Origin: Ruegeria sp. EL01
Lineage (GTDB): Bacteria; Pseudomonadota; Alphaproteobacteria; Rhodobacterales; Rhodobacteraceae
Direction of reading: 5' to 3'
NCBI RefSeq assembly: GCF_900313035.1
Contig: NZ_OMPS01000006.1
Span: 1 to 57,334, forward strand
Length of the DNA: 57,334 bases
Part shown: positions 1 to 57,334 of the stretch, one piece after another
How the letters are laid out: each line of letters begins with the position of its first letter
Position numbering within the stretch: position 1 is the stretch's first letter
Made by a program: the position numbers and the translations under genes
Notes under the pieces: model-generated
Databases searched by the model: none
What the model was told of the DNA's origin: nothing
Seen by the model: the letters and a program-made list of their open reading frames with translations, nothing else

Positions 1-367
1 GATAGATACCGCGCAACCGTCCGGTAGCTGAAATTGAGTATCGCGCAGCGAAGTCGCTATCGGTAAAAACCAGAGTGTCGCCGTCCAATCGCGCTTGGCT
101 GCGGAACCAACTACCACTGCCATGATGGCCGCGCCCCACTGAATAGATGACACTGAATAGCCCGTCTTCGTCCTGGCTTTCCACGACGAGAATGTGACTT
201 CTCCAAGTGTCCCATCTTCCCGTCCAAACCCCGAGGAACGGGGAATTATCCTGGGCGGTGATTTCGATATCGTCGGGCAGGGGAGCATCACCCACGAGGA
301 TTGATTCCTGTGCCAATGACTGACTGGTCAGAATGAAAAGCGTGGCGATGGCAAAGATGATGCGCAT
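1..367 (-). CDS. Secreted protein of unknown function, 3' part beyond the window edge
   Basis: An open frame reads leftward from an ATG at 367 and runs off the window without a stop, giving about 122 residues. The first 20 residues form a clear Sec signal peptide: MRI, then a hydrophobic run, ending in SLAQ before ESILVG. The mature part contains FLGVWTGRWD and HILVVE followed by VIYSVG, a beta-rich pattern I associate with small domains of unknown function that are sometimes attached to secreted hydrolases. I infer an exported periplasmic protein. The function cannot be assigned, and the missing C-terminus may carry a catalytic domain. Confidence 0.6.
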   Translation of the reverse strand, partial: MRIIFAIATLFILTSQSLAQESILVGDAPLPDDIEITAQDNSPFLGVWTGRWDTWRSHILVVESQDEDGLFSVIYSVGRGHHGSGSWFRSQARLDGDTLVFTDSDFAARYSISATGRLRGIY

Positions 368-637
368 GGCTGGTTTCCGAATGTCGCGGCTTGATACAAG
401 GCGATACCAATAGAGCACAGAATGTGGGCACGGATATACATTAAGTGTTCGAATCAACGAAACTGACATTCGCCATCTTGCAGAAATTCGGGACTATGGG
501 CTCTGAGCGGTCGAATGCCCATGCAGCACTGATACGGCCAGTCGGTTCCCGAAAACTGCCCTCGCCACAAAAGATATAATCCCACTGCCAGCGCGGTGCT
601 GGTGAATGGGCTTGGAGGGTGGATCGGAGGGCAAATC

Positions 638-1270
638 ATGCCAAGAGTCCAACTTCCCGCAACCACCCCGAAACGCAATGCCCGGAACAAAGGGCGCATC
701 ATCGGGCAGAAGCGACCCCTTTTGCCAAAACAGGTCTGGGCGATCCGGGCACGGCTTGAACTGGCGGGTAACCTCCGCGACTTAGCTTTGTTCAACGTCG
801 CCATCGACAGCAAACTTCGTGGCTGTGATCTGGTCAAATTGGCCGTGTCTGACCTCGTGAAGGATGATCGCGTTCGGGAGCGCGTTTCAGTGATCCAGAG
901 CAAAACTAAGCGCCCCGTCCAGTTCGAACTAACGGAAAACACGCGTGAAACCGTCTTGGCATGGGTGAAATCACCCGAGATGTTTGCGTGTCGTTTCATG
1001 TTCCCGAGCCGGTTCCATGACCGCCCACATATCTCGACCCGCCAGTATGGAAGGCTCGTTCGTGACTGGGTGACGGCGATTGGGCTTGAACCGAGCGGGT
1101 ACGGCACCCATTCGCTTCGGCGAACAAAGGCGGCGGAGATATACCGAAAGACGGGCAACCTCCGTGCGGTCCAACTGCTACTCGGGCACACGAAGGTCGC
1201 TAGCACTGTTCGGTATCTTGGCGTCGAACTGGAAGATGCCCTGAGTATCGCCGAGCGTATCGATATCTAA
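638..1270 (+). CDS. Short tyrosine recombinase/integrase (catalytic domain only)
   Basis: The protein has 210 residues from the ATG at 638, which is preceded by GGAGG at 626-630. An upstream in-frame ATG at 596 lacks such a site. The tyrosine-recombinase signature is complete: Arg in KLRGCDL, Lys in SKTKRP, the HSLRR box (HxxR), His in LLGHTKV and the nucleophile Tyr in TVRYLGV. The usual N-terminal core-binding domain is absent, as in the short stand-alone integrases common on alphaproteobacterial plasmids and islands. No obvious att site or cargo accompanies it, so its substrate is unknown. It sits next to an IS and broken genes, which suggests an eroded mobile region. Confidence 0.85.
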   Translation: MPRVQLPATTPKRNARNKGRIIGQKRPLLPKQVWAIRARLELAGNLRDLALFNVAIDSKLRGCDLVKLAVSDLVKDDRVRERVSVIQSKTKRPVQFELTENTRETVLAWVKSPEMFACRFMFPSRFHDRPHISTRQYGRLVRDWVTAIGLEPSGYGTHSLRRTKAAEIYRKTGNLRAVQLLLGHTKVASTVRYLGVELEDALSIAERIDI

Positions 1271-1277
1271 GTTACCT

Positions 1278-1302
1278 TGGCGAACGGCCCTGCCGTTCGC
1301 CA
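1278..1302. terminator. Hairpin just downstream of the short integrase
   Basis: A perfect 10-bp stem, TGGCGAACGG with CCGTTCGCCA, encloses the 5-nt loop CCCTG and starts 8 bp after the integrase stop codon. No T-tract follows, so it is either a weak terminator or an RNA-stabilising hairpin. Confidence 0.45.
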
Positions 1303-1443
1303 TCCCAAAGCAGTTGCCCGTCACCTATGCGGCGATGGTCGGTGCTGAGCCCGTTTGACAAATGCTGCGCGATCCATGAAGGGCCGCTTTGCCCGTCACA
1401 ATGGCAAGGTCGTGACGACAGATGGGGATCAATGAGTCCCGAA

Positions 1444-1931
1444 CTACAAATCTAGAAACGATACAAGCAACCCGGCAAATTCTTCTGGTTTGTCAACGCA
1501 AGGCAGATGACCTGCCCCCCGTATCAGCTGGAACTCGCTATTCGGAAGAGAAGCAGCGAATTCCTCTACGATGTCGCGTGGGGTCACGACGTCATCTTCG
1601 GTGCCAATAACAAGCGCGGGTTGGGCGGGACGAGAGACGGCCTTTGACAAATCTGCATGGCCGATCGCCTGGCAGCAGCCAACATAGCCCTCAACAGACA
1701 AACGCAACCGTCGGGCGACCAATTCTGCAAAGCGCGGAGACGGCTGACAAAAATCAGGGGAAAACAGGTGCTGAAAGGAGTCTTCGATTTTCTTTCGACA
1801 GAACCCTTCGTTTCGAGCTGCCGTAGCCCCTTCCATCCAATCTTCGCGGACACCGATTTTCATTGCTGTATTGGATAGCACAAGCCGCTCTACGAGGTCG
1901 GGGCGCAGCACTGCAATTCTCTGGGCGACTA
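1444..1931 (-). pseudogene. 3' fragment of a 3-oxoadipate enol-lactonase-like alpha/beta hydrolase
   Basis: From the IS edge to the stop at 1444 the minus strand encodes about 160 residues of an alpha/beta hydrolase. It begins VAQRIAVLRPDLVERLVLSN, has GYVGCCQAI in the cap region, the acid-bearing strand ending in GTEDDVVTP and the catalytic His in GAGHLPCVD. These features match the C-terminal half of PcaD-type 3-oxoadipate enol-lactonases. The N-terminal half, including the nucleophile Ser elbow, is missing, because the frame runs straight into the insertion sequence. The longer open frame that continues into the IS has no hydrolase character. The fragment is a broken gene and probably not functional. 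Confidence 0.8.
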
Positions 1932-1946
1932 GGTCATGTTGACAAA
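1932..1946 (+). repeat. Left terminal inverted repeat of the IS
   Basis: GGTCATGTTGACAAA; exact reverse complement of 2813-2827. Confidence 0.88.
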
Positions 1947-1992
1947 AGGGATTCACATCGTGCCGTAGGCGTGATTCAAGCTGGTATCTACG

Positions 1993-2825
1993 ATGGAGAC
2001 CAACTTGGCACGAGACCTGATGCCGGACGAAGAGTGGGCGTTCTTTGAGCGTTTCATTCTGGCTGTCCGCGCCCCGAACGGGCGCAAACCCACCAACCAC
2101 CGCCTTGTTCTAGATGGTATTTTCTGGATTGCGCGGACCGGAGTACCATGGCGCGACTTGCCCGAAGAGTTCGGCAAATGGTCAAGCGTCTACCGCCAGT
2201 TTCGGCGCTGGACCTTGGCCGGGCTTTGGGAGGATATCATGGACGCGCTGAACCGAAGTGGTGCGGTCCCAGATGCGCTCCAGATGATCGACAGCACCGT
2301 AATCCGTGCCCACCATCAGGCAGCGGGTGCAAAAGAGGGACTCCGAGACAGGGTTTCGGCCGCTCTCGAGCGTCCGATGGGAAAACAGTCCACTGGACTG
2401 TTTTCTGGACCATCTACCACTTCACGACCAAGATCCACCTCCTCGTCAACGCTCACGGCCTACCCATGAGAACCGAGATCACGCCGGGCCAGACATCCGA
2501 CTATCTTGGTTTTGATCTGGTCATGGTGGACAATCTGCCGTGCCCCAGAGTGTTATTGGCGGATCGCGGATATGATGCTGATAGAATGCGCAAAAAAATG
2601 GATGCCCGTGATGTTCTGACTCAGATACCGATGCGGAAATCCCGGAAAATGCGCGTCGGTGTGGACCACTCGCTGTATCGTCTCCGCAATCTGGTCGAAC
2701 GATGCTTCAATAAGCTCAAAAACGCTCGGCGTGTCGCAACGCGCTACGACAAGACTGCGGAAAGTTTCTTGGGTTTCATCGACATCACGTCGATCCGCCT
2801 CTGGTTCCGCCATTTGTCAACATGA
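1993..2825 (+). CDS. IS5/IS427-family DDE transposase, two overlapping frames
   Basis: Frame A (1993-2469) carries the N-terminal DUF4096-type region: LMPDEEWAFFERF, then RTGVPWRDLPEEFG, and the first acidic residue in MIDSTVIRAHH. The homology then switches to another frame (open 2148-2825) with GFGRSR, TTKIHLLVNAHG, the second Asp in VLLADRGYD and the C-terminal Glu region RNLVERCFNKLK. IS427-group elements normally make the full transposase by programmed frameshifting between such frames, so the split is expected. Between GFGRSR and TTKIHLL about 17 residues replace the GGF I would expect, and this stretch encodes a DNA palindrome. Activity is therefore uncertain. Confidence 0.82.
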
Positions 2826-2827
2826 CC
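2813..2827 (-). repeat. Right terminal inverted repeat of the IS
   Basis: TTTGTCAACATGACC. The transposase stop codon (2823-2825) lies inside this repeat, as often happens in compact IS elements. Confidence 0.88.
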
Positions 2828-2882
2828 TAGGTCGCTCGACCCCATCAAAGATAACAATGCCAACTTTCTTAATTGAGCCCAT
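2828..2882 (-). pseudogene. Probable 5' stub of a DJ-1/PfpI-family gene
   Basis: Reading leftward from an ATG at 2882, the first codons give MGSIKKVGIVIFDGVER before the frame enters the IS. KKVGIVIFDGVE is the typical opening strand and loop of DJ-1/PfpI (glutamine amidotransferase-like) proteins. Only about 18 residues remain, so the call rests on one short motif. It does not continue the hydrolase fragment on the other side of the IS: in that gene's frame the bases here read no nucleophile elbow. Confidence 0.35.
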
Positions 2883-3486
2883 GCTAGCGTTCCATTTTAC
2901 CCGACTAGGATTTTTGGAATCCACCTTTCGGGCAAGGCCCAGGTGGAATATTGTAGCCTAACACCCCCTTTAGAGATGTCACTTGGCAAGGTAGCCCGAA
3001 TTGCCCAATAGGTGAAGCATCAATGTTCCGCAAAGCTACGAGAAATCTGAAATAACCCCAATTTTCGATGCGCTATGGTCATCAATTTTATGCTGTTTAC
3101 AACGGGGGATAAACATATTCACCAAGTAAGAGTATCGGGACCTCTTGGTAATAAATGTAGATCATTCCGAAAGTGCCAGCGATAGTGGAGAAGGTATATC
3201 ACGCGGCTGGAAATTAGAGAGTCATCGAAGCGAAATGACACAACAACGCATTTTTCGTAATTCTTAAAGCCGACGACGGCCTAATGTATGCGAACTCTGC
3301 GCCTTTCGAGTTTATGGCCCGCGCAGCGAAATTGCGATTTGAAAACTGACCATCCGAGCGGCTTTGAATGACCGCTTTCGCGAAAATCGCCGCAACGCTG
3401 ATAAAATGCTGCCGCAGGTGCGAATGATTGCTGCATGAGCAATAGCGGCGCCGGCAATAGGCGGCTCTGTTGCGCGTAACGGACAC
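2883..3486. other. Intergenic stretch without a convincing gene
   Basis: About 600 bp. The left part (to about 3200) is AT-richer and holds no gene-like frame. The right part (3214-3486) has open frames on the minus strand rich in Arg, Ser, Cys and His with no start-site support. I suspect a dispersed non-coding repeat or gene debris but cannot show this from one copy. Confidence 0.4.
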
Positions 3487-4080
3487 TCACAAGTCCCGAA
3501 TCCAGAACTGCAGCGGCTTCAGTGTTTCGCCTTTGCCCCCAATATCCTTCCAGGAAAACTGTGCCACAACATCGGGCAGAGGTTCGTATCCCCGCGCCCT
3601 CCAAAATGCGTCCAGCGGGCGATAGTCCGTTGGCCGTGCTGGGTGATCAGCAGGACGTTGGACACCGCAGAAGGCGCATTTTGGATAGCCAAGCGCGCGG
3701 GCGTGCGCCTCGCGCAGGTCGAAGAATTTGTTGCCTACGCCTTGCCCGCGATAGGGGGGCAGCAGGACGGATTCTGCGCAATAGAAGATGTCGTTGATGT
3801 CCAGTCCGCTGCCATCGAAGGCAGCCGCGAAGTCATCGGCGTGATCGGTCAGGGGCGCTCCGGTTGAGGCACCGACGAGTGTATCGCCTTCAAAGGCGCC
3901 GACGACGATTGCCTTGTCGCTGTCAAGGTAGGCTTGCAGGTAGTTGCGCTCGTACTCCAGATCGCCGTCATAAAGATAAGGCCAAGCGTGGAACACCTCG
4001 ATCCGCAGGCGGGCCACATCATCAAGCGCATCTGTCAGAGCCGCCCCCGTCAGGACGCGGACATCGGACACCTCAGCCAT
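3487..4080 (-). CDS. GNAT-family N-acetyltransferase
   Basis: The 197-residue protein shows a GNAT fold: an N-terminal RLRIEVFHAWPYLYDGD segment, the strand AIVVGAFEGDTLVGAS, then AESVLLPPYRGQGVGNKFF, which carries the acetyl-CoA pyrophosphate loop (RGQGVG). The C-terminal ALGYPKCAFCGVQRP and FWRARGYEPL complete the family pattern. The substrate is unknown. The start overlaps the end of the NTF2-like gene by 8 bp, so the two are probably cotranscribed. It is the last gene of the minus-strand block that begins with murA. Confidence 0.8.
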   Translation of the reverse strand: MAEVSDVRVLTGAALTDALDDVARLRIEVFHAWPYLYDGDLEYERNYLQAYLDSDKAIVVGAFEGDTLVGASTGAPLTDHADDFAAAFDGSGLDINDIFYCAESVLLPPYRGQGVGNKFFDLREAHARALGYPKCAFCGVQRPADHPARPTDYRPLDAFWRARGYEPLPDVVAQFSWKDIGGKGETLKPLQFWIRDL

Positions 4081-4471
4081 TCGAGACCTGTTTGGTCCAG
4101 TCGGCTAGGTTGTAGTAAGTGGTGACGCGGGTGATCTTGCCGTCTTTGAGGTCAAAGAACGATCCAGCAGGCAGGCGATAGGTCTGGCCGTGGGCCTGCG
4201 GCAAGCCTTCATCAGTTTCCAGATAGGTGCCGTTGACGGTGAATTCAGCAGCGGCGCGTGTGCCGTCCGGGGCGTCGAAAATCACGATATCGGTCAGGTT
4301 TTCGCGGTAGCAGCGGTTCATATGGGCGCAAAAGGCCGCAAATTTTTCCTTGCCGGCACGGATCTGCCCTTCGTTCACGTGATGGGCCACGTCATCAGAG
4401 AGGCAAGCCAACATGCTATCGACATCACTGGCGTTGAAGGCTTCGAAGTAGGTTTTGACGGTCGGGTTCAT
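4073..4471 (-). CDS. NTF2-like/SnoaL-family protein
   Basis: From the ATG at 4471 the protein has 132 residues, beginning MNPTVKTYFEAFNASDVDSM. The acidic DDVAHHVNEGQI, the FDAPDGTRAAAEFTVNGTYL strand pair and the closing ITRVTTYYNLADW are typical of SnoaL or ketosteroid-isomerase-like folds, which form a cone-shaped ligand pocket. An in-frame extension to 4597 runs through the upstream phosphatase gene and is not a likely start. Only 2 bp separate it from that gene, so it is in the same operon. The ligand or reaction is unknown. Confidence 0.75.
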   Translation of the reverse strand: MNPTVKTYFEAFNASDVDSMLACLSDDVAHHVNEGQIRAGKEKFAAFCAHMNRCYRENLTDIVIFDAPDGTRAAAEFTVNGTYLETDEGLPQAHGQTYRLPAGSFFDLKDGKITRVTTYYNLADWTKQVSNG

Positions 4472-4473
4472 GG

Positions 4474-4926
4474 TCACTCCGTTGGTTCGCCCCAGCGGTC
4501 TTTCAGATGCTGGATGATCTGATCGCGGGTCTGTCGGTAGTGATGTAACTTCTGATCGCGGGTCTCGCCCATCCCGGTAGGGTCCATTATTGGCCAATAA
4601 TCGACATCCAGGTGAAAAATCCGGGTCAGGTCCAATGCTTTGCGCTGGCTGGCCGGGGACAGAGAGACGATCAGGTCAAACGAACTTAGATCGTCGCCCC
4701 ATTCCTGCATCTCGTCAAAGGACCGCGAGCGGTGGCGCGACAGTTCGACCCCCATTTCCTGACAGACCGCTATGCAGAACCCGTCAATCTCAAGATCGTT
4801 ATGCACGCCTGCGGATTGGACATATGTGCCGGTGCCATAGAATTTCTTCATGATGCCTTCGGCCATCGGGGACCGAACCGAATTGTGATCGCAACAGAAC
4901 AGGATGGACTGTGGCAGCGGCGTCAC
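4474..4926 (-). CDS. Low-molecular-weight protein-tyrosine-phosphatase-like protein
   Basis: The 150-residue protein has the P-loop C-x5-R-S near its start (CCDHNSVRSPMAEG, with CDHNSVRS as the active loop). A downstream Asp-Pro (MDPTG) fits the general acid of LMW phosphatases and ArsC-type arsenate reductases. The loop is HNSVRS rather than the more usual GNICRS, so arsenate reductase or phosphatase activity is open. It lies 3 bp from UPF0262 and downstream of hisD, an arrangement I recall as common in Rhodobacteraceae. A cytosolic role is likely. Confidence 0.8.
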   Translation of the reverse strand: MTPLPQSILFCCDHNSVRSPMAEGIMKKFYGTGTYVQSAGVHNDLEIDGFCIAVCQEMGVELSRHRSRSFDEMQEWGDDLSSFDLIVSLSPASQRKALDLTRIFHLDVDYWPIMDPTGMGETRDQKLHHYRQTRDQIIQHLKDRWGEPTE

Positions 4927-4929
4927 GCG

Positions 4930-5424
4930 TCAGCCTCCGAAATGCAGCACGCAGATCAGCGTGAACAGGCGGCGGGCCGTATCGGTGTCGATATCAGCCT
5001 TGCCTTCCAGCCGTTCCTGCAACACGCGGCTGCCTTCGTTGTGAATGCCACGCCGGGCCATATCGATAGTTTCGATCTGACTGGGCGGCAACGTCTTGAC
5101 CGCGTCAAAGTAGCTTTCGCAGATTTGGAAATAGTCTTTGACCACCTGCCGGAACGGGCCCAGAGACAGATGGAACTCGGCCGCTTTTTCGTTGGCTTCG
5201 GTCGCGATGTCGAACACCAACCGCTTGTCGCGGATCGAGAGCTGTACATGGTACGGGCCATCAGGCACCACGCGGTCGTCCCGCACGGGCAGTGCAAAGG
5301 TGTTTTCTTCCAGCAAGTCAAAGATGGCGACCTTGCGCTCCTGCTCGATCTCAGGGGTCGGTGGAGGCAGGTTTCGGTCGTCCAGTTCGATATGCGTAAT
5401 ACGGGTCATTTTCATGTGGTCCAT
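4930..5424 (-). CDS. UPF0262 family protein
   Basis: The protein is 164 residues from 5424, or 159 from the in-frame ATG at 5409 (MTRITHIELDDRNL), which is the start I prefer by family length. It has the UPF0262 pattern: an ERKVAIFDLLEENTF segment, LVFDI, and the late ETIDMARRGIHNEGSRVL with the Glu and Arg conserved in the family. No biochemical role is known to me. It lies 81 bp after hisD and directly before the phosphatase-like gene in the same orientation. Confidence 0.85.
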   Translation of the reverse strand: MDHMKMTRITHIELDDRNLPPPTPEIEQERKVAIFDLLEENTFALPVRDDRVVPDGPYHVQLSIRDKRLVFDIATEANEKAAEFHLSLGPFRQVVKDYFQICESYFDAVKTLPPSQIETIDMARRGIHNEGSRVLQERLEGKADIDTDTARRLFTLICVLHFGG

Positions 5425-5505
5425 TCAGATCAGAACAGACCTAACCCAAGCGCGCCGAAGGGGCAACGCTGCGTTCCACACCCTCAAAAAAGACGTTGCG
5501 CATCT

Positions 5506-6807
5506 TCAATCATTCAACCTGTCCAACCGTGCCTGAACGGATAACCCATGCGCCTCGAGACTTTCGGATTGCGCCAGTCGCGCCGCGGCAGGGCCTATTG
5601 CGCGCAGGGCTTGCGGTGTCATCTGACTGAGCGTGGTCCGCTTGAGAAAATCCATCACACTGAGCCCGGATGAGAACCGCGCGGACCGGGCGGTTGGCAG
5701 TACATGGTTGGGACCACCGACATAATCGCCAATCGCCTCGGGCGTATACTGACCCAGAAAGATTGCACCCGCGTGAATGGTTTTGTCGCACAGACCCGCC
5801 GGGTCAGCCACGCAGAGTTCCAGATGCTCGGGCGCGATGCGGTTGGACAGCAGCGCCGCCTCGTCCAGATCGCGAACGGTGATGACGGCGCCGTAGTCGC
5901 GCCAACTGGCGCCTGCGATGGCACGGCGTTGGAGCGTTTCAAGGCGTTTTTCCACAGCCTGCGCCACAGATTGCCCAAAGGCGGCATCATCGGTGATCAG
6001 AATGGACTGGGCACTTTCGTCATGTTCGGCCTGACTGAGCAGATCCAGCGCGATCCAGTCGGGGTCGTTATCCGTGTCCGCGATCACCAGAATTTCCGAT
6101 GGGCCTGCGATCATATCGATGCCGACCTTGCCGAACACCCGTCTTTTCGCCGCCGCCACATAGGCGTTGCCCGGACCTGTGATCTTATCCACGGGCGGTA
6201 TCGTTTCGGTGCCATAGGCCAGCGCGGCAATTGCCTGCGCGCCGCCGATACGGTAAATCTCATCCACGCCGGATAGCTGCGCCGCAAGCAGGACAAGAGG
6301 GTTTATCTGACCGTCCGGGGTTGGCACAGCGATCGCCAAACGCGAAACACCCGCCACTTTGGCAGGGATGGCGTTCATCAGAACAGAAGACGGATAAGAC
6401 GCCAGCCCGCCCGGTACATAAAGCCCGGCAGCAGATACAGCTGACCAACGCCAACCCAAAGTAGCGCCGGCATTATCCGTCCATTCGCAATCCTCGGGCA
6501 TTTGTTTTTCGTGATAGGCCCGGATGCGATCCGCCGCCAGTTCCAGCGCAGCGCGATCCTGAGCTGAGACATTGGCGACGGCATCGGCAATCTCGGACTT
6601 ACTGAAGGCCAAATTGTCCGGCGTCAGCTCCAACCGGTCGAATTTCGCCGTCAATTCGATCACAGCTGCATCACCTCGACCACGTACGTCTTCGATGATT
6701 TGCACCACAACCGCGTCGACATCGGGGCTGTCTTCGCGCTTGGCGGTCAGCAGCGCTTGAAAGGCGGCCTCAAAGTCGGGCGATGTGGTATCAAGGAACA
6801 CAGGCAT
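5506..6807 (-). CDS. hisD: Histidinol dehydrogenase
   Basis: HisD oxidises L-histidinol to L-histidine in two NAD-dependent steps, the last reactions of histidine synthesis. From the ATG at 6807 the protein has 433 residues, the usual length, starting MPVFLDTTSP. Family marks are GLYVPGGLASYPSSVLMN, KITGPGNAYVAAAKR, GPSEILVIAD and the zinc and active-site region LSQAEHDESAQSIL. The C-terminal GPNHVLPTARSARF is also typical. A longer in-frame extension to 7065 runs through the upstream GNAT gene and is rejected. It is cotranscribed with UPF0262. Confidence 0.95.
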   Translation of the reverse strand: MPVFLDTTSPDFEAAFQALLTAKREDSPDVDAVVVQIIEDVRGRGDAAVIELTAKFDRLELTPDNLAFSKSEIADAVANVSAQDRAALELAADRIRAYHEKQMPEDCEWTDNAGATLGWRWSAVSAAGLYVPGGLASYPSSVLMNAIPAKVAGVSRLAIAVPTPDGQINPLVLLAAQLSGVDEIYRIGGAQAIAALAYGTETIPPVDKITGPGNAYVAAAKRRVFGKVGIDMIAGPSEILVIADTDNDPDWIALDLLSQAEHDESAQSILITDDAAFGQSVAQAVEKRLETLQRRAIAGASWRDYGAVITVRDLDEAALLSNRIAPEHLELCVADPAGLCDKTIHAGAIFLGQYTPEAIGDYVGGPNHVLPTARSARFSSGLSVMDFLKRTTLSQMTPQALRAIGPAAARLAQSESLEAHGLSVQARLDRLND

Positions 6808-6866
6808 GATCTGGCACTCCGGGCGTTTCAACGGGACATATCGCCGGGACGGGCCAGCCTCAACCC

Positions 6867-7388
6867 TCAGTCCGTGGGGTGCAGCGATTTGCGCATCGGG
6901 AATTGGGGGATGCCGTTCCATTCGCCGGGCGCGCCGGCGGGCTGCCATCCCCGCGCGATATAGAAATCGCGTGCTGTGCGCGTCGCGTTCAGACTGGCGT
7001 TGGAGCAACCTGTCGCGGCCAGTTCCCTCTCCAACTTCCGCAGCAATGCCGTGCCAACACCGCATCTACTATGGTCAGGATCAACATAAAGCAGCGTTAC
7101 AACACCGGTATCGAGCAAACCGCCGACAGCTGCGACCTGGCCCGTGTTTTCAGCCAGCCAAATATGCGACCCACCGTCGATCCAGCCTCGGATTGCCGCC
7201 GGATTCTTGTTCTCCGTCCAAAGCGTGATGGCTTTTGGGTCGCCCAGATGGTCCGCACGACAAAGTTCAGTAATCGATCGGATCAGAACCTGGCTGATGT
7301 CAAACACGTCAAAAACCGTCGCCCGTCGCAGAACCAATCCATCAGGCTGCTGGTTGAACGCCTGAGAAATACCGCGTTTGTTTCCCAT
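6867..7388 (-). CDS. GNAT-family N-acetyltransferase
   Basis: A 173-residue protein with the GNAT order of strands: LVLRRATVFDVFDISQVL at the N-terminus, HIWLAENTGQVAAVGGL, then VTLLYVDPDHSRCGVGTALL, which carries the acetyl-CoA-binding R-x-x-G-V-G, and the C-terminal SLNATRTARDFYIARGW. It stops just before hisD (59 bp gap) and abuts DUF2948 directly (stop and start one base apart). The substrate is unknown; small-molecule or protein acetylation are both possible. Confidence 0.8.
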   Translation of the reverse strand: MGNKRGISQAFNQQPDGLVLRRATVFDVFDISQVLIRSITELCRADHLGDPKAITLWTENKNPAAIRGWIDGGSHIWLAENTGQVAAVGGLLDTGVVTLLYVDPDHSRCGVGTALLRKLERELAATGCSNASLNATRTARDFYIARGWQPAGAPGEWNGIPQFPMRKSLHPTD

Positions 7389-7865
7389 CTACTCGGGATG
7401 ATGCGGCGCGTGACCTGACGGGGCCTTATAGGGGCGGGTCACATCTTTAAGCGTGGCATCCAGCGCCTCGACCGACAAACGGATTGCCCCGTCACCCGCA
7501 AGGGTCAATAAAACATGACCAGCGCCATCTTCACCGGGTTCAAAATCGACCGACAACAAGGACAGGATCATGTCCTGGTCGCTTCGGTCGATGCCCTGAC
7601 TGGCAACGGACAGAACAGAATCAAACACCAAAACGGCACGGACCCGCTCGAACGATCGATTCCGGCGCGTTGCCGCATCCCTGTCTTCCCACCGAAAGCG
7701 GTTCAACAGCAAGGCAAAGCGTCGCTGCGATGGTTTCCATGTCATCTCGGTGACCGGAAAGATCGCGTCCTGCGCCAGGGTCGATATCACCTGCAGGTCA
7801 TCGCCATCTTCGGCGCCGAGGTTCAGCGGGGCCTCGCGCCCGTCTTCAAAACTTGCGTCTGTCAT
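7389..7865 (-). CDS. DUF2948 family protein
   Basis: A 158-residue protein with the DUF2948 pattern: [21 protein letters not shown], then [22 protein letters not shown], and the C-terminal [27 protein letters not shown]. The family is nearly confined to alphaproteobacteria and commonly lies between murA and hisD. The start overlaps the murA stop by 4 bp (ATGA), so translation is probably coupled. The function is unknown. Confidence 0.85.
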
Positions 7866-9130
7866 TGACCTTTGATCCGTTCAATCTTTGCACCCACGCC
7901 TTCCAGCTTGCGCACCACATGCTCATATCCTCGATCAAGATGATAGACCCGGCTGACAGTTGTCTCGCCCTCAGCAGCCAATCCAGCAAGGATCAACGAG
8001 ACCGAGGCCCTCAGATCCGTCGCCATCACAGGCGCACCTTTCAGACGCTCGACACCCGTTACAGTGGCCGTACCGCCATGCACCTCGATATTCGCGCCCA
8101 TGCGCACCAGTTCGGGGGCGTGCATAAAGCGGTTCTCGAAGATGCGTTCTTCCAGCACCGAGGTACCTTCGGCCGTGCACATCAGCGCCATCATCTGTGC
8201 CTGCAGATCGGTCGGGAAGCCGGGGAACGGTTCGGTCACCACATCCACAGCCGACACGCGGCCATTCTTGCGGGCGACTTTCAGGCCCTTGTCGGTTTCC
8301 GTTACACTGACACCCGCCGCATCCAGTTTGGCTGCAAAGGATTCAACCAGCCGCATGCGCCCGCCCAACAGCTCAACCTCACCGCCGCAAATGGCCGGGG
8401 CCAGCATATAGGTGCCCAGCTCAATCCGGTCGGTGACCACCTGATGGGTGGCGCCGTGCAGACGGTCGACGCCCTGTATTTCGATGGTCGAGGTCCCCTC
8501 ACCCGCAATCTGCGCGCCCATCTTGCGCAGGCATTCGACCAGATCGACGATCTCGGGCTCGCGCGCGGCGTTTTTCAGCACCGTGGTGCCTTTGGCCAGC
8601 GTCGCGGCCATGACGATGTTTTCCGTCGCCCCGACCGAGGCAAAGCGCATTTCATGCACGGCACCCTTCAGGCCGCCCGGGGCCTTGGCGTAGAGGTATC
8701 CGTCTTTCAATTCAATCTCGGCCCCCAGGGCCTCAAGACCTTCGACGTGCAAATCCATCGGACGAGCGCCAATCGCACATCCCCCCGGCAGTGACACAAC
8801 CGCATGCCCAAAACGCGCCAGCAAAGGACCCAGCACCAGATTTGAGGCACGCATCTTACGCACGATTTCGTAGTCAGCCGTCTGGCTGGTCAAATCGTGG
8901 CTGGACATCGCCTGAACCTGACCATCCTGCAGCGACGACACCTCGGCCCCCAGCGATTGCAGCAGGGCCGTCATCGTCTTGATGTCACTAAGCCGCGGCG
9001 CGTTGGTCAGCGTCAGCGGTTCTTCGCTTAACAAAGTCGCAGGCATCAGCGTCAGGCACGCGTTTTTGGCCCCCGCAATCGGTATCTGACCGTTCACCGG
9101 CCCGTTGCCCGTCACCAGAATCGAATCCAT
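7862..9130 (-). CDS. murA: UDP-N-acetylglucosamine 1-carboxyvinyltransferase
   Basis: MurA transfers enolpyruvate from phosphoenolpyruvate to UDP-GlcNAc, the first committed step of peptidoglycan synthesis, in the cytosol. The protein has 422 residues and the typical start [24 protein letters not shown]. The catalytic Cys lies in [11 protein letters not shown], the loop attacked by fosfomycin. Other marks are [28 protein letters not shown] and the C-terminal [13 protein letters not shown]. It leads a minus-strand block and overlaps DUF2948 by 4 bp. A small basic gene lies just upstream. Confidence 0.96.
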
Positions 9131-9136
9131 CTGCTC

Positions 9137-9292
9137 TTATCCCTCGTCTTTGCCGGCCTTGTCGTCCGAAGTCGCGCGCGCCTTGGCCTGCGCCTTGCGC
9201 CGTGCAAGGTTGGCCTTGAGCGAAGCTTTCAGCCTGTCTTCGCGCGCATCCCCGGATTTGCCGTGTTTTTTAGGTGAAGTTTTATCTGCCAT
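9137..9292 (-). CDS. Small basic conserved protein upstream of murA
   Basis: A 51-residue frame starts at the ATG at 9292, preceded on its strand by GAAAGGGA. It is very rich in Lys, Ala and Arg: MADKTSPKKHGKSG, then LKASLKANLARRKAQ, ending GKDEG. Such short Lys/Ala-rich proteins upstream of murA are familiar from Rhodobacteraceae genomes. It ends 7 bp before murA and is probably cotranscribed. It may bind nucleic acid by charge alone, but that is a guess. Confidence 0.6.
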   Translation of the reverse strand: MADKTSPKKHGKSGDAREDRLKASLKANLARRKAQAKARATSDDKAGKDEG

Positions 9293-9375
9293 TCCCTTTC
9301 TCTACAGGAGGCGAAAAAAACCGTCCAGACACCCTTGCGCCGCGTTTCGTTTAAGTCTAATCACCCGCCCACAGC

Positions 9376-9450
<75 letters not shown>

Positions 9451-9807
9451 TCCAATCGCCCTTGTTTTTATGCTTGTCCTTGTATCAAGGGCACACCGCA
9501 GTGTCTGGTGTCCAAGCTGTTGTAACACGCACGTCTCAGGGCCCAGCGACCGATTGTAACGTTAATCATTGTGGCAGCACCCAACTCATAACGGACATGT
9601 TCTGGCAATAATTATGCCTATGTTTGCATGTATCGCTACTCAATCTTGCCGATGTGTTTACAAGTCCAGTTTTAACGAGGGGGTCATTCGGCGAGGTGAG
9701 TGGGGTGGGCACAAGACCATTTGCGTGCCAAAACAGTCTTGCTGCTCACCCTGCAGTGGCGGTCAGGTCAAAGCGGTTTGCGAACGCAAACCAACAGGTC
9801 CCACAAA
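9451..9807. other. Intergenic region between tRNA-Thr and the AraC regulator gene
   Basis: About 360 bp. The inverted repeat GCCCTTG ... CAAGGGC (9456-9492) with a long loop may end tRNA transcription. Nothing else gene-like is visible. Confidence 0.4.
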
Positions 9808-10824
9808 TCAATCGATTTTATTCTTTTGCGCGTGCGGCGTGACACCAAAACTTGAGCGGTAAACACGCGAGAAATGGCCGGGGTTTTCGAACCCGCAAGC
9901 CATTGCAACTTCGGTGACCGAAGCTTCGGTCTGCAAGAGCAATTTCTGCGCCCGCTCAAGACGCATTTCCATGAAGTACTTCTTCGGCGATGTGTTTAGA
10001 TACTTACCGAACAAACGCTCCAATTGACGGGTGGAAATTCCCAGCTGATCAGCGATGTAAGACGGGGGTACTGGCGCGTCGATACTGTCCTGCATCATGT
10101 GGATTGCCTTGGCCAAATGCGCGTTTCGCATGCCATTGCGCGATTGCAAGGAAACGCGTTGTTTGGCGGTGGCGTTCCGAACAGCGTTATAAACCATTTG
10201 GTCTGCAACATCGATTGACAGCTCTTCGCCATGGTCCTGTTCGATCAGATGCAACATCAGATCCGCTGTGGCGGTACCACCGGATGCGGTGATGTGTTTT
10301 TCGTCAGCGACAAACACGCTTCGCACCAGGTTGACCTCTGGAAAAGCCTCCATGAAGGCGTCGTGGTATTCCCAATGAATCGCGGCCTGCATCCCGTCCA
10401 GAAACCCTGCCTCAGCCAGCAGCCACGCCCCCGAACATAATGCGCCGATCGATGTACCCCGCGCTCGTTCGCGCCTCAGGGTGGCCAACAATGGCCTCGT
10501 GACATGGTTGCGCATGTGAATCCCCGACAGGACAAACAGCTGATCACATTTTCGCAACCCGTCGAGGCCGAAATGAGCCAATGTGACAGAACCGTTCGAG
10601 CATACAGCGTGTTCACCATGCTCGGACACAAACGACCATTCATACAGGTCTTTGCCACTGACAAGATTGGCAATGCGCAATGGTTCAACCGCGCAGGAAA
10701 ATGCGAGGTGCGAGAACTCCTCGATCAGGACGAAGGTGATGTGCCGGGTTTGGCGCATGTGCGGTACCGATTTGCGATTCAGGACAAGAAAAGCCCAAGT
10801 ATTTTCAGGTAGCCTATGCTGCAT
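9808..10824 (-). CDS. GlxA-type AraC-family regulator (DJ-1/PfpI domain plus HTH)
   Basis: The protein has 338 residues from 10824 (316 from an in-frame ATG at 10758, MRQTRHITFVLIEEF; neither start has a strong ribosome site). Residues about 25-215 form a DJ-1/PfpI-like sensor with IGALCSGAWLLAEAG around the conserved Cys and TASGGTATADLMLHLI. The last 100 residues are an AraC domain: YIADQLGISTRQLERLFGKY and VTEVAMACGFENPGHFSRVY. This architecture is shared by the betaine and carnitine regulators GbdR and CdhR. It is divergent from the GntR operon and is a strong candidate regulator of the betaine cluster. Confidence 0.85.
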   Translation of the reverse strand: MQHRLPENTWAFLVLNRKSVPHMRQTRHITFVLIEEFSHLAFSCAVEPLRIANLVSGKDLYEWSFVSEHGEHAVCSNGSVTLAHFGLDGLRKCDQLFVLSGIHMRNHVTRPLLATLRRERARGTSIGALCSGAWLLAEAGFLDGMQAAIHWEYHDAFMEAFPEVNLVRSVFVADEKHITASGGTATADLMLHLIEQDHGEELSIDVADQMVYNAVRNATAKQRVSLQSRNGMRNAHLAKAIHMMQDSIDAPVPPSYIADQLGISTRQLERLFGKYLNTSPKKYFMEMRLERAQKLLLQTEASVTEVAMACGFENPGHFSRVYRSSFGVTPHAQKNKID

Positions 10825-10924
10825 GATTTTTTTATGTATACAAGTTGTATTTTCTTCGAATACACATTGGCCAAATGTCGGTCAAATTGCGATTCGAACC
10901 GGCTGAACCGCGCAGAGGTCAGGA

Positions 10925-11635
10925 ATGAAAGACGACGCCAAATCACGGAAGAACACGCTAAGGGATCACCTGAGGGTCTCCATCCTGACACTACGCCTGC
11001 AGCCAGGCGCAGATCTGGACGAGGCGGATCTGTCTGACGCATTTGGATTGTCCCGGACCCCGCTACGCGAAGTTTTCCGCCAGTTGGCGGGTGAGGGTTA
11101 CGTGGATTTGCGTACCAACCGCAGCGCCCGCGTGTCCGAGATGTCCTACACCACGCTGCGCGATTTCTTTCTGGCGGCACCGATGATCTATGGCGCAGTT
11201 CTGCGGTTGGCGGCCCTGAATGCGACGCCTGCGCAGATTGCGGAGCTTAAAGACGCCCAAGAGACGTTTGAGGCGGCATTGCGATCCGGGTCTGGCGCGG
11301 ACCGGGCACTGGCCAATAATCGCTTTCACGAAGTAACCGGGGAAATGTCCGGCAATGTTTACCTGCTGCCCTCGTTCAACCGCCTGCTGATCGACCATGC
11401 CCGGATAGGCATGACATTCTATCGCCCACAAGGCGCTCAGATGCCTGAAAACCTGTCGGTGGCCAGTCAGCAGCACGAGGCCATCATTGCTGCCATCGAG
11501 GCGCGCGATGATGCAGCGGCGGCGCAGCTTGCCGAAGATCATTGGACCCTGTCGCGCGATCAGATCGAGCTTTTCGTGATGCCAGACGCACTGGATGTAC
11601 CGATGGGCGCCCCGCCCCTGTCGAAACCTGCATGA
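10925..11635 (+). CDS. GntR-family transcriptional regulator, FCD (FadR) subgroup
   Basis: A 236-residue protein. The N-terminal winged helix includes ILTLRLQPGADLDEADLSDA, then GLSRTPLREVFRQLAGEGYV. The all-helical FCD ligand domain follows, with the metal-ligand pattern ANNRFHEVTGEMSGN and later ASQQHEAIIAAIEARD. It leads the plus-strand catabolic operon: the DapA-like gene begins 8 bp after its stop. The usual role is local repression relieved by a pathway acid, here perhaps a hydroxyproline-derived metabolite. Divergent spacing from the AraC gene is about 100 bp. Confidence 0.85.
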   Translation: MKDDAKSRKNTLRDHLRVSILTLRLQPGADLDEADLSDAFGLSRTPLREVFRQLAGEGYVDLRTNRSARVSEMSYTTLRDFFLAAPMIYGAVLRLAALNATPAQIAELKDAQETFEAALRSGSGADRALANNRFHEVTGEMSGNVYLLPSFNRLLIDHARIGMTFYRPQGAQMPENLSVASQQHEAIIAAIEARDDAAAAQLAEDHWTLSRDQIELFVMPDALDVPMGAPPLSKPA

Positions 11636-11642
11636 GGACGGA

Positions 11643-12560
11643 ATGAACCCGATATTCAGATTTGAGGGGATCTATACCCCCGTCGTAACGCCGTATCACC
11701 TGGATGGCAGCGTCAACTGGGACGCCCTGTCAGAGATGATCGAGTATCTGATCGAGAACGGTGTCCATGGGATGATCTCGGGCGGGTCGACCGGTGAGAA
11801 CTATGCTCAGACCGTGACAGAACGTCTGGAGCTGGCCCGGTTCACACATAACCGCCTGCAGGGGCGTTTGCCTTTGGTGGTTGGAACCGGCGCAATGCTG
11901 ACACCCGATTCAATCGCGCTGGCCTCGGGCGCGCGCGAAATCGGTGCCGATGCAATCCTGCTGGCCAGTCCGCCTTATTCGGTGCCAACCGACCGGGAAA
12001 ATGCCTTGAACGCTCTGGCCATCGACAAGGCCGCTGATCTGCCGGTGATGCTGTACAACTACCCGCATCGCACCGGCACAATGATGGGTGAGGAATTCCT
12101 TGACCGCGTGGGTCGCAGTCGGAATTTCTGTGGCATCAAGGAGAGCTCGGGCGATATCAACCGGGTGCATCTGCTGGCGCGGGATTATCCGCATATCCAG
12201 CTTGGTTGCGGCATGGATGATCAGGCGTTGGAGTTCTTTGCCTGGGGCGCACCGTTCTGGGTCTGCGGCGGGTCGAACTTTCTGCCCGCCGAACATGTGG
12301 CACTGTACAACGCCTGTGTAGTCGAAGGTGATTTCGCCAAGGGCCGCCGGATCATGTCTGCGATGATGCCGCTGATGCGGGTGCTAGAACAGGGCGGCAA
12401 GTTCATCCAGACCATCAAGCACGGCGTCACCGTGAATGGGATCGACGCGGGTGCAATGCGGCCCCCGCTGAAGGGTCTGAACAAGGACGACAAACGCGCA
12501 TTGGAACAGGTGACGCGCGTACTGAAGAAGACTATCGCTGACATCGTGGCTGAGGAGTAA
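11643..12560 (+). CDS. DapA/DHDPS-superfamily lyase, possible 4-hydroxy-1-pyrroline-2-carboxylate deaminase
   Basis: The ATG at 11643 is preceded by GAGGACGGA and gives 305 residues. The TIM-barrel Schiff-base Lys lies in GIKESSGD and the proton-relay Tyr in MLYNYPHRTG; GGSTGENYAQT is the substrate loop. The superfamily includes dihydrodipicolinate synthase, N-acetylneuraminate lyase and the hydroxyproline-pathway deaminase that makes 2-oxoglutarate semialdehyde. Neighbouring aldehyde dehydrogenase, FAD oxidase and betaine-epimerase genes favour the hydroxyproline role over lysine synthesis, but this is inferred from context. Confidence 0.75.
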   Translation: MNPIFRFEGIYTPVVTPYHLDGSVNWDALSEMIEYLIENGVHGMISGGSTGENYAQTVTERLELARFTHNRLQGRLPLVVGTGAMLTPDSIALASGAREIGADAILLASPPYSVPTDRENALNALAIDKAADLPVMLYNYPHRTGTMMGEEFLDRVGRSRNFCGIKESSGDINRVHLLARDYPHIQLGCGMDDQALEFFAWGAPFWVCGGSNFLPAEHVALYNACVVEGDFAKGRRIMSAMMPLMRVLEQGGKFIQTIKHGVTVNGIDAGAMRPPLKGLNKDDKRALEQVTRVLKKTIADIVAEE

Positions 12561-12565
12561 GAGAC

Positions 12566-14062
12566 ATGGATCTGCTGACACAGGACGAATACAAATCCAT
12601 CGCCGCGGACCTTGAATTGCCGACCGGTTCCTTCATTGACGGGGCGTATCGCCCGGCGATCTCGGGGCACACGTTTGAAACGGTAAACCCAGCGACCGGT
12701 GACAAACTGGCCGATATCGCATCTTGCGGCACGGCAGATGTTGATTTCGCGGTCGAAAAAGCGCGCGAGGCGTTTGATGATGGGCGCTGGTCGAAACTGC
12801 ACCCATCTGATCGCAAGGATGTGCTGATCCGGCTGTGCAAATTGATGACCCGGAATGCCCGCGAACTGGCGGTGATGGAAAGCATTGATAGTGGTAAGAC
12901 CATCTATGACTGCGAAACCGTGGATGTACCCGAGACCATTCGCTGCCTGAAATGGCATGCTGAGGCGATCGATAAGATCTACGATCAGGTTTCACCCGCC
13001 AGTGATGATCACATCGCCATGGTAGTGCGCGAACCCATCGGCGTTGTGGGACTGGTACTGCCGTGGAACTTTCCGCTGCTCATGTTGGCGTGGAAGATCG
13101 GGCCTGCCTTGGCGGCGGGCTGCTCGGTTGTGGTGAAACCGGCAACCGAGACCACGCTGACCGCCCTGCGCGTGGCTGAACTGGCGATGGAAGCGGGCTT
13201 GCCACGGGGTGTATTGAACATCGTGCCAGGCGGTGGCGCCGAAGTGGGCGAGCCCATCGGTCGGCATATGGATGTCGACATGGTCTCGTTCACCGGCTCG
13301 ACTGTCACCGGCAAGCGGTTCCTCAGCTATTCGGCGGAAAGCAACGCCAAGGAAGTGGTGCTTGAGATGGGCGGCAAGAACCCGGCCATCGTGATGGAGG
13401 ATGCAGAGAACCTGGATCGTGTCGCCCAGCATGTGGTGAACGGGGCATTCTGGAACATGGGCGAGAACTGCTCGGCTTCATCCCGGCTGATCGTGCACAA
13501 GGATGTGAAGGCCGAGCTGCTGGAGAGGATCGTGCATCATGCAAGGCAGTGGAACGTCGGCGACCCGCTGGACCCGGAAACCCGCATGGGCGCGCTGGTC
13601 AGCGAGGCGCACTTCAATAAGGTTTGCGGCTATCTGGAGCAGGCCGAAAACGTGGTGATCGGCGGCAAGGCTGAAAAGGGCTTTGTCGAGGCCACGGTGG
13701 TCGAAGTACCAGCCAACGACGCAACGCTTGCCCGCGAAGAGATCTTTGGCCCAGTCCTGTCGGCAATCGAGGTATCGGGGTTTGATGAGGCCATCAAGAT
13801 TGCCAACGACACCGACTATGGCCTGTGTGCATCGATCTTTACCGCCAACGCCAAACGCGCCATTCGAGGCGCGCGGGCGATCCGCGCAGGGACGGTCACA
13901 GTGAATAGCTTTGGCGAAGGTGACATCACCACGCCCTTTGGGGGCTACAAACAATCAGGCTTTGGCGGGAGGGATAATTCGGTTCATGCGCATGATCAGT
14001 ATACTCAGCTGAAAACCATCTGGATCGATCTGGCAGACGACGCGGATGAGGCAGTGGATTGA
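12566..14062 (+). CDS. NAD(P)-dependent aldehyde dehydrogenase
   Basis: The 498-residue protein has the full ALDH set: VVLPWNFPLLMLAWKIGPAL, the cofactor loop FTGSTVTGKR, the general-base Glu in LEMGGKNPAIV, and the C-terminal PFGGYKQSGFGGRD. The catalytic-Cys region reads NMGENCSASSRLIV. The tail TQLKTIWIDL resembles PuuC-type aminoaldehyde dehydrogenases. In this operon a likely substrate is 2-oxoglutarate semialdehyde or an aminoaldehyde. It begins 5 bp after the DapA-like gene and overlaps the FAD oxidase start by 4 bp (TTGA), so expression is coupled. Confidence 0.88.
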   Translation: MDLLTQDEYKSIAADLELPTGSFIDGAYRPAISGHTFETVNPATGDKLADIASCGTADVDFAVEKAREAFDDGRWSKLHPSDRKDVLIRLCKLMTRNARELAVMESIDSGKTIYDCETVDVPETIRCLKWHAEAIDKIYDQVSPASDDHIAMVVREPIGVVGLVLPWNFPLLMLAWKIGPALAAGCSVVVKPATETTLTALRVAELAMEAGLPRGVLNIVPGGGAEVGEPIGRHMDVDMVSFTGSTVTGKRFLSYSAESNAKEVVLEMGGKNPAIVMEDAENLDRVAQHVVNGAFWNMGENCSASSRLIVHKDVKAELLERIVHHARQWNVGDPLDPETRMGALVSEAHFNKVCGYLEQAENVVIGGKAEKGFVEATVVEVPANDATLAREEIFGPVLSAIEVSGFDEAIKIANDTDYGLCASIFTANAKRAIRGARAIRAGTVTVNSFGEGDITTPFGGYKQSGFGGRDNSVHAHDQYTQLKTIWIDLADDADEAVD

Positions 14063-15399
14063 CACAATTCACCGCCAAACGTCTGCCCCGGCAAACCGGA
14101 TCGGCAGGGTGGAATGCCATCCTGCCGCAGCAGACGTTGTTGCCGGAACTGGACCGGGATCTGACGGCCGATATCACAATTGTCGGCGGCGGGTTTGCGG
14201 GGCTTTCAGCGGCACGGCGATTACATCAGCTTGATCCGTCCCTGAAGATTGTCCTGTTGGAGGCTGGTCGCTTTGCCGAAGGATCTGCCGGGCGCAACTC
14301 TGGCTTCATGATCGATCTACCGCATGATTTGGCATCCGACAATTATGCCGGTGATGGGCTTGACGCGGATCGGGCAACCATTGCCCTGAACCGACAAGCC
14401 ATTGCCTTTGCAACCGACATCGCCGCCGAGTGCGAGCTTCCGCAGGACGCGTTCGATCCCTGTGGCAAGTTCAATGCTGCCGCCACACGAGGCGGAGATG
14501 CCCATAACCGTGACTTTGCCGCGCATCTGGACCGGTTGGGTGAACCCCATTTCCTCTATGACCGACAACAAATGCGCGAGATGACGGGCAGCCCGCACTA
14601 CACCTCGGGCTTATATGCGCCCGGCACGGTCATGATCCAGCCTGCCGCCTATATTCGGGCGTTGTCGGCACGTCTGGCAGAACAGGTCGGGCTGTTCGAG
14701 AATTCGCCGGTCACCGGGTTTGAACGCCAAGGCGCCGGATGGCTTATCCGCACGCCCAAAGCGCGCATCACCACAGGGCGGATCATTCTGGCCAACAACG
14801 GCCATGTCGAAAGCTTTGGGTTTTTCCCAAGGCAGCTGATGCATATCTGCCTGTACGCCTCGCTAACCCAACCACTGACAACGGATCAGATCAAGGCGCT
14901 GGGGGGGCAAGCGCGTTGGGCGGTAACGCCCGCTGATGCGATGGGAACGTCTGTGCGACGTGTCTCGGGCAGCTACGGTGATCGAATTCTGATCCGCACC
15001 TGTTCCAGTTTTCACCCGACGATTGAAACCAGTCAGATGCGCCTGCGCAACGCAGGCTGGGTGCATGATCGCAAGTTTCGCGAGCGTTTCCCCCATCTGC
15101 CGGAGGTTCAGATGGAACACCGCTGGGCCGGGATGCTTTGCCTCAGTCGTAACGGATCTGCAGCGTTCGGGGAACTTGAAACCGGCATCTATTCCGCCTG
15201 TTGCCAGAACGGCTTGGGGATCGCGCGCGGTACCTTGCAGGGCATCGGGGTCGCAGAGCTGATCCAAAAAGGTGGCTCCGGGATTGCCGATCACTTTCTG
15301 GCCCAACCTGACCTGCCGCAATTGCCGCCCGAGCCCTTCGCCTCGCTTGGGGCAAACAGCTATCTGATCTGGAAAGAATGGCGATCGGGCAAGGAATAA
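14059..15399 (+). CDS. FAD-dependent amine/D-amino-acid oxidoreductase (DAO family)
   Basis: A 446-residue DAO-family protein that starts at TTG 14059, coupled to the ALDH stop. The dinucleotide fold reads ADITIVGGGFAGLSAARRL with ESGR-type follow-up GSAGRNSGFMIDLP, as in gamma-glutamylputrescine and sarcosine-type oxidases. GLYAPGTVMIQPAAYI and the C-terminal YSACCQNGLGIARGTLQG complete the pattern. It may oxidise a cyclic imino acid such as cis-4-hydroxy-D-proline or an N-methyl amine. It converges with the frameshifted SDR gene, whose altered frame runs antisense through its 3' end. Confidence 0.82.
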   Translation: MTQFTAKRLPRQTGSAGWNAILPQQTLLPELDRDLTADITIVGGGFAGLSAARRLHQLDPSLKIVLLEAGRFAEGSAGRNSGFMIDLPHDLASDNYAGDGLDADRATIALNRQAIAFATDIAAECELPQDAFDPCGKFNAAATRGGDAHNRDFAAHLDRLGEPHFLYDRQQMREMTGSPHYTSGLYAPGTVMIQPAAYIRALSARLAEQVGLFENSPVTGFERQGAGWLIRTPKARITTGRIILANNGHVESFGFFPRQLMHICLYASLTQPLTTDQIKALGGQARWAVTPADAMGTSVRRVSGSYGDRILIRTCSSFHPTIETSQMRLRNAGWVHDRKFRERFPHLPEVQMEHRWAGMLCLSRNGSAAFGELETGIYSACCQNGLGIARGTLQGIGVAELIQKGGSGIADHFLAQPDLPQLPPEPFASLGANSYLIWKEWRSGKE

Positions 15400-16123
15400 A
15401 CCTGCCCCTCAGGGCAAGCTGAGCTTCGCCATGCGTCCGCCATCCACCGTGTAAATCTGGCCCCGAGGCCAAAAAGGCGACCAAGGCTGCGACGTCTTCT
15501 GGCAAGCCAGTCCGGGTGACGGGATGGATACGCCCAATTTCATGACGGAATGTTTCCGGGTCCGACATTGACGCGATGAATTCCATATTCAGTTCGGTAT
15601 CGATCCACCCGGGTGCGACTGCATTGCATCTGATACCTTCCGCCCCGTGATCCACCGCAACTGCACGCGTGAATCCGTGCAATCCAGCTTTGGTGGCGCA
15701 ATAGGCCGCATGTCCGGGGTTGCTGCCCAGCCCTTCGATCGAGCCTATATTGACGATGTTTCCTCGGGTTTGCCGCAGATGGGGCAGCGCGGCTTTGGTC
15801 AGCAGAAAAGGCGCCGTCAGGTTGACCGTCAGATTGCGCTGCCAATCTTCAAGGCTCATGTCTTCGACCGACGCGTCTTGCATCATGCCTGCGTTGTTAA
15901 CCAGAATGTCCAGACGCCCTGCCCTGTCGATAACCTCTGAGATGACCTGTGCCGGGCAGTTAGGGTCACTGAGATCAGCGGCGATCCCTTCGTACACCAC
16001 GTCCGTCCCGCGTTGAGCGGTAAAGACGCGAGCCCCCTCGTGTTGCAACCGCTCGGCTATGGCCCGTCCGATGCCGCTGCGTCCGCCGGTGACCAGCGCC
16101 GTTTTGCCCTCGAACCGCATCAT
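15143..16123 (-). CDS. Short-chain dehydrogenase/reductase with a frameshifted C-terminus
   Basis: The N-terminal 230 residues form a classical SDR: TALVTGGRSGIGRAIA, LVNNAGMM, the catalytic Ser in NIGSIEG and YCATK. The frame fails near 15461-15466. After AFLAS the expected tail GQIYTVDGGRMAKLSLP is encoded in another frame with its stop at 15409-15411, while the open frame runs on antisense through the oxidase gene to 15143. About 20 bp, coding roughly seven residues, appear deleted at the junction. The product has an aberrant tail of some 75 residues or is nonfunctional, unless this is an assembly error. Its start overlaps the upstream SDR stop (ATGA). Confidence 0.75.
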   Translation of the reverse strand: MMRFEGKTALVTGGRSGIGRAIAERLQHEGARVFTAQRGTDVVYEGIAADLSDPNCPAQVISEVIDRAGRLDILVNNAGMMQDASVEDMSLEDWQRNLTVNLTAPFLLTKAALPHLRQTRGNIVNIGSIEGLGSNPGHAAYCATKAGLHGFTRAVAVDHGAEGIRCNAVAPGWIDTELNMEFIASMSDPETFRHEIGRIHPVTRTGLPEDVAALVAFLASGPDLHGGWRTHGEAQLALRGRFIPCPIAILSRSDSCLPQARRRARAAIAAGQVGPESDRQSRSHLFGSALRPRCPARYRARSPSRSGNRRNRCRFQVPRTLQIRYD

Positions 16124-16851
16124 GACACTGGTTTTCCGCCGTTGACCTCAATCAGCGAGCCACAGACATAGCGGGATGCATCCGAGACCAGAAACATCAC
16201 GACATCCGCGATATCCTCAGGCTCGGCAATACGCCCAAGAGGAACGGTTTCCCCGAGCGCCGCAACGGCTGAATCTGGGTCAAATCCGCGTTTCTCAAAC
16301 CCCGAACGCAGCATCGGTGTGTTCACTTCATTTGGGCAGACGGCGTTGATGCGAATACCCTGATGCGCGTGATCCATTCCCATGCATTGGGTCAGTGACG
16401 CGATCGCAGCCTTGGTCATGCAATAGACCGCATGATTCGAACCGGGTCGAAGGCCCCAACAGGACGCGGTATTGACGATGGATCCTCCGCCAGTGCCGGT
16501 CAGGATCGGGATCGCGGCGTGGCAAATGCGAAACGGGGCTTCGACATTCACGCCGACGGATAGCGCCCAATCGGCGTCCGATGTGTCGACTACAGACCCC
16601 CGCGTAATGACGCCTGCATTGTTGATCACAATATCCAGGCCACCCAGATGCGCAGCCGCGGTCTGTGGCAAGGTATTCGCGTAATCGGCATTCAGAAGGT
16701 CGCCGGGCAAATGGGCCTCGGCCGCGATCCCGTCGACAGATCGGTCTGCGACCGCGACACGTGCACCGGCTGCCCGCAATCTTTGAACAATCGACGTGCC
16801 AATGCCACCTGCGGCACCCGTGACCAATGCAGACTTCCCGGTCAGTTCCAT
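16120..16851 (-). CDS. Short-chain dehydrogenase/reductase
   Basis: A 243-residue classical SDR: the cofactor loop TGAAGGIGTSIV, VINNAGVI, the catalytic Ser in VNTASCWG and YCMTKAAIA. The C-terminal YVCGSLIEVNGGKPVS is normal. It lies 12 bp after the epimerase gene and overlaps the second SDR. In this cluster it might oxidise a hydroxyl on a pyrrolidine or betaine substrate. The sequence alone does not give the substrate. Confidence 0.85.
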   Translation of the reverse strand: MELTGKSALVTGAAGGIGTSIVQRLRAAGARVAVADRSVDGIAAEAHLPGDLLNADYANTLPQTAAAHLGGLDIVINNAGVITRGSVVDTSDADWALSVGVNVEAPFRICHAAIPILTGTGGGSIVNTASCWGLRPGSNHAVYCMTKAAIASLTQCMGMDHAHQGIRINAVCPNEVNTPMLRSGFEKRGFDPDSAVAALGETVPLGRIAEPEDIADVVMFLVSDASRYVCGSLIEVNGGKPVS

Positions 16852-16863
16852 TTATACCCCTTC

Positions 16864-17967
16864 TCAGAAAGACGCGGCAGGCGCGCCAAACAAGCTTTCA
16901 TCCGGCATGACGCCCAAACCCGGTCCCGTCGGCACCGCGATATGGCCCTTTTCGATCCGAATTCCGTTTTCGACGTCGTAGTTCCCGTCGATATATGGCG
17001 CGGCCAGCCAAACGCCCTCCAGCAAATCCGGGCGAACTGTGGCCCCGATATGCGTACAGGCCGCAGCGATGATATCGCCACCCCAACTGTCATCGCAGGT
17101 GTGGGGCAAATTTCGCGCCTCGCACAGATCGCGGAATGCACGCATCGGGTACAGCCCCCCGATCCGAGTGACTTTCATGCCGAACCCATCGACCAACCCG
17201 GTTCCCGCAGCCGAGATCACCGTGTTCAGGTCGGTGCTGTTCTCATCCATATAGATGGCATGGTTTACCTGAGGCCGGATCTTTTGGAGATCCTCAACCG
17301 TGTTGCAGGGCTGTTCCATAACAAAGGGTATTTCCGGACATTCACGGCTAACCCGCAACGCGTCGCGCGTGTTCCAACCCCAATTGCCATCCACTGCCAG
17401 ACGCATACCCGAGCCATCAATGACCTCCCAAACTTTGCGGATGGTTTCGATGTCCAGCTCGACCGGACGACCACCAACTTTCACTTGCAGACGGGGGTAG
17501 CCCTCGGTCAGTTTCTCAGCCGCGAGCCGGGCAATGTCGTCTGGCGCGCCGACACCTGTGGCATAGTAGGACGGCACTGTGTGCGTGGCAGCGCCGCCGA
17601 GCAGTGCAGAAACACTGACGCCGAGATGCTTGCCCAACAAGTCATGCGCCGCGATGTCGATTGCGGCTTTGGCATAGTTATGCCCATTCAACAGCCCGTC
17701 CATGCGGCGGTGCAGGGTCAGCGGCAGAACCTCAGCCCCGATCAGACCGGGTGCCATTTGTGACAAGGCAGCGCGGGCACCTGCAGCATGCGCCTCAGCA
17801 TATGTCGGGCCAACCGGGCAGGTCTCACCCCATCCCGTCAAGCCATTGTCGGCAACCAGCTTTACCAAGGTAGTATCCAGTGCCCAGACTTCCGCTTTAG
17901 CCATCGTATAAGGGCCGTTCTTCACAGGCAGGTCATGACTGTAGATGTGGATTTCCGCGATTTTCAA
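16864..17967 (-). CDS. hpbD: Enolase-superfamily racemase, HpbD-like (4-hydroxyproline betaine / proline betaine 2-epimerase)
   Basis: The 367-residue protein belongs to the mandelate racemase/muconate cycloisomerase subgroup. The acid-base Lys pair is visible as LQVKVGG and [10 protein letters not shown]. Metal ligands are Asp in LAVDGNWGW, Glu in FVMEQPCN and Asp in YMDENSTD. From memory it is very close to HpbD of Pelagibaca bermudensis: [43 protein letters not shown] and [17 protein letters not shown] are shared almost residue for residue. HpbD epimerises C2 of trans-4-hydroxy-L-proline betaine and proline betaine, opening their catabolism. MttB-like and BCCT neighbours support the assignment. 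Confidence 0.85.
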
Positions 17968-18039
17968 TCTATAATCCCTGGTCTTGTTGCCTCACGAACC
18001 TCGGCCAAACTGTTGGCGGATCAATTCGGGGAGAGTGCC

Positions 18040-19587
18040 CTAATATGTCTGATTCAACTCATCTGCGGCCGGAATTTCCCGTTCCCGGCGCGCGATATAA
18101 TCCAGAAGCTCATCGTTTTTCGCTTCGTCCAGCTTGGGCTCTTCATACTCAGCCAGAAGTTTGCGCGCGTGGTTCAATGCACGTTCGGTGATCTCGACCT
18201 CGCCCTCGGCAGCCCATTGTTCGATGGAGTTGTTGTCAAACATCTCGGGCATGAAGAACGCGGTCTGGAAATTGTCCTGCGTATGCGGATGGCCCAGATA
18301 ATGCCCGCCCGGCCCGACATCCGGAACAGCAGCCAAAGCTTGATCAAAGTCACCCCACATAGGACCCTCGGCCATGCGGTAGGCCATTGCGCATTGTTCG
18401 GCATCGACGATGAACTTGGCGACCGAACAGTGCATTCCGGCCTCGTTCCAGCCCGCCGAGTGCCAGATGTAGTTCGCGCCGGAATGGATCACAGCCTGCA
18501 ACGTGGTCGCCGATTCATAGCCCGCCTGCGCGTCAAAGGTCTTGGCCCCACCCAGCGTGTTTGATGTGCGCCAGGGCACTTGGTAGTACCGCGCCATCTG
18601 CCCGATCATGAAATTCATCAGGCTGATCTCGGGCGTGCCCGCCATGGGTGCGCCGGACCTCATCGACACGGTTGACAGGTAATGGCCATAGATCGCTGGC
18701 GCTCCTTTGCGGATCACCTGCGTGTAGGCCAGTGCGCTGAGTGCTTCGGCATTCAGTTGGGCAACGGTGGCCGGTACGCTTGCCGGAGTATTGGCCCCAC
18801 CCAACACGAAAGGCGAGCAGAGGACAGGCTGGTTGCGGCGGCAGAAGGCCCGCATTGCGCCCAGCATGGTTTCATCCCAGACCAAGGGCGAGTTGCCATT
18901 GCAGTTGCCGGTTGTGACGGCGTGATCTTCAAGGAAGTCTTCGCCAAACAGGATCGCACACATGTCCAACACGTCCTCGGCATTCTTCGGCGAGGTGGTC
19001 ATGCCCATGAAGGTCTTATCCGAGTGTTTCATCGACGAATAGGTGATGCGCAGGTGACGCTGACTGATCGGGTGATCATAGGGCTCGACGATGTGATGCG
19101 CCGAGGAATGCAGCGCCGGCATCATATGGCTGAGTTTGTGGAACATGGCCAGATCGTCCAGCGTCGGATTGCGGCGGACATCGTCGAGATCCCGCAAGAA
19201 AGGCGCGCCGGTCATCGGCACGAAGATCGAGTGCTTGCCACCCAGCCGCAGGTTCTTTTTTGGGTCGCGCGCATGATAGGTAAAATCTGAAGGGATCGTG
19301 GCGATCAGTTCCCGCACCATATCCCGGTCGAAATACACCAGTTCACCCTCAACCTTTGCCCCGGCGCGTTTCCAGTCTTCCAATGCGATCGCATCGCGGA
19401 ACTGAACGCCCACATTCTCGAGGATATCCATTGAAGCATTGTCAATCCGCTCGACCTGGCTTCCGTCCATGACCTCGCACAATGGTATCGCACGGGTCAG
19501 GCCCGGCAACATGTCAAAGTTTGGTGCGGTGCGTATTGCGCGGCGAGCAGAACGCCCGCCTGATCTGGTAGTTGTGCGGATATTCAC
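18040..19587 (-). CDS. MttB-family (COG5598) methyltransferase, non-pyrrolysine type
   Basis: I prefer the GTG at 19587, preceded by GGAGG at a spacing of 8, giving 515 residues; GTG 19614 and ATG 19602 lack such a site. The family marks include ALHSSAHHIVEPYDHP, then GNCNGNSPLVWDETML and the late VGPGGHYLGHPHTQDNFQ. No in-frame amber codon is present, so it is not a pyrrolysine enzyme. Non-Pyl members such as MtgB (glycine betaine) and MtpB (proline betaine) move a methyl group to a corrinoid protein. No corrinoid protein or methyl-tetrahydrofolate transferase gene is in the window. It lies 72 bp upstream of the HpbD-like gene, probably in one operon. Confidence 0.85.
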   Translation of the reverse strand: MNIRTTTRSGGRSARRAIRTAPNFDMLPGLTRAIPLCEVMDGSQVERIDNASMDILENVGVQFRDAIALEDWKRAGAKVEGELVYFDRDMVRELIATIPSDFTYHARDPKKNLRLGGKHSIFVPMTGAPFLRDLDDVRRNPTLDDLAMFHKLSHMMPALHSSAHHIVEPYDHPISQRHLRITYSSMKHSDKTFMGMTTSPKNAEDVLDMCAILFGEDFLEDHAVTTGNCNGNSPLVWDETMLGAMRAFCRRNQPVLCSPFVLGGANTPASVPATVAQLNAEALSALAYTQVIRKGAPAIYGHYLSTVSMRSGAPMAGTPEISLMNFMIGQMARYYQVPWRTSNTLGGAKTFDAQAGYESATTLQAVIHSGANYIWHSAGWNEAGMHCSVAKFIVDAEQCAMAYRMAEGPMWGDFDQALAAVPDVGPGGHYLGHPHTQDNFQTAFFMPEMFDNNSIEQWAAEGEVEITERALNHARKLLAEYEEPKLDEAKNDELLDYIARREREIPAADELNQTY

Positions 19588-19692
19588 AAGGCGATCCTCC
19601 ATCTTACGATTCACTGTGAAGGATTCGGCGCGCAGCTACCTCTCTGATTGCGATATGTGTTTGCAGGAAGCGACACGGAGGCAAAGACGTTG

Positions 19693-19729
19693 CCAAAAAG
19701 AAAAAGCGCCACCCGAAAGGGCGGCGCTT
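19693..19729 (-). terminator. Rho-independent terminator after the BCCT transporter gene
   Basis: On the minus strand the hairpin AGCGCC-G-CCC, loop TTTC, GGG-T-GGCGCT is followed by TTTTCTTTTT. It lies 26 bp after the transporter stop and before the mttB-like gene, so that gene must have its own promoter. Confidence 0.85.
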
Positions 19730-19754
19730 GTTCATTTTTTGTCAGGCCTTGGCT

Positions 19755-21581
19755 TTATTCAGCAGCCTGCGCTCCTTGCTCGGCGTGCTTGTCGCGCTGA
19801 CCATCCCGGAACAGGGCTTTAGCTAGCGAGATACACATCAAGCCCATCACAATCGTAAACGGCAGCGCGCCGATGATCATGGCATTGCGCAAGGCATCCA
19901 TGGGGTTGTTGTCCCCTGCCGCCAGGATCAGTGCGCCGATCACAGCCGTCAAGATGACACCCCAGATGATGCGGTGCTTGATCCCAGTTTCCTGGCTGCC
20001 GCCGGACATGATGGTGTTCATCACCAGAATGCCGGAGTCAGCCGAGGTCACCAGGAAGGTCATGATCAGGATCACGCACATGACGTTCAGCATGGACAGC
20101 AGCCCGCCATCGATCATGTAGGACAGGGTCACGAACAGCTTGTTTGTGTTCGAAGCGCCGATGATCGCGCCTTCTGCGGCACCTGCCAGTTCCAGATCAA
20201 TCGCGGTGCCACCCAGAACAGTCATCCATGCAAAACACACCAGCGCCGGTGCGAACACGCAGCCCAGAATGAACTCACGCACGGAACGACCTTTGGAGAT
20301 GCGTGCCAGGAACAGACCCACGAATGGCGAGAACGCAATCCACCAGGCCCAGTAGAACGTGGTCCAACCGGACTGCCAGCCAAACTGACGACCTTGCTCA
20401 CCCGCAGCATAGGCTGCCGCCAGCGTTTCTTCGTCCAACTCAGCGGCTGCACCTTCCAGACCGCTCTTGAAGCCATCAAAACTGCCCCACGCGTTGGTTG
20501 CACCACCTATCAGGTCATCTGCATGGGCTTGCGCCGCCTCAGGCAGACCTGCTGCAAACGCATCCGCTGACAATGGACCATAGGCACCAAAGCTGAGCGA
20601 CAGGAAGTTCAGGATATAGTCGACCATCGCCGTGCCATAAGTGGTCAGGGCGAAAACGAACGAACCAAACACGACGAACGTACCCAGCAGGATAATCGAC
20701 AGAACCAGGTTCAGGTTCGACAGGTATTTAACGCCACGGCCAACACCCGACACAGCCGAGATGATCGACAGGGTCATGATGACAACAAGACCCGCGATCA
20801 GACCCACTTTGCTTGGGGTCGGCACTTCACCGGTCAGGTCCATGATCCATCCGATACCGGTAATCGCGTAGACACCGTCGATGAATTGACTGACACCAAA
20901 TCCAATGGTCACAGACACACCGAGGATGGTTGCAACCACGCCCAGAACGTCGACGACATGGCCAAGGAAGCCATTCATCAGGCGGCCAAACAGTGGCGTC
21001 AGTGCCGCGCGGATGGTCAGTGGCATATTGCGCGTATAGGCGTAGTAAGCCAGAGACAGGCCGGTCACCACATAGATTGCCCAGGCGTGAAAGCCATAAT
21101 GCAAGAATGTGTAGCGATAAGCAGACTGGATTGCCTCGGGTTCATTGCCAGCAACTGCACCCGATACGACCTCGGGGTTCGATCCCCAAAGGCCCAGTGG
21201 TTCAGCCGTGGCGAAGACCATCAGGCCCACGCCCAGTCCCGCGCCAAACATCATCGAGAACCAGGAGAAATTGGAAAACTCGGGCTTTTCACCCGCAGTG
21301 CCCATGATCCGTTTGCCGGTGGACGGGATGATAGCCACGACCGCCAGGAACAGGAAGAACACGCCCACAATGATGACGTAGAAGCTGTTGAAAACTTCCA
21401 ACAACCTACCATTCAGGCTGCCCAATGTGCTGTTTGCATTCGCAGGAAAAACCAGCGCCCAAAGGACCAGGGCAACCATGATACCTTTGCTGATCAGCGC
21501 GATCGGAACGCTGTAATTTTCATAGAATCCGGCATCTGCCGTTTCTATCTCTAGGTCCGTAAAGGGTTCGGGTACCGACAT
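19755..21581 (-). CDS. BCCT-family betaine/carnitine/choline transporter
   Basis: A 608-residue membrane protein with about 12 helices. The start has a strong ribosome site (GGAGGAAAAT before ATG). Family marks are MMFGAGLGVGLMVFATAEPL and the aromatic box TTFYWAWWIAFSPFVGLFLA followed by RISKGRSVREFILG. Tyr and Trp residues here form the quaternary-ammonium cage in BetP and CaiT. The GAGLGVG stretch lacks the usual GMGIG sodium motif residues, so ion coupling is open. An insert of about 70 residues rich in Ala and Glu lies before the aromatic box. It likely imports the betaine that the cluster degrades. Confidence 0.92.
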   Translation of the reverse strand: MSVPEPFTDLEIETADAGFYENYSVPIALISKGIMVALVLWALVFPANANSTLGSLNGRLLEVFNSFYVIIVGVFFLFLAVVAIIPSTGKRIMGTAGEKPEFSNFSWFSMMFGAGLGVGLMVFATAEPLGLWGSNPEVVSGAVAGNEPEAIQSAYRYTFLHYGFHAWAIYVVTGLSLAYYAYTRNMPLTIRAALTPLFGRLMNGFLGHVVDVLGVVATILGVSVTIGFGVSQFIDGVYAITGIGWIMDLTGEVPTPSKVGLIAGLVVIMTLSIISAVSGVGRGVKYLSNLNLVLSIILLGTFVVFGSFVFALTTYGTAMVDYILNFLSLSFGAYGPLSADAFAAGLPEAAQAHADDLIGGATNAWGSFDGFKSGLEGAAAELDEETLAAAYAAGEQGRQFGWQSGWTTFYWAWWIAFSPFVGLFLARISKGRSVREFILGCVFAPALVCFAWMTVLGGTAIDLELAGAAEGAIIGASNTNKLFVTLSYMIDGGLLSMLNVMCVILIMTFLVTSADSGILVMNTIMSGGSQETGIKHRIIWGVILTAVIGALILAAGDNNPMDALRNAMIIGALPFTIVMGLMCISLAKALFRDGQRDKHAEQGAQAAE

Positions 21582-22049
21582 ATTTTCCTCCGTGTTGTCG
21601 TTCCATAGTGTTTGTTATTGGGGAAACCCGCTAGGATCGCAGCGCTTCCCATAAGTTATTCACATGTTCGTATTTAACTTGAGCGTTTTGGTAACCAAGG
21701 ACGGTGCCCAGCGCGGAACAGAGTCTCAATCGTGCGCCCAGCCTTACCATCCCAACTCCTTCGTTCCGGTCTACCCCAGTGCTATGGGTAAGCCGTGCCA
21801 GAACCGAAAGACAAAGCCGGGCAGGTACACCCCGACAGCGTATCGGATACGACATTACATGGTCCGTCTGCGTACAGGCTCACTGATTTGATCGTCAGGC
21901 CGTTACCGACCCTTTCTGTCGGTTTGACGACTTATACAGCAAACTTAAACGCCAAATACACCTTCAACGTATCATCTGCTGGTCTTCAAGGATAAAAAAA
22001 TTAATAGTCAGGCGAAACAAACTAAATCGAAGCAAGTGACAGGACCCGA
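21582..22049. other. Divergent intergenic region between BCCT and LysR genes
   Basis: About 470 bp. It should hold the promoters of both genes. The near-palindrome GTATCGGATAC lies at about 21840. No gene-like frame with start support is visible, and the stretch just before the LysR start is A-rich. Confidence 0.5.
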
Positions 22050-22955
22050 ATGTCCCGACGCCACTACAATTTGCCCCCTCTGACCACCCTGTCAGCCTTT
22101 GAAGCGGCGGCACGACATCTGAGTTTCAAAAACGCCGCAGAAGAGCTTTCGGTGACGCCAGGGGCGGTCAGCCATCAGATTAAGGCGCTGGAAGGGTATC
22201 TTGAGACAGCGCTGTTTCAGCGCAAGCATCGAAGCGTTGATCTGACCGATGATGGAAAGGCGCTGTACGAAGCACTTTCAACCTCCTTTCGTCGAATTTC
22301 ACAAACCTTGTCTACCATCCGGGATCGGTCGTTAGGGGAAAAAGTCACGATAGGTTCGACAACGGCTGTGGCGGCGTTGTGGCTGTCTCCGGCGGTCATT
22401 CGGTTCTGGCGTGAAATGCCGGATGTGAACGTGGATCAGATTTCGCAGGATCGCCCTTTCAAGGAGCGACCGGATCTGGACTTTTTCATCAGATACGGGC
22501 GTGACCGGGATTCGAACCTGTCCCATACCCCGTTGTTTCGGGATCATCTCGTTCCTGTTGCCAGCCCGGAAGTGGCGGAAAAGCTGGTGGGCGCGGGCCT
22601 TGACGTGCTGGCCAATCAACGACTGATCCATCTGGATTCCGAGGATCGCAGCTGGACGACCTGGCCAGAATGGTTCCAGCAGCTTGGGTATCCGGGCAAA
22701 ATCTCGATCGAATCCAGCGTCAACAGCTACTCTGTCGCGCTTCAGCTTGCTCGCAAAGGCGCAGGGCTGGCGCTAGGCTGGCAGCGGTTGATTCAGCCCA
22801 TGCTTCAATCGGGGAAACTGGTGGCCATCGGACCGCGTAACCTGACGGCACCAAACCATTTTTATCTTGTGGGACGACCCGAGGAAGAGCTTTCGGAAAG
22901 CGCGCGCGCGCTTAAGAATTGGATCGTGCAGGAGGTTCACACCAGTTCGGTTTAG
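22050..22955 (+). CDS. LysR-family regulator, GcvA-like
   Basis: A 301-residue protein. The N-terminal winged helix reads LPPLTTLSAFEAAARHLSF, KNAAEELSVTPGAVSHQIKA, LEGYLETALFQRKHR, the GcvA-type version. The effector domain follows from about residue 92 (KVTIGSTTAVAALWLSP) to GAGLALGWQRLIQPML. GcvA-like proteins often control glycine or one-carbon genes, which suits a pathway that releases methyl groups. It is divergent from the BCCT gene and upstream of the Rieske gene; either or both may be targets. Confidence 0.88.
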   Translation: MSRRHYNLPPLTTLSAFEAAARHLSFKNAAEELSVTPGAVSHQIKALEGYLETALFQRKHRSVDLTDDGKALYEALSTSFRRISQTLSTIRDRSLGEKVTIGSTTAVAALWLSPAVIRFWREMPDVNVDQISQDRPFKERPDLDFFIRYGRDRDSNLSHTPLFRDHLVPVASPEVAEKLVGAGLDVLANQRLIHLDSEDRSWTTWPEWFQQLGYPGKISIESSVNSYSVALQLARKGAGLALGWQRLIQPMLQSGKLVAIGPRNLTAPNHFYLVGRPEEELSESARALKNWIVQEVHTSSV

Positions 22956-22967
22956 ATCAACTAAACC
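22949..22967 (+). terminator. Hairpin across the LysR stop codon
   Basis: GGTTTAG, loop ATCAA, CTAAACC, then TTT. The stem contains the stop codon. The short T run makes it a weak terminator at best, or an operator for the Rieske gene. Confidence 0.4.
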
Positions 22968-23054
22968 TTTGATGAGCTTTTCTGATATTGAGGCCGACCC
23001 ATAGTCTCCGCCAATACGACAGGGTCAGGTTTAACCCAGCCTCAGGAGAGTTCG

Positions 23055-24209
23055 ATGAACAAGCACAGCCCGCTGTCGTCCGTTCTGACCGATGTAAACA
23101 CGGCCAACGGCCTGCCCAACGAGCACTATGTTGACCCGGAAACCTTCGCAGAAGAAAAGCGCTCGGTCCTGTTTGCGAACTGGTCCGGCATCGGATTTGG
23201 CAAGGACGTCCCCGAAGCAGGCGACGCAAAACCGGTCGATTTTCTGGGCATGCCACTGCTGATCGTCCGGGACCGCGATGGTGAGATCGGCGTATTTCAA
23301 AACACCTGCCGGCACCGCGGCATGATCCTGGTGGACGCGCCTAAAAAGATCGGTGGCGCCATTCGGTGTCCGTATCACAGCTGGTGTTACAGCCTGAAAG
23401 GTGAATTGCGTGCGACCCCCCATGTGGGCGGCCCTGGCCAGAACAAACACGAAGACGTCAACACCAAGGATCTAGGTCTGATGCGCATCCGGTCGCACAT
23501 CTGGCGCGACGTGATCTTTGTGAACATCGATGGCAATGCCCCGGCGTTTAAAGATGCGCACGGCGCCTTGTTGGAGCGTTGGAAGGAATTCGATACGCCG
23601 ATCTTCCATGGCGGTGATGAATCGTCTTTCAAGCTTGAAATCAAAACCAACTGGAAGCTGGCCGTCGAAAACTATTGCGAAAGCTACCACCTGCCTTGGG
23701 TTCACCCGGGCCTCAACAGCTACTCCCGACTGGAAGATCACTATAACATCGAAGAGCGTGGGCATTACTCTGGGCAGGGCACGTTGGTCTATCGCCAGTT
23801 GACCGATCAAAACGGTGCAAAGCTGCCTGATTTCCCCGGTCTCGGCAGCCAATGGGATGAAGGCGCTGAGTATATTGCCCTGTATCCGAACGTATTGCTG
23901 GGCATACAGCGCGACCACAGTTTTGCGATTATTCTAGAACCCGTGGATCAGGAAAATACCGTCGAACATATCGAGCTGTACTACGCCAACGGCGAGGGTG
24001 ACACGCCCGAACACGACGGGTTGCGCGCCTCAAATGCGCAACTGTGGAAAACCGTGTTCGAAGAAGATGTATTTGTTGTCGAGGGTATGCAAAAGGGCCG
24101 TCACGGCATGTTGTTTGACGGCGGGCGTTTCTCTCCGGCGATGGATGGGCCAACCCATAATTTTCACCACTGGGTGGCAACGCAGATCGAAAACGGTCGT
24201 TCCGAGTAA
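23055..24209 (+). CDS. Rieske non-haem iron oxygenase, catalytic subunit (betaine/carnitine demethylase type)
   Basis: The ATG at 23055 follows AGGAGAG. The 384-residue protein has the Rieske site C-x-H ... C-x2-H in NTCRHRGMILV and RCPYHSWCYS, and the mononuclear iron site in ENYCESYHLPWVHPGL (two His) with a C-terminal acidic ligand. This is the GbcA/CntA/Stc2-like subgroup acting on quaternary amines by oxidative N-demethylation or C-N cleavage. No reductase partner gene is in the window, so it must borrow one. In this cluster proline betaine or hydroxyproline betaine are candidates. Confidence 0.85.
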   Translation: MNKHSPLSSVLTDVNTANGLPNEHYVDPETFAEEKRSVLFANWSGIGFGKDVPEAGDAKPVDFLGMPLLIVRDRDGEIGVFQNTCRHRGMILVDAPKKIGGAIRCPYHSWCYSLKGELRATPHVGGPGQNKHEDVNTKDLGLMRIRSHIWRDVIFVNIDGNAPAFKDAHGALLERWKEFDTPIFHGGDESSFKLEIKTNWKLAVENYCESYHLPWVHPGLNSYSRLEDHYNIEERGHYSGQGTLVYRQLTDQNGAKLPDFPGLGSQWDEGAEYIALYPNVLLGIQRDHSFAIILEPVDQENTVEHIELYYANGEGDTPEHDGLRASNAQLWKTVFEEDVFVVEGMQKGRHGMLFDGGRFSPAMDGPTHNFHHWVATQIENGRSE

Positions 24210-24253
24210 CTGGGATTGGAATGCGCAGTTTTCTGCAGGCTTGAAAGGCCGGT

Positions 24254-24499
24254 GTGACAATGGATAAAGCTGCTTTGGACAAGCTGCTGCTAGACGCGCA
24301 TTCCAGAAACGACCACCGGGATCTGGTCCGCTACTACACATTAGCGGCCGACGAGTGTGAAACCGCAGGAGATGTCGGAGCGACCTGCTTTTACTTGACA
24401 CATGCCTTTGTCTTTGCGCTTGAGGCTGGCGCACCTGAGGCCGATGCCTTGAACGCAAGGTTGGCGGGGCATGGGCGGGCCGAGAGGCTGACATTCTGA
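24254..24499 (+). CDS. Small conserved-type helical protein
   Basis: 81 residues from GTG 24254, or 79 from ATG 24260; AAGG at 24245-24248 fits the GTG better by spacing. The sequence DKLLLDAHSRNDHRDLVRYYTLAADECE, with an Ala-rich C-terminal half, looks like a tetratricopeptide-like helical hairpin. I do not recognise the family. It lies 44 bp after the Rieske gene in the same direction and may be an assembly or regulatory partner, but this is only context. Confidence 0.55.
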   Translation: MTMDKAALDKLLLDAHSRNDHRDLVRYYTLAADECETAGDVGATCFYLTHAFVFALEAGAPEADALNARLAGHGRAERLTF

Positions 24500-24623
24500 C
24501 TTTGATCCCAGTTGCTTGAGCCATCACTGGCCCGCGGCATTCCCCCACGAGACCCTGTTCAGATCCAAACATCCGCCTATAGTCTCGGGACATTGCAACG
24601 GGTCGTTTGAAAGGAACACGCAC

Positions 24624-26096
24624 ATGGATCACAGCCTCGACATGCTGATCATTGGCGCCGGTTTCTCAGGGTTGACCATGGCGCTCGAGGCCAGAAAACG
24701 CGGTATTCAGAATGTTGCAATCCTCGAGAAAGCAGATGACATCGGCGGTACCTGGCGCGAAAACACCTATCCCGGTGTGGCGTGCGATATTCCATCGCAT
24801 CTGTATTCAATGGCGACCCACCTCAATCCGGACTGGAGTCGTGCCTATGCTGGCGGGGCTGAAATTCAGGCCTACCTGAAGAAGATCGCGCGGGACGAAG
24901 GCCTGTATGATCTGTGCCATTTCCATCAGCAATTGAAATCCGCCAAATGGGATGATGAGCGCTGGCATGTGGAAACGCAAAGCGGACAGCGCTGGTCCGC
25001 CCGCTTTTTGGTCTCGGCCATCGGGGCCCTGCACATACCCAGCATTCCGGACATCCCGGGGGCTGATAGCTTTCCAGGCCCCTGTTTCCATTCGGCAGAA
25101 TGGGACCACGACCTGGATATTGCGGGCAAACGGATTGCAGTAGTGGGCACCGGCGCTTCGGCGGTGCAATTTGTGCCGGAAATTGCGAAGACCGCCGAAC
25201 ATGTCACCATCTTTCAACGTAGCGCGCCTTATGTGTTGCCGCGTCCCGATGGTCCGATTGGGCCCCGAACGAGACGCCTTTATGCACGCATCCCTCTGCT
25301 ACCTCGGCTGCGTCGCAACTTGATTTTCATGGTGTTCGAGTTCCGGCATCGTGTCTTTCGAGGCGAAGAGCGGATGGTGAACTTTGCAATGAAGATGTGG
25401 CGCAAAGCACTGGAAGATGCATTTCCCGATCCTGAGGATCAAGCGCGGCTGACTCCGGACTATAGAATTGGCTGCAAACGCATCCTGAGTTCGAACGATT
25501 GGTACCCTGCACTCGCCCGTGACAATGTCAGTATTGTTCGCCTTGGCGTGGCGTCGATAAACGGAAGCCACATTAAGGCCGCGGATGGCAGCGAAACTCA
25601 GGCTGATATTCTGATCTGGGGCACCGGTTTCCACGTGACAGATGCCACAGACGGATTGGACATTACCGGCGCAAACGATCTGACCTTGCGCGACGCCTGG
25701 GCAAACGGGATGCAGGCCAATCTTGGGACAGCCGTTGCAGGCTTCCCAAATTTCTTCATCCTGTTGGGACCGCACACGGGATTGGGCCATAACTCGGTCG
25801 TTCTGATGATTGAGGCACAGGTCACCCATATCGGGCGTGTGCTGACTGAGATGGCCCGCAAAGGGTTGACGGCGATAACCCCCGACACTGCAAAACAGGC
25901 TGCCTTCACGCAGGAAATGCAAGACCGTCACACCGACAGCGTCTGGCAGGTCGGTGGCTGTACCTCTTGGTATCAGGATGCTGCGGGGCGCAACACAACC
26001 TTGTGGCCCGGAACCGTTGGTGAATATCAAAGGCGTATGTCACAATCCGGATTAGAACAGTACGTGCCCGCCCCGGTCAGTAACGGAGACACATGA
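24624..26096 (+). CDS. Flavin-containing / Baeyer-Villiger-type monooxygenase
   Basis: From the ATG at 24624 (after GAAAGGA) the protein has 490 residues. FAD fold: MLIIGAGFSGLTMALEARKR; ATG-like GGTWRENTYPGVACDIPSH; the NADPH fold is VVGTGASAVQFVPEI. The Baeyer-Villiger fingerprint region reads FHSAEWDH. A longer frame to 24516 has no start support. The following gene is an alpha/beta hydrolase 2 bp away, a pairing typical of ketone oxidation to an ester and then ester cleavage. Substrate unknown; it may be separate from betaine use. Confidence 0.85.
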   Translation: MDHSLDMLIIGAGFSGLTMALEARKRGIQNVAILEKADDIGGTWRENTYPGVACDIPSHLYSMATHLNPDWSRAYAGGAEIQAYLKKIARDEGLYDLCHFHQQLKSAKWDDERWHVETQSGQRWSARFLVSAIGALHIPSIPDIPGADSFPGPCFHSAEWDHDLDIAGKRIAVVGTGASAVQFVPEIAKTAEHVTIFQRSAPYVLPRPDGPIGPRTRRLYARIPLLPRLRRNLIFMVFEFRHRVFRGEERMVNFAMKMWRKALEDAFPDPEDQARLTPDYRIGCKRILSSNDWYPALARDNVSIVRLGVASINGSHIKAADGSETQADILIWGTGFHVTDATDGLDITGANDLTLRDAWANGMQANLGTAVAGFPNFFILLGPHTGLGHNSVVLMIEAQVTHIGRVLTEMARKGLTAITPDTAKQAAFTQEMQDRHTDSVWQVGGCTSWYQDAAGRNTTLWPGTVGEYQRRMSQSGLEQYVPAPVSNGDT

Positions 26097-26097
26097 T

Positions 26098-27084
26098 ATG
26101 ACGACGATCCTGATCCTCATCGCGGTTGTCGCTGCGTTCCTGATTGGCATGAACCTCTGGACCCGTCGGTTGACGCGCGAAGGCCGTGAAACCGTGCCGC
26201 AAATGGGCAAAATCCTCGCGATCAACGGTGGCGCAATTCACTATGTTGAAAAGGGGGATCCGCAGGCCCAGACGATTGTCATGATCCACGGGTTGGCCGG
26301 ACAATTGCAGCACTTCACATATGCTTTGATGGATGATCTGGCCCAGGATTATCACGTGATTGCCTTGGACCGTCCCGGATGCGGGTATTCGACTCGGGAC
26401 ACGTCAGATCTGGCACGTCTGTCCGAACAGGCGCGGATGGTTGATGAGTTCCTTGAGGCCAAGGCCGTGTCCAGCGCCGTTATGGTTGGTCATTCGCTGG
26501 GTGGTGCGGTGTCTTTGGCCCTGGCGTTGGACAACCCCAAACGGGTTTCTGCCTTGGCGCTTTTGGCGCCGCTGACGCACAAACTGGATGCAACACCGGC
26601 CGTTTTTAAACCCCTGGAAATCCGCACTGAATGGCTGCGCAATCTGATCGGCCACACGTTGGCTGTGCCAATGGCCGCTAAAATGGCACCACATACCTTA
26701 AGCGCCGTGTTTGACCCTGAAGACCCGCCCGAAGACTTTTTGGATCGCGCGGGCGGGGCACTCGGCCTGCGGTCATCAGCCTTTATCACCGCGTCGCAAG
26801 ACGTAGTCGGAGTGGATGACAGCATTGAGGCACAAAACGTGCGCTACCCCGAGCTTCGGGTGCCGGGTGGTATTCTTTACGGCGCTCAGGATGCAATCCT
26901 GTCGCCGTCTCAGCATGGTGAGCCAATGACCAAATTTGGACTGACCGATGAAGAGATCGAGGGGTTGGGTCATATGATCCTGATCACCAAACCAGAAGCT
27001 TGTGCAGCGTTTATCCGCAAGATCGCAGGGGACGTCGAATTGCCAACCATCTCTGGGCTGGAAACAAGCTCCGAGGACGCCTGA
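26098..27084 (+). CDS. Membrane-anchored alpha/beta hydrolase
   Basis: A 328-residue protein. Residues 1-20 form a hydrophobic N-terminal helix (ILILIAVVAAFLIGMNLW) that probably anchors it. The hydrolase domain has the oxyanion HG in MIHGLAGQLQH, the nucleophile elbow GHSLGG, the acid in LYGAQDAIL and the catalytic His in GLGHMILI. It directly follows the monooxygenase (2 bp apart), so it may hydrolyse the ester or lactone product. The C-terminus ends 72 bp before tRNA-Met. Confidence 0.85.
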   Translation: MTTILILIAVVAAFLIGMNLWTRRLTREGRETVPQMGKILAINGGAIHYVEKGDPQAQTIVMIHGLAGQLQHFTYALMDDLAQDYHVIALDRPGCGYSTRDTSDLARLSEQARMVDEFLEAKAVSSAVMVGHSLGGAVSLALALDNPKRVSALALLAPLTHKLDATPAVFKPLEIRTEWLRNLIGHTLAVPMAAKMAPHTLSAVFDPEDPPEDFLDRAGGALGLRSSAFITASQDVVGVDDSIEAQNVRYPELRVPGGILYGAQDAILSPSQHGEPMTKFGLTDEEIEGLGHMILITKPEACAAFIRKIAGDVELPTISGLETSSEDA

Positions 27085-27156
27085 AAGAATCCGCTCGGTT
27101 CAGGCTTTTCCCTCTTGACCCTCCCCGGCCCCTCCCTTAAATCGCCTCTCACTCGT

Positions 27157-27233
27157 GGCGGAGTAGCTCAGTTGGTTAGAGCAGCGGAATCATAATCCGC
27201 GTGTCGGGGGTTCAAGTCCCTCCTCCGCTACCA
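27157..27233 (+). tRNA. tRNA-Met (CAT), integration target
   Basis: A 77-nt cloverleaf with encoded CCA. The anticodon stem GCGGA/TCCGC holds the loop ATCATAA with CAT. The T loop TTCAAGT is normal. CAT can also be the lysidine-modified Ile tRNA; the body here fits elongator Met better, but I cannot exclude Ile2. The 3' 49 bp are repeated at 47921, showing that this gene is the attachment site of the element that follows. Confidence 0.93.
27185..27233 (+). repeat. attL (49-bp core, 3' end of tRNA-Met)
   Basis: Identical to 47921-47969. It runs from the 5' side of the anticodon stem to the CCA end, so the tRNA stays intact at this side. Confidence 0.95.
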
Positions 27234-27625
27234 TTAAAATCAGTCACTTATGCGACTTCAGGCACTCCCACGCGACCCTAAGTGCGATTTTGGGGGACAT
27301 ATGGGGGACAGGAGGCTGATTTTCGAGCGCTGGAAGGCGTTCTCAATGTCCGCCTCACGATTCACAAGCTGAACCATTTCTTGCCATTAAGAAAAGGTCG
27401 ATGGAATAACAGGTTTTATCAGGTTCTCGCCCGACCCTACTTGAATGAAGAGCCCCACCGGCACCCAGCAAGAACCAGTAAAAAGCCCTGCTGGTTTGGG
27501 TTGTGAACTGTGGTCAAGGTTTTCAAAGCTGAACTGCGACAATTTCTATGAGGGGAGGCTTACCCATCATATTGACACAATTTCTGTTATTCTGAATATT
27601 CGATCTGTACAACTAAGAGATAAAC
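27234..27625. other. Left-end non-coding region of the element
   Basis: About 390 bp. Apart from the repeated GGGGGACA motif I see no gene with start support. An A/T-rich stretch before 27626 probably carries the lipoprotein promoter. Confidence 0.45.
27291..27310 (+). repeat. Candidate integrase arm site, left
   Basis: TGGGGGAC-AT-ATGGGGGACA, 58 bp inside attL. It matches 47739-47758 at 18 of 20 bases in the same orientation. Short direct repeats inside both ends of an element are typical arm-type binding sites, although the right copy also overlies the integrase start region. Confidence 0.5.
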
Positions 27626-27943
27626 ATGAAACTCAATTATATATTTATAGTTGCAGCTGTATTTGTTGCAGCGTGCGAAGCACAGACCATTGTTCCTGTG
27701 CCGACCTCTGGTAGTCGAGATGATGCTAATGTGGTTCTTTCTTACAATACTGGGCTATACGCACCCACAACTCCGGACTGGGCGCAAGCTCAAGCCTCTG
27801 CGGATGCCCGATGCAAAGCATGGGGATACTCCAAGGCGGACCCCTTCCAGGGAACGTCGCAACAATGCCATTCCCGTAACGGATATGGGCAGTGTTTAGA
27901 GGCCACTATTTCTAGAACCTACCAATGCCTAGGCCGGGGCTAA
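27626..27943 (+). CDS. YecR-like lipoprotein
   Basis: A 105-residue protein with a lipoprotein signal: MKLNYIFIVAAVFVAACEAQ, with the lipobox AAC at residues 15-17. The mature part has VVLSYNTGLYAPTTPDWAQA, then ARCKAWGYSKADPF and TYQCLGRG at the end, a Cys and Trp-Gly-Tyr pattern I associate with the YecR-like family. The role is unknown; outer-membrane lipoproteins on prophages can alter surface properties of the lysogen. Codon use is AT-richer than in the host genes. Confidence 0.7.
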   Translation: MKLNYIFIVAAVFVAACEAQTIVPVPTSGSRDDANVVLSYNTGLYAPTTPDWAQAQASADARCKAWGYSKADPFQGTSQQCHSRNGYGQCLEATISRTYQCLGRG

Positions 27944-28328
27944 CAAGACTGCCGAAAGAACATGTTGAGTGTAGCCATCCGCCACATCTGAAAACTTGAA
28001 AAGTGGCTTCGCTGCAAGGGCGTCTGAGTCGTCATCTTGGACGCCTACACACCGAAGAAACAAGTAGAAGGGTTGCATCGCCGTTATTTGCGGGGCTTTG
28101 GGGTGCCGTACACTTAGCAGTAGAAAGCCCGTTTCTTTCCAGTAAAACGGAAAGAGCTTCGAGTTATAGGGGGGGGCAGCCCCGCTGTTTGTCCGCTGTA
28201 TTATCAGCGAGTCAGGGTCGGCATGTTTGCCGGTCCTCCACCGCCTATCGAAGCTCGATCTGATCCGGCGAACTCAGAATGATTTGCGGCCTACCTTTTA
28301 TGGCTGTTTCGACGGCTGGATATCTCGA
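27944..28328. other. Non-coding stretch
   Basis: About 385 bp between the lipoprotein gene and a convergent membrane protein gene. I see no supported gene or clear terminator. Confidence 0.4.
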
Positions 28329-28952
28329 CTACAGCCATATGGCATACATCGCAGCGCTGAGAGGAAGGACCAGGAACCAGCCCCAGAGATACAGTTTTGC
28401 GTGCAAATCCAGAATTGAGGTGGATTTGGTTAGTGAACGGGCCGATGCTGCGAGTTCCTTGTTGAGTTGCGGTAGGTCTCTACTCTTGTTCTTTCGCGGA
28501 TCTTCAACAAGGTCTGCTAGAAGACGGTCATACTCATCCAAGCGCAAAGCCAGAAGATCCAATTGGGATACTTGTTCGTTCGCCGGTGCGTCTATGCTCA
28601 TGTTTGAGGAGAGCTTTCCCGGGTGGTTCCATGCGACAAAGCTTTTCAGGTCGCCGAACCAAGAGAGCAAATGGTTCAGTACTAAGAATACCAGTAGGAG
28701 GTCAGTGACTGTGTGAATTTGAGCTGGTCCGGGCGAAACACCCAAAAGAGTAAAGCCACTCAAGTCAACTGCCAGGCTGACAGTAAGGATTTTTGTGAGT
28801 GCCAATGCCATCAGGCTTCGGTTTGAGACATAAGTAGCTCTGGATATCAGTTCTTGCCCTTGAAAGTTCACGGTAACCTCTTTTTTGCTGCCCAACTCAA
28901 CCAATGGCTTTAGTATCGCGATGATACAATGATGGTTTTGAATCTGTACCAA
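28329..28952 (-). CDS. Predicted membrane protein of the element, function unknown
   Basis: Up to 207 residues. Hydrophobic segments lie at about residues 46-70 (MALALTKILTVSLAVDLSGF), 80-97 (TVTDLLLVFLVLNHLLSW) and the C-terminus (LYLWGWFLVLPLSAAMYAIW). Between them is a charged helical region with LDLLALRLDEYDRLLADLVE, probably a coiled coil. The start could also be internal. It diverges from the next gene with its 5' end within 20 bp, so they share a control region. Possible phage-exclusion or defence membrane protein, but this is only a suggestion. Confidence 0.55.
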   Translation of the reverse strand: MVQIQNHHCIIAILKPLVELGSKKEVTVNFQGQELISRATYVSNRSLMALALTKILTVSLAVDLSGFTLLGVSPGPAQIHTVTDLLLVFLVLNHLLSWFGDLKSFVAWNHPGKLSSNMSIDAPANEQVSQLDLLALRLDEYDRLLADLVEDPRKNKSRDLPQLNKELAASARSLTKSTSILDLHAKLYLWGWFLVLPLSAAMYAIWL

Positions 28953-28967
28953 TTGGGGGCGCGAGCG

Positions 28968-29312
28968 ATGGCTAACGTAATTCGTGAACTGATGCTGATG
29001 GAAACTGGCGGCTACCCACTAGACCAACCGATGATTATTGACGATGGGAGTGGCACCCCTTCGGTCGTAGCGTTTGTCGAGGACGCGGAATCAGATGTGC
29101 TGATGCTCCGCTTCAATACGGATGGTGAAGTTGAAATCCAAACGAAAGAGTACAGCTATGTATCCTTTTTCAAGTCATTACTCTCCCAGCTTGATGATAT
29201 GATTGACGAAGCAGACGAGCTGTGGGGAACCCTGCAGGTCTATTGGGACGACAAAGAAGGAAACTGGGTAGGTTGGGAGCATACAGCCACGCAACCTAAG
29301 ACGGTTGGATGA
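28968..29312 (+). CDS. Acidic protein of unknown function
   Basis: 114 residues from the ATG at 28968 (13 more from 28929). It is strongly acidic: VAFVEDAESDVLMLRFNTDG, LSQLDDMIDEADELWGTLQV and DDKEGNWVGWEHTA. I do not recognise the family. Its 5' end is next to the divergent membrane protein gene, so the two may form a functional pair. The low GC content suggests transfer. Confidence 0.5.
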   Translation: MANVIRELMLMETGGYPLDQPMIIDDGSGTPSVVAFVEDAESDVLMLRFNTDGEVEIQTKEYSYVSFFKSLLSQLDDMIDEADELWGTLQVYWDDKEGNWVGWEHTATQPKTVG

Positions 29313-29426
29313 CCGTGAAACTACCCGTTATTCCCGTTAGGAGCGATCCCGTTACACTGCTTTCAGTGAAACAACCGGTCCAAAACTGGACTGTCTCCAT
29401 GCGACTGCATTGCTGCTCGCGCAAAA

Positions 29427-29453
29427 GACCGCCCTGTTTCAAGGGGCGGCCTC
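29427..29453 (-). terminator. Rho-independent terminator on the minus strand
   Basis: On the minus strand GAGGCCGCCCC, loop TTGAAAC, AGGGCGGTC is followed by TTTTG. It lies 28 bp after the stop of the Tat-signal gene at 29481 and ends that operon. Confidence 0.75.
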
Positions 29454-29480
29454 TGGCGTGCGGACAGCTGTCCAGTTGGT

Positions 29481-29909
29481 TTAGGCGTTCAGAAGGCGGC
29501 GTGAGTCAGCCTGCAGCGCTTCCTCGGCGTCATAGTCAATTAGCCCCGAAACATTGGTCAGAACACATGTCTTCATTGCCAAGTCACGTAGGTCACTGGC
29601 GGGCTGGTCTAGTATCTGCCCCTCAAGGCTATACACCTGCTCTCTGACGGGCTCCACCACGCTTTGGTCATGGTCTTCAAACACACCAAAGGCATTAGGG
29701 TTATCTGCCGCCTTTTCGGCATTAAGAATTGCCTCGGCTTGGTCGCTCAGGCGGTCATACTCTTTGTAAAGGGTGTTCCATTCGGCGAATAGGCGCTGGA
29801 TAGGTGTTTCGCCCTCTGGGTCGAGGATCTCCCCGCTCAAAGCGCCAGTCGCAACGGCACCAGTAAGTACCGGAACGCTGGATTTCAGAAGTGTGCGGCG
29901 GTGTATCAT
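29481..29909 (-). CDS. Small secreted protein with Tat-like signal
   Basis: The ATG at 29909 overlaps the upstream stop (ATGA) and gives 142 residues; the longer frame to 29969 is unlikely. It begins MIHRRTLLKSSVPVLTGAVA, a twin-Arg-type export signal. The mature part IQRLFAEWNTLYKEYDRLSD is helical and ends SLEGQILDQPASDLRDLAMK. Similar short Tat-signal proteins are frequent in Rhodobacteraceae phages and islands, but I know no function. It is the sister of the preceding gene. Confidence 0.65.
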   Translation of the reverse strand: MIHRRTLLKSSVPVLTGAVATGALSGEILDPEGETPIQRLFAEWNTLYKEYDRLSDQAEAILNAEKAADNPNAFGVFEDHDQSVVEPVREQVYSLEGQILDQPASDLRDLAMKTCVLTNVSGLIDYDAEEALQADSRRLLNA

Positions 29910-30496
29910 GTGCTTGTCTCCAAGGTTAGGGCGTTCAGGGCATCGGCCAGCGAGCGCAGCAGGACACAATCGTGCGTGCCGGTTACGTCATCCACCAGAC
30001 CGAAATCGGGATGGGCTGCCAGTGTGGCTTGGGCTGCTATGCCTTCGACTGTCTTTGCGGGTGTGGCCGCAATCTTGCCTTCAAGGGCATAGGATTCCTC
30101 AAGGCGCGGATCGTGGTCGGCTAGTGCGCCCGGTTCGGTATTCATGTCGTGGTGCAAGTCCAGCCAGCGCTTGTACCATTGCGAGTGCGGATCTGCGCTG
30201 CCGACTGAATTCAATGCCACGTGGTTGCGATGGGCTGCACGAAACACGGGGCGCAAGTCGCCAACAAAAGCCCAATCCAATGACATGTCAGTTTCACGGC
30301 AGAAGGCGAGTATTTCCGGTGACGGGCCACCGTCTGCAGACAGCAGGCGGGCGGGCGGTTCCTTTCCAATCGCGTCGGCGAAGTATTGGACCCGGGCAGC
30401 GGATGACGACATGTCTTCGGCACTGGCCGCGCCGCCAACCGAAAGCGCGGCAATGGCAGGTGGTGCTGATTGAATAAGGGTGCGTCTGCTAATCAT
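29906..30496 (-). CDS. Secreted protein with Tat-like signal, sister of the next gene
   Basis: 196 residues from the ATG at 30496. The export signal reads MISRRTLIQSAPPAIAALSV ending GGAASAED. The C-terminal half has the same plan as its neighbour: KRWLDLHHDMNTEPGALADH, then ESYALEGKIAATPAKTVEGI, corresponding to SLEGQILDQPASDLRDL. This suggests duplication and divergence. It overlaps the downstream gene by 4 bp and starts 15 bp after the 187-residue gene, so all three form one operon. Confidence 0.65.
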   Translation of the reverse strand: MISRRTLIQSAPPAIAALSVGGAASAEDMSSSAARVQYFADAIGKEPPARLLSADGGPSPEILAFCRETDMSLDWAFVGDLRPVFRAAHRNHVALNSVGSADPHSQWYKRWLDLHHDMNTEPGALADHDPRLEESYALEGKIAATPAKTVEGIAAQATLAAHPDFGLVDDVTGTHDCVLLRSLADALNALTLETST

Positions 30497-30510
30497 GGTT
30501 GGTCCTCTCA

Positions 30511-31074
30511 TTAGCTGAATGTGTGAACGTTGCCGTCTGCGGCGATCCGGGACACGGTTGCGAGGTTCACAGAGCGCGGGGCCTGTGCCTCTGTGTCCCA
30601 GACGGGCAATAGGTGCGGGTGGCGTCGTGTGCGCGTCTCTATGGCTTTGCGAGCTGCATTAGACGCCGCATCGCCTTTGACGTGCTGGCGAAGCGTGGCG
30701 GGCTGTACACGCATGGTGCGCTGCGTCCCGTCTTGCTTGGTGAAGGTGACCGAAACGAACCGGCCTTTGGCCTTCGAAATCAGGGCGCGCTTTTCGGCGT
30801 AGGCCTGTTCCTTGGCTTCGTGGCCCTGTGCGACCGCCAGAGCGGCCACCAGTTCTTCACGCTTGCGATAGTCGGCCTCGGTCCATGTGTCCTTGTTATC
30901 GAGCAGGCTCATGGCTTCGCGGATATGGTCCGCCTCAGTCATGCTTGCGCGGCGTACAGCTTCCTTCGCTTCACCCCATGCCTGCCACAGTGCATTGCGC
31001 CAGATGACACGGTGAAACGGACGGTTAGCCATGATGGCCCAAGCGCGGTTCATGATGTTCTGGCGGTTGTACAT
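30511..31074 (-). CDS. Phage/island protein of unknown function
   Basis: A 187-residue protein. The start has AAGGGT upstream. It opens NRAWAIMANRPFHRVIWRNALWQ (a basic amphipathic region) and later has FVSVTFTKQDGTQRTMRVQP and HPHLLPVWDTEAQAPRSVNL, a beta-rich C-terminal part that I recall from many alphaproteobacterial phage proteins of unknown role. It is the first gene of the operon with the two Tat-signal proteins and diverges from the XRE regulator across a three-repeat operator region. Confidence 0.65.
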   Translation of the reverse strand: MYNRQNIMNRAWAIMANRPFHRVIWRNALWQAWGEAKEAVRRASMTEADHIREAMSLLDNKDTWTEADYRKREELVAALAVAQGHEAKEQAYAEKRALISKAKGRFVSVTFTKQDGTQRTMRVQPATLRQHVKGDAASNAARKAIETRTRRHPHLLPVWDTEAQAPRSVNLATVSRIAADGNVHTFS

Positions 31075-31105
31075 GGCGGAAACCCTTACTTGTTCTGCAA
31101 TTAGT

Positions 31106-31178
31106 TATACGTTAGGTGTAATCTATCCAGCGTAAGGTGTCAACACTAAACGCGTAACAATTTATACGTAAGGTGTAA
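31106..31178. promoter_or_regulatory. Three direct repeats in a divergent promoter region (probable XRE operator)
   Basis: Copies are TATACGTTAGGTGTAA at 31106-31121, CCAGCGTAAGGTGTCA at 31127-31142 and TATACGTAAGGTGTAA at 31163-31178. A partial inverted copy (ACACTAAACG) lies at 31144-31153. The last repeat ends 2 bp before the XRE gene start. The arrangement suggests autoregulation and control of the divergent Tat-protein operon. Confidence 0.7.
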
Positions 31179-31180
31179 GA

Positions 31181-31465
31181 ATGAATACAGGTGAGCAATT
31201 GCGCGCAGCACGAGCGGCGTTGAAAATGGACCAGCCGGAACTGGCATCCCTGTCTGGGGTCTCAGTCGATACAATAAAGCGGCTGGAAAGAATGCAGGGG
31301 ATACTTCAGGCGCAGATGGCCACAATTAAGGCCCTGCATGACGTGTTTGTCAGTGAAGGCGTTGTATTCATCCCTGAGAACGGAAACGCGGCAGGGGTCG
31401 CACTACGTAAAGACCCTGCACCCAATATCCGAACACGCAAGGCACGGGGCGGTTTGAATGACTAA
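31181..31465 (+). CDS. XRE-family helix-turn-helix regulator
   Basis: A 94-residue protein whose first 60 residues form a Cro/CI-type helix-turn-helix: GEQLRAARAALKMDQPELAS, then LSGVSVDTIKRLERMQG. The C-terminal tail is basic. The start lies 2 bp after the third operator repeat, so the ribosome site (GGTGTAAGA) overlaps the repeat and binding would block translation as well as transcription. It is a likely local repressor of the divergent operon. Confidence 0.8.
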   Translation: MNTGEQLRAARAALKMDQPELASLSGVSVDTIKRLERMQGILQAQMATIKALHDVFVSEGVVFIPENGNAAGVALRKDPAPNIRTRKARGGLND

Positions 31466-31501
31466 TCGTCAGGGCGTGGTATTGGTAAAGAAAGGTGACC
31501 A

Positions 31502-31972
31502 ATGATATTCTACCACTTCACAGCACTTGAGTATCTTGAAGCGATTAAGGAAGAAGGGATCACTAAAGGTGATGTGCCCATGACCGCAGCGGGCAAGGTG
31601 GGGCAGGAAGTAAACGCGGTTTGGCTGACAACTGACGCAACGCCGGGTGGGCATGGCCTCAGTGATGGGCATCAACTCACAGTTTCAGAAAAGATACGAA
31701 TGGGCGTCCCAGTCCACATCAACGCTAATTTCCCGAACAAGCGTGCGGTAAGGATAAAAGTCAAATGGCCTGCCTCGAAAGCAAAGCAGTGGCTGCGGTG
31801 GGCGCGAGGAAGGGCGGAGAAAGGTGTCATTGACAGCCTAGTGTCATCGGGTGGGGGGATGGCAAAGGCCAAAACTTGGCACTTGTCATTCGAACCAATA
31901 CCGCCGTCTGCTTTTCTAGATATTCGTGTTCTTGGCACTCCGAACGTTGTAGAGCCCCAAACAGTGGGTTGA
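31502..31972 (+). CDS. Unknown protein, possible ADP-ribosyltransferase-like fold
   Basis: The ATG at 31502 follows AAAGGTGA; 156 residues. It opens IFYHFTALEYLEAIKEEGIT and continues with AVWLTTDATPGGHGLSDGHQ, KRAVRIKVKWP and a C-terminal KTWHLSFEPIPPSAFLDIRV. The pattern H-F-T, a helix ending in a Gly-Ile turn, then a short strand with WLT recalls the DarT/ART group, where the His and a later Thr/Ser shape NAD binding. No cognate antitoxin is evident. I rate the ART idea as a hypothesis; the gene itself looks real. Confidence 0.6.
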   Translation: MIFYHFTALEYLEAIKEEGITKGDVPMTAAGKVGQEVNAVWLTTDATPGGHGLSDGHQLTVSEKIRMGVPVHINANFPNKRAVRIKVKWPASKAKQWLRWARGRAEKGVIDSLVSSGGGMAKAKTWHLSFEPIPPSAFLDIRVLGTPNVVEPQTVG

Positions 31973-32148
31973 ATAGTCGGTAGTCGGATTTGCAATCCGC
32001 TGCGTCACACGCTTATCATTATCGCATGTCGGAGGCGTTGTAGCTGCTCGTATTCATCGACGAGACTGGCGGCCCTGGCTTTGGGCTTGGCCCGGGCAAC
32101 GAATAACACCAGGTTGACCCGGATGATTAAACCAAAGCATTATTAACT

Positions 32149-32164
32149 ATACCTACTTAGGTAT
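32149..32164. promoter_or_regulatory. Palindromic operator upstream of the toxin-antitoxin genes
   Basis: ATACCTA-CT-TAGGTAT is a perfect 7-bp inverted repeat ending 38 bp before the antitoxin start. Toxin-antitoxin operons are usually autoregulated through such sites. Confidence 0.6.
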
Positions 32165-32202
32165 TTGGTATTTTAACCTTTCTGCATTATATTGAGGGCA
32201 TC

Positions 32203-32400
32203 ATGCGTAGAAATTACAAACATACGACCGCACACTTCAGCACTGTGGCCCGCTCTCGGCGCGCTGTCAGTAGTTCTGTTGTAATGCAGAAAACTACGTT
32301 TGTAGACCTTGATGAGCAACTCGAAGACACAAAACTGAACGCGATAGCTGATGAACGTGCTGACGGCCCGTTTGTTAAGGTATCGCTTGATGACCTATAG
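32203..32400 (+). CDS. Putative antitoxin of a RelE-type module
   Basis: 65 residues from an ATG with TTGAGGGC upstream. The C-terminal part QLEDTKLNAIADERADGPFV then KVSLDDL is acidic and matches the tail style of antitoxins, while the N-terminus is basic (RRNYKHTTAHFSTVARSRRA) and may bind DNA. The gene overlaps the toxin start by 11 bp, which implies coupling. I assign it mainly by position next to a RelE-like gene. Confidence 0.6.
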   Translation: MRRNYKHTTAHFSTVARSRRAVSSSVVMQKTTFVDLDEQLEDTKLNAIADERADGPFVKVSLDDL

Positions 32401-32674
32401 TCTTGAGTTCCACCCCAAAGCCCTGAAAGAGTTCAAGGCCCTTCCCGAACAGCACCGAACGCGACTGAAAGATAAACTGGCCGAGCGCCAAGAAAATCCC
32501 AATGTGCGAGGTGACAAGCTCAGCGGCTACCCAAACCGATACAAGATTAAGCTAATGCGGCCACCTCTCCGACTCGTCTACGAAGTGGATGACTCCACCA
32601 AAACCGTCCGAGTTCTTGTCGTCGATAAGCGTGAACGCAGCAAAGTATATCGGTCTGCGGCGAGACGATACTGA
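32390..32674 (+). CDS. RelE/ParE-superfamily toxin
   Basis: 94 residues from the ATG at 32390. It shows the RelE plan: TYSLEFHPKALKEFKALPEQ, then LSGYPNRYKIKLMRPPLRLV and YEVDDSTKTVRVLVVDKRER. The RYKIKL and RLVYEV strands and the Lys/Arg-rich C-terminus are those of ribosome-dependent mRNA interferases. It lies within the integrated element and would help stabilise it. Confidence 0.85.
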   Translation: MTYSLEFHPKALKEFKALPEQHRTRLKDKLAERQENPNVRGDKLSGYPNRYKIKLMRPPLRLVYEVDDSTKTVRVLVVDKRERSKVYRSAARRY

Positions 32675-32679
32675 TTATT

Positions 32680-32924
32680 CCTTCCAAGTGGTGGCTGACG
32701 CGGACCTTCACCAACCCCAAGATATCGGCTGTTTCGGCAGCAAATCCAGCCTCCTGTGGCGGGGGCTTGCTATATCCGATTTCAGGTGGGGCAACCTGTC
32801 CCACCTGATTTTTGCGCATCCCCCAAAGCTCTTTCCGCTTAGCAAGATGCTCAGCCATTTGCGTCGGGGTTAGTTGCGCCGCTGGCCCTGTTTCCCCCTG
32901 TATTAACAGGGCCTCTATCCCCCG
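32680..32924 (-). pseudogene. Remnant of a ParB-like (KorB-type) partition/DNA-binding gene
   Basis: The minus strand encodes ALLIQGETGPAAQLTPTQMA, then EHLAKRKELWGMRKNQ and FAAETADILGLVKVRVSHHL, an unmistakable ParB-family helix-turn-helix region. The frame has a stop (TAG at 32925-32927) where the N-terminal nuclease-like domain should be. At its other end homology stops and the frame runs antisense into the toxin gene. It is a truncated, dead copy. Confidence 0.7.
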
Positions 32925-32930
32925 CTAAGA

Positions 32931-33419
32931 AGCGGTCCCGATATCCCGGTATCCGACTATCGGGAAGGATCTGAAAAACTCGGATTTGCACCCGACCCCC
33001 TGCTACATCTGCTACATCTGCTACATGGGATATGCCCCAGGGTGGAGCGAAACTGTGCACATCTGCATGTTTTCTAAACTGTGCTGGTCGACAACGCCAA
33101 ACCTCTACGCACATGGGCCAATTCCCATTCTGCCACCTGCATTCCTGTGTTTGGTCGACCACTAGCCGTAGAGGTGAACGATTTGCTCACCGTCAAACTA
33201 AGGCTGGACCAGAGCGAGGGAGCCCCGTTCCTTTCCTGCAGGCAGGAAAGACCCAGCCCATAGACCGCCTCCGAAAACGGCCCGGCGCGCTGCTATCACC
33301 CACTACTTGCCACTACTTTAGTAAGCCCTGACGAGTGGGGGCCGCGTATCACGCCCCCCTAGCTTTCCATCACTGTGGAAAGGACATGTCTACTTTGCTC
33401 TAATTTAGAAACGCCTAAA
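32931..33419. other. Non-coding stretch with a tandem repeat
   Basis: About 490 bp without a supported gene. It contains three tandem TGCTACATC units at 33001-33026, resembling the tract inside the proline-rich gene at 41926-42318. Together with the ParB remnant this looks like a decayed copy of replication-region DNA. Confidence 0.45.
33001..33026 (+). repeat. Tandem TGCTACATC repeat
   Basis: Almost three units. A similar run with the same spacing and the same following ATGGG lies at 42181-42206, and related tracts at 42230-42254 and 42928-42952. Confidence 0.65.
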
Positions 33420-33677
33420 TCAGCCTATTTTACGCTCACGCCGTTTTCGCGCCGCCATCTTGCGGCAACCTTCCTTGCAATACTTCGCGTCGATCCGTTT
33501 CCACTCCGGCATGAGTTCCCCGCAATAAGCGCAGTGCCAGCCTCGGGAGTAGTTCCGTCCCAACGCTGCCGCCCGCCTCGATATCCGGGTCGCGGTCTGC
33601 CAAGGCCACACAGAGTGCCCCATTCGCACAAAGGGCGGGTCCAGTTCTTCAATCCAGATATCAGCGCGGTCTGTCAT
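33420..33677 (-). CDS. Small zinc-ribbon protein
   Basis: 85 residues. The C-terminal half reads HCAYCGELMPEWKRIDAKYC then KEGCRKMAARKRRERK, with Cys pairs C-x2-C and C-x4-C that should hold one zinc, followed by a very basic tail. Short zinc-ribbon proteins of this kind occur in phages and may bind nucleic acid or a polymerase. The N-terminus holds an aromatic MGHSVWPWQTATRI segment of unknown role. Confidence 0.6.
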   Translation of the reverse strand: MTDRADIWIEELDPPFVRMGHSVWPWQTATRISRRAAALGRNYSRGWHCAYCGELMPEWKRIDAKYCKEGCRKMAARKRRERKIG

Positions 33678-33781
33678 ACGTGTGTACCTTTTCCGGGAAC
33701 AGGCTTTGATATTGCTTAAGTTTTCCGGGTTAGCTCCCCTGCGGGGTTTACAGCCGGTCAGTCAGTGACCATCTTACGAAT

Positions 33782-34000
33782 ATGACAGTGGCCGACCTTA
33801 CAATATTCCAACTCTATTGCGTGATTGCTGCCTCCGCCTCGATATTTGCGTCTTTCTGCTGGGCATTCAGGGGCGTGGTGACAGACACTGACAATCAGCT
33901 TTCATGGCTTGGATATGCGTTCGTAGGGCTTGGTGCCATCTGCGGAATAGTAGGCCCCGCGCTATACGGGGCCTGGATACTCTACTCAGGACTTAACTGA
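33782..34000 (+). CDS. Small two-helix membrane protein
   Basis: 72 residues with two clear hydrophobic helices, LYCVIAASASIFASFCWAFR and YAFVGLGAICGIVGPALYGA. It overlaps the 3' end of the convergent ejection-protein gene by 19 bp. Small two-helix proteins near phage late genes can be holins or superinfection-exclusion proteins, but its orientation opposite to the late operon argues against a holin. Confidence 0.5.
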   Translation: MTVADLTIFQLYCVIAASASIFASFCWAFRGVVTDTDNQLSWLGYAFVGLGAICGIVGPALYGAWILYSGLN

Positions 34001-35955
34001 GGCCCGGTTGCATTCATCATCAAGGCGCGAACAATCATTTCCCGGACCTTATCGGGGGCTTTGGATATCGTGTTTTGTAGTTGGGCTGGCACTCCGGCCT
34101 CAGTCAGCATCTTGGCAATCACCGGAGCAACCTTTGCTTCCCGACCTGCTGTGGCCCTTCGCATTGCCGCTGCACCACCGTGTCGTGCCGCCAACAGAGC
34201 GGCGGCACCCGCACCAGCGCCTTGCAAGTCACCCGTGGTTGCTAGCCCCGCACCGCCGCCGATGCCACCTAGCAGGCTTTGCTCAATGAGCTGGCGCGCT
34301 GTTGTTGAGTTCCCCGTCAGCGCGCGGTGGGTGTTTGCAAAGGTCCGTTCGTTGGCAATCTGGCTGCGAACTGCGTTAGCGCCCTCTGATCCCAACGCGG
34401 ATTGCATCGCGTCTTGCTGGCGGCGTGGGCCGAACAGTGTATCAACGACACCCGGCGTGTCCCTGCGGTTTTGTAGCTGGTCAATCTTGCCGCTGGCATA
34501 GCCTTGTGCAACCTCGTCCGGGTTTGCCCGCGCTGCAACCCGTGCCCGATCCGCATAGTCCGCCGTGATACGAGGCTTTGCACCCTCTGCGCCAAGACGC
34601 ACCGCGTTTTCCTGGGCAAACCGCTGTGAGGCCAGATCCCGTGCACCGCCATATTGGGGCGTCAGGGCGTCTGTGCGTTCTCGTAGCTTTTTTGCCAGCA
34701 TGCCTGAAATGGCCTGTTCGTTGGTTGGCCCTTGTCCCAAAGAGGGGCGCGCCATGTCGTCCAGCGCTTTCTTGGCTTCGTCCAGCACCGCCAAGGCTGA
34801 CGGATCACCAGAGACACCCTCTGCGGCCATGCGGTCGCGCGCGAGGCGCTGGCCCTGCTGTAGCGCTTTCCGCCCCATGTCAGTCTGGAACAGGTCGTCA
34901 AACGCTGTCAGGTCGATATCGTGCCCCAGGGATCGTGCTTCATTGTAGGCCGCGTCAATCCCAGGCTTTGCGCGCTGACGGATACCACCAACCAAGTCAT
35001 CAACCGATTGCGGCGCATCCATACGGGATGCTGTCAACAGGCTGTCGGTTAATCGGTCGCTCTGACCCGCCATACGGGCCTGTGAGGCGCTTTCCAGCAT
35101 TTCACGGGCCTCGGGGCTCGAATTGGAAGCCGCACGCCCCAGAGCGCGCCCACGTTCGCCCAGAGCGTCTATCAGCATTCCATCGGGGCCGAGGTCATCC
35201 AGTTTGGCCGCTGTTTCCGGTTGTAGGGCCTGTTTGATCCGTGCTGCTGCTTGTGATGTAGGTTTGCCGGACTTGCGGGCTAAGTGGCCACTGATTGCAG
35301 GCACAGAAGCCAGGAGGCCCGAGGCAGCGCCACCAGTTACCCCGCCAATCCCGGCCCCCTCAGCCGCTCCAACTGCACGTTCTTCAAGGTCACCTTCTGT
35401 GTGTCCAAATCCGGCGAGACCGCCGTATCCGAGGCCATCGAAGATAGAACCTTTCACCACCTTTCCTGGTGTGGATGCGTTTGCCGCCATGCTCAGACCG
35501 GCTTTGCCGATCCCGGCAACACCAGCACCAAGGCCCGCTACGTCGCCAACGGATGAGGCGGTGGGGTTGTGAACCCGTGCTGCCTTTGAGCGGGCTTGTT
35601 CTTCCGCAAGGTTCTCGCTGAAACTGTCGGTCTCATGCGGGAACAGGCCCGGAGGCATTCCATACGCCACAGGTCCAAGTGTTTTGCTGAGCGCCTGTAT
35701 CTCATCCCCGAACCCGAACGCTGCGGTATCAGCGGCACTGCGAACACCTGCACCGATGCTTTCGAAATCCCTGATATTCGCCCGAGGCACAACACCGCTC
35801 TGGCGCAGCGCTGTCATGGCGCGTTCAAATAGAGACGGGTCGTAGGGGGCGAGCGTTGATCCGTCTCCCCACCGCCCGCTTTGGGCTTGTTTTGCTGCTG
35901 CCTGCCGCGCCTTCAACTGGCGCAATTTGAGGGCTGTAATCGGATCTTCGTTCAA
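33982..35955 (-). CDS. Probable phage internal virion / DNA-ejection protein
   Basis: A 657-residue protein rich in Ala, Gly and Gln. Several Gly-rich hydrophobic runs could cross or perforate a membrane: GLGAGVAGIGKAGLSMAANA, GAGIGGVTGGAASGLLASVP and SLLGGIGGGAGLATTGDLQG. These alternate with long charged helical segments. Such composition is typical of podovirus internal proteins that leave the capsid and form a conduit for DNA. The gene overlaps the transglycosylase gene by 4 bp, a common pairing in these phages. I have no direct homolog, so the role is inferred. Confidence 0.65.
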   Translation of the reverse strand: MNEDPITALKLRQLKARQAAAKQAQSGRWGDGSTLAPYDPSLFERAMTALRQSGVVPRANIRDFESIGAGVRSAADTAAFGFGDEIQALSKTLGPVAYGMPPGLFPHETDSFSENLAEEQARSKAARVHNPTASSVGDVAGLGAGVAGIGKAGLSMAANASTPGKVVKGSIFDGLGYGGLAGFGHTEGDLEERAVGAAEGAGIGGVTGGAASGLLASVPAISGHLARKSGKPTSQAAARIKQALQPETAAKLDDLGPDGMLIDALGERGRALGRAASNSSPEAREMLESASQARMAGQSDRLTDSLLTASRMDAPQSVDDLVGGIRQRAKPGIDAAYNEARSLGHDIDLTAFDDLFQTDMGRKALQQGQRLARDRMAAEGVSGDPSALAVLDEAKKALDDMARPSLGQGPTNEQAISGMLAKKLRERTDALTPQYGGARDLASQRFAQENAVRLGAEGAKPRITADYADRARVAARANPDEVAQGYASGKIDQLQNRRDTPGVVDTLFGPRRQQDAMQSALGSEGANAVRSQIANERTFANTHRALTGNSTTARQLIEQSLLGGIGGGAGLATTGDLQGAGAGAAALLAARHGGAAAMRRATAGREAKVAPVIAKMLTEAGVPAQLQNTISKAPDKVREMIVRALMMNATGPQLSPE

Positions 35956-37838
35956 TATCCCAACTCCTGAAAACGACGCGACAGCGCGTCCTGCTGAGCG
36001 GGTGGCAGGCTGTCTACGTCTACATTGATGAGGTCGTTGATTTCCATGGTAGAGAAGTCAGCCACCGGCTGCGCATTTGTCGCCACAGCGCCAGTTTGTG
36101 CGCTACCAGATGGAAGGGCCTCAGACCGCCCCGTGAGGTAGGCTTCTGCCTCGGGAGACAGCTTCCCAAACACACCCTCTATCGTATCAAGCGTCGCCTC
36201 AATGCGCTCTTTCGACATGTCTTGCTTCAGAGCACCAAGTTGAGCGCCCAACAAATCAATCTCTTTTTCTGTCACCTGCCCAAGTCCACTTGCGCCGGTC
36301 GCGCTGGCCCTCTTGAGTTGCTCCAGTCGATCAAACACTACCATCCCCTTGAGTGTTTCGAGCATCCCGGCCATGTCGGCGGATTCTTGGTTGATGTGCC
36401 GCAGCTTACTGCCAATCACCCCGACTTCAGGTAGGTCAAAAAGTCCGTCCTTTTCGAGCGTTTCCCGAATTTCGTTGACAGTATCCACCACCACACTGCT
36501 GCGGGTGGCCTCTGTCTGCGCCGCAACTTGGGCTGCCTGTGCATCTGCTTGGCTGGTATCCTCTGGCCCGCCGATGATTGGGGCCATTTTTGCAATACCC
36601 TGCTCATTCAGCACAACTTGACCTGTTGCGGGGTCACGAACATACATGAAACCGTTGGGGGCCTTTGGATATCCCGGCACGGGCGCATCCGCACCGCCAA
36701 CTGTAATGGTGTTCTGCGTTGCGCCAGCCTTCTTGATGTCTGTCTGGTATTGAACGAAGTCACCCTGATAGCCACCATCAATCGCCGCCTCAAAGTTACG
36801 CATAAGCGCTGTCTTTTCTTCCTGCGGGTTGCGCATTTGCTCAAGTTCGAGCTGACCCTTCTGAAGCTGCATCTGACGGAATGGATCGTTTGCCTGCCGT
36901 GCCTCCTGAAGCATACCCATCAGTGCGGAACGCTGCCCTTGATCGAGCCATGGGTTTGCCAGTGCTTCGTAGACGGCGCTGTAATCCACCTGCGGATTTG
37001 CCTGAGGGGTGCCACCACCAAACTTGCCAGTCCATTGGTTTGCGAATTCGCCAGCCGTCATGTGGACATTGCCGCCATTAAGGGACACGGCGTCATTTCC
37101 GACAACACCCGCTGCACTCGCGTTTGGGTTGGAAAGCAGCTTGGCCGCGCCACCTGCCCCCTGTTGGTGGGCAAGATACAGTTCCGCAGCAGTTGGTTCA
37201 CGACCTAATGCCTGCCTCAGATGGGCCGCGTTGTCCGCCGCAAGCTGTGCTGCTGCTCGTGCTGACGCTTGGGGGTCCGTCTTGTCAGTCAGGCCGTACT
37301 GCTTGGCTGTGCTGTCAATGAATTGGAACATGCCCCCTGCACTGGAATTTGGGTTCTGCGCGTTGGGATCACCGCCGCTTTCAATCTGTGCAGTTCGAGC
37401 CAAATAGCCTTCTGGCAATCCGTGCTGCTGTTCCAGGCTGCCAAAGAAACCCTGCGTAGACATCGCTTCAGGCTTGCCAATTGCCGCCATAGCGTCATCA
37501 CCAATTTCTTGCTCTTCGGAGAGTGGCGGAATGCCGTTGATTGTCATCGGACCGGTGCCCGCGCTGTGAGGGCGAGGCGACCGACCGGCGATTGCTGCCA
37601 TTATGACCTCTCGGGCTCTGCTCGCCTCTTTGGTCGCCCGTTCCAAGCCAGCGTTTTCTGATTCTTCAGCCCGCCTGTTCAGATTGCGCACAGCCCATCC
37701 TTTGCCAAGCGCAGTCAGGCCTTCGCCAAGGTTCCGGGGTGACCCAATGCTTGCAGCAAATGAGTCCGCCAACTCGCGCTTCCTGCGCGCTCCATCGGGA
37801 GAAAGTGAGGGGGTTTGTCCCCAGAAAAAGGAACTCAT
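35952..37838 (-). CDS. Phage virion protein with soluble lytic transglycosylase domain
   Basis: A 628-residue protein. Residues about 130-240 form an SLT domain: GLPEGYLARTAQIESGGDPN with the catalytic Glu in ARTAQIESGG, NSSAGGMFQFIDSTAKQYGL, and ELYLAHQQGAGGAAKLL. The rest is helical with two coiled regions and a C-terminal DUF-like tail ending SRRFQELGY. Such proteins are injected with the DNA and open the peptidoglycan. It overlaps both neighbours by 4 bp. Confidence 0.8.
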   Translation of the reverse strand: MSSFFWGQTPSLSPDGARRKRELADSFAASIGSPRNLGEGLTALGKGWAVRNLNRRAEESENAGLERATKEASRAREVIMAAIAGRSPRPHSAGTGPMTINGIPPLSEEQEIGDDAMAAIGKPEAMSTQGFFGSLEQQHGLPEGYLARTAQIESGGDPNAQNPNSSAGGMFQFIDSTAKQYGLTDKTDPQASARAAAQLAADNAAHLRQALGREPTAAELYLAHQQGAGGAAKLLSNPNASAAGVVGNDAVSLNGGNVHMTAGEFANQWTGKFGGGTPQANPQVDYSAVYEALANPWLDQGQRSALMGMLQEARQANDPFRQMQLQKGQLELEQMRNPQEEKTALMRNFEAAIDGGYQGDFVQYQTDIKKAGATQNTITVGGADAPVPGYPKAPNGFMYVRDPATGQVVLNEQGIAKMAPIIGGPEDTSQADAQAAQVAAQTEATRSSVVVDTVNEIRETLEKDGLFDLPEVGVIGSKLRHINQESADMAGMLETLKGMVVFDRLEQLKRASATGASGLGQVTEKEIDLLGAQLGALKQDMSKERIEATLDTIEGVFGKLSPEAEAYLTGRSEALPSGSAQTGAVATNAQPVADFSTMEINDLINVDVDSLPPAQQDALSRRFQELGY

Positions 37839-38056
37839 ACGATTGCCTCATTGTTTTGTTGGCGCATGGCCCTTGCCATCGCCAGTGCTTCGTTGATTTC
37901 AGCCCAGCGGGCCTTAGCGCCCTCTGATTGGCGTTTGCGCCCCTCTGGGGTCTTTGCGCCTGTGGAAGCGCCGCCGTGCTGACGACAGCGGGCTTTGCCG
38001 TTTACTGGTGCCGACATGCACCGCGTTCCGTCAGATAGCCTTGCCCCACAAGTCAT
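37835..38056 (-). CDS. Small HGG-motif phage protein
   Basis: 73 residues from the ATG at 38056, which overlaps the upstream stop as TAATG with GGGGAAA ahead. The motif CRQHGGASTGAKTPEGRKRQ, with two preceding Cys (MTCGARL, GTRCMSA), suggests a small zinc-binding fold. The same HGG-x-STG-x-KT block ends the XRE-type protein at 41024. The family is widespread in prophages; function unknown to me. Confidence 0.65.
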   Translation of the reverse strand: MTCGARLSDGTRCMSAPVNGKARCRQHGGASTGAKTPEGRKRQSEGAKARWAEINEALAMARAMRQQNNEAIV

Positions 38057-38874
38057 TAAGATTTCCCCTTCCATGGAGCCCCCGCCAAGCCACCGGCTGC
38101 CAAACCAAACAAGCCGCCAACAAGCGCATTGCTGTTTGCGTTTTGCTGCTGCCAGATGCCTAATTTCTGGTTGTAGTTCTGGTTGATATTGCCAGCGACG
38201 TCAGTTGTCGGGATTGAAGACGTGTTTGGATTCACAAAGCTTGGGTGTGACACCTGAGAACCGCTTAGAAGCGCTGTAATCTCGTTGATCGGCTGATTGC
38301 GCTGCGCCATGGCTGAATTCATGCCCTGACCATAAGAATCCAGCATAAACCGATCACGCGTGCTCATTTGGCTTTCGCGCATGTTCGCCATCTCACGGTC
38401 GTATGCCTCAGATCCGATATTGATGCCGCGATTTGCCAGTTGGGCCGTCAATGCCTCAATTGACTGTGCGTTGCTCTCGCTGTTCAGGTTGTCATACAGA
38501 CCCCCAGCCCACGCCTCATGCTCACCCACGCCGTATTCAAAGGGTTTGGCCATATAGTCGTTGAGGAAGTCAGATTGGTTGTTGGCCAGAGTCGCGAGGT
38601 TGAGTTGTGCCCCGTCATTCTGGGTCTTGATAGCTTGCTGCGCATCGGAAAGCGTCTGCGTCGCCGTGTAGGTCGGGATATTGTAAGTCTGACCCGTGTA
38701 GGGGTCATGGAATGCGTGTGATCCCGACTGGCCAAACGTAACAGACCCATCGGGCGTTACTTGGTTAACGTTGCCCAGTGCTGCATTCGCAATTGCAGTT
38801 GCAACGCTGGTGCCGGTTTGCGCCTGAGAAGTATCCTTTGGATCTGGCGGCGCTGGGGCCGAAGGTGAGCACAT
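38056..38874 (-). CDS. Phage structural protein of the late operon, probable internal or head-tail protein
   Basis: The ATG at 38874 gives 272 residues (a longer frame to 38937 overlaps the GNAT gene). It begins CSPSAPAPPDPKDTSQAQTG and has QVTPDGSVTFGQSG, FHDPYTGQTYNIPTYTATQT, then helical QQAIKTQNDGAQLNLATLAN. The C-terminal LVGGLFGLAAGGLAG is a hydrophobic Gly-rich helix. I recognise this pattern from podovirus-type late genes but not its exact role. It is translationally coupled to the next gene. Confidence 0.6.
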   Translation of the reverse strand: MCSPSAPAPPDPKDTSQAQTGTSVATAIANAALGNVNQVTPDGSVTFGQSGSHAFHDPYTGQTYNIPTYTATQTLSDAQQAIKTQNDGAQLNLATLANNQSDFLNDYMAKPFEYGVGEHEAWAGGLYDNLNSESNAQSIEALTAQLANRGINIGSEAYDREMANMRESQMSTRDRFMLDSYGQGMNSAMAQRNQPINEITALLSGSQVSHPSFVNPNTSSIPTTDVAGNINQNYNQKLGIWQQQNANSNALVGGLFGLAAGGLAGAPWKGKS

Positions 38875-38876
38875 TG

Positions 38877-39356
38877 TTAGTCTCCAAACTCGAATGTCAT
38901 TAGGCTGGCGGTGTCCTTGAAGCCCATGCGACGCCAAATCTTCGCTACCCGGAGGTCAGTAACGGGTGTCACGATGGCGCGCTTCACACCGCGCGTTTTG
39001 AGGTCATCTAGAATGTGCTTGACGAGCTTCTTGCCGATGCCATTGCGATGCTCTGGAAGAATGTAAATTGCATCTTCTGTGGCGATGAAATCACCGTTGT
39101 GCATGTCGTTCGTCAGATAAACATTGGAGTATCCGACGGCAGACCCATCAAGGCGGACGATATACGTAAGAAGCCACCCCCCGTCCGCAGCGAGGATGTA
39201 CTGGTCTTTCCTAGGGGCAAAGTCACCAACTGTGTGCCCGTCACGCTCTAGCCGTGCTTTCATCTCGGCGTAGTGCTGGCGGTACATTGGCTCAAGCTCT
39301 GGATATGTCTTGCCCCAGTGCCCTAGGCTGATTTGATGCGATTGCGTCAGTGGCAT
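38877..39356 (-). CDS. Phage-encoded GNAT acetyltransferase
   Basis: From the ATG at 39356 the protein has 159 residues. GNAT features are EPMYRQHYAEMKARLERDGH, WLLTYIVRLDGSAVGYSNVY, then IYILPEHRNGIGKKLVKHIL with the acetyl-CoA loop RNGIGK, and VAKIWRRMGF. It lies in the middle of the late operon and overlaps the upstream gene by 10 bp, so it is a phage gene and not host cargo. Targets are unknown; virion or host proteins are possible. Confidence 0.75.
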   Translation of the reverse strand: MPLTQSHQISLGHWGKTYPELEPMYRQHYAEMKARLERDGHTVGDFAPRKDQYILAADGGWLLTYIVRLDGSAVGYSNVYLTNDMHNGDFIATEDAIYILPEHRNGIGKKLVKHILDDLKTRGVKRAIVTPVTDLRVAKIWRRMGFKDTASLMTFEFGD

Positions 39357-39796
39357 TTGCGCCACCCCAACAAGGAAACGGGTCCGTTCGATAAAGGCAG
39401 CAATCCGATTTGCCCAAATCCAACTTCTCGTTCTAGCCAATTAAGAGCCCATATCTTGTCCGCCTGAGTGGTGATGTATTCTGGCTTTTGTGAGTCCCAA
39501 AAGGCCACGAGAATAGCAAGAACGTCTCCGGTCGGAAACTCGTCAACAATGTGCAGGCGGACGTTCCAGACGTTTCCGGGAGTGCTGGCTGTAAACTCTC
39601 CAACGGTCTGATTGATACGCCAATACTGAACGTGTCCGCTTTCTACCAACGGCGCGTCGTCACCTGTCAGCGCAGACAATTCATCAGGGCTAAGCTCGGC
39701 TTCAGGGCGGACGCGCTCTGCTTTCTGCTGCCTGTTCCTTTGTGGTCTTGTCGCTTCCAATTTTCTGCCCTTTCCTGCCCGCTTTAACGGTATCAT
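39347..39796 (-). CDS. First gene of the late operon, function unknown
   Basis: 149 residues from the ATG at 39796, preceded by GGGGTAAT. The N-terminus is very basic (PLKRAGKGRKLEATRPQRNR). The rest has acidic AELSPDELSALTGDDAPLVE, then TPGNVWNVRLHIVDEFPTGD and YITTQADKIWALNWLEREVG. I do not recognise a family. Its position at the head of a six-gene operon suggests an adaptor or an early assembly factor. Upstream structural genes expected in a phage are missing. Confidence 0.55.
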   Translation of the reverse strand: MIPLKRAGKGRKLEATRPQRNRQQKAERVRPEAELSPDELSALTGDDAPLVESGHVQYWRINQTVGEFTASTPGNVWNVRLHIVDEFPTGDVLAILVAFWDSQKPEYITTQADKIWALNWLEREVGFGQIGLLPLSNGPVSLLGWRKCH

Positions 39797-40028
39797 ATTA
39801 CCCCATAAATGGCAAGGAACGTTTACAGAACAACGGCTGAATACTTCTGTCGTTACTGCCTCTCGTTTGCTTTTCTTGAGGCTCATCGAGAGAGGGGCGC
39901 GCAGTGCAAGTGCAAGGGTTTGGATTACAAGCAGGTGGGCGCTGCTTGTACATTGTCAGAATACAAAGTTGTAAATCTTTGTTACCCTCTAGAAATTGAC
40001 GGCGATTTTTTTTTGAGAGGAATTAGTT

Positions 40029-40571
40029 ATGGCTTATGGCTTTGAGACGGCTTCATTTAAAGACTTGCACAGCTTTATGGAGGAATACCCAGATCCTGAA
40101 GGATTGCCTCAAGACGGCGAAGTACTGCGACGAGGATCGGAACTTTATTTGCAAGCTGCTGGCGCATTGTTCTATCTGTTGCGCCTAATTTCGATTGCTC
40201 GACTTGAGCGCTCAGAACGCGGAAGCAGATTTGTAAGCTTTCTAGAGATTTACGACCACAGAGTAAGGGCGCTCTTGGATGAAGTGGCGGACTTTCTCTT
40301 TAGGAGCATAGAAGAGGGCGACCTTGAACGAATACACGATTTTCTTGAGGGGGTAAGGAGAGGAGCCATTGCTGAAGAAATGGTACTTCTTCAGCAGGCC
40401 ACCGAATCGTCATCTGGGACAGATGCTGATGCAGAAGCCGATTCAGAAGGCACTACAACGGCAGTCAATTCACTTAAGGAACAAATTGAACGACGCGTTA
40501 AAAGGAAGTGGATCAAAGACATCCTCCATGCGATCAACGAAGTCTTGGCCATCACCAAGGGCGCAATGTAG
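40029..40571 (+). CDS. Unknown acidic helical protein
   Basis: 180 residues; the ATG at 40029 has GAGAGGAATTAGTT upstream. The sequence is mainly helical: SELYLQAAGALFYLLRLISI, FLFRSIEEGDLERIHDFLEG, then a Ser/Asp/Glu-rich linker (ESSSGTDADAEADSEGTTTA) and a basic C-terminus (LKEQIERRVKRKWIKDILHA). I do not recognise it. It reads toward the nuclease gene 20 bp away, probably in one unit. The AT-richer 5' region suggests a foreign origin. Confidence 0.6.
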   Translation: MAYGFETASFKDLHSFMEEYPDPEGLPQDGEVLRRGSELYLQAAGALFYLLRLISIARLERSERGSRFVSFLEIYDHRVRALLDEVADFLFRSIEEGDLERIHDFLEGVRRGAIAEEMVLLQQATESSSGTDADAEADSEGTTTAVNSLKEQIERRVKRKWIKDILHAINEVLAITKGAM

Positions 40572-40590
40572 AAAGCGGCGGGGCGAACAG

Positions 40591-41007
40591 TTGACATCCT
40601 GTACATCAACCGCTGCCCTGGCCCTCTTGGTCGCTGCTACATTGCTTGGTCAGCTAGCACATGCAGGCACACTGCACGTCCGCGACGCCGATACCATTGT
40701 TGTTGACGGAACTCCGGTGCGATTGAATGGCGTAGACGCGCCCGAGCTGGACACGCGATCCGGTCAGGACGCTAAGCGCTGGATGGTGAACTTTCTGCGC
40801 GGCAAGTCCGTTTCCTGCGACCTGAACGGCGAACGTACTCATGACCGCTGGGTGGGGGTGTGTTATGCCGATGGTGAGGACGTGGGAGCGGCTGTAATCG
40901 CCGCAGGGCACGCTCTGGATTGCCGCAGGTACTCCGGGGGCCGATACAGGCACTTGGAGACCCCAGCGGCTAAATCACGGCTCAAGCGGGCCAAGTATTG
41001 TGGATGA
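40591..41007 (+). CDS. Secreted staphylococcal-nuclease-like protein
   Basis: The most plausible start is TTG 40591, which begins a signal peptide (TSTAALALLVAATLLGQLAHAG). The mature SNase domain has VRDADTIVVDGTPVRLNGVD, APELDTRSGQDAKRWMVNFL, and HDRWVGVCYADGEDVGAAVI; the two Arg and the Glu of the active site are present. About 138 residues. On an element, a secreted nuclease may degrade competing DNA or give phosphate, and could count as lysogenic cargo. Confidence 0.75.
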   Translation: MTSCTSTAALALLVAATLLGQLAHAGTLHVRDADTIVVDGTPVRLNGVDAPELDTRSGQDAKRWMVNFLRGKSVSCDLNGERTHDRWVGVCYADGEDVGAAVIAAGHALDCRRYSGGRYRHLETPAAKSRLKRAKYCG

Positions 41008-41023
41008 GCAAGGGCTGGGACTT

Positions 41024-41512
41024 TTAAACTTCACCCGTTTTCTGACGTTCTCGATACGCGGCCCAGCGTCGTTTCTGCGCCTCGCCGATCCGTCTGCGCC
41101 CAGCTTCAGTTTTCGGCCCTGTAGACATACCCCCGTGAAACCTGCACCTTTGCTTTCCTGGCTCTGACAGAGCGCGGCAGGGACGGCCTATACGAGTGTT
41201 CGCACCACACACCACCCGCTGCGTGGCTTTCCGTCGTTCCTCGGCCTGCCTGATGCGCTGTAGCTCTGCCTGCCAACGTCTATCCAGCGCCTCTTGCTGA
41301 GTGTCCGAGTGTCGGGACATTTCCAGCCGGGACGGGACATGAACGCCCAGCACCCGACACATCGCACCACAGGCCCCGAATTGCTTGAGGGTGGGCTTGC
41401 ATTCCCAATAGCTGACTGTGTGCCTGCCACAGCCTACCAGCTTGCCCAACTCGGTTTGATTCAAGCCGCGCGCCTTTCTGGCTGCCTTTAGGTCCGATCC
41501 TGATGCAATCAT
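41024..41512 (-). CDS. XRE-type HTH fused to an HGG-motif domain
   Basis: The ATG at 41512 is chosen because AAGGGG lies 6 bp from it; the ATG at 41518 would abut that site. 162 residues. The N-terminus is an HTH (DLKAARKARGLNQTELGKLV, GCGRHTVSYWECKP). After a basic linker the C-terminus has RVVCGANTRIGRPCRALSEP, then CRFHGGMSTGPKTEAGRRRI, the same Cys/His block as the small late gene at 37835. It may be a regulator whose C-terminal zinc fold interacts with the same partner as that small protein. Confidence 0.7.
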   Translation of the reverse strand: MIASGSDLKAARKARGLNQTELGKLVGCGRHTVSYWECKPTLKQFGACGAMCRVLGVHVPSRLEMSRHSDTQQEALDRRWQAELQRIRQAEERRKATQRVVCGANTRIGRPCRALSEPGKQRCRFHGGMSTGPKTEAGRRRIGEAQKRRWAAYRERQKTGEV

Positions 41513-41723
41513 TTTCATCCCCTTTTAAGGCCTCGCAAAAATGCCGTGACCGCCTCGGATTTCCGGCAGTGTTGTAAGAGACGAAGACACGCGGGCGTAT
41601 CGGCTGCCTAATACCCCATATCGTGCGCGCGCGTTATGACGCCGGATATTCCTACATTCTGTCATGGACCGCCTGTGAAAAACCGTCAGATTGTTTGACC
41701 CCATGGGGGAGACTTGCTGATCC

Positions 41724-41933
41724 TCAACCATCGGCCTGAATCCCGGCTTCATTGACCAGCGGCAGTTGAAAGCCAACTGAGCAAAGCTGCCCCTCAAGCA
41801 ATGCCCTGCCGTAGCTAGGACCATCCCACAGAACCATCTCTGCGCCGTTTTCGTTGATCGACACAAAGTAGATCCGCTGACCCTTGTCGGGGCCACTGGA
41901 AATTATGCCGCCGTCTATCTCGATCCTATCCAT
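41724..41933 (-). CDS. Small phage protein
   Basis: 69 residues from the ATG at 41933, overlapping the upstream gene by 8 bp. DRIEIDGGIISSGPDKGQRI then YFVSINENGAEMVLWDGPSY suggests a small beta-rich fold. I do not recognise the family. It is the last gene of the replication operon that starts near 45742. Confidence 0.5.
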   Translation of the reverse strand: MDRIEIDGGIISSGPDKGQRIYFVSINENGAEMVLWDGPSYGRALLEGQLCSVGFQLPLVNEAGIQADG

Positions 41934-42318
41934 TGGGTTTTTCCCAATGCTGTGTTTTTCCGTTCCAAACCTTGCCACCGGGGCCGTGACGCTCCCATTC
42001 GGAGAGACGCCGCCATTCATCCAGGCTGACAACTTTGCCGGTCCATGTGCGGGGTCTGCCACCGACGCCGACACGATCCGGTACCGGCCCCGGATTTGGG
42101 GGCCGTTGTTGAGGGGGTTGCGGTTGAGTAGTGGGCGGATTCCGCCCGGTTCCATTTTTCGCAATTTGACCGAAGGGGGCTGCTACTTTTGCTACTTCTG
42201 CTACATGGGGGCCGTTTTGAACTTCCTGTGTAGCAGGTGTAGCAGATGTAGCAGGGGCCACCCGCCGATTTTGAATTTTTGCAACTGCGGCCTGCGTGTC
42301 AAAAAAGAACGTCATCAC
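41926..42318 (-). CDS. Proline-rich linker protein of the replication operon
   Basis: A 130-residue protein. It overlaps the DUF3987 gene by 4 bp (ATGA). Repeats in the DNA (TGCTACNTC-type units) encode Ala/Thr/Val-rich runs such as PATSATPATQEV and HVAEVAKVAAPFGQ, followed by a Pro/Gln linker (TTQPQPPQQRPPNPGP). The C-terminal KVVSLDEWRRLSEWERHGPG ends in a small conserved Trp-rich motif that I recall from phage proteins of unknown function. Confidence 0.55.
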   Translation of the reverse strand: MMTFFFDTQAAVAKIQNRRVAPATSATPATQEVQNGPHVAEVAKVAAPFGQIAKNGTGRNPPTTQPQPPQQRPPNPGPVPDRVGVGGRPRTWTGKVVSLDEWRRLSEWERHGPGGKVWNGKTQHWEKPNG

Positions 42319-43832
42319 TGCCCCCTTTCAATCTGAAACGCCAGGCTTCTAGCGGCACCGTCTACTATGGTTCCGGCCTCTAGTTGGTGCAGCCATTGGT
42401 GTTCAACCAAGACCGACAGAAGGGCCTTTGCCTTGGGTGTCTCTCTGAATGCGCCAGGGCCGTACAGAACCACATCACGCGGAAGAATGGTGGTGCTATC
42501 TCGCCCCATCTTGTTCGCGTGGTCGGGCCAGCTATCCAGCAACCATCTGCGTAGGTGTTCGGCTTCTTCGATGCGCTGCGTCACCATCGCCGTCTCTGCC
42601 AATCTTTTGGCTTCGCCCAGATAGAACAGCGCCAACTGGATTGCGTTCGCCATAACCTCTAGCGTCACCTCTTGGGCGTTCAGGTCACGCCACAATGTCA
42701 GCACCCCGGCTATTCGCGCCGCCTGTTCTGCTGATTTGGACGCGAAGGATTTGATATGCTCGAAATCTCCGCCGCGCCCCTGTGCCATCTCGGTTGCTTG
42801 GTAGTATTCAAACAATAGGTCTTTGGCTCCGCCAGACAGCCTCAACGCTCTTGGTCGCAACTCTTGCGGCTTATCCTCATCAACTGGTTTCGGCTGGCTC
42901 AAAATCTCAACCAAGCGGCCAGACATTGCTACACCTGCTGCATCTGCTACACGGGCGTCAGGCCGTTGGAGTCGCCCCCCGATATTGCTGATAGGCTCAG
43001 TAATCAGGAACCGCGCCAAGAAACCCTGACCGGACGCAATCGGATCTGACAGCAAGGGCCTTGCCGCGACTGGTTGCACCATAAGGTGCATTGCCAGCCT
43101 GCGCCCATACAGAGTAACCGCGCCATCGCCAGCACGTACCCGGTCGGGTGGTTCGCCGTCCCAGAGCTTGGATAACCCAGCAACCGTTTTCATACGGTTA
43201 TCGGAGTTCATTGCGTGACCGCCCAGAAACCCGCCACCTTCGTCTGAGAACAGGCCTAAACTGGGTTGCCCGACAAGGTACAACTTCACCAGTCCTTCTA
43301 TAGTCGGTTCCGATGCTGTCAGTTTTGGTGATAGCGGTTGCGCCGGTTCTGGACCCATGGCCTTCAAATCGGCCTCGGCTGCTGCGGCCTTGTCCGGCTT
43401 ACTGCCTGATGCCTCCTTTAGCAGTCTGTCGCGCTTCGCGGCCCACAACTTTTGTGCCAGAGACCAGTTCGCCATGTCGTCACTGTATTCGCTGGATTGG
43501 TCGCGCTCAAACTCTCGCAGCCCGCTCATGACCAGCTTATCACAGCCGCTTTTTCGCTCGCCTGATTGCGCCACGGTAAGGCAGAAAACAGATGTTGGTG
43601 AATACCCGGCCAGGGTTTCAACATCAGCATGAGCCTGTACAGCTAGAGACGCCACGGACAGCGCCGATTGCGCAGCGATTGCCGCCGGGGCCTGCGTTGC
43701 CCGCTGAACAGCCTGCACGGCCTCAGAGAGTGGGCCAAGGGCATCAACCGGATAATCAGCGCCGCAAGGAATTTCCCGCAGCAAGGGCTGGGGGCCTTCG
43801 GCCTTGTAGGGTATTGGTTGCGCTACATTCAT
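42315..43832 (-). CDS. DUF3987 (YfjI-like) helicase-related protein
   Basis: A 505-residue protein with the DUF3987 plan: an N-terminal AAIAAQSALSVASLAVQAHA, FCLTVAQSGERKSGCDKLVM, which occupies the position of a Walker A loop (SGERKS), then LGLFSDEGGGFLGGHAMNSD with acidic residues of a Walker B-like strand. The C-terminus is helical. Such proteins pair with Toprim primases in phages and plasmids, and the primase gene overlaps by 4 bp. Likely role: replication of the excised element. Confidence 0.8.
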   Translation of the reverse strand: MNVAQPIPYKAEGPQPLLREIPCGADYPVDALGPLSEAVQAVQRATQAPAAIAAQSALSVASLAVQAHADVETLAGYSPTSVFCLTVAQSGERKSGCDKLVMSGLREFERDQSSEYSDDMANWSLAQKLWAAKRDRLLKEASGSKPDKAAAAEADLKAMGPEPAQPLSPKLTASEPTIEGLVKLYLVGQPSLGLFSDEGGGFLGGHAMNSDNRMKTVAGLSKLWDGEPPDRVRAGDGAVTLYGRRLAMHLMVQPVAARPLLSDPIASGQGFLARFLITEPISNIGGRLQRPDARVADAAGVAMSGRLVEILSQPKPVDEDKPQELRPRALRLSGGAKDLLFEYYQATEMAQGRGGDFEHIKSFASKSAEQAARIAGVLTLWRDLNAQEVTLEVMANAIQLALFYLGEAKRLAETAMVTQRIEEAEHLRRWLLDSWPDHANKMGRDSTTILPRDVVLYGPGAFRETPKAKALLSVLVEHQWLHQLEAGTIVDGAARSLAFQIERGQ

Positions 43833-44686
43833 TTCACTGCTCCCTCTTTCAGGGTGTCATTCCAATCCTGCCCATCTGGTGCGGGCATCAACGATACATC
43901 CCAGCCAAGGGCATTTGCCCGAGAGGCAAGCTTGTCGCCCGCTTCCCGTCCGGCTGGGTCTCCGTCCGTTGCGACAGTCAGCGCGCTGGGATCGTTCGGC
44001 AGGTGCAGGGCTTTCATCCCCGATGTGCTCAGAGTGGCCCAAACCGTTGCAGGACCGCTGAGCAAGCCTGACAGCAGGGATAGGCCCGTCTCGATACCCT
44101 CGCAGACCACAAGCGGTCCCTCGGCCTCTGACAGCACCACAGCACCGCCTGAACACGGCCCCAGCATCAGCTTGGGGCTCTTCTTAATCCTCACACCCCT
44201 TTTGTCGAAGTATGTCCGATGGACCGCCCCGGTTGTGACGTTCGCAATCATTGCCATGCACCACGATGTGGTAGGGCCGTGAAAGATATCCGGCGCGAAC
44301 CGTAGCGATGGAGGTAGGGGGCAGGTGATACCCCGCCCCCGTAGATAAGCCTCGGCTTTGGTGCGCTCGATGGGTAGGGATGTTTCCCAGATCCCGCGCG
44401 CCTGCTTCAGCTTGACTGCCTGATATTCGGTGCGCTTCTGCTCGGCCTCACGTTGGGCTTCTTGATCGATGCGAGTGTTACAAGCGGGGATGTTTGCCGC
44501 AGTGGCGATATCCTTGAAGCTGCACCCACCCTTGAAGCAATACAGCAGCAGCGTGCCACCGGATTCCGAAACAGACAGGGCGGCTTGATCCCGTCGCCGT
44601 TCAGGCTGGCAAACAGGGCAAGGCGCAGAGCCCCGCCCATTGCGCCATACGCCGCCAAGATTGAAAGTCAGGGTTTCGCCATTCAT
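43829..44686 (-). CDS. Toprim-domain DNA primase of the element
   Basis: A 285-residue protein. The N-terminal zinc-ribbon reads SAPCPVCQPERR and LLYCFKGGCSFKDI. The Toprim domain has the Glu in LVVCEGIETGLSLLSG and the DxD in TVATDGDPAGREAG. The C-terminal QDWNDTLKEGAVK is typical of this phage-type family. It overlaps both flanking genes by 4 bp. It probably makes primers during replication of the excised element together with the DUF3987 protein. Confidence 0.85.
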   Translation of the reverse strand: MNGETLTFNLGGVWRNGRGSAPCPVCQPERRRDQAALSVSESGGTLLLYCFKGGCSFKDIATAANIPACNTRIDQEAQREAEQKRTEYQAVKLKQARGIWETSLPIERTKAEAYLRGRGITCPLPPSLRFAPDIFHGPTTSWCMAMIANVTTGAVHRTYFDKRGVRIKKSPKLMLGPCSGGAVVLSEAEGPLVVCEGIETGLSLLSGLLSGPATVWATLSTSGMKALHLPNDPSALTVATDGDPAGREAGDKLASRANALGWDVSLMPAPDGQDWNDTLKEGAVK

Positions 44687-44901
44687 GACTGACCCCCAAT
44701 CTGATACTGAAGGCGTTCCAGGCCCTTCTGGGTTATCAGTGCCCGCTGTGCCATCACTCGGCGACCATCGGGATAAACCAGCATCACTGGCGTGTTTGTC
44801 ATCAGGCCTTCGGCCACCGCCTGCGGGGTGGCAGTGAAGCTGAAGCTTTCGCCGGACGGATCGTGACCGTACTTATCAACGTGGATTTCAGGGCGGGTCA
44901 T
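44683..44901 (-). CDS. Small phage protein
   Basis: 72 residues with 4-bp overlaps on both sides. It reads IHVDKYGHDPSGESFSFTAT and AQRALITQKGLERLQYQIGG; the latter resembles the last helix of phage antirepressor (KilAC-like) C-termini, but the match is weak. Role unknown. Confidence 0.55.
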   Translation of the reverse strand: MTRPEIHVDKYGHDPSGESFSFTATPQAVAEGLMTNTPVMLVYPDGRRVMAQRALITQKGLERLQYQIGGQS

Positions 44902-45254
44902 GAGCGCACCCCCTGACCGCCTACCGGCGTCACATTGTCCAGTAACTTATAGATGCCGTAGGTTTCCCGGCCTGTTGCCGGATCATTGCTGAAACGCTCA
45001 GTCTCGATGTTGAGGCCCTGCACCTCGCGCAGACCCATAATGAAGTGCGACAAACGACATATGCTGGCGCAGAACATCGGCGCGCACATAAGAGCCTCAA
45101 GGATCTGTCGCTTGTGTTTGCTAACCCAAATGGACCGGGTGTTTCCGCTCTGGTCTGTGACCAAGTATTCAGCCGGTTCACGACAGTCGGGTAAGTCCGC
45201 CCACCGGGAAACGCGGCGGGTGTTCTTCGGGGGTTTGAGTATAGATACAGTCAT
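44898..45254 (-). CDS. Winged-helix-type phage protein
   Basis: A 118-residue protein. The central part IWVSKHKRQILEALMCAPMF then CRLSHFIMGLREVQGLNIET and RETYGIYKL looks like a winged helix of the type that selects helix-turn-helix contacts; the GRETYGIYKL end is the wing. It overlaps both neighbours (ATGA). A role in replication initiation or control of the operon is possible. Confidence 0.6.
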   Translation of the reverse strand: MTVSILKPPKNTRRVSRWADLPDCREPAEYLVTDQSGNTRSIWVSKHKRQILEALMCAPMFCASICRLSHFIMGLREVQGLNIETERFSNDPATGRETYGIYKLLDNVTPVGGQGVRS

Positions 45255-45421
45255 ACGCCCACCTCCACATTCAGGCCGAACCAGTGACGGGCCACTATCG
45301 GGTAGTCGCGCAGCATCACGCGCGGCGGCGCGTTGTCGTTATCGAACCGGGGCGGGTGGCTCTTTGCCTCCGCTTGGCTCACTTCAATTTCTGGATTCTT
45401 ACGTTGCAGTATCAGGTTCAT
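45251..45421 (-). CDS. Very small phage protein
   Basis: A 56-residue frame from the ATG at 45421, beginning MNLILQRKNPEIEV and ending RHWFGLNVEVGV. Its stop overlaps the next start by 4 bp (ATGA), which is the main support: the whole operon uses this coupling. Function unknown. Confidence 0.55.
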   Translation of the reverse strand: MNLILQRKNPEIEVSQAEAKSHPPRFDNDNAPPRVMLRDYPIVARHWFGLNVEVGV

Positions 45422-45535
45422 AACTGATCCTCGTCTTGCGCCGAGGGCATGAACACGCTACATTTCGCTTAGTCGCTGGAATGACTGAAAACGAATTGCC
45501 CGTGTCCAATGTTGTCCCATTGGCGCGGGTTTCGT

Positions 45536-45742
45536 TTATACGGCGGTTGGTTGCGCTACCTCATCGAACCAGCGGTCCAGCTCGTCGTATTCCAGGCGAG
45601 TGGAGTTGCCAATTTTGACGTACTTGAGGCGTCCAGACTTCATTTCCTCATAGAGGGTACTCCGGGACATCCCGGTATATGTTACCGCCCCGGATACATC
45701 TGTTGCCCGTGGGCGGGCCTTGTGGTTTCCAACAATATCCAT
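45536..45742 (-). CDS. AlpA-like helix-turn-helix regulator / excisionase
   Basis: The ATG at 45742 follows GGAGAAACGAGC; 68 residues. It has the MerR/AlpA-type helix-turn-helix: ATDVSGAVTYTGMSRSTLYE, EMKSGRLKYVKIGNSTRLEY, then DELDRWFDEV. Proteins of this size beside an integrase usually act as excisionases or integrase regulators. The upstream gene is 73 bp away, so it probably has its own promoter and starts the replication operon. Confidence 0.75.
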   Translation of the reverse strand: MDIVGNHKARPRATDVSGAVTYTGMSRSTLYEEMKSGRLKYVKIGNSTRLEYDELDRWFDEVAQPTAV

Positions 45743-45815
45743 GCTCGTTTCTCCGTATCCTTGTCGATACGAAGGAACGTACGGAGCCCGCCGATAGAGA
45801 TATAAAGGAGCTTTC

Positions 45816-46514
45816 TTATTCGCTTGGCGGGGAAAATTCCTTACCTGCCTTCTTAGCCCATACTTGTGGGCTCGCATTGGCTCCAACCGCATCAAAGGCC
45901 AACGTCACAAAATCAAGAAACGGGCCGTAAGCTGGATTGCCTCTCTCATGAGGGTTTGTATTCACAACCGGCATTGAGCCGGAAATAGCATGAAAGACCT
46001 TTGCGCAATCGGCGGCAAATAGCATGGCGGCGCTTTCTGTTGGCTTGCCCTTGTAGACAGTTTCGAATTCCGGCCCATCGCCAAACGCGCTATTCACGGA
46101 TAGAGCATCGGGGTTAATAGATGACGCCGCTGAGTTCAAAATATCACTCATTACAATCAGGGATTCTACCAGTTCCTTTTGGGCCAGACTATTTGCAGTT
46201 GGCGCGACGAACTCGGCATCAGTGTTAGGAAAGAAGCACTTTAATACCTGTGAAAACGTTTTGCTCCCGTGCCATCCGACTCTTTCCAGTTGGTTAGCCG
46301 CAGCAGCCATTGACCTTGCGGCCCTCTTTATATCGTCAATGTCTTTTTGGGGCTCTCGGTCCATCCGTTCCACAGATTGTAGACTGGACGCAAGGCTGTA
46401 GCATCGATCCAAAGCCTCGGCGTGATTCTGTGCGTCATCATCACTGATGGAATTAGATATTCCCTTGATAGCTGCTACAAGCGATGCTTTGCGTTGCTTT
46501 TGGTCGTCAGTCAC
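45816..46514 (-). CDS. Unknown protein cotranscribed with the integrase
   Basis: A 232-residue protein whose start overlaps the integrase 3' end by 8 bp. It reads KASLVAAIKGISNSISDDDA, a helical region with AARSMAAAANQLERVGWHGS, then AYGPFLDFVTLAFDAVGANA. This resembles an abortive-infection-like or integrase-linked helical protein, though no family is certain to me. The coupling suggests either a recombination accessory factor or a cargo gene expressed in the lysogen. Confidence 0.6.
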   Translation of the reverse strand: MTDDQKQRKASLVAAIKGISNSISDDDAQNHAEALDRCYSLASSLQSVERMDREPQKDIDDIKRAARSMAAAANQLERVGWHGSKTFSQVLKCFFPNTDAEFVAPTANSLAQKELVESLIVMSDILNSAASSINPDALSVNSAFGDGPEFETVYKGKPTESAAMLFAADCAKVFHAISGSMPVVNTNPHERGNPAYGPFLDFVTLAFDAVGANASPQVWAKKAGKEFSPPSE

Positions 46515-47733
46515 GCAGACCCCCTATCGCAATCACTTCTGCACTTTCCTGCGTCACCAATTCCGCCCACTTGTCCAATGCAACCGCGCGCTGATCCAGT
46601 AGTTGAGCCTGATTGTAGACGCGCCCAACAAGCGTCGGGGCCGATGCCGTTGCCGAGTGATTCAGTATTCTGTCCACCACAGATTCACTTTCGCCAGCAT
46701 CCGCCATCCTGGTTGCGAAGCCAGTTCGGATATCATGAATCCGCCATTGCTCGAACCCATCAGGTAGCAGCTTGTCCAAGCGCGCCTTTGCCTTTCCAAT
46801 GCCAGATACCGGCGTTTCACCCGTTGTGGTGAACACAAACCCCTTGTCCTTGCCTTCTTTGCTCAACGCCCTCAATTCCTTGAGGGCCGGGCTTGCCAAG
46901 TGAGTTATGTGTGGCTTTTTGTTCTTAGTCTGGGAGCCCGGCTTAATCATTCTCGCGTTCTCGAATTCTATTTCCTCCCATCTGAGGCCCAGGATCTCAC
47001 CCCGACGCTGACATGTGAGTAACAATAGACGGAACACCGGCCCCCAGACCGAACCCATTTGAAACGTTGCATTCCAGATTGACCGCGTTTCATCAATTGA
47101 CAGGACACGCTCCCGCGCGTGTTCAGTCGTAGCTTTTGCAACCCCGTTGGCGACATTCTCAGACACATAGCCGCGAACCCAAATCCAATTTGAAAACGCC
47201 GATAACGCTGCCCTGATACGATTGGCATAGGCCTTCCGGCCTGCCGCCGCCTTGTCGTCTACAGCTTTCTGAATGTCACTGCGGGTCAAATCTGTAATTG
47301 GGCTCTCAAGATGATCCGCTAAAGACTGGCGCAACTGGCGCAGTCTTTCATCGCGTGTTCTGAGGTTAGACAGGTGCAGGTTGTCGTAGATACCTAACAC
47401 CTGTGAAACGGTCAGTGTGGACGCTTGCAAGCGCTTCTTTTCGCGCCTCTCTGCCTCTGCGTTCGCGATCCGGTCAATTCCCTGCGCAGCTTCGGCCTCA
47501 ATCTCCAATGCCATCTTGCGGGCCTCTGACAACCCAACAGGCTTGGGCCACTGGCCAAGCGTATGCTTCCGTTTTGGCCCGCCCTTCACCCGTTTTTCAT
47601 ACATCCACACAGCCTTGCCAGTTGAAGACAGCCGGAACCTCAACCCCTTGCGTTCTGTGTCGGACACCTCAAGACGCCCCGCCTCGGGCGGGGTAAGGCT
47701 TTCAAGAAATCTGTTCGTTAATTTCTTCTTCAT
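46507..47733 (-). CDS. int: Tyrosine-type site-specific integrase (P4-like)
   Basis: A 408-residue protein with the N-terminal DUF4102-type arm-binding domain (LTNRFLESLTPPEAGRLEVS, TERKGLRFRLSSTGKAVWMY), a core-binding domain, and the catalytic domain: Arg in TCQRRGEILGLRW, Lys in TKNKKPHITHL, HDIRTGFATRM, His in ILNHSATAS and the nucleophile Tyr in GRVYNQ. It lies 188 bp inside attR. It inserts the element at tRNA-Met. The upstream GGGGGAC repeats probably bind its arm domain. Confidence 0.95.
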   Translation of the reverse strand: MKKKLTNRFLESLTPPEAGRLEVSDTERKGLRFRLSSTGKAVWMYEKRVKGGPKRKHTLGQWPKPVGLSEARKMALEIEAEAAQGIDRIANAEAERREKKRLQASTLTVSQVLGIYDNLHLSNLRTRDERLRQLRQSLADHLESPITDLTRSDIQKAVDDKAAAGRKAYANRIRAALSAFSNWIWVRGYVSENVANGVAKATTEHARERVLSIDETRSIWNATFQMGSVWGPVFRLLLLTCQRRGEILGLRWEEIEFENARMIKPGSQTKNKKPHITHLASPALKELRALSKEGKDKGFVFTTTGETPVSGIGKAKARLDKLLPDGFEQWRIHDIRTGFATRMADAGESESVVDRILNHSATASAPTLVGRVYNQAQLLDQRAVALDKWAELVTQESAEVIAIGGLRD

Positions 47734-47738
47734 GGCAT

Positions 47739-47758
47739 TGGGGGACTCATGGGGGACA
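47739..47758 (+). repeat. Candidate integrase arm site, right
   Basis: TGGGGGAC-TC-ATGGGGGACA lies just upstream of the integrase start. A third half copy, GGGGGACA, lies at 47813-47820. Occupancy could both organise recombination and repress the integrase promoter. Confidence 0.5.
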
Positions 47759-47920
47759 ATTTGAGTTGGATTGTGATAGACGCTTATGGATAAAGATAGA
47801 CAATATTTATCCGGGGGACAACAGTAGAGGTGCTGATTTTACAAAACAAAAAAGGTGGTTTCTGGATTATTATGGACGATATCGGATCGCAATGGACACG
47901 TCGCAAGAGTCATAGGAGAA

Positions 47921-47969
47921 CGGAATCATAATCCGCGTGTCGGGGGTTCAAGTCCCTCCTCCGCTACCA
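47921..47969 (+). repeat. attR (49-bp core)
   Basis: Exact copy of the tRNA-Met 3' part. The preceding bases do not form a 5' half tRNA, so this copy is not a gene. Confidence 0.95.
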
Positions 47970-48166
47970 AATCACTTACATCAAGCAGTTTACAAAGATG
48001 CGCATGTGGTCTTCTAGCCACTTGGTTCCCCGAAGATCGTTTAGAGCGGACGTGCATTGCGATCAGGTTCATCCATGACAATCTGGAGTTAAACTCCATG
48101 ATTGGCGCCGTATACCCGGCTTCCTGATTTTTCAGATATTCAAATGGGTCAATTGTTGCCGAACAT

Positions 48167-48727
48167 TCACTGAATGGCCGAAATATCCAGAATTGGTGTT
48201 GCTGGCGTAACATCAAACCCATGGATCTCGTCTGACAACTCAACCCGCACCCTAAGTTCTTCGATGTTCTCTAAACGGTTGAAAAACGCAAATTCGATTG
48301 TGCCGAGCGCGTTCATGTCCTGACACTGAATGACATAGTCGGCCTGAAATTCAGCATGATATTCGGCCGCTGGCGCATCAGCCTCGCCCGTCTCGGTCTC
48401 ATCCTTCTTTCCGAAGCCTTCATTCGTCAAAATCACGTTGGCCGATGTTGTAATACATCCGGCCTCTTCCGATACGACAAACAACTCTAATGGTTTAGAT
48501 AAATCGGAAATTGCGGCTGCGACCAACGCACGATCATCATCGCTCTCAGCGTGTCTTTCGAAGCCGATGATATCGACGCTGGGGACCGCAAGTGACAAAG
48601 TGAACTCGGCGCCCGAAAATGCCATCTCCAAGGATCCGGAACCATGTTGGTGCCGAAAATCCAGTTGCGTAGCCTGGGCAGCCACGGCCGCAGGGCAAAG
48701 GGACAGTGCAAGAACAGCGCGCTTCAT
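48167..48727 (-). CDS. ZrgA-like (DUF2796) periplasmic protein
   Basis: A 186-residue protein with a signal peptide (KRAVLALSLCPAAVAAQA). The mature part begins LDFRHQHGSGSLEMAFSGAE and has SVDIIGFERHAESDDDRALV, then EYHAEFQADYVIQC, the DUF2796/ZrgA plan. The His-rich loop that binds zinc in ZrgA is here acidic (KKDETETGEADAPAAEYH), so metal preference may differ. It is divergent from the iron-uptake operon, which fits a shared metal response. Confidence 0.75.
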   Translation of the reverse strand: MKRAVLALSLCPAAVAAQATQLDFRHQHGSGSLEMAFSGAEFTLSLAVPSVDIIGFERHAESDDDRALVAAAISDLSKPLELFVVSEEAGCITTSANVILTNEGFGKKDETETGEADAPAAEYHAEFQADYVIQCQDMNALGTIEFAFFNRLENIEELRVRVELSDEIHGFDVTPATPILDISAIQ

Positions 48728-48977
48728 TAACCAAGTACCACCAAAATCAGAATCACGGCGATCAGTCTAACCCGAATCAAGGGGTGCGCAATGCTACCCT
48801 TACGTCTTGGTCTCGCCAGATATGGGTAGTTTGAGCCTTTTTTGCATAGATCATGGCAATTCCGACAATAAGACTCAGGTTGACATTGCCGACTAAATCA
48901 CTCAGTTAAGCGTCCGTGAAAACTGTGCGGCGCCAAACGCGCACGCAGAGATGTCTGACAGGAAAGATACGAATCCC

Positions 48978-50249
48978 ATGAACAAGTTATTAGCGGCCGC
49001 CAGCGCTCTGACTCTTTGTGTTGCCACTGCTGCCGTTGCCGGTGACGCGCCCGCAAAGGCCGATGTGCTGAACAATTACGCCAATATTGCCGAAGCCAAG
49101 TATGATGACAGCCTGATTGCCGCTAAGTCCCTGCAGGTCGCTGTCGACATTCTGATCGCCGATCCTTCGGAAGCGACCCTGAATGCGGCCCGCGCGGCGT
49201 GGATTGCAGCACGCGTTCCTTACCAGCAAACCGAGGTCTACCGTTTTGGCAACCCGATCGTCGATGACTGGGAAGGCAAAGTGAACGCGTGGCCACTGGA
49301 TGAAGGCCTGATCGACTACGTTGACGCGGCTTATGGCGGCGCAACCGATGAAAACGAGTTTGCCGTCCTGAATGTCGTCGCCAATCCCAGCTTTGAGCTG
49401 TCGGGTGAAACCATTGACGCGACCGAAATCACTCCGGAACTGTTGGGCAAAACCCTTCATGAAGCAGACGGTATCGAAGCCAATGTCGCCACCGGCTATC
49501 ACGCCATCGAATTCCTGCTGTGGGGCCAGGACCTGAACGGCCACGGCACCGGTGCAGGCAACCGCCCAGCGAGCGACTATGCCAAAGGTGACGATTGCAC
49601 CGGCGGTAACTGCGACCGTCGCGGCCAATATCTGAGCGCGGCGACCGACCTGCTGGTCAGCGATCTGGAGTGGATGGCAGCCCAATGGGCAGAGGGTGGC
49701 GACGCCCGTGCGGCCCTGACCGAGAACGAAGCAGCTGGTGTCAGTGCAATTTTGACCGGCATGGGATCGCTGTCTTATGGCGAACAAGCCGGTGAGCGGA
49801 TGCGTCTTGGCCTGATGCTGAACGATCCGGAAGAAGAGCATGATTGCTTCTCGGACAACACGCATAACAGCCACTACTATGACGGCCTCGGTGTGCAGAA
49901 CGTTTATCTTGGCAGCTATACACGTATCGATGGTACATCTGTGTCCGGCGCATCGCTGGCAGATCTGGTGATCGCAACCGACCCAGCGCTGGACGCCGAG
50001 ATGAAAGTCAAACTGTCGAACACCATGCAGGCTCTGGGTCGCCTCAAGTCGACCGCCGAGGCCGGTTTTGCCTATGACCAGATGCTGGAACGCGGCAACG
50101 CCGGTGGCGAAGCGCTGATCATGGGTGGCGTCAATGGTCTGGTCGACCAGACCAAGACGATCGAACGCATCGTGACTGCCCTGGAACTGGATCAGATCGA
50201 TTTCGAAGGGTCGGACAGCCTGGATAACCCTGACGCGGTTTTCCAGTAA
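48978..50249 (+). CDS. Imelysin-family (IrpA-like) iron-uptake lipoprotein/periplasmic protein
   Basis: From the ATG at 48978 (a longer frame to 48951 exists) there are 423 residues with a signal peptide (NKLLAAASALTLCVATAAVA). The imelysin motif GxHxxE is present in ATGYHAIEFLLWGQD. Other marks are ARVPYQQTEVYRFGNPIVDD, WEGKVNAWPLDEG and ASDYAKGDDCTGGNCDRRGQ. Family members act in periplasmic iron acquisition. It leads an operon with bfd, bfr, a di-haem enzyme, a second imelysin and DUF1513. Confidence 0.9.
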   Translation: MNKLLAAASALTLCVATAAVAGDAPAKADVLNNYANIAEAKYDDSLIAAKSLQVAVDILIADPSEATLNAARAAWIAARVPYQQTEVYRFGNPIVDDWEGKVNAWPLDEGLIDYVDAAYGGATDENEFAVLNVVANPSFELSGETIDATEITPELLGKTLHEADGIEANVATGYHAIEFLLWGQDLNGHGTGAGNRPASDYAKGDDCTGGNCDRRGQYLSAATDLLVSDLEWMAAQWAEGGDARAALTENEAAGVSAILTGMGSLSYGEQAGERMRLGLMLNDPEEEHDCFSDNTHNSHYYDGLGVQNVYLGSYTRIDGTSVSGASLADLVIATDPALDAEMKVKLSNTMQALGRLKSTAEAGFAYDQMLERGNAGGEALIMGGVNGLVDQTKTIERIVTALELDQIDFEGSDSLDNPDAVFQ

Positions 50250-50259
50250 ATCATCAATC

Positions 50260-50295
50260 GGTCGGGATACATGTTCTAAACCATGTGTCCCGACC
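50260..50295 (+). terminator. Long hairpin between imelysin and bfd
   Basis: GGTCGGGA-T-ACATG pairs with CATGT-G-TCCCGACC around an 8-nt loop. There is no T-run, so it may be an mRNA-stabilising or attenuating hairpin that raises imelysin relative to downstream genes. Confidence 0.55.
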
Positions 50296-50350
50296 TTCGG
50301 GGAACGCAAAGTTCCTATCTCAATAAATATCTGAAACCGGTCGAGTCGCC

Positions 50351-50644
50351 ATGATCGTATGCCACTGCACAAATATCTCTGACCATGACATTCGTTCCGC
50401 CATTGATTGGATGCGGACGTCGGATGCCCAGACCATCATCACGCCCGGGAAAATTTACCATGCCCTTGGAAAATCGGCGGATTGTGGCGGGTGCATGCCC
50501 CTTATCCTAGACACGATGCGGTCAAACGATAATCTCGAAGTACCCATGCAACTTCGTGCGCTACGCACCGGAGTAACACAGGAGAGTGCAGATGAAGGGC
50601 GATCCAAAAGTCATCGACTACCTAAACAAGTCACTGCGGCATGA
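50351..50644 (+). CDS. bfd: Bacterioferritin-associated ferredoxin (BFD-like)
   Basis: A 97-residue protein with the BFD [2Fe-2S] cysteine pattern: [20 protein letters not shown], then [17 protein letters not shown]. Bfd donates electrons to bacterioferritin so that stored iron can be released. The C-terminal third, from about residue 70 on, is longer than in typical Bfd and overlaps the bfr gene by 53 bp. It may be a real extension or a slight read-on past a lost stop. Confidence 0.85.
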
Positions 50645-51077
50645 ACTGACGGCCGTCAGCCAGTATTGGCTGCACTACAGGCTGCAAGATGATTGGGGCC
50701 TGAGCGGTATGGCCAAGAAAAGCCGCGAAGAAAGCATCGAAGAGATGCAGCACGCGGACAAGCTGATTGAGCGTATCTTATTCCTGGAGGGCCATCCCAA
50801 CCTGCAGAAACTTGATCCTCTGCGCATTGGTCAGACTCCGAAAGAAACACTGGAATGCGACCTGGCTGCCGAAATCGATGCACGGGCGCTTTATAAAGAA
50901 GCACGCGAACACTGTCAGAGCGTCGGAGACTATGTGTCGATGGCCCTGTTCGAAGAGTTGATGTCCGATGAAGAGGGGCATATCGACTTTCTCGAAACGC
51001 AGCTCGACCTGCATGAAAGGATCGGCGAAGCCAACTATGCGCAACTTAACGCGTCGACAATGGACGAAAGCGAGTAA
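50592..51077 (+). CDS. bfr: Bacterioferritin
   Basis: The ATG at 50592 follows GGAGAGTG; 161 residues. Ferroxidase ligands are visible: Glu in [10 protein letters not shown], Glu and His in [10 protein letters not shown] with the haem-ligand Met in the same motif, and [11 protein letters not shown] 24-mer stores ferric iron and carries haem at two-fold interfaces. Its own ribosome site lies inside the bfd gene. The downstream di-haem gene starts within its 3' end at 51037, so the three genes are tightly packed. Confidence 0.95.
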
Positions 51078-52584
51078 CCTTATCGCTGCGTCGGTGGCCG
51101 CTTTGGTGGCCACCCCTTCTCTGTCAGCTGAGCTGCAGGATCTTCATCTCAAGGTTATCCCCCGGACTGACGCCGAACGTGCCCGCATTGCTGCGGTCAT
51201 TGCCGTGCCCGATGACTTTCGTCAGCCCCAGAAGTTCGAGGAATTGTCAGCCGGGGCCGCGACGGTGCGCGCGCGCAACAATGCCGATGCATTTTCACAG
51301 CCGTCCGGCAACCTGGAATTCGAGCAGGAGCTGGATTTCAAGGTTGGCAACGGATTGTTCAAGAAAATCTGGGTCTCGTCGCCGTCATCGACGCTGGCGT
51401 CGGATGGGTTGGGACCGCTCTATAATGCGCGCTCCTGCCAGAGGTGCCACATAAAGGACGGGCGCGGACATACGCCAAACGGGCCGGATGACAATGCCAT
51501 TTCGATGTTTCTAAGGGTGTCTATTCCAGGAAATGTCGGAGACGGGTATGCCGAGATCGAAGACTATCTCGCCACCCGGCCTGACCCGAACTACGGCGGT
51601 CAAATGCAGGATTTCGCGCTTGCTGGCCACCCCGCCGAGTATCGACTGAACCTCACGTACGAGGACGTTCCGGTCGCGCTGTCCGAAGGTGAGACAGCTT
51701 CGCTGCGCCGCCCAACCTACAGGGCCGCGGATCTGGGATATGGGCCATTACACCCACAGGCCATGCTCAGCCCTCGGGTGGCACCCCAAATGATTGGGCT
51801 TGGTCTGCTTGAGGCGATTCCGGTCGAGGATCTGCTGTCGAAAGCCGATCCGGACGATTTGGATGGGGATGGCGTTTCAGGCCGACCCAATATCGTCTGG
51901 TCGGTCGAATTTGGCGAACCGATGATGGGTCGATTTGGGCACAAGGCCGGGATGCCCACCGTAATGGAGCAATCAGCGGCGGCCTTCGCTGGGGATATTG
52001 GCATTTCCAGCCCGCTCTATCCGGACCCGCAAGGCGACTGCACCCAGGCTCAGATCAATTGCGTGAAGGCTCCGCACGGGGATCAGGACGTGCGTGTGTT
52101 TGAAATCGATCAAATCGGTATGGACCTGGTCGCGTTTTACAGTCGCAATCTGGGCGTTCCCGAACGCCGCGATGTTGATGATCCCGAAGTCTTACGGGGC
52201 AAAGAGGTTTTTCAAACCACCGGCTGCACCTCGTGCCACACGCCCGCCCATGTCACCCACCGCTTGAAAGACCAGCCCGAGCACAGTTTTCAGCTGATCT
52301 GGCCTTACACCGACCTGTTGTTGCACGACATGGGCGAAGGTCTGGCCGATAACCGCCCCGAAGCCCGCGCCACGGGGCGGGAATGGCGCACGGCACCGCT
52401 GTGGGGCATCGGTATGACCGAGCGTGTGTCCGGCCACACCCAATTTCTGCATGACGGGCGGGCGCGCTGCCTGCTCGAAGCGATCCTTTGGCATGGGGGC
52501 GAGGCACAATCTGCCCGCGATACCGTCGTGTCCATGCCCAAAGCTGATCGTGACGCCCTGATCCGTTTTCTGGAGAGCCTTTGA
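51037..52584 (+). CDS. Di-haem oxidoreductase, putative peroxidase (DHOR family)
   Basis: From the ATG at 51037, inside the bfr 3' end, there are 515 residues. The start reads [20 protein letters not shown] then [12 protein letters not shown], a signal peptide. Two haem sites are seen: [14 protein letters not shown] and [38 protein letters not shown] and [18 protein letters not shown] are DHOR marks. It is periplasmic and accompanies imelysins in many iron-uptake loci; the substrate is unknown. Confidence 0.9.
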
Positions 52585-52586
52585 CC

Positions 52587-53597
52587 ATGCGCGCCCTAGC
52601 CCTGATCCCCTTTCTTTTATTGCCTGTTTCTGCCGCATCACAGGATCGCACTCCAATCCTGACGGATGTGAGCGAAGCCCACATATTACCCCGCTTCTCG
52701 ACACTGGCTGAAGCGACAGAGGCGTTGACAACAACAGCCCGAACAGATTGCGACCCGGCCTCGGCAGACCTGCGGGCCGCATATGGCACTGCTTTTGATA
52801 ACTGGATCTCTGTCAGCCACCTGCGGTTCGGCCCCACGGAAACCGAGGATCGGGCCTTTGCTTTGGCGTTTTGGCCCGACACCAAAGGCTTCACACCCAA
52901 GGCGTTGTCGCAGCTTATTGCCGAGGAAGACGCGGCCGTAACCAATGCCGAAGCGTTTTCGCACATATCCGTCGCGGGTCGTGGGTTCTTTGCCTTGGAA
53001 CGCATGATCTATGACCCCGCTTTTGCGGAACAGGGGACTGCTGCGTATCGCTGCGCTTTGATCCAGGCGATTGCCTCGGATATCGATGCAAATGCCGATG
53101 CGATCGCCAACGATTGGCAAAGCTATGCTCTGACGTTGATACAGCCCGGTGCGAAAAGCCCCTACCGTTCCGCGGATGAAGCCATGCAAGAACTGTTCAA
53201 ATCGCTGTCCACCGGCCTTCAGTTTACCGCAGATACGCGGCTTGGCCGGCCGCTGGGAACATTTGACCGCCCTCGCCCCAAACGAGCCGAAGCGCGCAGG
53301 TCCGAGCGATCCTTGCGGCATGTTGAACTGTCGCTGATTGCACTGCGCGACCTCGCCGCACGCCTGTCCGCTGACCACCCTGATATCGCCGACGATCTGG
53401 ACTTGTCCTTTGGGATCGCCATTACCGACGCCCAGTCCATCGACGATCCGGCTTTGGCCGGGATTGCTTCGCCACAGGGTCGTTTTAGGGTTGAGGCCCT
53501 ACAGCAATCAATCAATGACATCCGTATGATCGCAGCCTCCGAGCTCGGCCCGACATTGGGCATCAATGCTGGCTTCAACTCACTGGACGGAGACTGA
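52587..53597 (+). CDS. Second imelysin-family protein
   Basis: 336 residues from the ATG at 52587, just after the DHOR stop. Signal peptide MRALALIPFLLLPVSAASQD. The imelysin fold is recognisable from ADLRAAYGTAFDNWISVSHL and the helical C-terminus, but the GxHxxE motif is altered to GRGFFALE, so the His ligand is lost while the Glu is kept. It differs from the first copy and may bind the DHOR or a different ligand. Confidence 0.85.
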   Translation: MRALALIPFLLLPVSAASQDRTPILTDVSEAHILPRFSTLAEATEALTTTARTDCDPASADLRAAYGTAFDNWISVSHLRFGPTETEDRAFALAFWPDTKGFTPKALSQLIAEEDAAVTNAEAFSHISVAGRGFFALERMIYDPAFAEQGTAAYRCALIQAIASDIDANADAIANDWQSYALTLIQPGAKSPYRSADEAMQELFKSLSTGLQFTADTRLGRPLGTFDRPRPKRAEARRSERSLRHVELSLIALRDLAARLSADHPDIADDLDLSFGIAITDAQSIDDPALAGIASPQGRFRVEALQQSINDIRMIAASELGPTLGINAGFNSLDGD

Positions 53598-53600
53598 TCC

Positions 53601-54686
53601 ATGACCAGTCGCCGCCATTTTCTCGCCGGGCTCGCCGCGACGACGCTGTCCCCCATTCGGGGTTGGGCGTCGGTGGGCGCGCCCGACTTTCTGGCGGCAG
53701 GTCTGTTCCCTGATGGGTCGTACCGGTTGGCCGGGTTGGATGCGCTAGGCACAATCCGGTTCTCACTGCCCTTACCCGCTCGCGGCCATGCCGCTGCCGC
53801 CCACCCGTTCAAAGCGCAGGCCGTCGCCTTTGCGCGGCGGCCTGGTACGTTTGCGATGGTCATCGATTGCGCAACTGGATCAGAATTAGCCGTGCTTCAA
53901 GCGCCCGCCGGACGCCATTTCTATGGCCACGGTACGTTTTCAGCGGATGGTGAACGGTTCTATGCAACCGAGAATGACTACGAGGCCGGGGAAGGCCGGA
54001 TCAGTGTCTGGGACGCCAACAGTTTTGTGCGATTGGGTGAGTTTTCCTCGGGCGGCATAGGCCCACATGACATGCGGCTGATGCCAGATGGCCAGACGCT
54101 GGTCATCGCAAATGGCGGGATCGAAACCCACCCGGATTCCGGCCGAACCAAGCTGAACCTGCCGACCATGCGGCCCAATCTGACCTATGTTGACCTGTCG
54201 GGCACCCCGCTTGAGCAGATGGAACTGCCCGGCGCGTTACGCAAAAACTCGATCCGTCATCTGGCTGTCCGAGGTGACGGGCTAGTCGCATTTGCCATGC
54301 AGTGGCAGGGTCCTCAGATCGACCATCCGCCCCTTTTGGGTTTGCACCGCCGCGGTAAGAAACCACGCCTGTTAACCGCGCCTGAAGCTGATCAAGCCAC
54401 TCTGCAAGCATATGCGGGCAGTGTCGCATTTGCAGCCGATGGCCGTGCAGTCGCGATCACCTGTCCGCGCGGTAATGCGCTACATCGATTTGACGTGACC
54501 AGCGGCGCGTTTGAAGCCGGGTTTGCGCTCGACGATGTCTGTGGTCTGGGCACCAGTGCAGACGGGTTGGTGTTCACCACCGGAACAGGCGTTTTTGGCA
54601 CGTTGATCGGCGCGCAACCTGCAGTCTCGGCGCGCCCGGATTGTCAGTGGGACAATCATCTGGTCCCCATCCACCGACACTTGTGA
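53601..54686 (+). CDS. DUF1513 family Tat-exported beta-propeller protein
   Basis: A 361-residue protein with a twin-Arg signal, MTSRRHFLAGLAATTLSPIR. The rest forms a beta-propeller: FYGHGTFSADGERFYATEND, GIGPHDMRLMPDGQTLVIAN and ETHPDSGRTKLNLPTMRPNL are the DUF1513 blocks, and CQWDNHLVPI closes it. This family almost always ends imelysin-DHOR operons, which supports a shared periplasmic iron function. It starts 3 bp after the second imelysin. Confidence 0.88.
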   Translation: MTSRRHFLAGLAATTLSPIRGWASVGAPDFLAAGLFPDGSYRLAGLDALGTIRFSLPLPARGHAAAAHPFKAQAVAFARRPGTFAMVIDCATGSELAVLQAPAGRHFYGHGTFSADGERFYATENDYEAGEGRISVWDANSFVRLGEFSSGGIGPHDMRLMPDGQTLVIANGGIETHPDSGRTKLNLPTMRPNLTYVDLSGTPLEQMELPGALRKNSIRHLAVRGDGLVAFAMQWQGPQIDHPPLLGLHRRGKKPRLLTAPEADQATLQAYAGSVAFAADGRAVAITCPRGNALHRFDVTSGAFEAGFALDDVCGLGTSADGLVFTTGTGVFGTLIGAQPAVSARPDCQWDNHLVPIHRHL

Positions 54687-54786
54687 AATTCGGCAAACCC
54701 GGCCGCATAGTTTACACTTGGAAGAATCAAACCGCTACCGTATGGGCGGGGCGAAACTGTCACCCGAACAGCAAGGATTGACTTGA

Positions 54787-56676
54787 TTGAAACATGCTCC
54801 CGCCGCACCGCATTTCATCTACGGGGTTGAGAAATGGGGCAAGGACCTTATCGAGGTGACGGAGCAGGGTGAGATCGGTCTGCGCAACCCCATGGTGCCC
54901 GATGCGGGCGCGATCAGCCTGCCCGGCATACTGCGAGACCTGGATCAGCGCGGCATCAAAGCACCGATGATTCTTCGCATCAGCTCGTATCTGGAGCACG
55001 AGATTGCCCATATCAACGAAAGCTTTCATGAAGCTATTGCACGGGTTGATTACAAGGGCAGCTATCGCGGCGTGTTCCCGATCAAGGTAAATCAACAGGC
55101 TCAGGTGATCGACCGAATTGTCGAGTTCGGAAAGACTTACAACTATGGGCTCGAGGCCGGATCAAAACCCGAGCTGGTGATTGCCCTCGCCCATCGACTG
55201 GCCAACGAGGCGCTGATCGTCTGCAATGGTGTCAAGGATGCCGAGTTTATCCAGCTGGCAATCCTCAGTCGCAAGATCGGGTTCAACACTGTCATCGTTC
55301 TGGAAAGCCCGAAAGAGGCCGACACGGTGATCGAGGTCTATAACGAGCTGGGCATCGAACCCCTGATCGGCGTGCGGGTCAAACTGACCAATCAGATTAG
55401 CGGTAAGTGGGAAGAAAGCTCGGGCGACCGCTCGGCCTTTGGCATGAACACTGATCAGTTGGTAGCGGTAGTGGACAAGCTGCGCGACGCCGGGCTGTTA
55501 CATTGCCTGAAGCTGCAGCACTCGCATCTGGGTTCACAGGTGCAGGACGTCAACGATGTGCGACGCGCTGTCGGCGAGGCCTGCCGGTACTATACCGAGC
55601 TCACGCGCGAAGGCGTGCCGCTGACCCATCTTGACCTCGGCGGCGGCATGGGCGTCGATTACACGGGCGAGAAGAAGGCCGCCGAGAACTCGATCAACTA
55701 CACGGTCGATGAATACTGCGCCAACGTGGTCGAAACCGTGGCCTATGCGATGGATGAGGCCGAGGTGACCCACCCGACACTGGTCACCGAAAGCGGGCGT
55801 GCGGTGGTGGCGACATCTTCGATGCTGGTGTTCAACGTGTTGGAAAGCACGCTCTATGACGCGCCGACCGGCCCCAAGGTCGAACCCGACGATCACCACC
55901 TGGTCTCGGACCTTGCGGCGATCAACGGATACCTCAGCAGCGACCGCTTGCAGGAATGCTGGAACGATGCCAACTTTTATCGCAACGAACTGCGCGCACT
56001 TTTTAGACGCGGCTACGTCGACCTGCGCCAGATGGCCCGTGCCGAGCGAATTTACCTGTCGCTGATGGCACGGCTCAAAGCACTGGCTGCCAGCGATGAT
56101 CTGGAGACAGACGTAAACGACCAACTTGAGAAAGTGGCCGATATCTACCACTGCAACTTCTCGCTGTTTCAATCCCTTCCGGATGTCTGGGCCATCGACC
56201 AGTTGCACCCGATCGTGCCGTTGCAAGGGCTGAACCAGACGCCCGACCGCCGTGCAGTGCTGTCCGATATCACCTGCGACAGCGACGGCAAAATCGACCG
56301 ATTCATTCTGGCCGACGGCGTCTCGCCCAGCCTTCCTGTGCACTCTCTGCCCGAGGAGGAAGAGTATTTCATGGGTGTTTTCTTTGTCGGCGCCTATCAG
56401 GAAACACTGGGCGATCTGCACAACCTGTTCGGCGACACCAACGTGGTCACCATCGACCTGCGCGCCGACGGCGGCTTTGACCTGCTGCACGAACAAGAGG
56501 GCGACACGATCAGCCAGGTCCTGTCCTATGTCGAGTTCGACCCGACCGATTGCGTCGCCGCCTTTCGCAAAATGGTGGACGAGGCGATCTCGACCGGTAC
56601 TCTGAAAGCCAACGACCGCAAAACCCTGATGAGCGCTTATCGCGATTCAATCAACGGCTACACCTATTACGAATAA
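54787..56676 (+). CDS. speA: Biosynthetic arginine decarboxylase
   Basis: SpeA converts arginine to agmatine with pyridoxal phosphate, a route to putrescine. The start is TTG 54787, with AAGGA at 54772-54776; 629 residues match the family. Marks are the Lys-bearing GVFPIKVNQQAQVIDRIVEF, LKLQHSHLGSQV, HLDLGGGMGVDYTG and TESGRAVVATSSMLVFNVLE. The C-terminal IDLRADGGFDLLHEQEGDTI is normal. The next gene, 23 bp on, is a carboxynorspermidine-type dehydrogenase, so this is a polyamine operon. Confidence 0.95.
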   Translation: MKHAPAAPHFIYGVEKWGKDLIEVTEQGEIGLRNPMVPDAGAISLPGILRDLDQRGIKAPMILRISSYLEHEIAHINESFHEAIARVDYKGSYRGVFPIKVNQQAQVIDRIVEFGKTYNYGLEAGSKPELVIALAHRLANEALIVCNGVKDAEFIQLAILSRKIGFNTVIVLESPKEADTVIEVYNELGIEPLIGVRVKLTNQISGKWEESSGDRSAFGMNTDQLVAVVDKLRDAGLLHCLKLQHSHLGSQVQDVNDVRRAVGEACRYYTELTREGVPLTHLDLGGGMGVDYTGEKKAAENSINYTVDEYCANVVETVAYAMDEAEVTHPTLVTESGRAVVATSSMLVFNVLESTLYDAPTGPKVEPDDHHLVSDLAAINGYLSSDRLQECWNDANFYRNELRALFRRGYVDLRQMARAERIYLSLMARLKALAASDDLETDVNDQLEKVADIYHCNFSLFQSLPDVWAIDQLHPIVPLQGLNQTPDRRAVLSDITCDSDGKIDRFILADGVSPSLPVHSLPEEEEYFMGVFFVGAYQETLGDLHNLFGDTNVVTIDLRADGGFDLLHEQEGDTISQVLSYVEFDPTDCVAAFRKMVDEAISTGTLKANDRKTLMSAYRDSINGYTYYE

Positions 56677-56699
56677 CCCCCTGAGAGGAGATCACCCCC

Positions 56700-57334
56700 A
56701 TGGGCACTTTGAGTGGCAAAACACTGGTTGTCGGCGCGGGCGGCGTATCCCACGCCGCTGTGCACAAGATGGCAATGAATTCGGACATCTTCACCGAAAT
56801 CACTCTGGCCAGCCGCACGAAATCGAAATGTGACGCCATCGCCAAAGCGGTCAAAACCCGTGCCGGGGTTGATATCGCCACAGCGGAACTGGACGCTTAC
56901 AAGGTCGAAGACACGGTCAAACTGATCAAGCAAACCGGGGCCGAGTTGCTGGTGAACCTCGCCCTGCCCTATCAGGATCTGGTGCTGATGGACGCCTGCC
57001 TTGAGGCCGGTATCCACTATCTCGACACCGCAAACTATGAGCCCGAGGATGAGGCCAAGTTCGAATATCACTGGCAATGGGCCTATCAGGACAAGTTCAA
57101 AGCAGCCGGTCTGACAGCCATCCTCGGTTCGGGCTTCGATCCCGGCGTCACATCAGTGTTCGCCACCTGGCTGAAGAAACACAAGCTGGACACGATCCGC
57201 CAGATCGACGTGCTGGACGCCAATGGCGGCACCAACGATCAGGAGTTTGCCACCAACTTCAACCCGGAAATCAACCTGCGCGAAGTGTTGGCCGAAGTAC
57301 GGCACTGGGAAAACGGAAAATGGCACCACAGCCC
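56700..57334 (+). CDS. Saccharopine dehydrogenase-like / carboxynorspermidine (carboxyspermidine) dehydrogenase, 5' part
   Basis: The ATG at 56700 follows GAGAGGAG; about 211 residues are in the window and the gene continues past the edge. The NADPH fold reads KTLVVGAGGVSHAAVHKMA. Later VNLALPYQDLVLMDACLEAG and HYLDTANYEPEDEAKFEYHW, then LGSGFDPGVTSVFATWL, fit the carboxy(nor)spermidine dehydrogenase group, which joins putrescine or diaminopropane to aspartate semialdehyde. The decarboxylase partner gene would be expected beyond the window. Confidence 0.88.
   Translation, partial: MGTLSGKTLVVGAGGVSHAAVHKMAMNSDIFTEITLASRTKSKCDAIAKAVKTRAGVDIATAELDAYKVEDTVKLIKQTGAELLVNLALPYQDLVLMDACLEAGIHYLDTANYEPEDEAKFEYHWQWAYQDKFKAAGLTAILGSGFDPGVTSVFATWLKKHKLDTIRQIDVLDANGGTNDQEFATNFNPEINLREVLAEVRHWENGKWHHS

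Follow-up and report, generated by a model that had tools for sequence, protein, structure and literature searches.

The gene cluster studied here, in Ruegeria sp. EL01, is on balance best read as a predicted pathway for 4-hydroxyproline betaine catabolism, in which a corrinoid methyltransferase of the MttB superfamily likely carries out the initial demethylation, and which adjoins a module of a BCCT transporter and a Rieske oxygenase. The methyl group is probably handed to a vitamin B12 protein instead of being removed in the oxygenase step of the known pathway, and the Rieske oxygenase probably serves another betaine. The window (the whole stretch analysed) comprises positions 1 to 57,334 of contig NZ_OMPS01000006.1, assembly GCF_900313035.1. 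The features of the cluster are the following.

9808..10824, minus strand: GlxA-type AraC regulator (DJ-1/PfpI and HTH domains; PF12833, PF01965), GbdR-like
10925..11635, plus strand: GntR/FCD regulator (domain match), first gene ahead of the triad
11643..12560, plus strand: DapA-like enzyme (PF00701), predicted deaminase of the triad
12566..14062, plus strand: aldehyde dehydrogenase (profile matches), predicted 2-oxoglutarate semialdehyde dehydrogenase (HypE role)
14059..15399, plus strand: FAD oxidase (DAO family), predicted cis-4-hydroxy-D-proline oxidase (HypO role), possibly N-demethylating
15143..16123, minus strand: SDR2, short-chain dehydrogenase, frame-shifted 3' end
16120..16851, minus strand: SDR1, short-chain dehydrogenase
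16864..17967, minus strand: HpbD, enolase-like, predicted 4-hydroxyproline betaine 2-epimerase / proline betaine racemase
18040..19614, minus strand: non-pyrrolysine MttB-superfamily corrinoid methyltransferase (PF06253), predicted (hydroxy)proline betaine demethylase
19704..19729, minus strand: terminator-like hairpin between the BCCT and MttB genes (11 pairs, 8 of them G-C, with a T-rich stretch after)
19755..21581, minus strand: BCCT betaine transporter (PF02028, 476.5 bits)
22050..22955, plus strand: GcvA-like LysR regulator (NCBIfam GcvA subfamily), part of the Rieske module
23055..24209, plus strand: Rieske oxygenase, outside the HpbB/GbcA/Stc2 type

An earlier note on this DNA had placed GlxA-type AraC, BCCT and GcvA-like LysR genes near the epimerase, and all three were found at these coordinates. 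The rest of its gene list is also as described, except that the Rieske type was wrong and that the GntR/FCD regulator and the two short-chain dehydrogenases were overlooked. The best NCBIfam model for the GlxA regulator is GbdR, with 310.6 bits (cut-off 480), and the LysR regulator scores 233.9 bits against the GcvA subfamily (cut-off 288). The GntR/FCD regulator adjoins DapA in many core loci of relatives. Given that the scanned stretch holds 20 terminator-like sites against 17.2 in shuffles, the hairpin is weak evidence alone.

The epimerase, the methyltransferase and the dehydrogenase pair

By tree and residues, the epimerase gene is HpbD, and its epimerase activity is predicted. The protein is 73% identical to 4e8g and 68% identical to 2pmq, which we take to be solved HpbDs, and shares a clade with both; the Paracoccus pantotrophus record gives the name hpbD to its 72-73% identical protein. 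This clade is split with support 100/100 from eight rows of HpbD2, a neighbouring enolase paralogue. All 86 HpbD rows keep K163, D193, E218, D241, K265, W295, Y134 and Q161, among which, presumably, are the two catalytic lysines (K163, K265), three metal ligands (D193, E218, D241) and the pocket aromatics (W295, Y134); the eight HpbD2 rows have V and I in place of W295 and Y134. The proposal of an HpbD-like 2-epimerase, for which grouping in a tree had been named as the check, is hence borne out, with the active-site residues kept.

The MttB homologue matches PF06253 over its full length with 710.8 bits, and the solved relatives 4yyc and 9yce (glycine betaine methyltransferase) with 500.6 and 347.1 bits. 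Its score against the TMA (pyrrolysine) model is 271.1 bits, with a cut-off of 525, and its reading frame contains no in-frame TAG except the stop codon, in agreement with the non-pyrrolysine homologue first described.

SDR1 and SDR2 are 40% identical to each other and both keep YxxxK. In the HpbD locus set (the best 80 of 211, rich in Ruegeria), the pair is found in 57 loci, always both together. SDR2 is damaged in Ruegeria sp. EL01: its 3' end has lost about 20 nt relative to locus L060, and its last residues are in another frame.

The Rieske oxygenase and its module

Judged by sequence, the Rieske oxygenase belongs to another family than GbcA, CntA, Stc2 and HpbB, and the GbcA/CntA/Stc2 type given to it in the earlier note is not retained. 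Its score against the GbcA model is 101.9 bits (cut-off 670), the hpbD-adjacent Rieske of P. pantotrophus likewise staying below with 489.4, and it is 23% identical to the HpbB-type Rieske of that species (we take HpbB and HpbC to be the names of the P. pantotrophus Rieske and reductase). The motif ESYHL, without CxxC, occurs in the EL01 copy, in L180 and in 15/15 copies near HpbD, whereas the HpbB-type Rieskes of P. pantotrophus, L044 and L081 have ECYHC; the copies in L039 and L046 were outside the search pattern and were left out. In the available text of PMC10952381, a CxxC adjoining the mononuclear iron is a feature of some members of group V, among them CntA and Stc2, and the bridging glutamate of CntA is E205. 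The EL01 Rieske keeps this glutamate, aligned with that of CntA, and NWKLAVENYCESYHLPWVH is present in all 15 copies near HpbD.

The BCCT, LysR and Rieske genes, often with a DMGDH-like protein, form a separate module, carried elsewhere in the genome by a same-genus relative. In EL01 they sit between MttB and BVMO, and this site is empty in L008, L019, L076 and L134, where MttB and BVMO are about 210 bp apart. A LysR relative adjoins the EL01-type Rieske in 14 of 15 HpbD loci (best 80 of 211), and the L044 stretch starts inside the Rieske gene. In genome G043, which has no HpbD match, the Rieske module is on another contig than MttB, adjoined by a 91% identical BCCT copy (L156). No matching MttB and no HpbD were found in the sequenced stretch examined around the EL01-type Rieske of L154, L156, L160 and L161.

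Rieske matches at 1e-100 occur in 91 of the 198 genomes surveyed, of which 10 were counted, copies below 70% identity being set aside as another lineage. Twenty Rieske regions were examined: a LysR relative adjoins the Rieske in 9/9 regions with a copy at least 70% identical, and in 0/11 of those with copies below 70%. Seven of these 11 share the same neighbour (v0), which, judged by its first residues, we take to be acetolactate synthase.

The DMGDH-like protein accompanies the EL01-type Rieske in 9/15 HpbD loci and is absent from the EL01 cluster; a search of the 57,334-nt window for a remnant found none, the only match being a weak one inside the FAD oxidase. Contig C39 encodes a DMGDH-like protein 71% identical to that of the module. 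Since the aldehyde dehydrogenase adjoining it is only 36-37% identical to that of the module, it was rejected as a split-off part. Nothing was found linking the Rieske oxygenase to homarine or carnitine, and the homarine literature titles name no Rieske route; both substrates were left aside, not disproved.

MttB and Rieske beside one epimerase

As had been claimed, one epimerase indeed has candidates for two distinct demethylation chemistries as neighbours, and the pairing recurs: MttB and Rieske of the EL01 types occur together in 12 HpbD loci (best 80 of 211), in two arrangements, one in ten Ruegeria-type loci and the other in those of Leisingera (L010) and a Bugula symbiont (L024). With Rhodobacter kunshanensis (L081), which pairs MttB with an HpbB-type Rieske, three arrangements and two Rieske families are found beside one HpbD. 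At locus L044 (Paracoccus onubensis), HpbD-SDR1-SDR2 is immediately preceded by a Rieske and a reductase of the HpbB/HpbC type, 56% and 62% identical to those of P. pantotrophus; the triad lies opposite, and no EL01-type MttB was found in 21 kb of this locus. The slot occupied by MttB in Ruegeria sp. EL01 is thus held in L044 by the HpbB/HpbC-type pair, which suggests that oxygenase and corrinoid chemistry are interchangeable at this position.

Both the recurrent pairing and this exchange would fit a version of the earlier note's proposal of different oxygen levels, in which either MttB or the Rieske removes the first methyl of a single betaine, depending on oxygen, B12 or iron supply. We consider this rather improbable, given that the EL01 Rieske is not of the HpbB type, comes with a LysR and often a DMGDH of its own, and is found in L154, L156, L160 and L161 apart from MttB and HpbD. 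The suggestion that each enzyme removes a different methyl of one substrate is likewise not the one we prefer, because the Rieske is of another family, its module is elsewhere in G043, and its site is empty in other loci.

MttB and the DapA triad

The steady partner of MttB is the DapA–aldehyde dehydrogenase–FAD-oxidase triad, not HpbD; HpbD and the SDR pair are optional. In a sample of 198 genomes from the family, with roughly one genome for each genus, MttB is found in 52, DapA in 54 and both in 49 (Fisher p = 7e-37, a statistic that ignores descent), and the two genes are at most 12 kb apart in 44 of these 49. Three genomes have MttB with no DapA match, and five have DapA without MttB. Given that 40 of the 52 MttB genomes have no HpbD match at 1e-100, MttB is linked to the triad rather than to HpbD, and hence its substrate need not go via HpbD. 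HpbD matches occur in 13 genomes, one of them (G109) only 47% identical; 12 of the 13 have MttB and 12 have DapA. SDR1 is accompanied by MttB in 19/19 genomes of this sample.

In the cluster and its relatives, the DAO, DHDPS and ALDH family members form one operon-like row. According to the available text of PMC4113996, DAAO, DHDPS and ALDH members make up a route from cis-4-hydroxy-D-proline to 2-oxoglutarate; the specific function of the DapA-like protein is predicted from this published triad, which also fits the original idea that the three enzymes could complete the hydroxyproline route. The DapA protein stays below the cut-off of all seven models matched, and no deaminase model is among the matches. 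The best model for the aldehyde dehydrogenase is PuuC, with 523.3 bits (cut-off 850), the KGSA dehydrogenase GucD giving 357.2 (cut-off 770), and its closest solved structure is 7uyy. Structure comparison indicates the fold of the FAD oxidase is compatible with both N-demethylation and ring oxidation.

The PuuC-like dehydrogenase, together with the 37 of 198 genomes in which MttB and DapA occur with no HpbD match, would agree with a triad serving another methylated amine, into which HpbD feeds only in some strains. This is unlikely in view of the match with the hydroxyproline route (as given in the available text of PMC4113996) and of the DapA protein being present in 12/13 HpbD genomes.

The second methyl group and the corrinoid kit

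No clear demethylase for the second methyl was found in the cluster. An HpbA-type (StcD-like) enzyme was rejected, the best match to HpbA in the EL01 genome being 31%, too low for an orthologue, and the same genome encodes ten full-length DMGDH-like proteins. With no clear second demethylase, and with the DMGDH of 9/15 Rieske-bearing HpbD loci missing here, the Rieske might act after MttB, oxidising the second methyl off N-methyl-hydroxyproline. We give this sequence of steps little credence: 40 of the 52 MttB-bearing HpbD loci (best 80 of 211) have no EL01-type Rieske in the flanks examined, the 25 kb examined at the pB cluster of Rhodobacter sphaeroides carry no Rieske annotation, and the ten DMGDH-like proteins could offer another source of the activity.

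A corrinoid protein, a pterin-binding methyltransferase and a RACo-type activase are all encoded in the EL01 genome. The first is its one stand-alone B12 protein (232 aa, two domains); given its scores of 199 and 168 bits against MtgC models with cut-offs of 370 and 310, the named MtgC family is not claimed for it. Two other B12 proteins are of mutase length, and none of MetH length was found in this genome. The pterin-binding MtgD-like protein (356 aa) and the activase are encoded about 2.4 kb apart. This single set of corrinoid protein, MtgD-like protein and activase would serve seven MttB paralogues. In the available text of PMC12478193, Ruegeria pomeroyi uses a comparable kit for glycine betaine and marine genomes have up to seven MtgB-like genes each; in that of PMC8604678, a single corrinoid protein of Eubacterium limosum serves MtpB, MtcB and MtyB. 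That the cluster MttB is the strain's glycine betaine methyltransferase (MtgB), with HpbD beside it by accident, is very improbable despite its 347 bits to 9yce, since the genome has six other MttB paralogues, to which it is at most 42% identical, and its link to the triad holds across the family.

Proposed pathway

In the hydroxyproline betaine pathway we favour, the betaine would be imported through BCCT or, in some relatives, through an OpuAC-type ABC transporter, and inversion at C2 by HpbD would produce cis-4-hydroxy-D-proline betaine. MttB would hand one N-methyl to the genome's sole stand-alone MtgC-like corrinoid protein, from which the MtgD-like pterin-binding protein would move it to tetrahydrofolate, while a RACo/RamA-type protein would re-activate the cobalt. 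The second methyl may be taken off by a flavin enzyme, the candidates being the cluster's own DAO-family oxidase and the ten full-length DMGDH-like proteins. From there, 2-oxoglutarate would be reached through the oxidase, the DapA-family deaminase and finally the aldehyde dehydrogenase. The SDR pair may invert C4 via a 4-oxo intermediate, letting other stereoisomers enter. For the Rieske oxygenase we envisage demethylation of a further betaine imported by the same transporter, proline betaine being the simplest candidate.

More tentatively, aerobes may possess an oxygen-independent, B12-dependent route for hydroxyproline betaine, in which inversion of C2 by HpbD and of C4 by the SDR pair (via the 4-oxo betaine) would funnel all four stereoisomers to one corrinoid methyltransferase, strains repeatedly acquiring a Rieske module to deal with another betaine; we regard this as less likely than not.

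Comparison with known systems

Hydroxyproline betaine is a cell-protecting solute. If the favoured reading is true, one of the many unassigned marine MttB-superfamily genes gains a substrate, vitamin B12 supply is tied to hydroxyproline betaine turnover, and oxygenase and corrinoid chemistry can stand in for each other at the demethylation step of the known pathway. No published link between MttB and hydroxyproline was found in the literature searched, a weak indication given that the original HpbD studies were outside its reach.

The Hpb pathway for hydroxyproline and proline betaine was reportedly described by Zhao in 2013 and Kumar in 2014. A gene order that includes hpbD is present on pPAN2 of P. 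pantotrophus, the record of which names only hpbA and hpbD. The Ruegeria cluster departs from this pathway in having MttB instead of the HpbB/HpbC-type Rieske and reductase; it also contains two SDR genes and a Rieske from a different family, and a search of the genome for an HpbA orthologue was negative. Both share HpbD, a betaine transporter and an oxidase/DHDPS-type deaminase/aldehyde dehydrogenase route to 2-oxoglutarate (the route as in the available text of PMC4113996).

The MtgBCD system of R. pomeroyi, likened here by its description in the available text of PMC12478193, is also from an aerobic roseobacter relative and likewise has its MttB-superfamily protein, corrinoid protein, pterin-binding protein and RamA encoded apart; in EL01, however, the predicted substrate is a cyclic betaine and the gene lies in a hydroxyproline-type cluster. 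MtpB of E. limosum, again likened by description (available text of PMC8604678), is also an MttB homologue without pyrrolysine; it uses a proline-type betaine and relies on a shared corrinoid protein, but its host is an anaerobic acetogen.

Cereibacter (Rhodobacter) sphaeroides 2.4.1 holds on pB MttB-HpbD-SDR-SDR, the triad, GntR, a ProVWX-type transporter and GlxA, adjoining genes for sulfoacetaldehyde acetyltransferase and phosphate acetyltransferase. Although its transporter is of the ABC type rather than BCCT, and the 25 kb examined contain no annotated Rieske, its core is the same as that of EL01: MttB (77% identical), HpbD (72%), the SDR pair, the triad, GntR and GlxA (61%).

Cluster layout

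The window spans bases 1-57334 of contig C19 (genome size 5.32 Mb), and the cluster is bordered by two tRNA genes.

Features of the cluster in the window
9376-9450: tRNA-Thr, left border
Between both tRNAs, minus strand: AraC/GlxA regulator
Between both tRNAs, plus strand: GntR, DapA-family protein, aldehyde dehydrogenase, FAD oxidase
Between both tRNAs, minus strand: SDR2 (15143-16123), SDR1, HpbD, MttB, BCCT
Between both tRNAs, plus strand: LysR, Rieske (23055-24209), BVMO-like flavoprotein and alpha/beta hydrolase (the last two at 24621-27084)
27157-27233: tRNA-Met, right border

The window is phage-like at 28000-48000, with an integrase (46510-47733), a DUF3987 protein (42318-43832) and an SLT transglycosylase protein (35955-37838), all on the minus strand; an imelysin-like protein, a di-haem oxidoreductase and a Peptidase_M75 protein are consecutive at 48951-53597 (plus strand).

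Association of MttB with DapA

A family sample of 198 genomes, approximately one per genus, was searched with E cut-offs of 1e-200 for MttB, 1e-90 for DapA, 1e-70 for SDR1 and 1e-100 for HpbD. MttB is present in 52 genomes, DapA in 54 and both in 49, at a distance of at most 12 kb in 44 of these 49; the exceptions are G163, G020 and G078 (different contigs), G055 (249 kb) and G178 (70 kb). MttB occurs without DapA in G129, G133 and G173, and DapA without MttB in G039, G092, G151, G180 and G192. SDR1 is found in 19 genomes, all with MttB, and HpbD in 13 (counting a match of only 47% identity in G109), of which 12 have MttB, the exception being G117, and 11 have SDR1. Given these co-occurrence counts, the core is MttB plus DapA, to which the SDR pair and HpbD are nearly nested additions. 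The best 80 of 211 HpbD-bearing loci, with flanks of up to 10 kb, agree with the family sample (MttB in 52, the SDR pair in 57 and DapA in 48 of the 80). Since DapA would not be needed for proline betaine, its gene argues for a hydroxylated substrate.

In the same 80 loci the FAD oxidase falls into two forms, one with about 74-90% and the other with about 41-58% identity to the window protein, and both adjoin the same dehydrogenase.

Identity of the epimerase

In a phmmer search of the PDB, the window epimerase scores 621 bits with 4e8g and 573 bits with 2pmq/4h2h, and only 221 bits with the next-best enolase; we take 4e8g and 2pmq to be solved HpbDs. In a 94-row tree (LG+C20, midpoint rooting for drawing only), it falls among 86 HpbD rows, including 4e8g, 2pmq, P. 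pantotrophus hpbD and the R. sphaeroides protein, and the 8 rows of the neighbouring enolase paralogue are separated with 100/100 support. The closest HpbD row, at 94% identity, comes from an uncultured Ruegeria, which suggests a Ruegeria-like host for the window. The metal ligands, the catalytic lysines, W295, Y134 and Q161 are conserved in 86 of 86 HpbD rows and W28 in 76 of 86, the roles of these residues in metal binding, catalysis and the pocket being presumed. Tree and residues thus bear out the earlier note's assignment to HpbD, as the protein does not group elsewhere.

Frequent neighbours of HpbD are a second enolase, with about 35% identity to it, and a zinc alcohol dehydrogenase (loci L030, L044, L055, L063, L069, L078 and others); the best model for the L055 enolase is cis-3-hydroxy-L-proline dehydratase, at 302.9 bits, below the cut-off of 500. 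On pSymA of Sinorhizobium meliloti AK57 (L186), the HpbD match is split into three fragments that carry no gene annotation and lie close to GntR, DapA and a ProVWX-type transporter; it may be a decaying copy.

Predicted demethylation and the SDR pair

In Paracoccus onubensis (L044), one HpbD-SDR1-SDR2 row is preceded by a Rieske protein and a reductase with 56% and 62% identity to their counterparts beside P. pantotrophus hpbD, and no window-type MttB lies within the 21 kb examined. In the window, MttB occupies the place of this Rieske and reductase. Of the sequence evidence, this exchange argues most strongly that MttB would perform the same task, i.e., removal of a betaine methyl.

The window contains no clear second demethylase. 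The step may fall to the FAD oxidase, for which the model is equally compatible with glycine oxidase, L-proline dehydrogenase and sarcosine oxidase, or to one of ten full-length DMGDH-like proteins elsewhere in the genome. Among the best 80 of 211 HpbD loci, HpbA-like proteins (at least 50%) occur in 5; DMGDH is present in other HpbD loci. Four Roseovarius loci (L045, L048, L053, L059) have a cytochrome P450 between HpbD and SDR1, possibly a third demethylation chemistry.

SDR1 and SDR2 are 40% identical and occur together in all 57 loci of the best 80 that have them, which suits a predicted two-step inversion of the 4-hydroxyl. Compared with loci L060 and L021, the window SDR2 is missing about 20 nt close to its 3' end. 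Its last residues are therefore frame-shifted, the normal 3' end is absent, and the frame and the FAD oxidase gene overlap. Among the other SDR2 loci (n = 57), 49 have the usual C-terminal motif and 8 of normal length (241-244 aa) do not.

The Rieske module

The window Rieske retains the Rieske ligands and the bridging glutamate, and reads CESYHLPWVH at the site where CntA and the HpbB type, beside P. pantotrophus hpbD, have ECYHC. According to PMC10952381, CxxC is a trait of some group V enzymes, including CntA and Stc2. The GbcA model gives the window Rieske 101.9 bits, versus 489.4 bits for the HpbB type. Given this low score and the absent CxxC, the GbcA/CntA/Stc2 type proposed earlier is not sustained, and the protein would fall outside the GbcA, CntA, Stc2 and HpbB groups. 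Its neighbour genes suggest that it oxidizes an amine.

Among the best 80 of 211 HpbD loci, 15 have a window-type Rieske protein (74-97% identical) in their flanks, and MttB is present in 12 of these. In ten loci, BCCT, LysR and Rieske adjoin MttB in the same order as in the window; in L010, L024 and the annotated Leisingera sp. NJS204 plasmid, LysR-Rieske lies at the opposite side, after GlxA; and L044, L052 and L055 have the Rieske with HpbD, without window-type MttB in the examined stretch. Companions are LysR, BCCT, an aldehyde dehydrogenase (in some loci) and a DMGDH-like DAO+GcvT protein, which is present in 9 of the 15 loci and missing from the window.

G043, of the same genus as the window's host, has no HpbD match at 1e-100. 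Its module (BCCT 91%, a reductase relative at the 24% level, LysR, Rieske 75%, DMGDH) is on a different contig from MttB, and its MttB and BVMO match starts are about 210 bp apart. The same empty arrangement, with MttB facing the genes for the BVMO-like flavoprotein and the alpha/beta hydrolase about 210 bp off, is found in L008, L019, L076 and L134, so this gene pair may be part of the MttB neighbourhood in Ruegeria. In the window, the gap is 5.0 kb, filled by BCCT, LysR and Rieske, with a terminator-like hairpin after BCCT. Given this difference in spacing, the module would most simply be an insertion.

At 70% identity or more, the window-type Rieske is in 10 of the 198 family genomes, with MttB in 7 (Fisher p = 0.004, kinship ignored) and HpbD in 3 (p = 0.02, likewise). 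Both associations are far weaker than the link between MttB and DapA.

Corrinoid proteins and comparison with known systems

The window MttB is a full-length PF06253 member whose sole in-frame TAG is its stop codon, and the genome has seven MttB-superfamily genes. Only one corrinoid protein of the genome stands alone; it has 232 aa and two B12-binding domains and scores 199 and 168 bits on the MtgC models, short of the respective cut-offs (370 and 310). Two other B12 proteins are of mutase length, and no B12 protein as long as MetH was found in the genome. Of two Pterin_bind proteins, the stronger match is taken here as FolP and the weaker (356 aa) as MtgD-like; the single RACo-type activase lies about 2.4 kb from the latter.

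No paper treating MttB together with hydroxyproline was found in the literature searched, a scope excluding Kumar 2014 and Zhao 2013. The corrinoid set-up is the same as that of R. pomeroyi, demonstrated there for glycine betaine; according to the same source, marine genomes have up to seven MtgB-like genes each, and other methylated substrates are proposed for their proteins (PMC12478193). Plasmid pB of R. sphaeroides 2.4.1 has the same core as the window, and proline betaine catabolism has been published for this species (Kumar 2014, as represented in PMC11337228 and a reference in PMC4113996).
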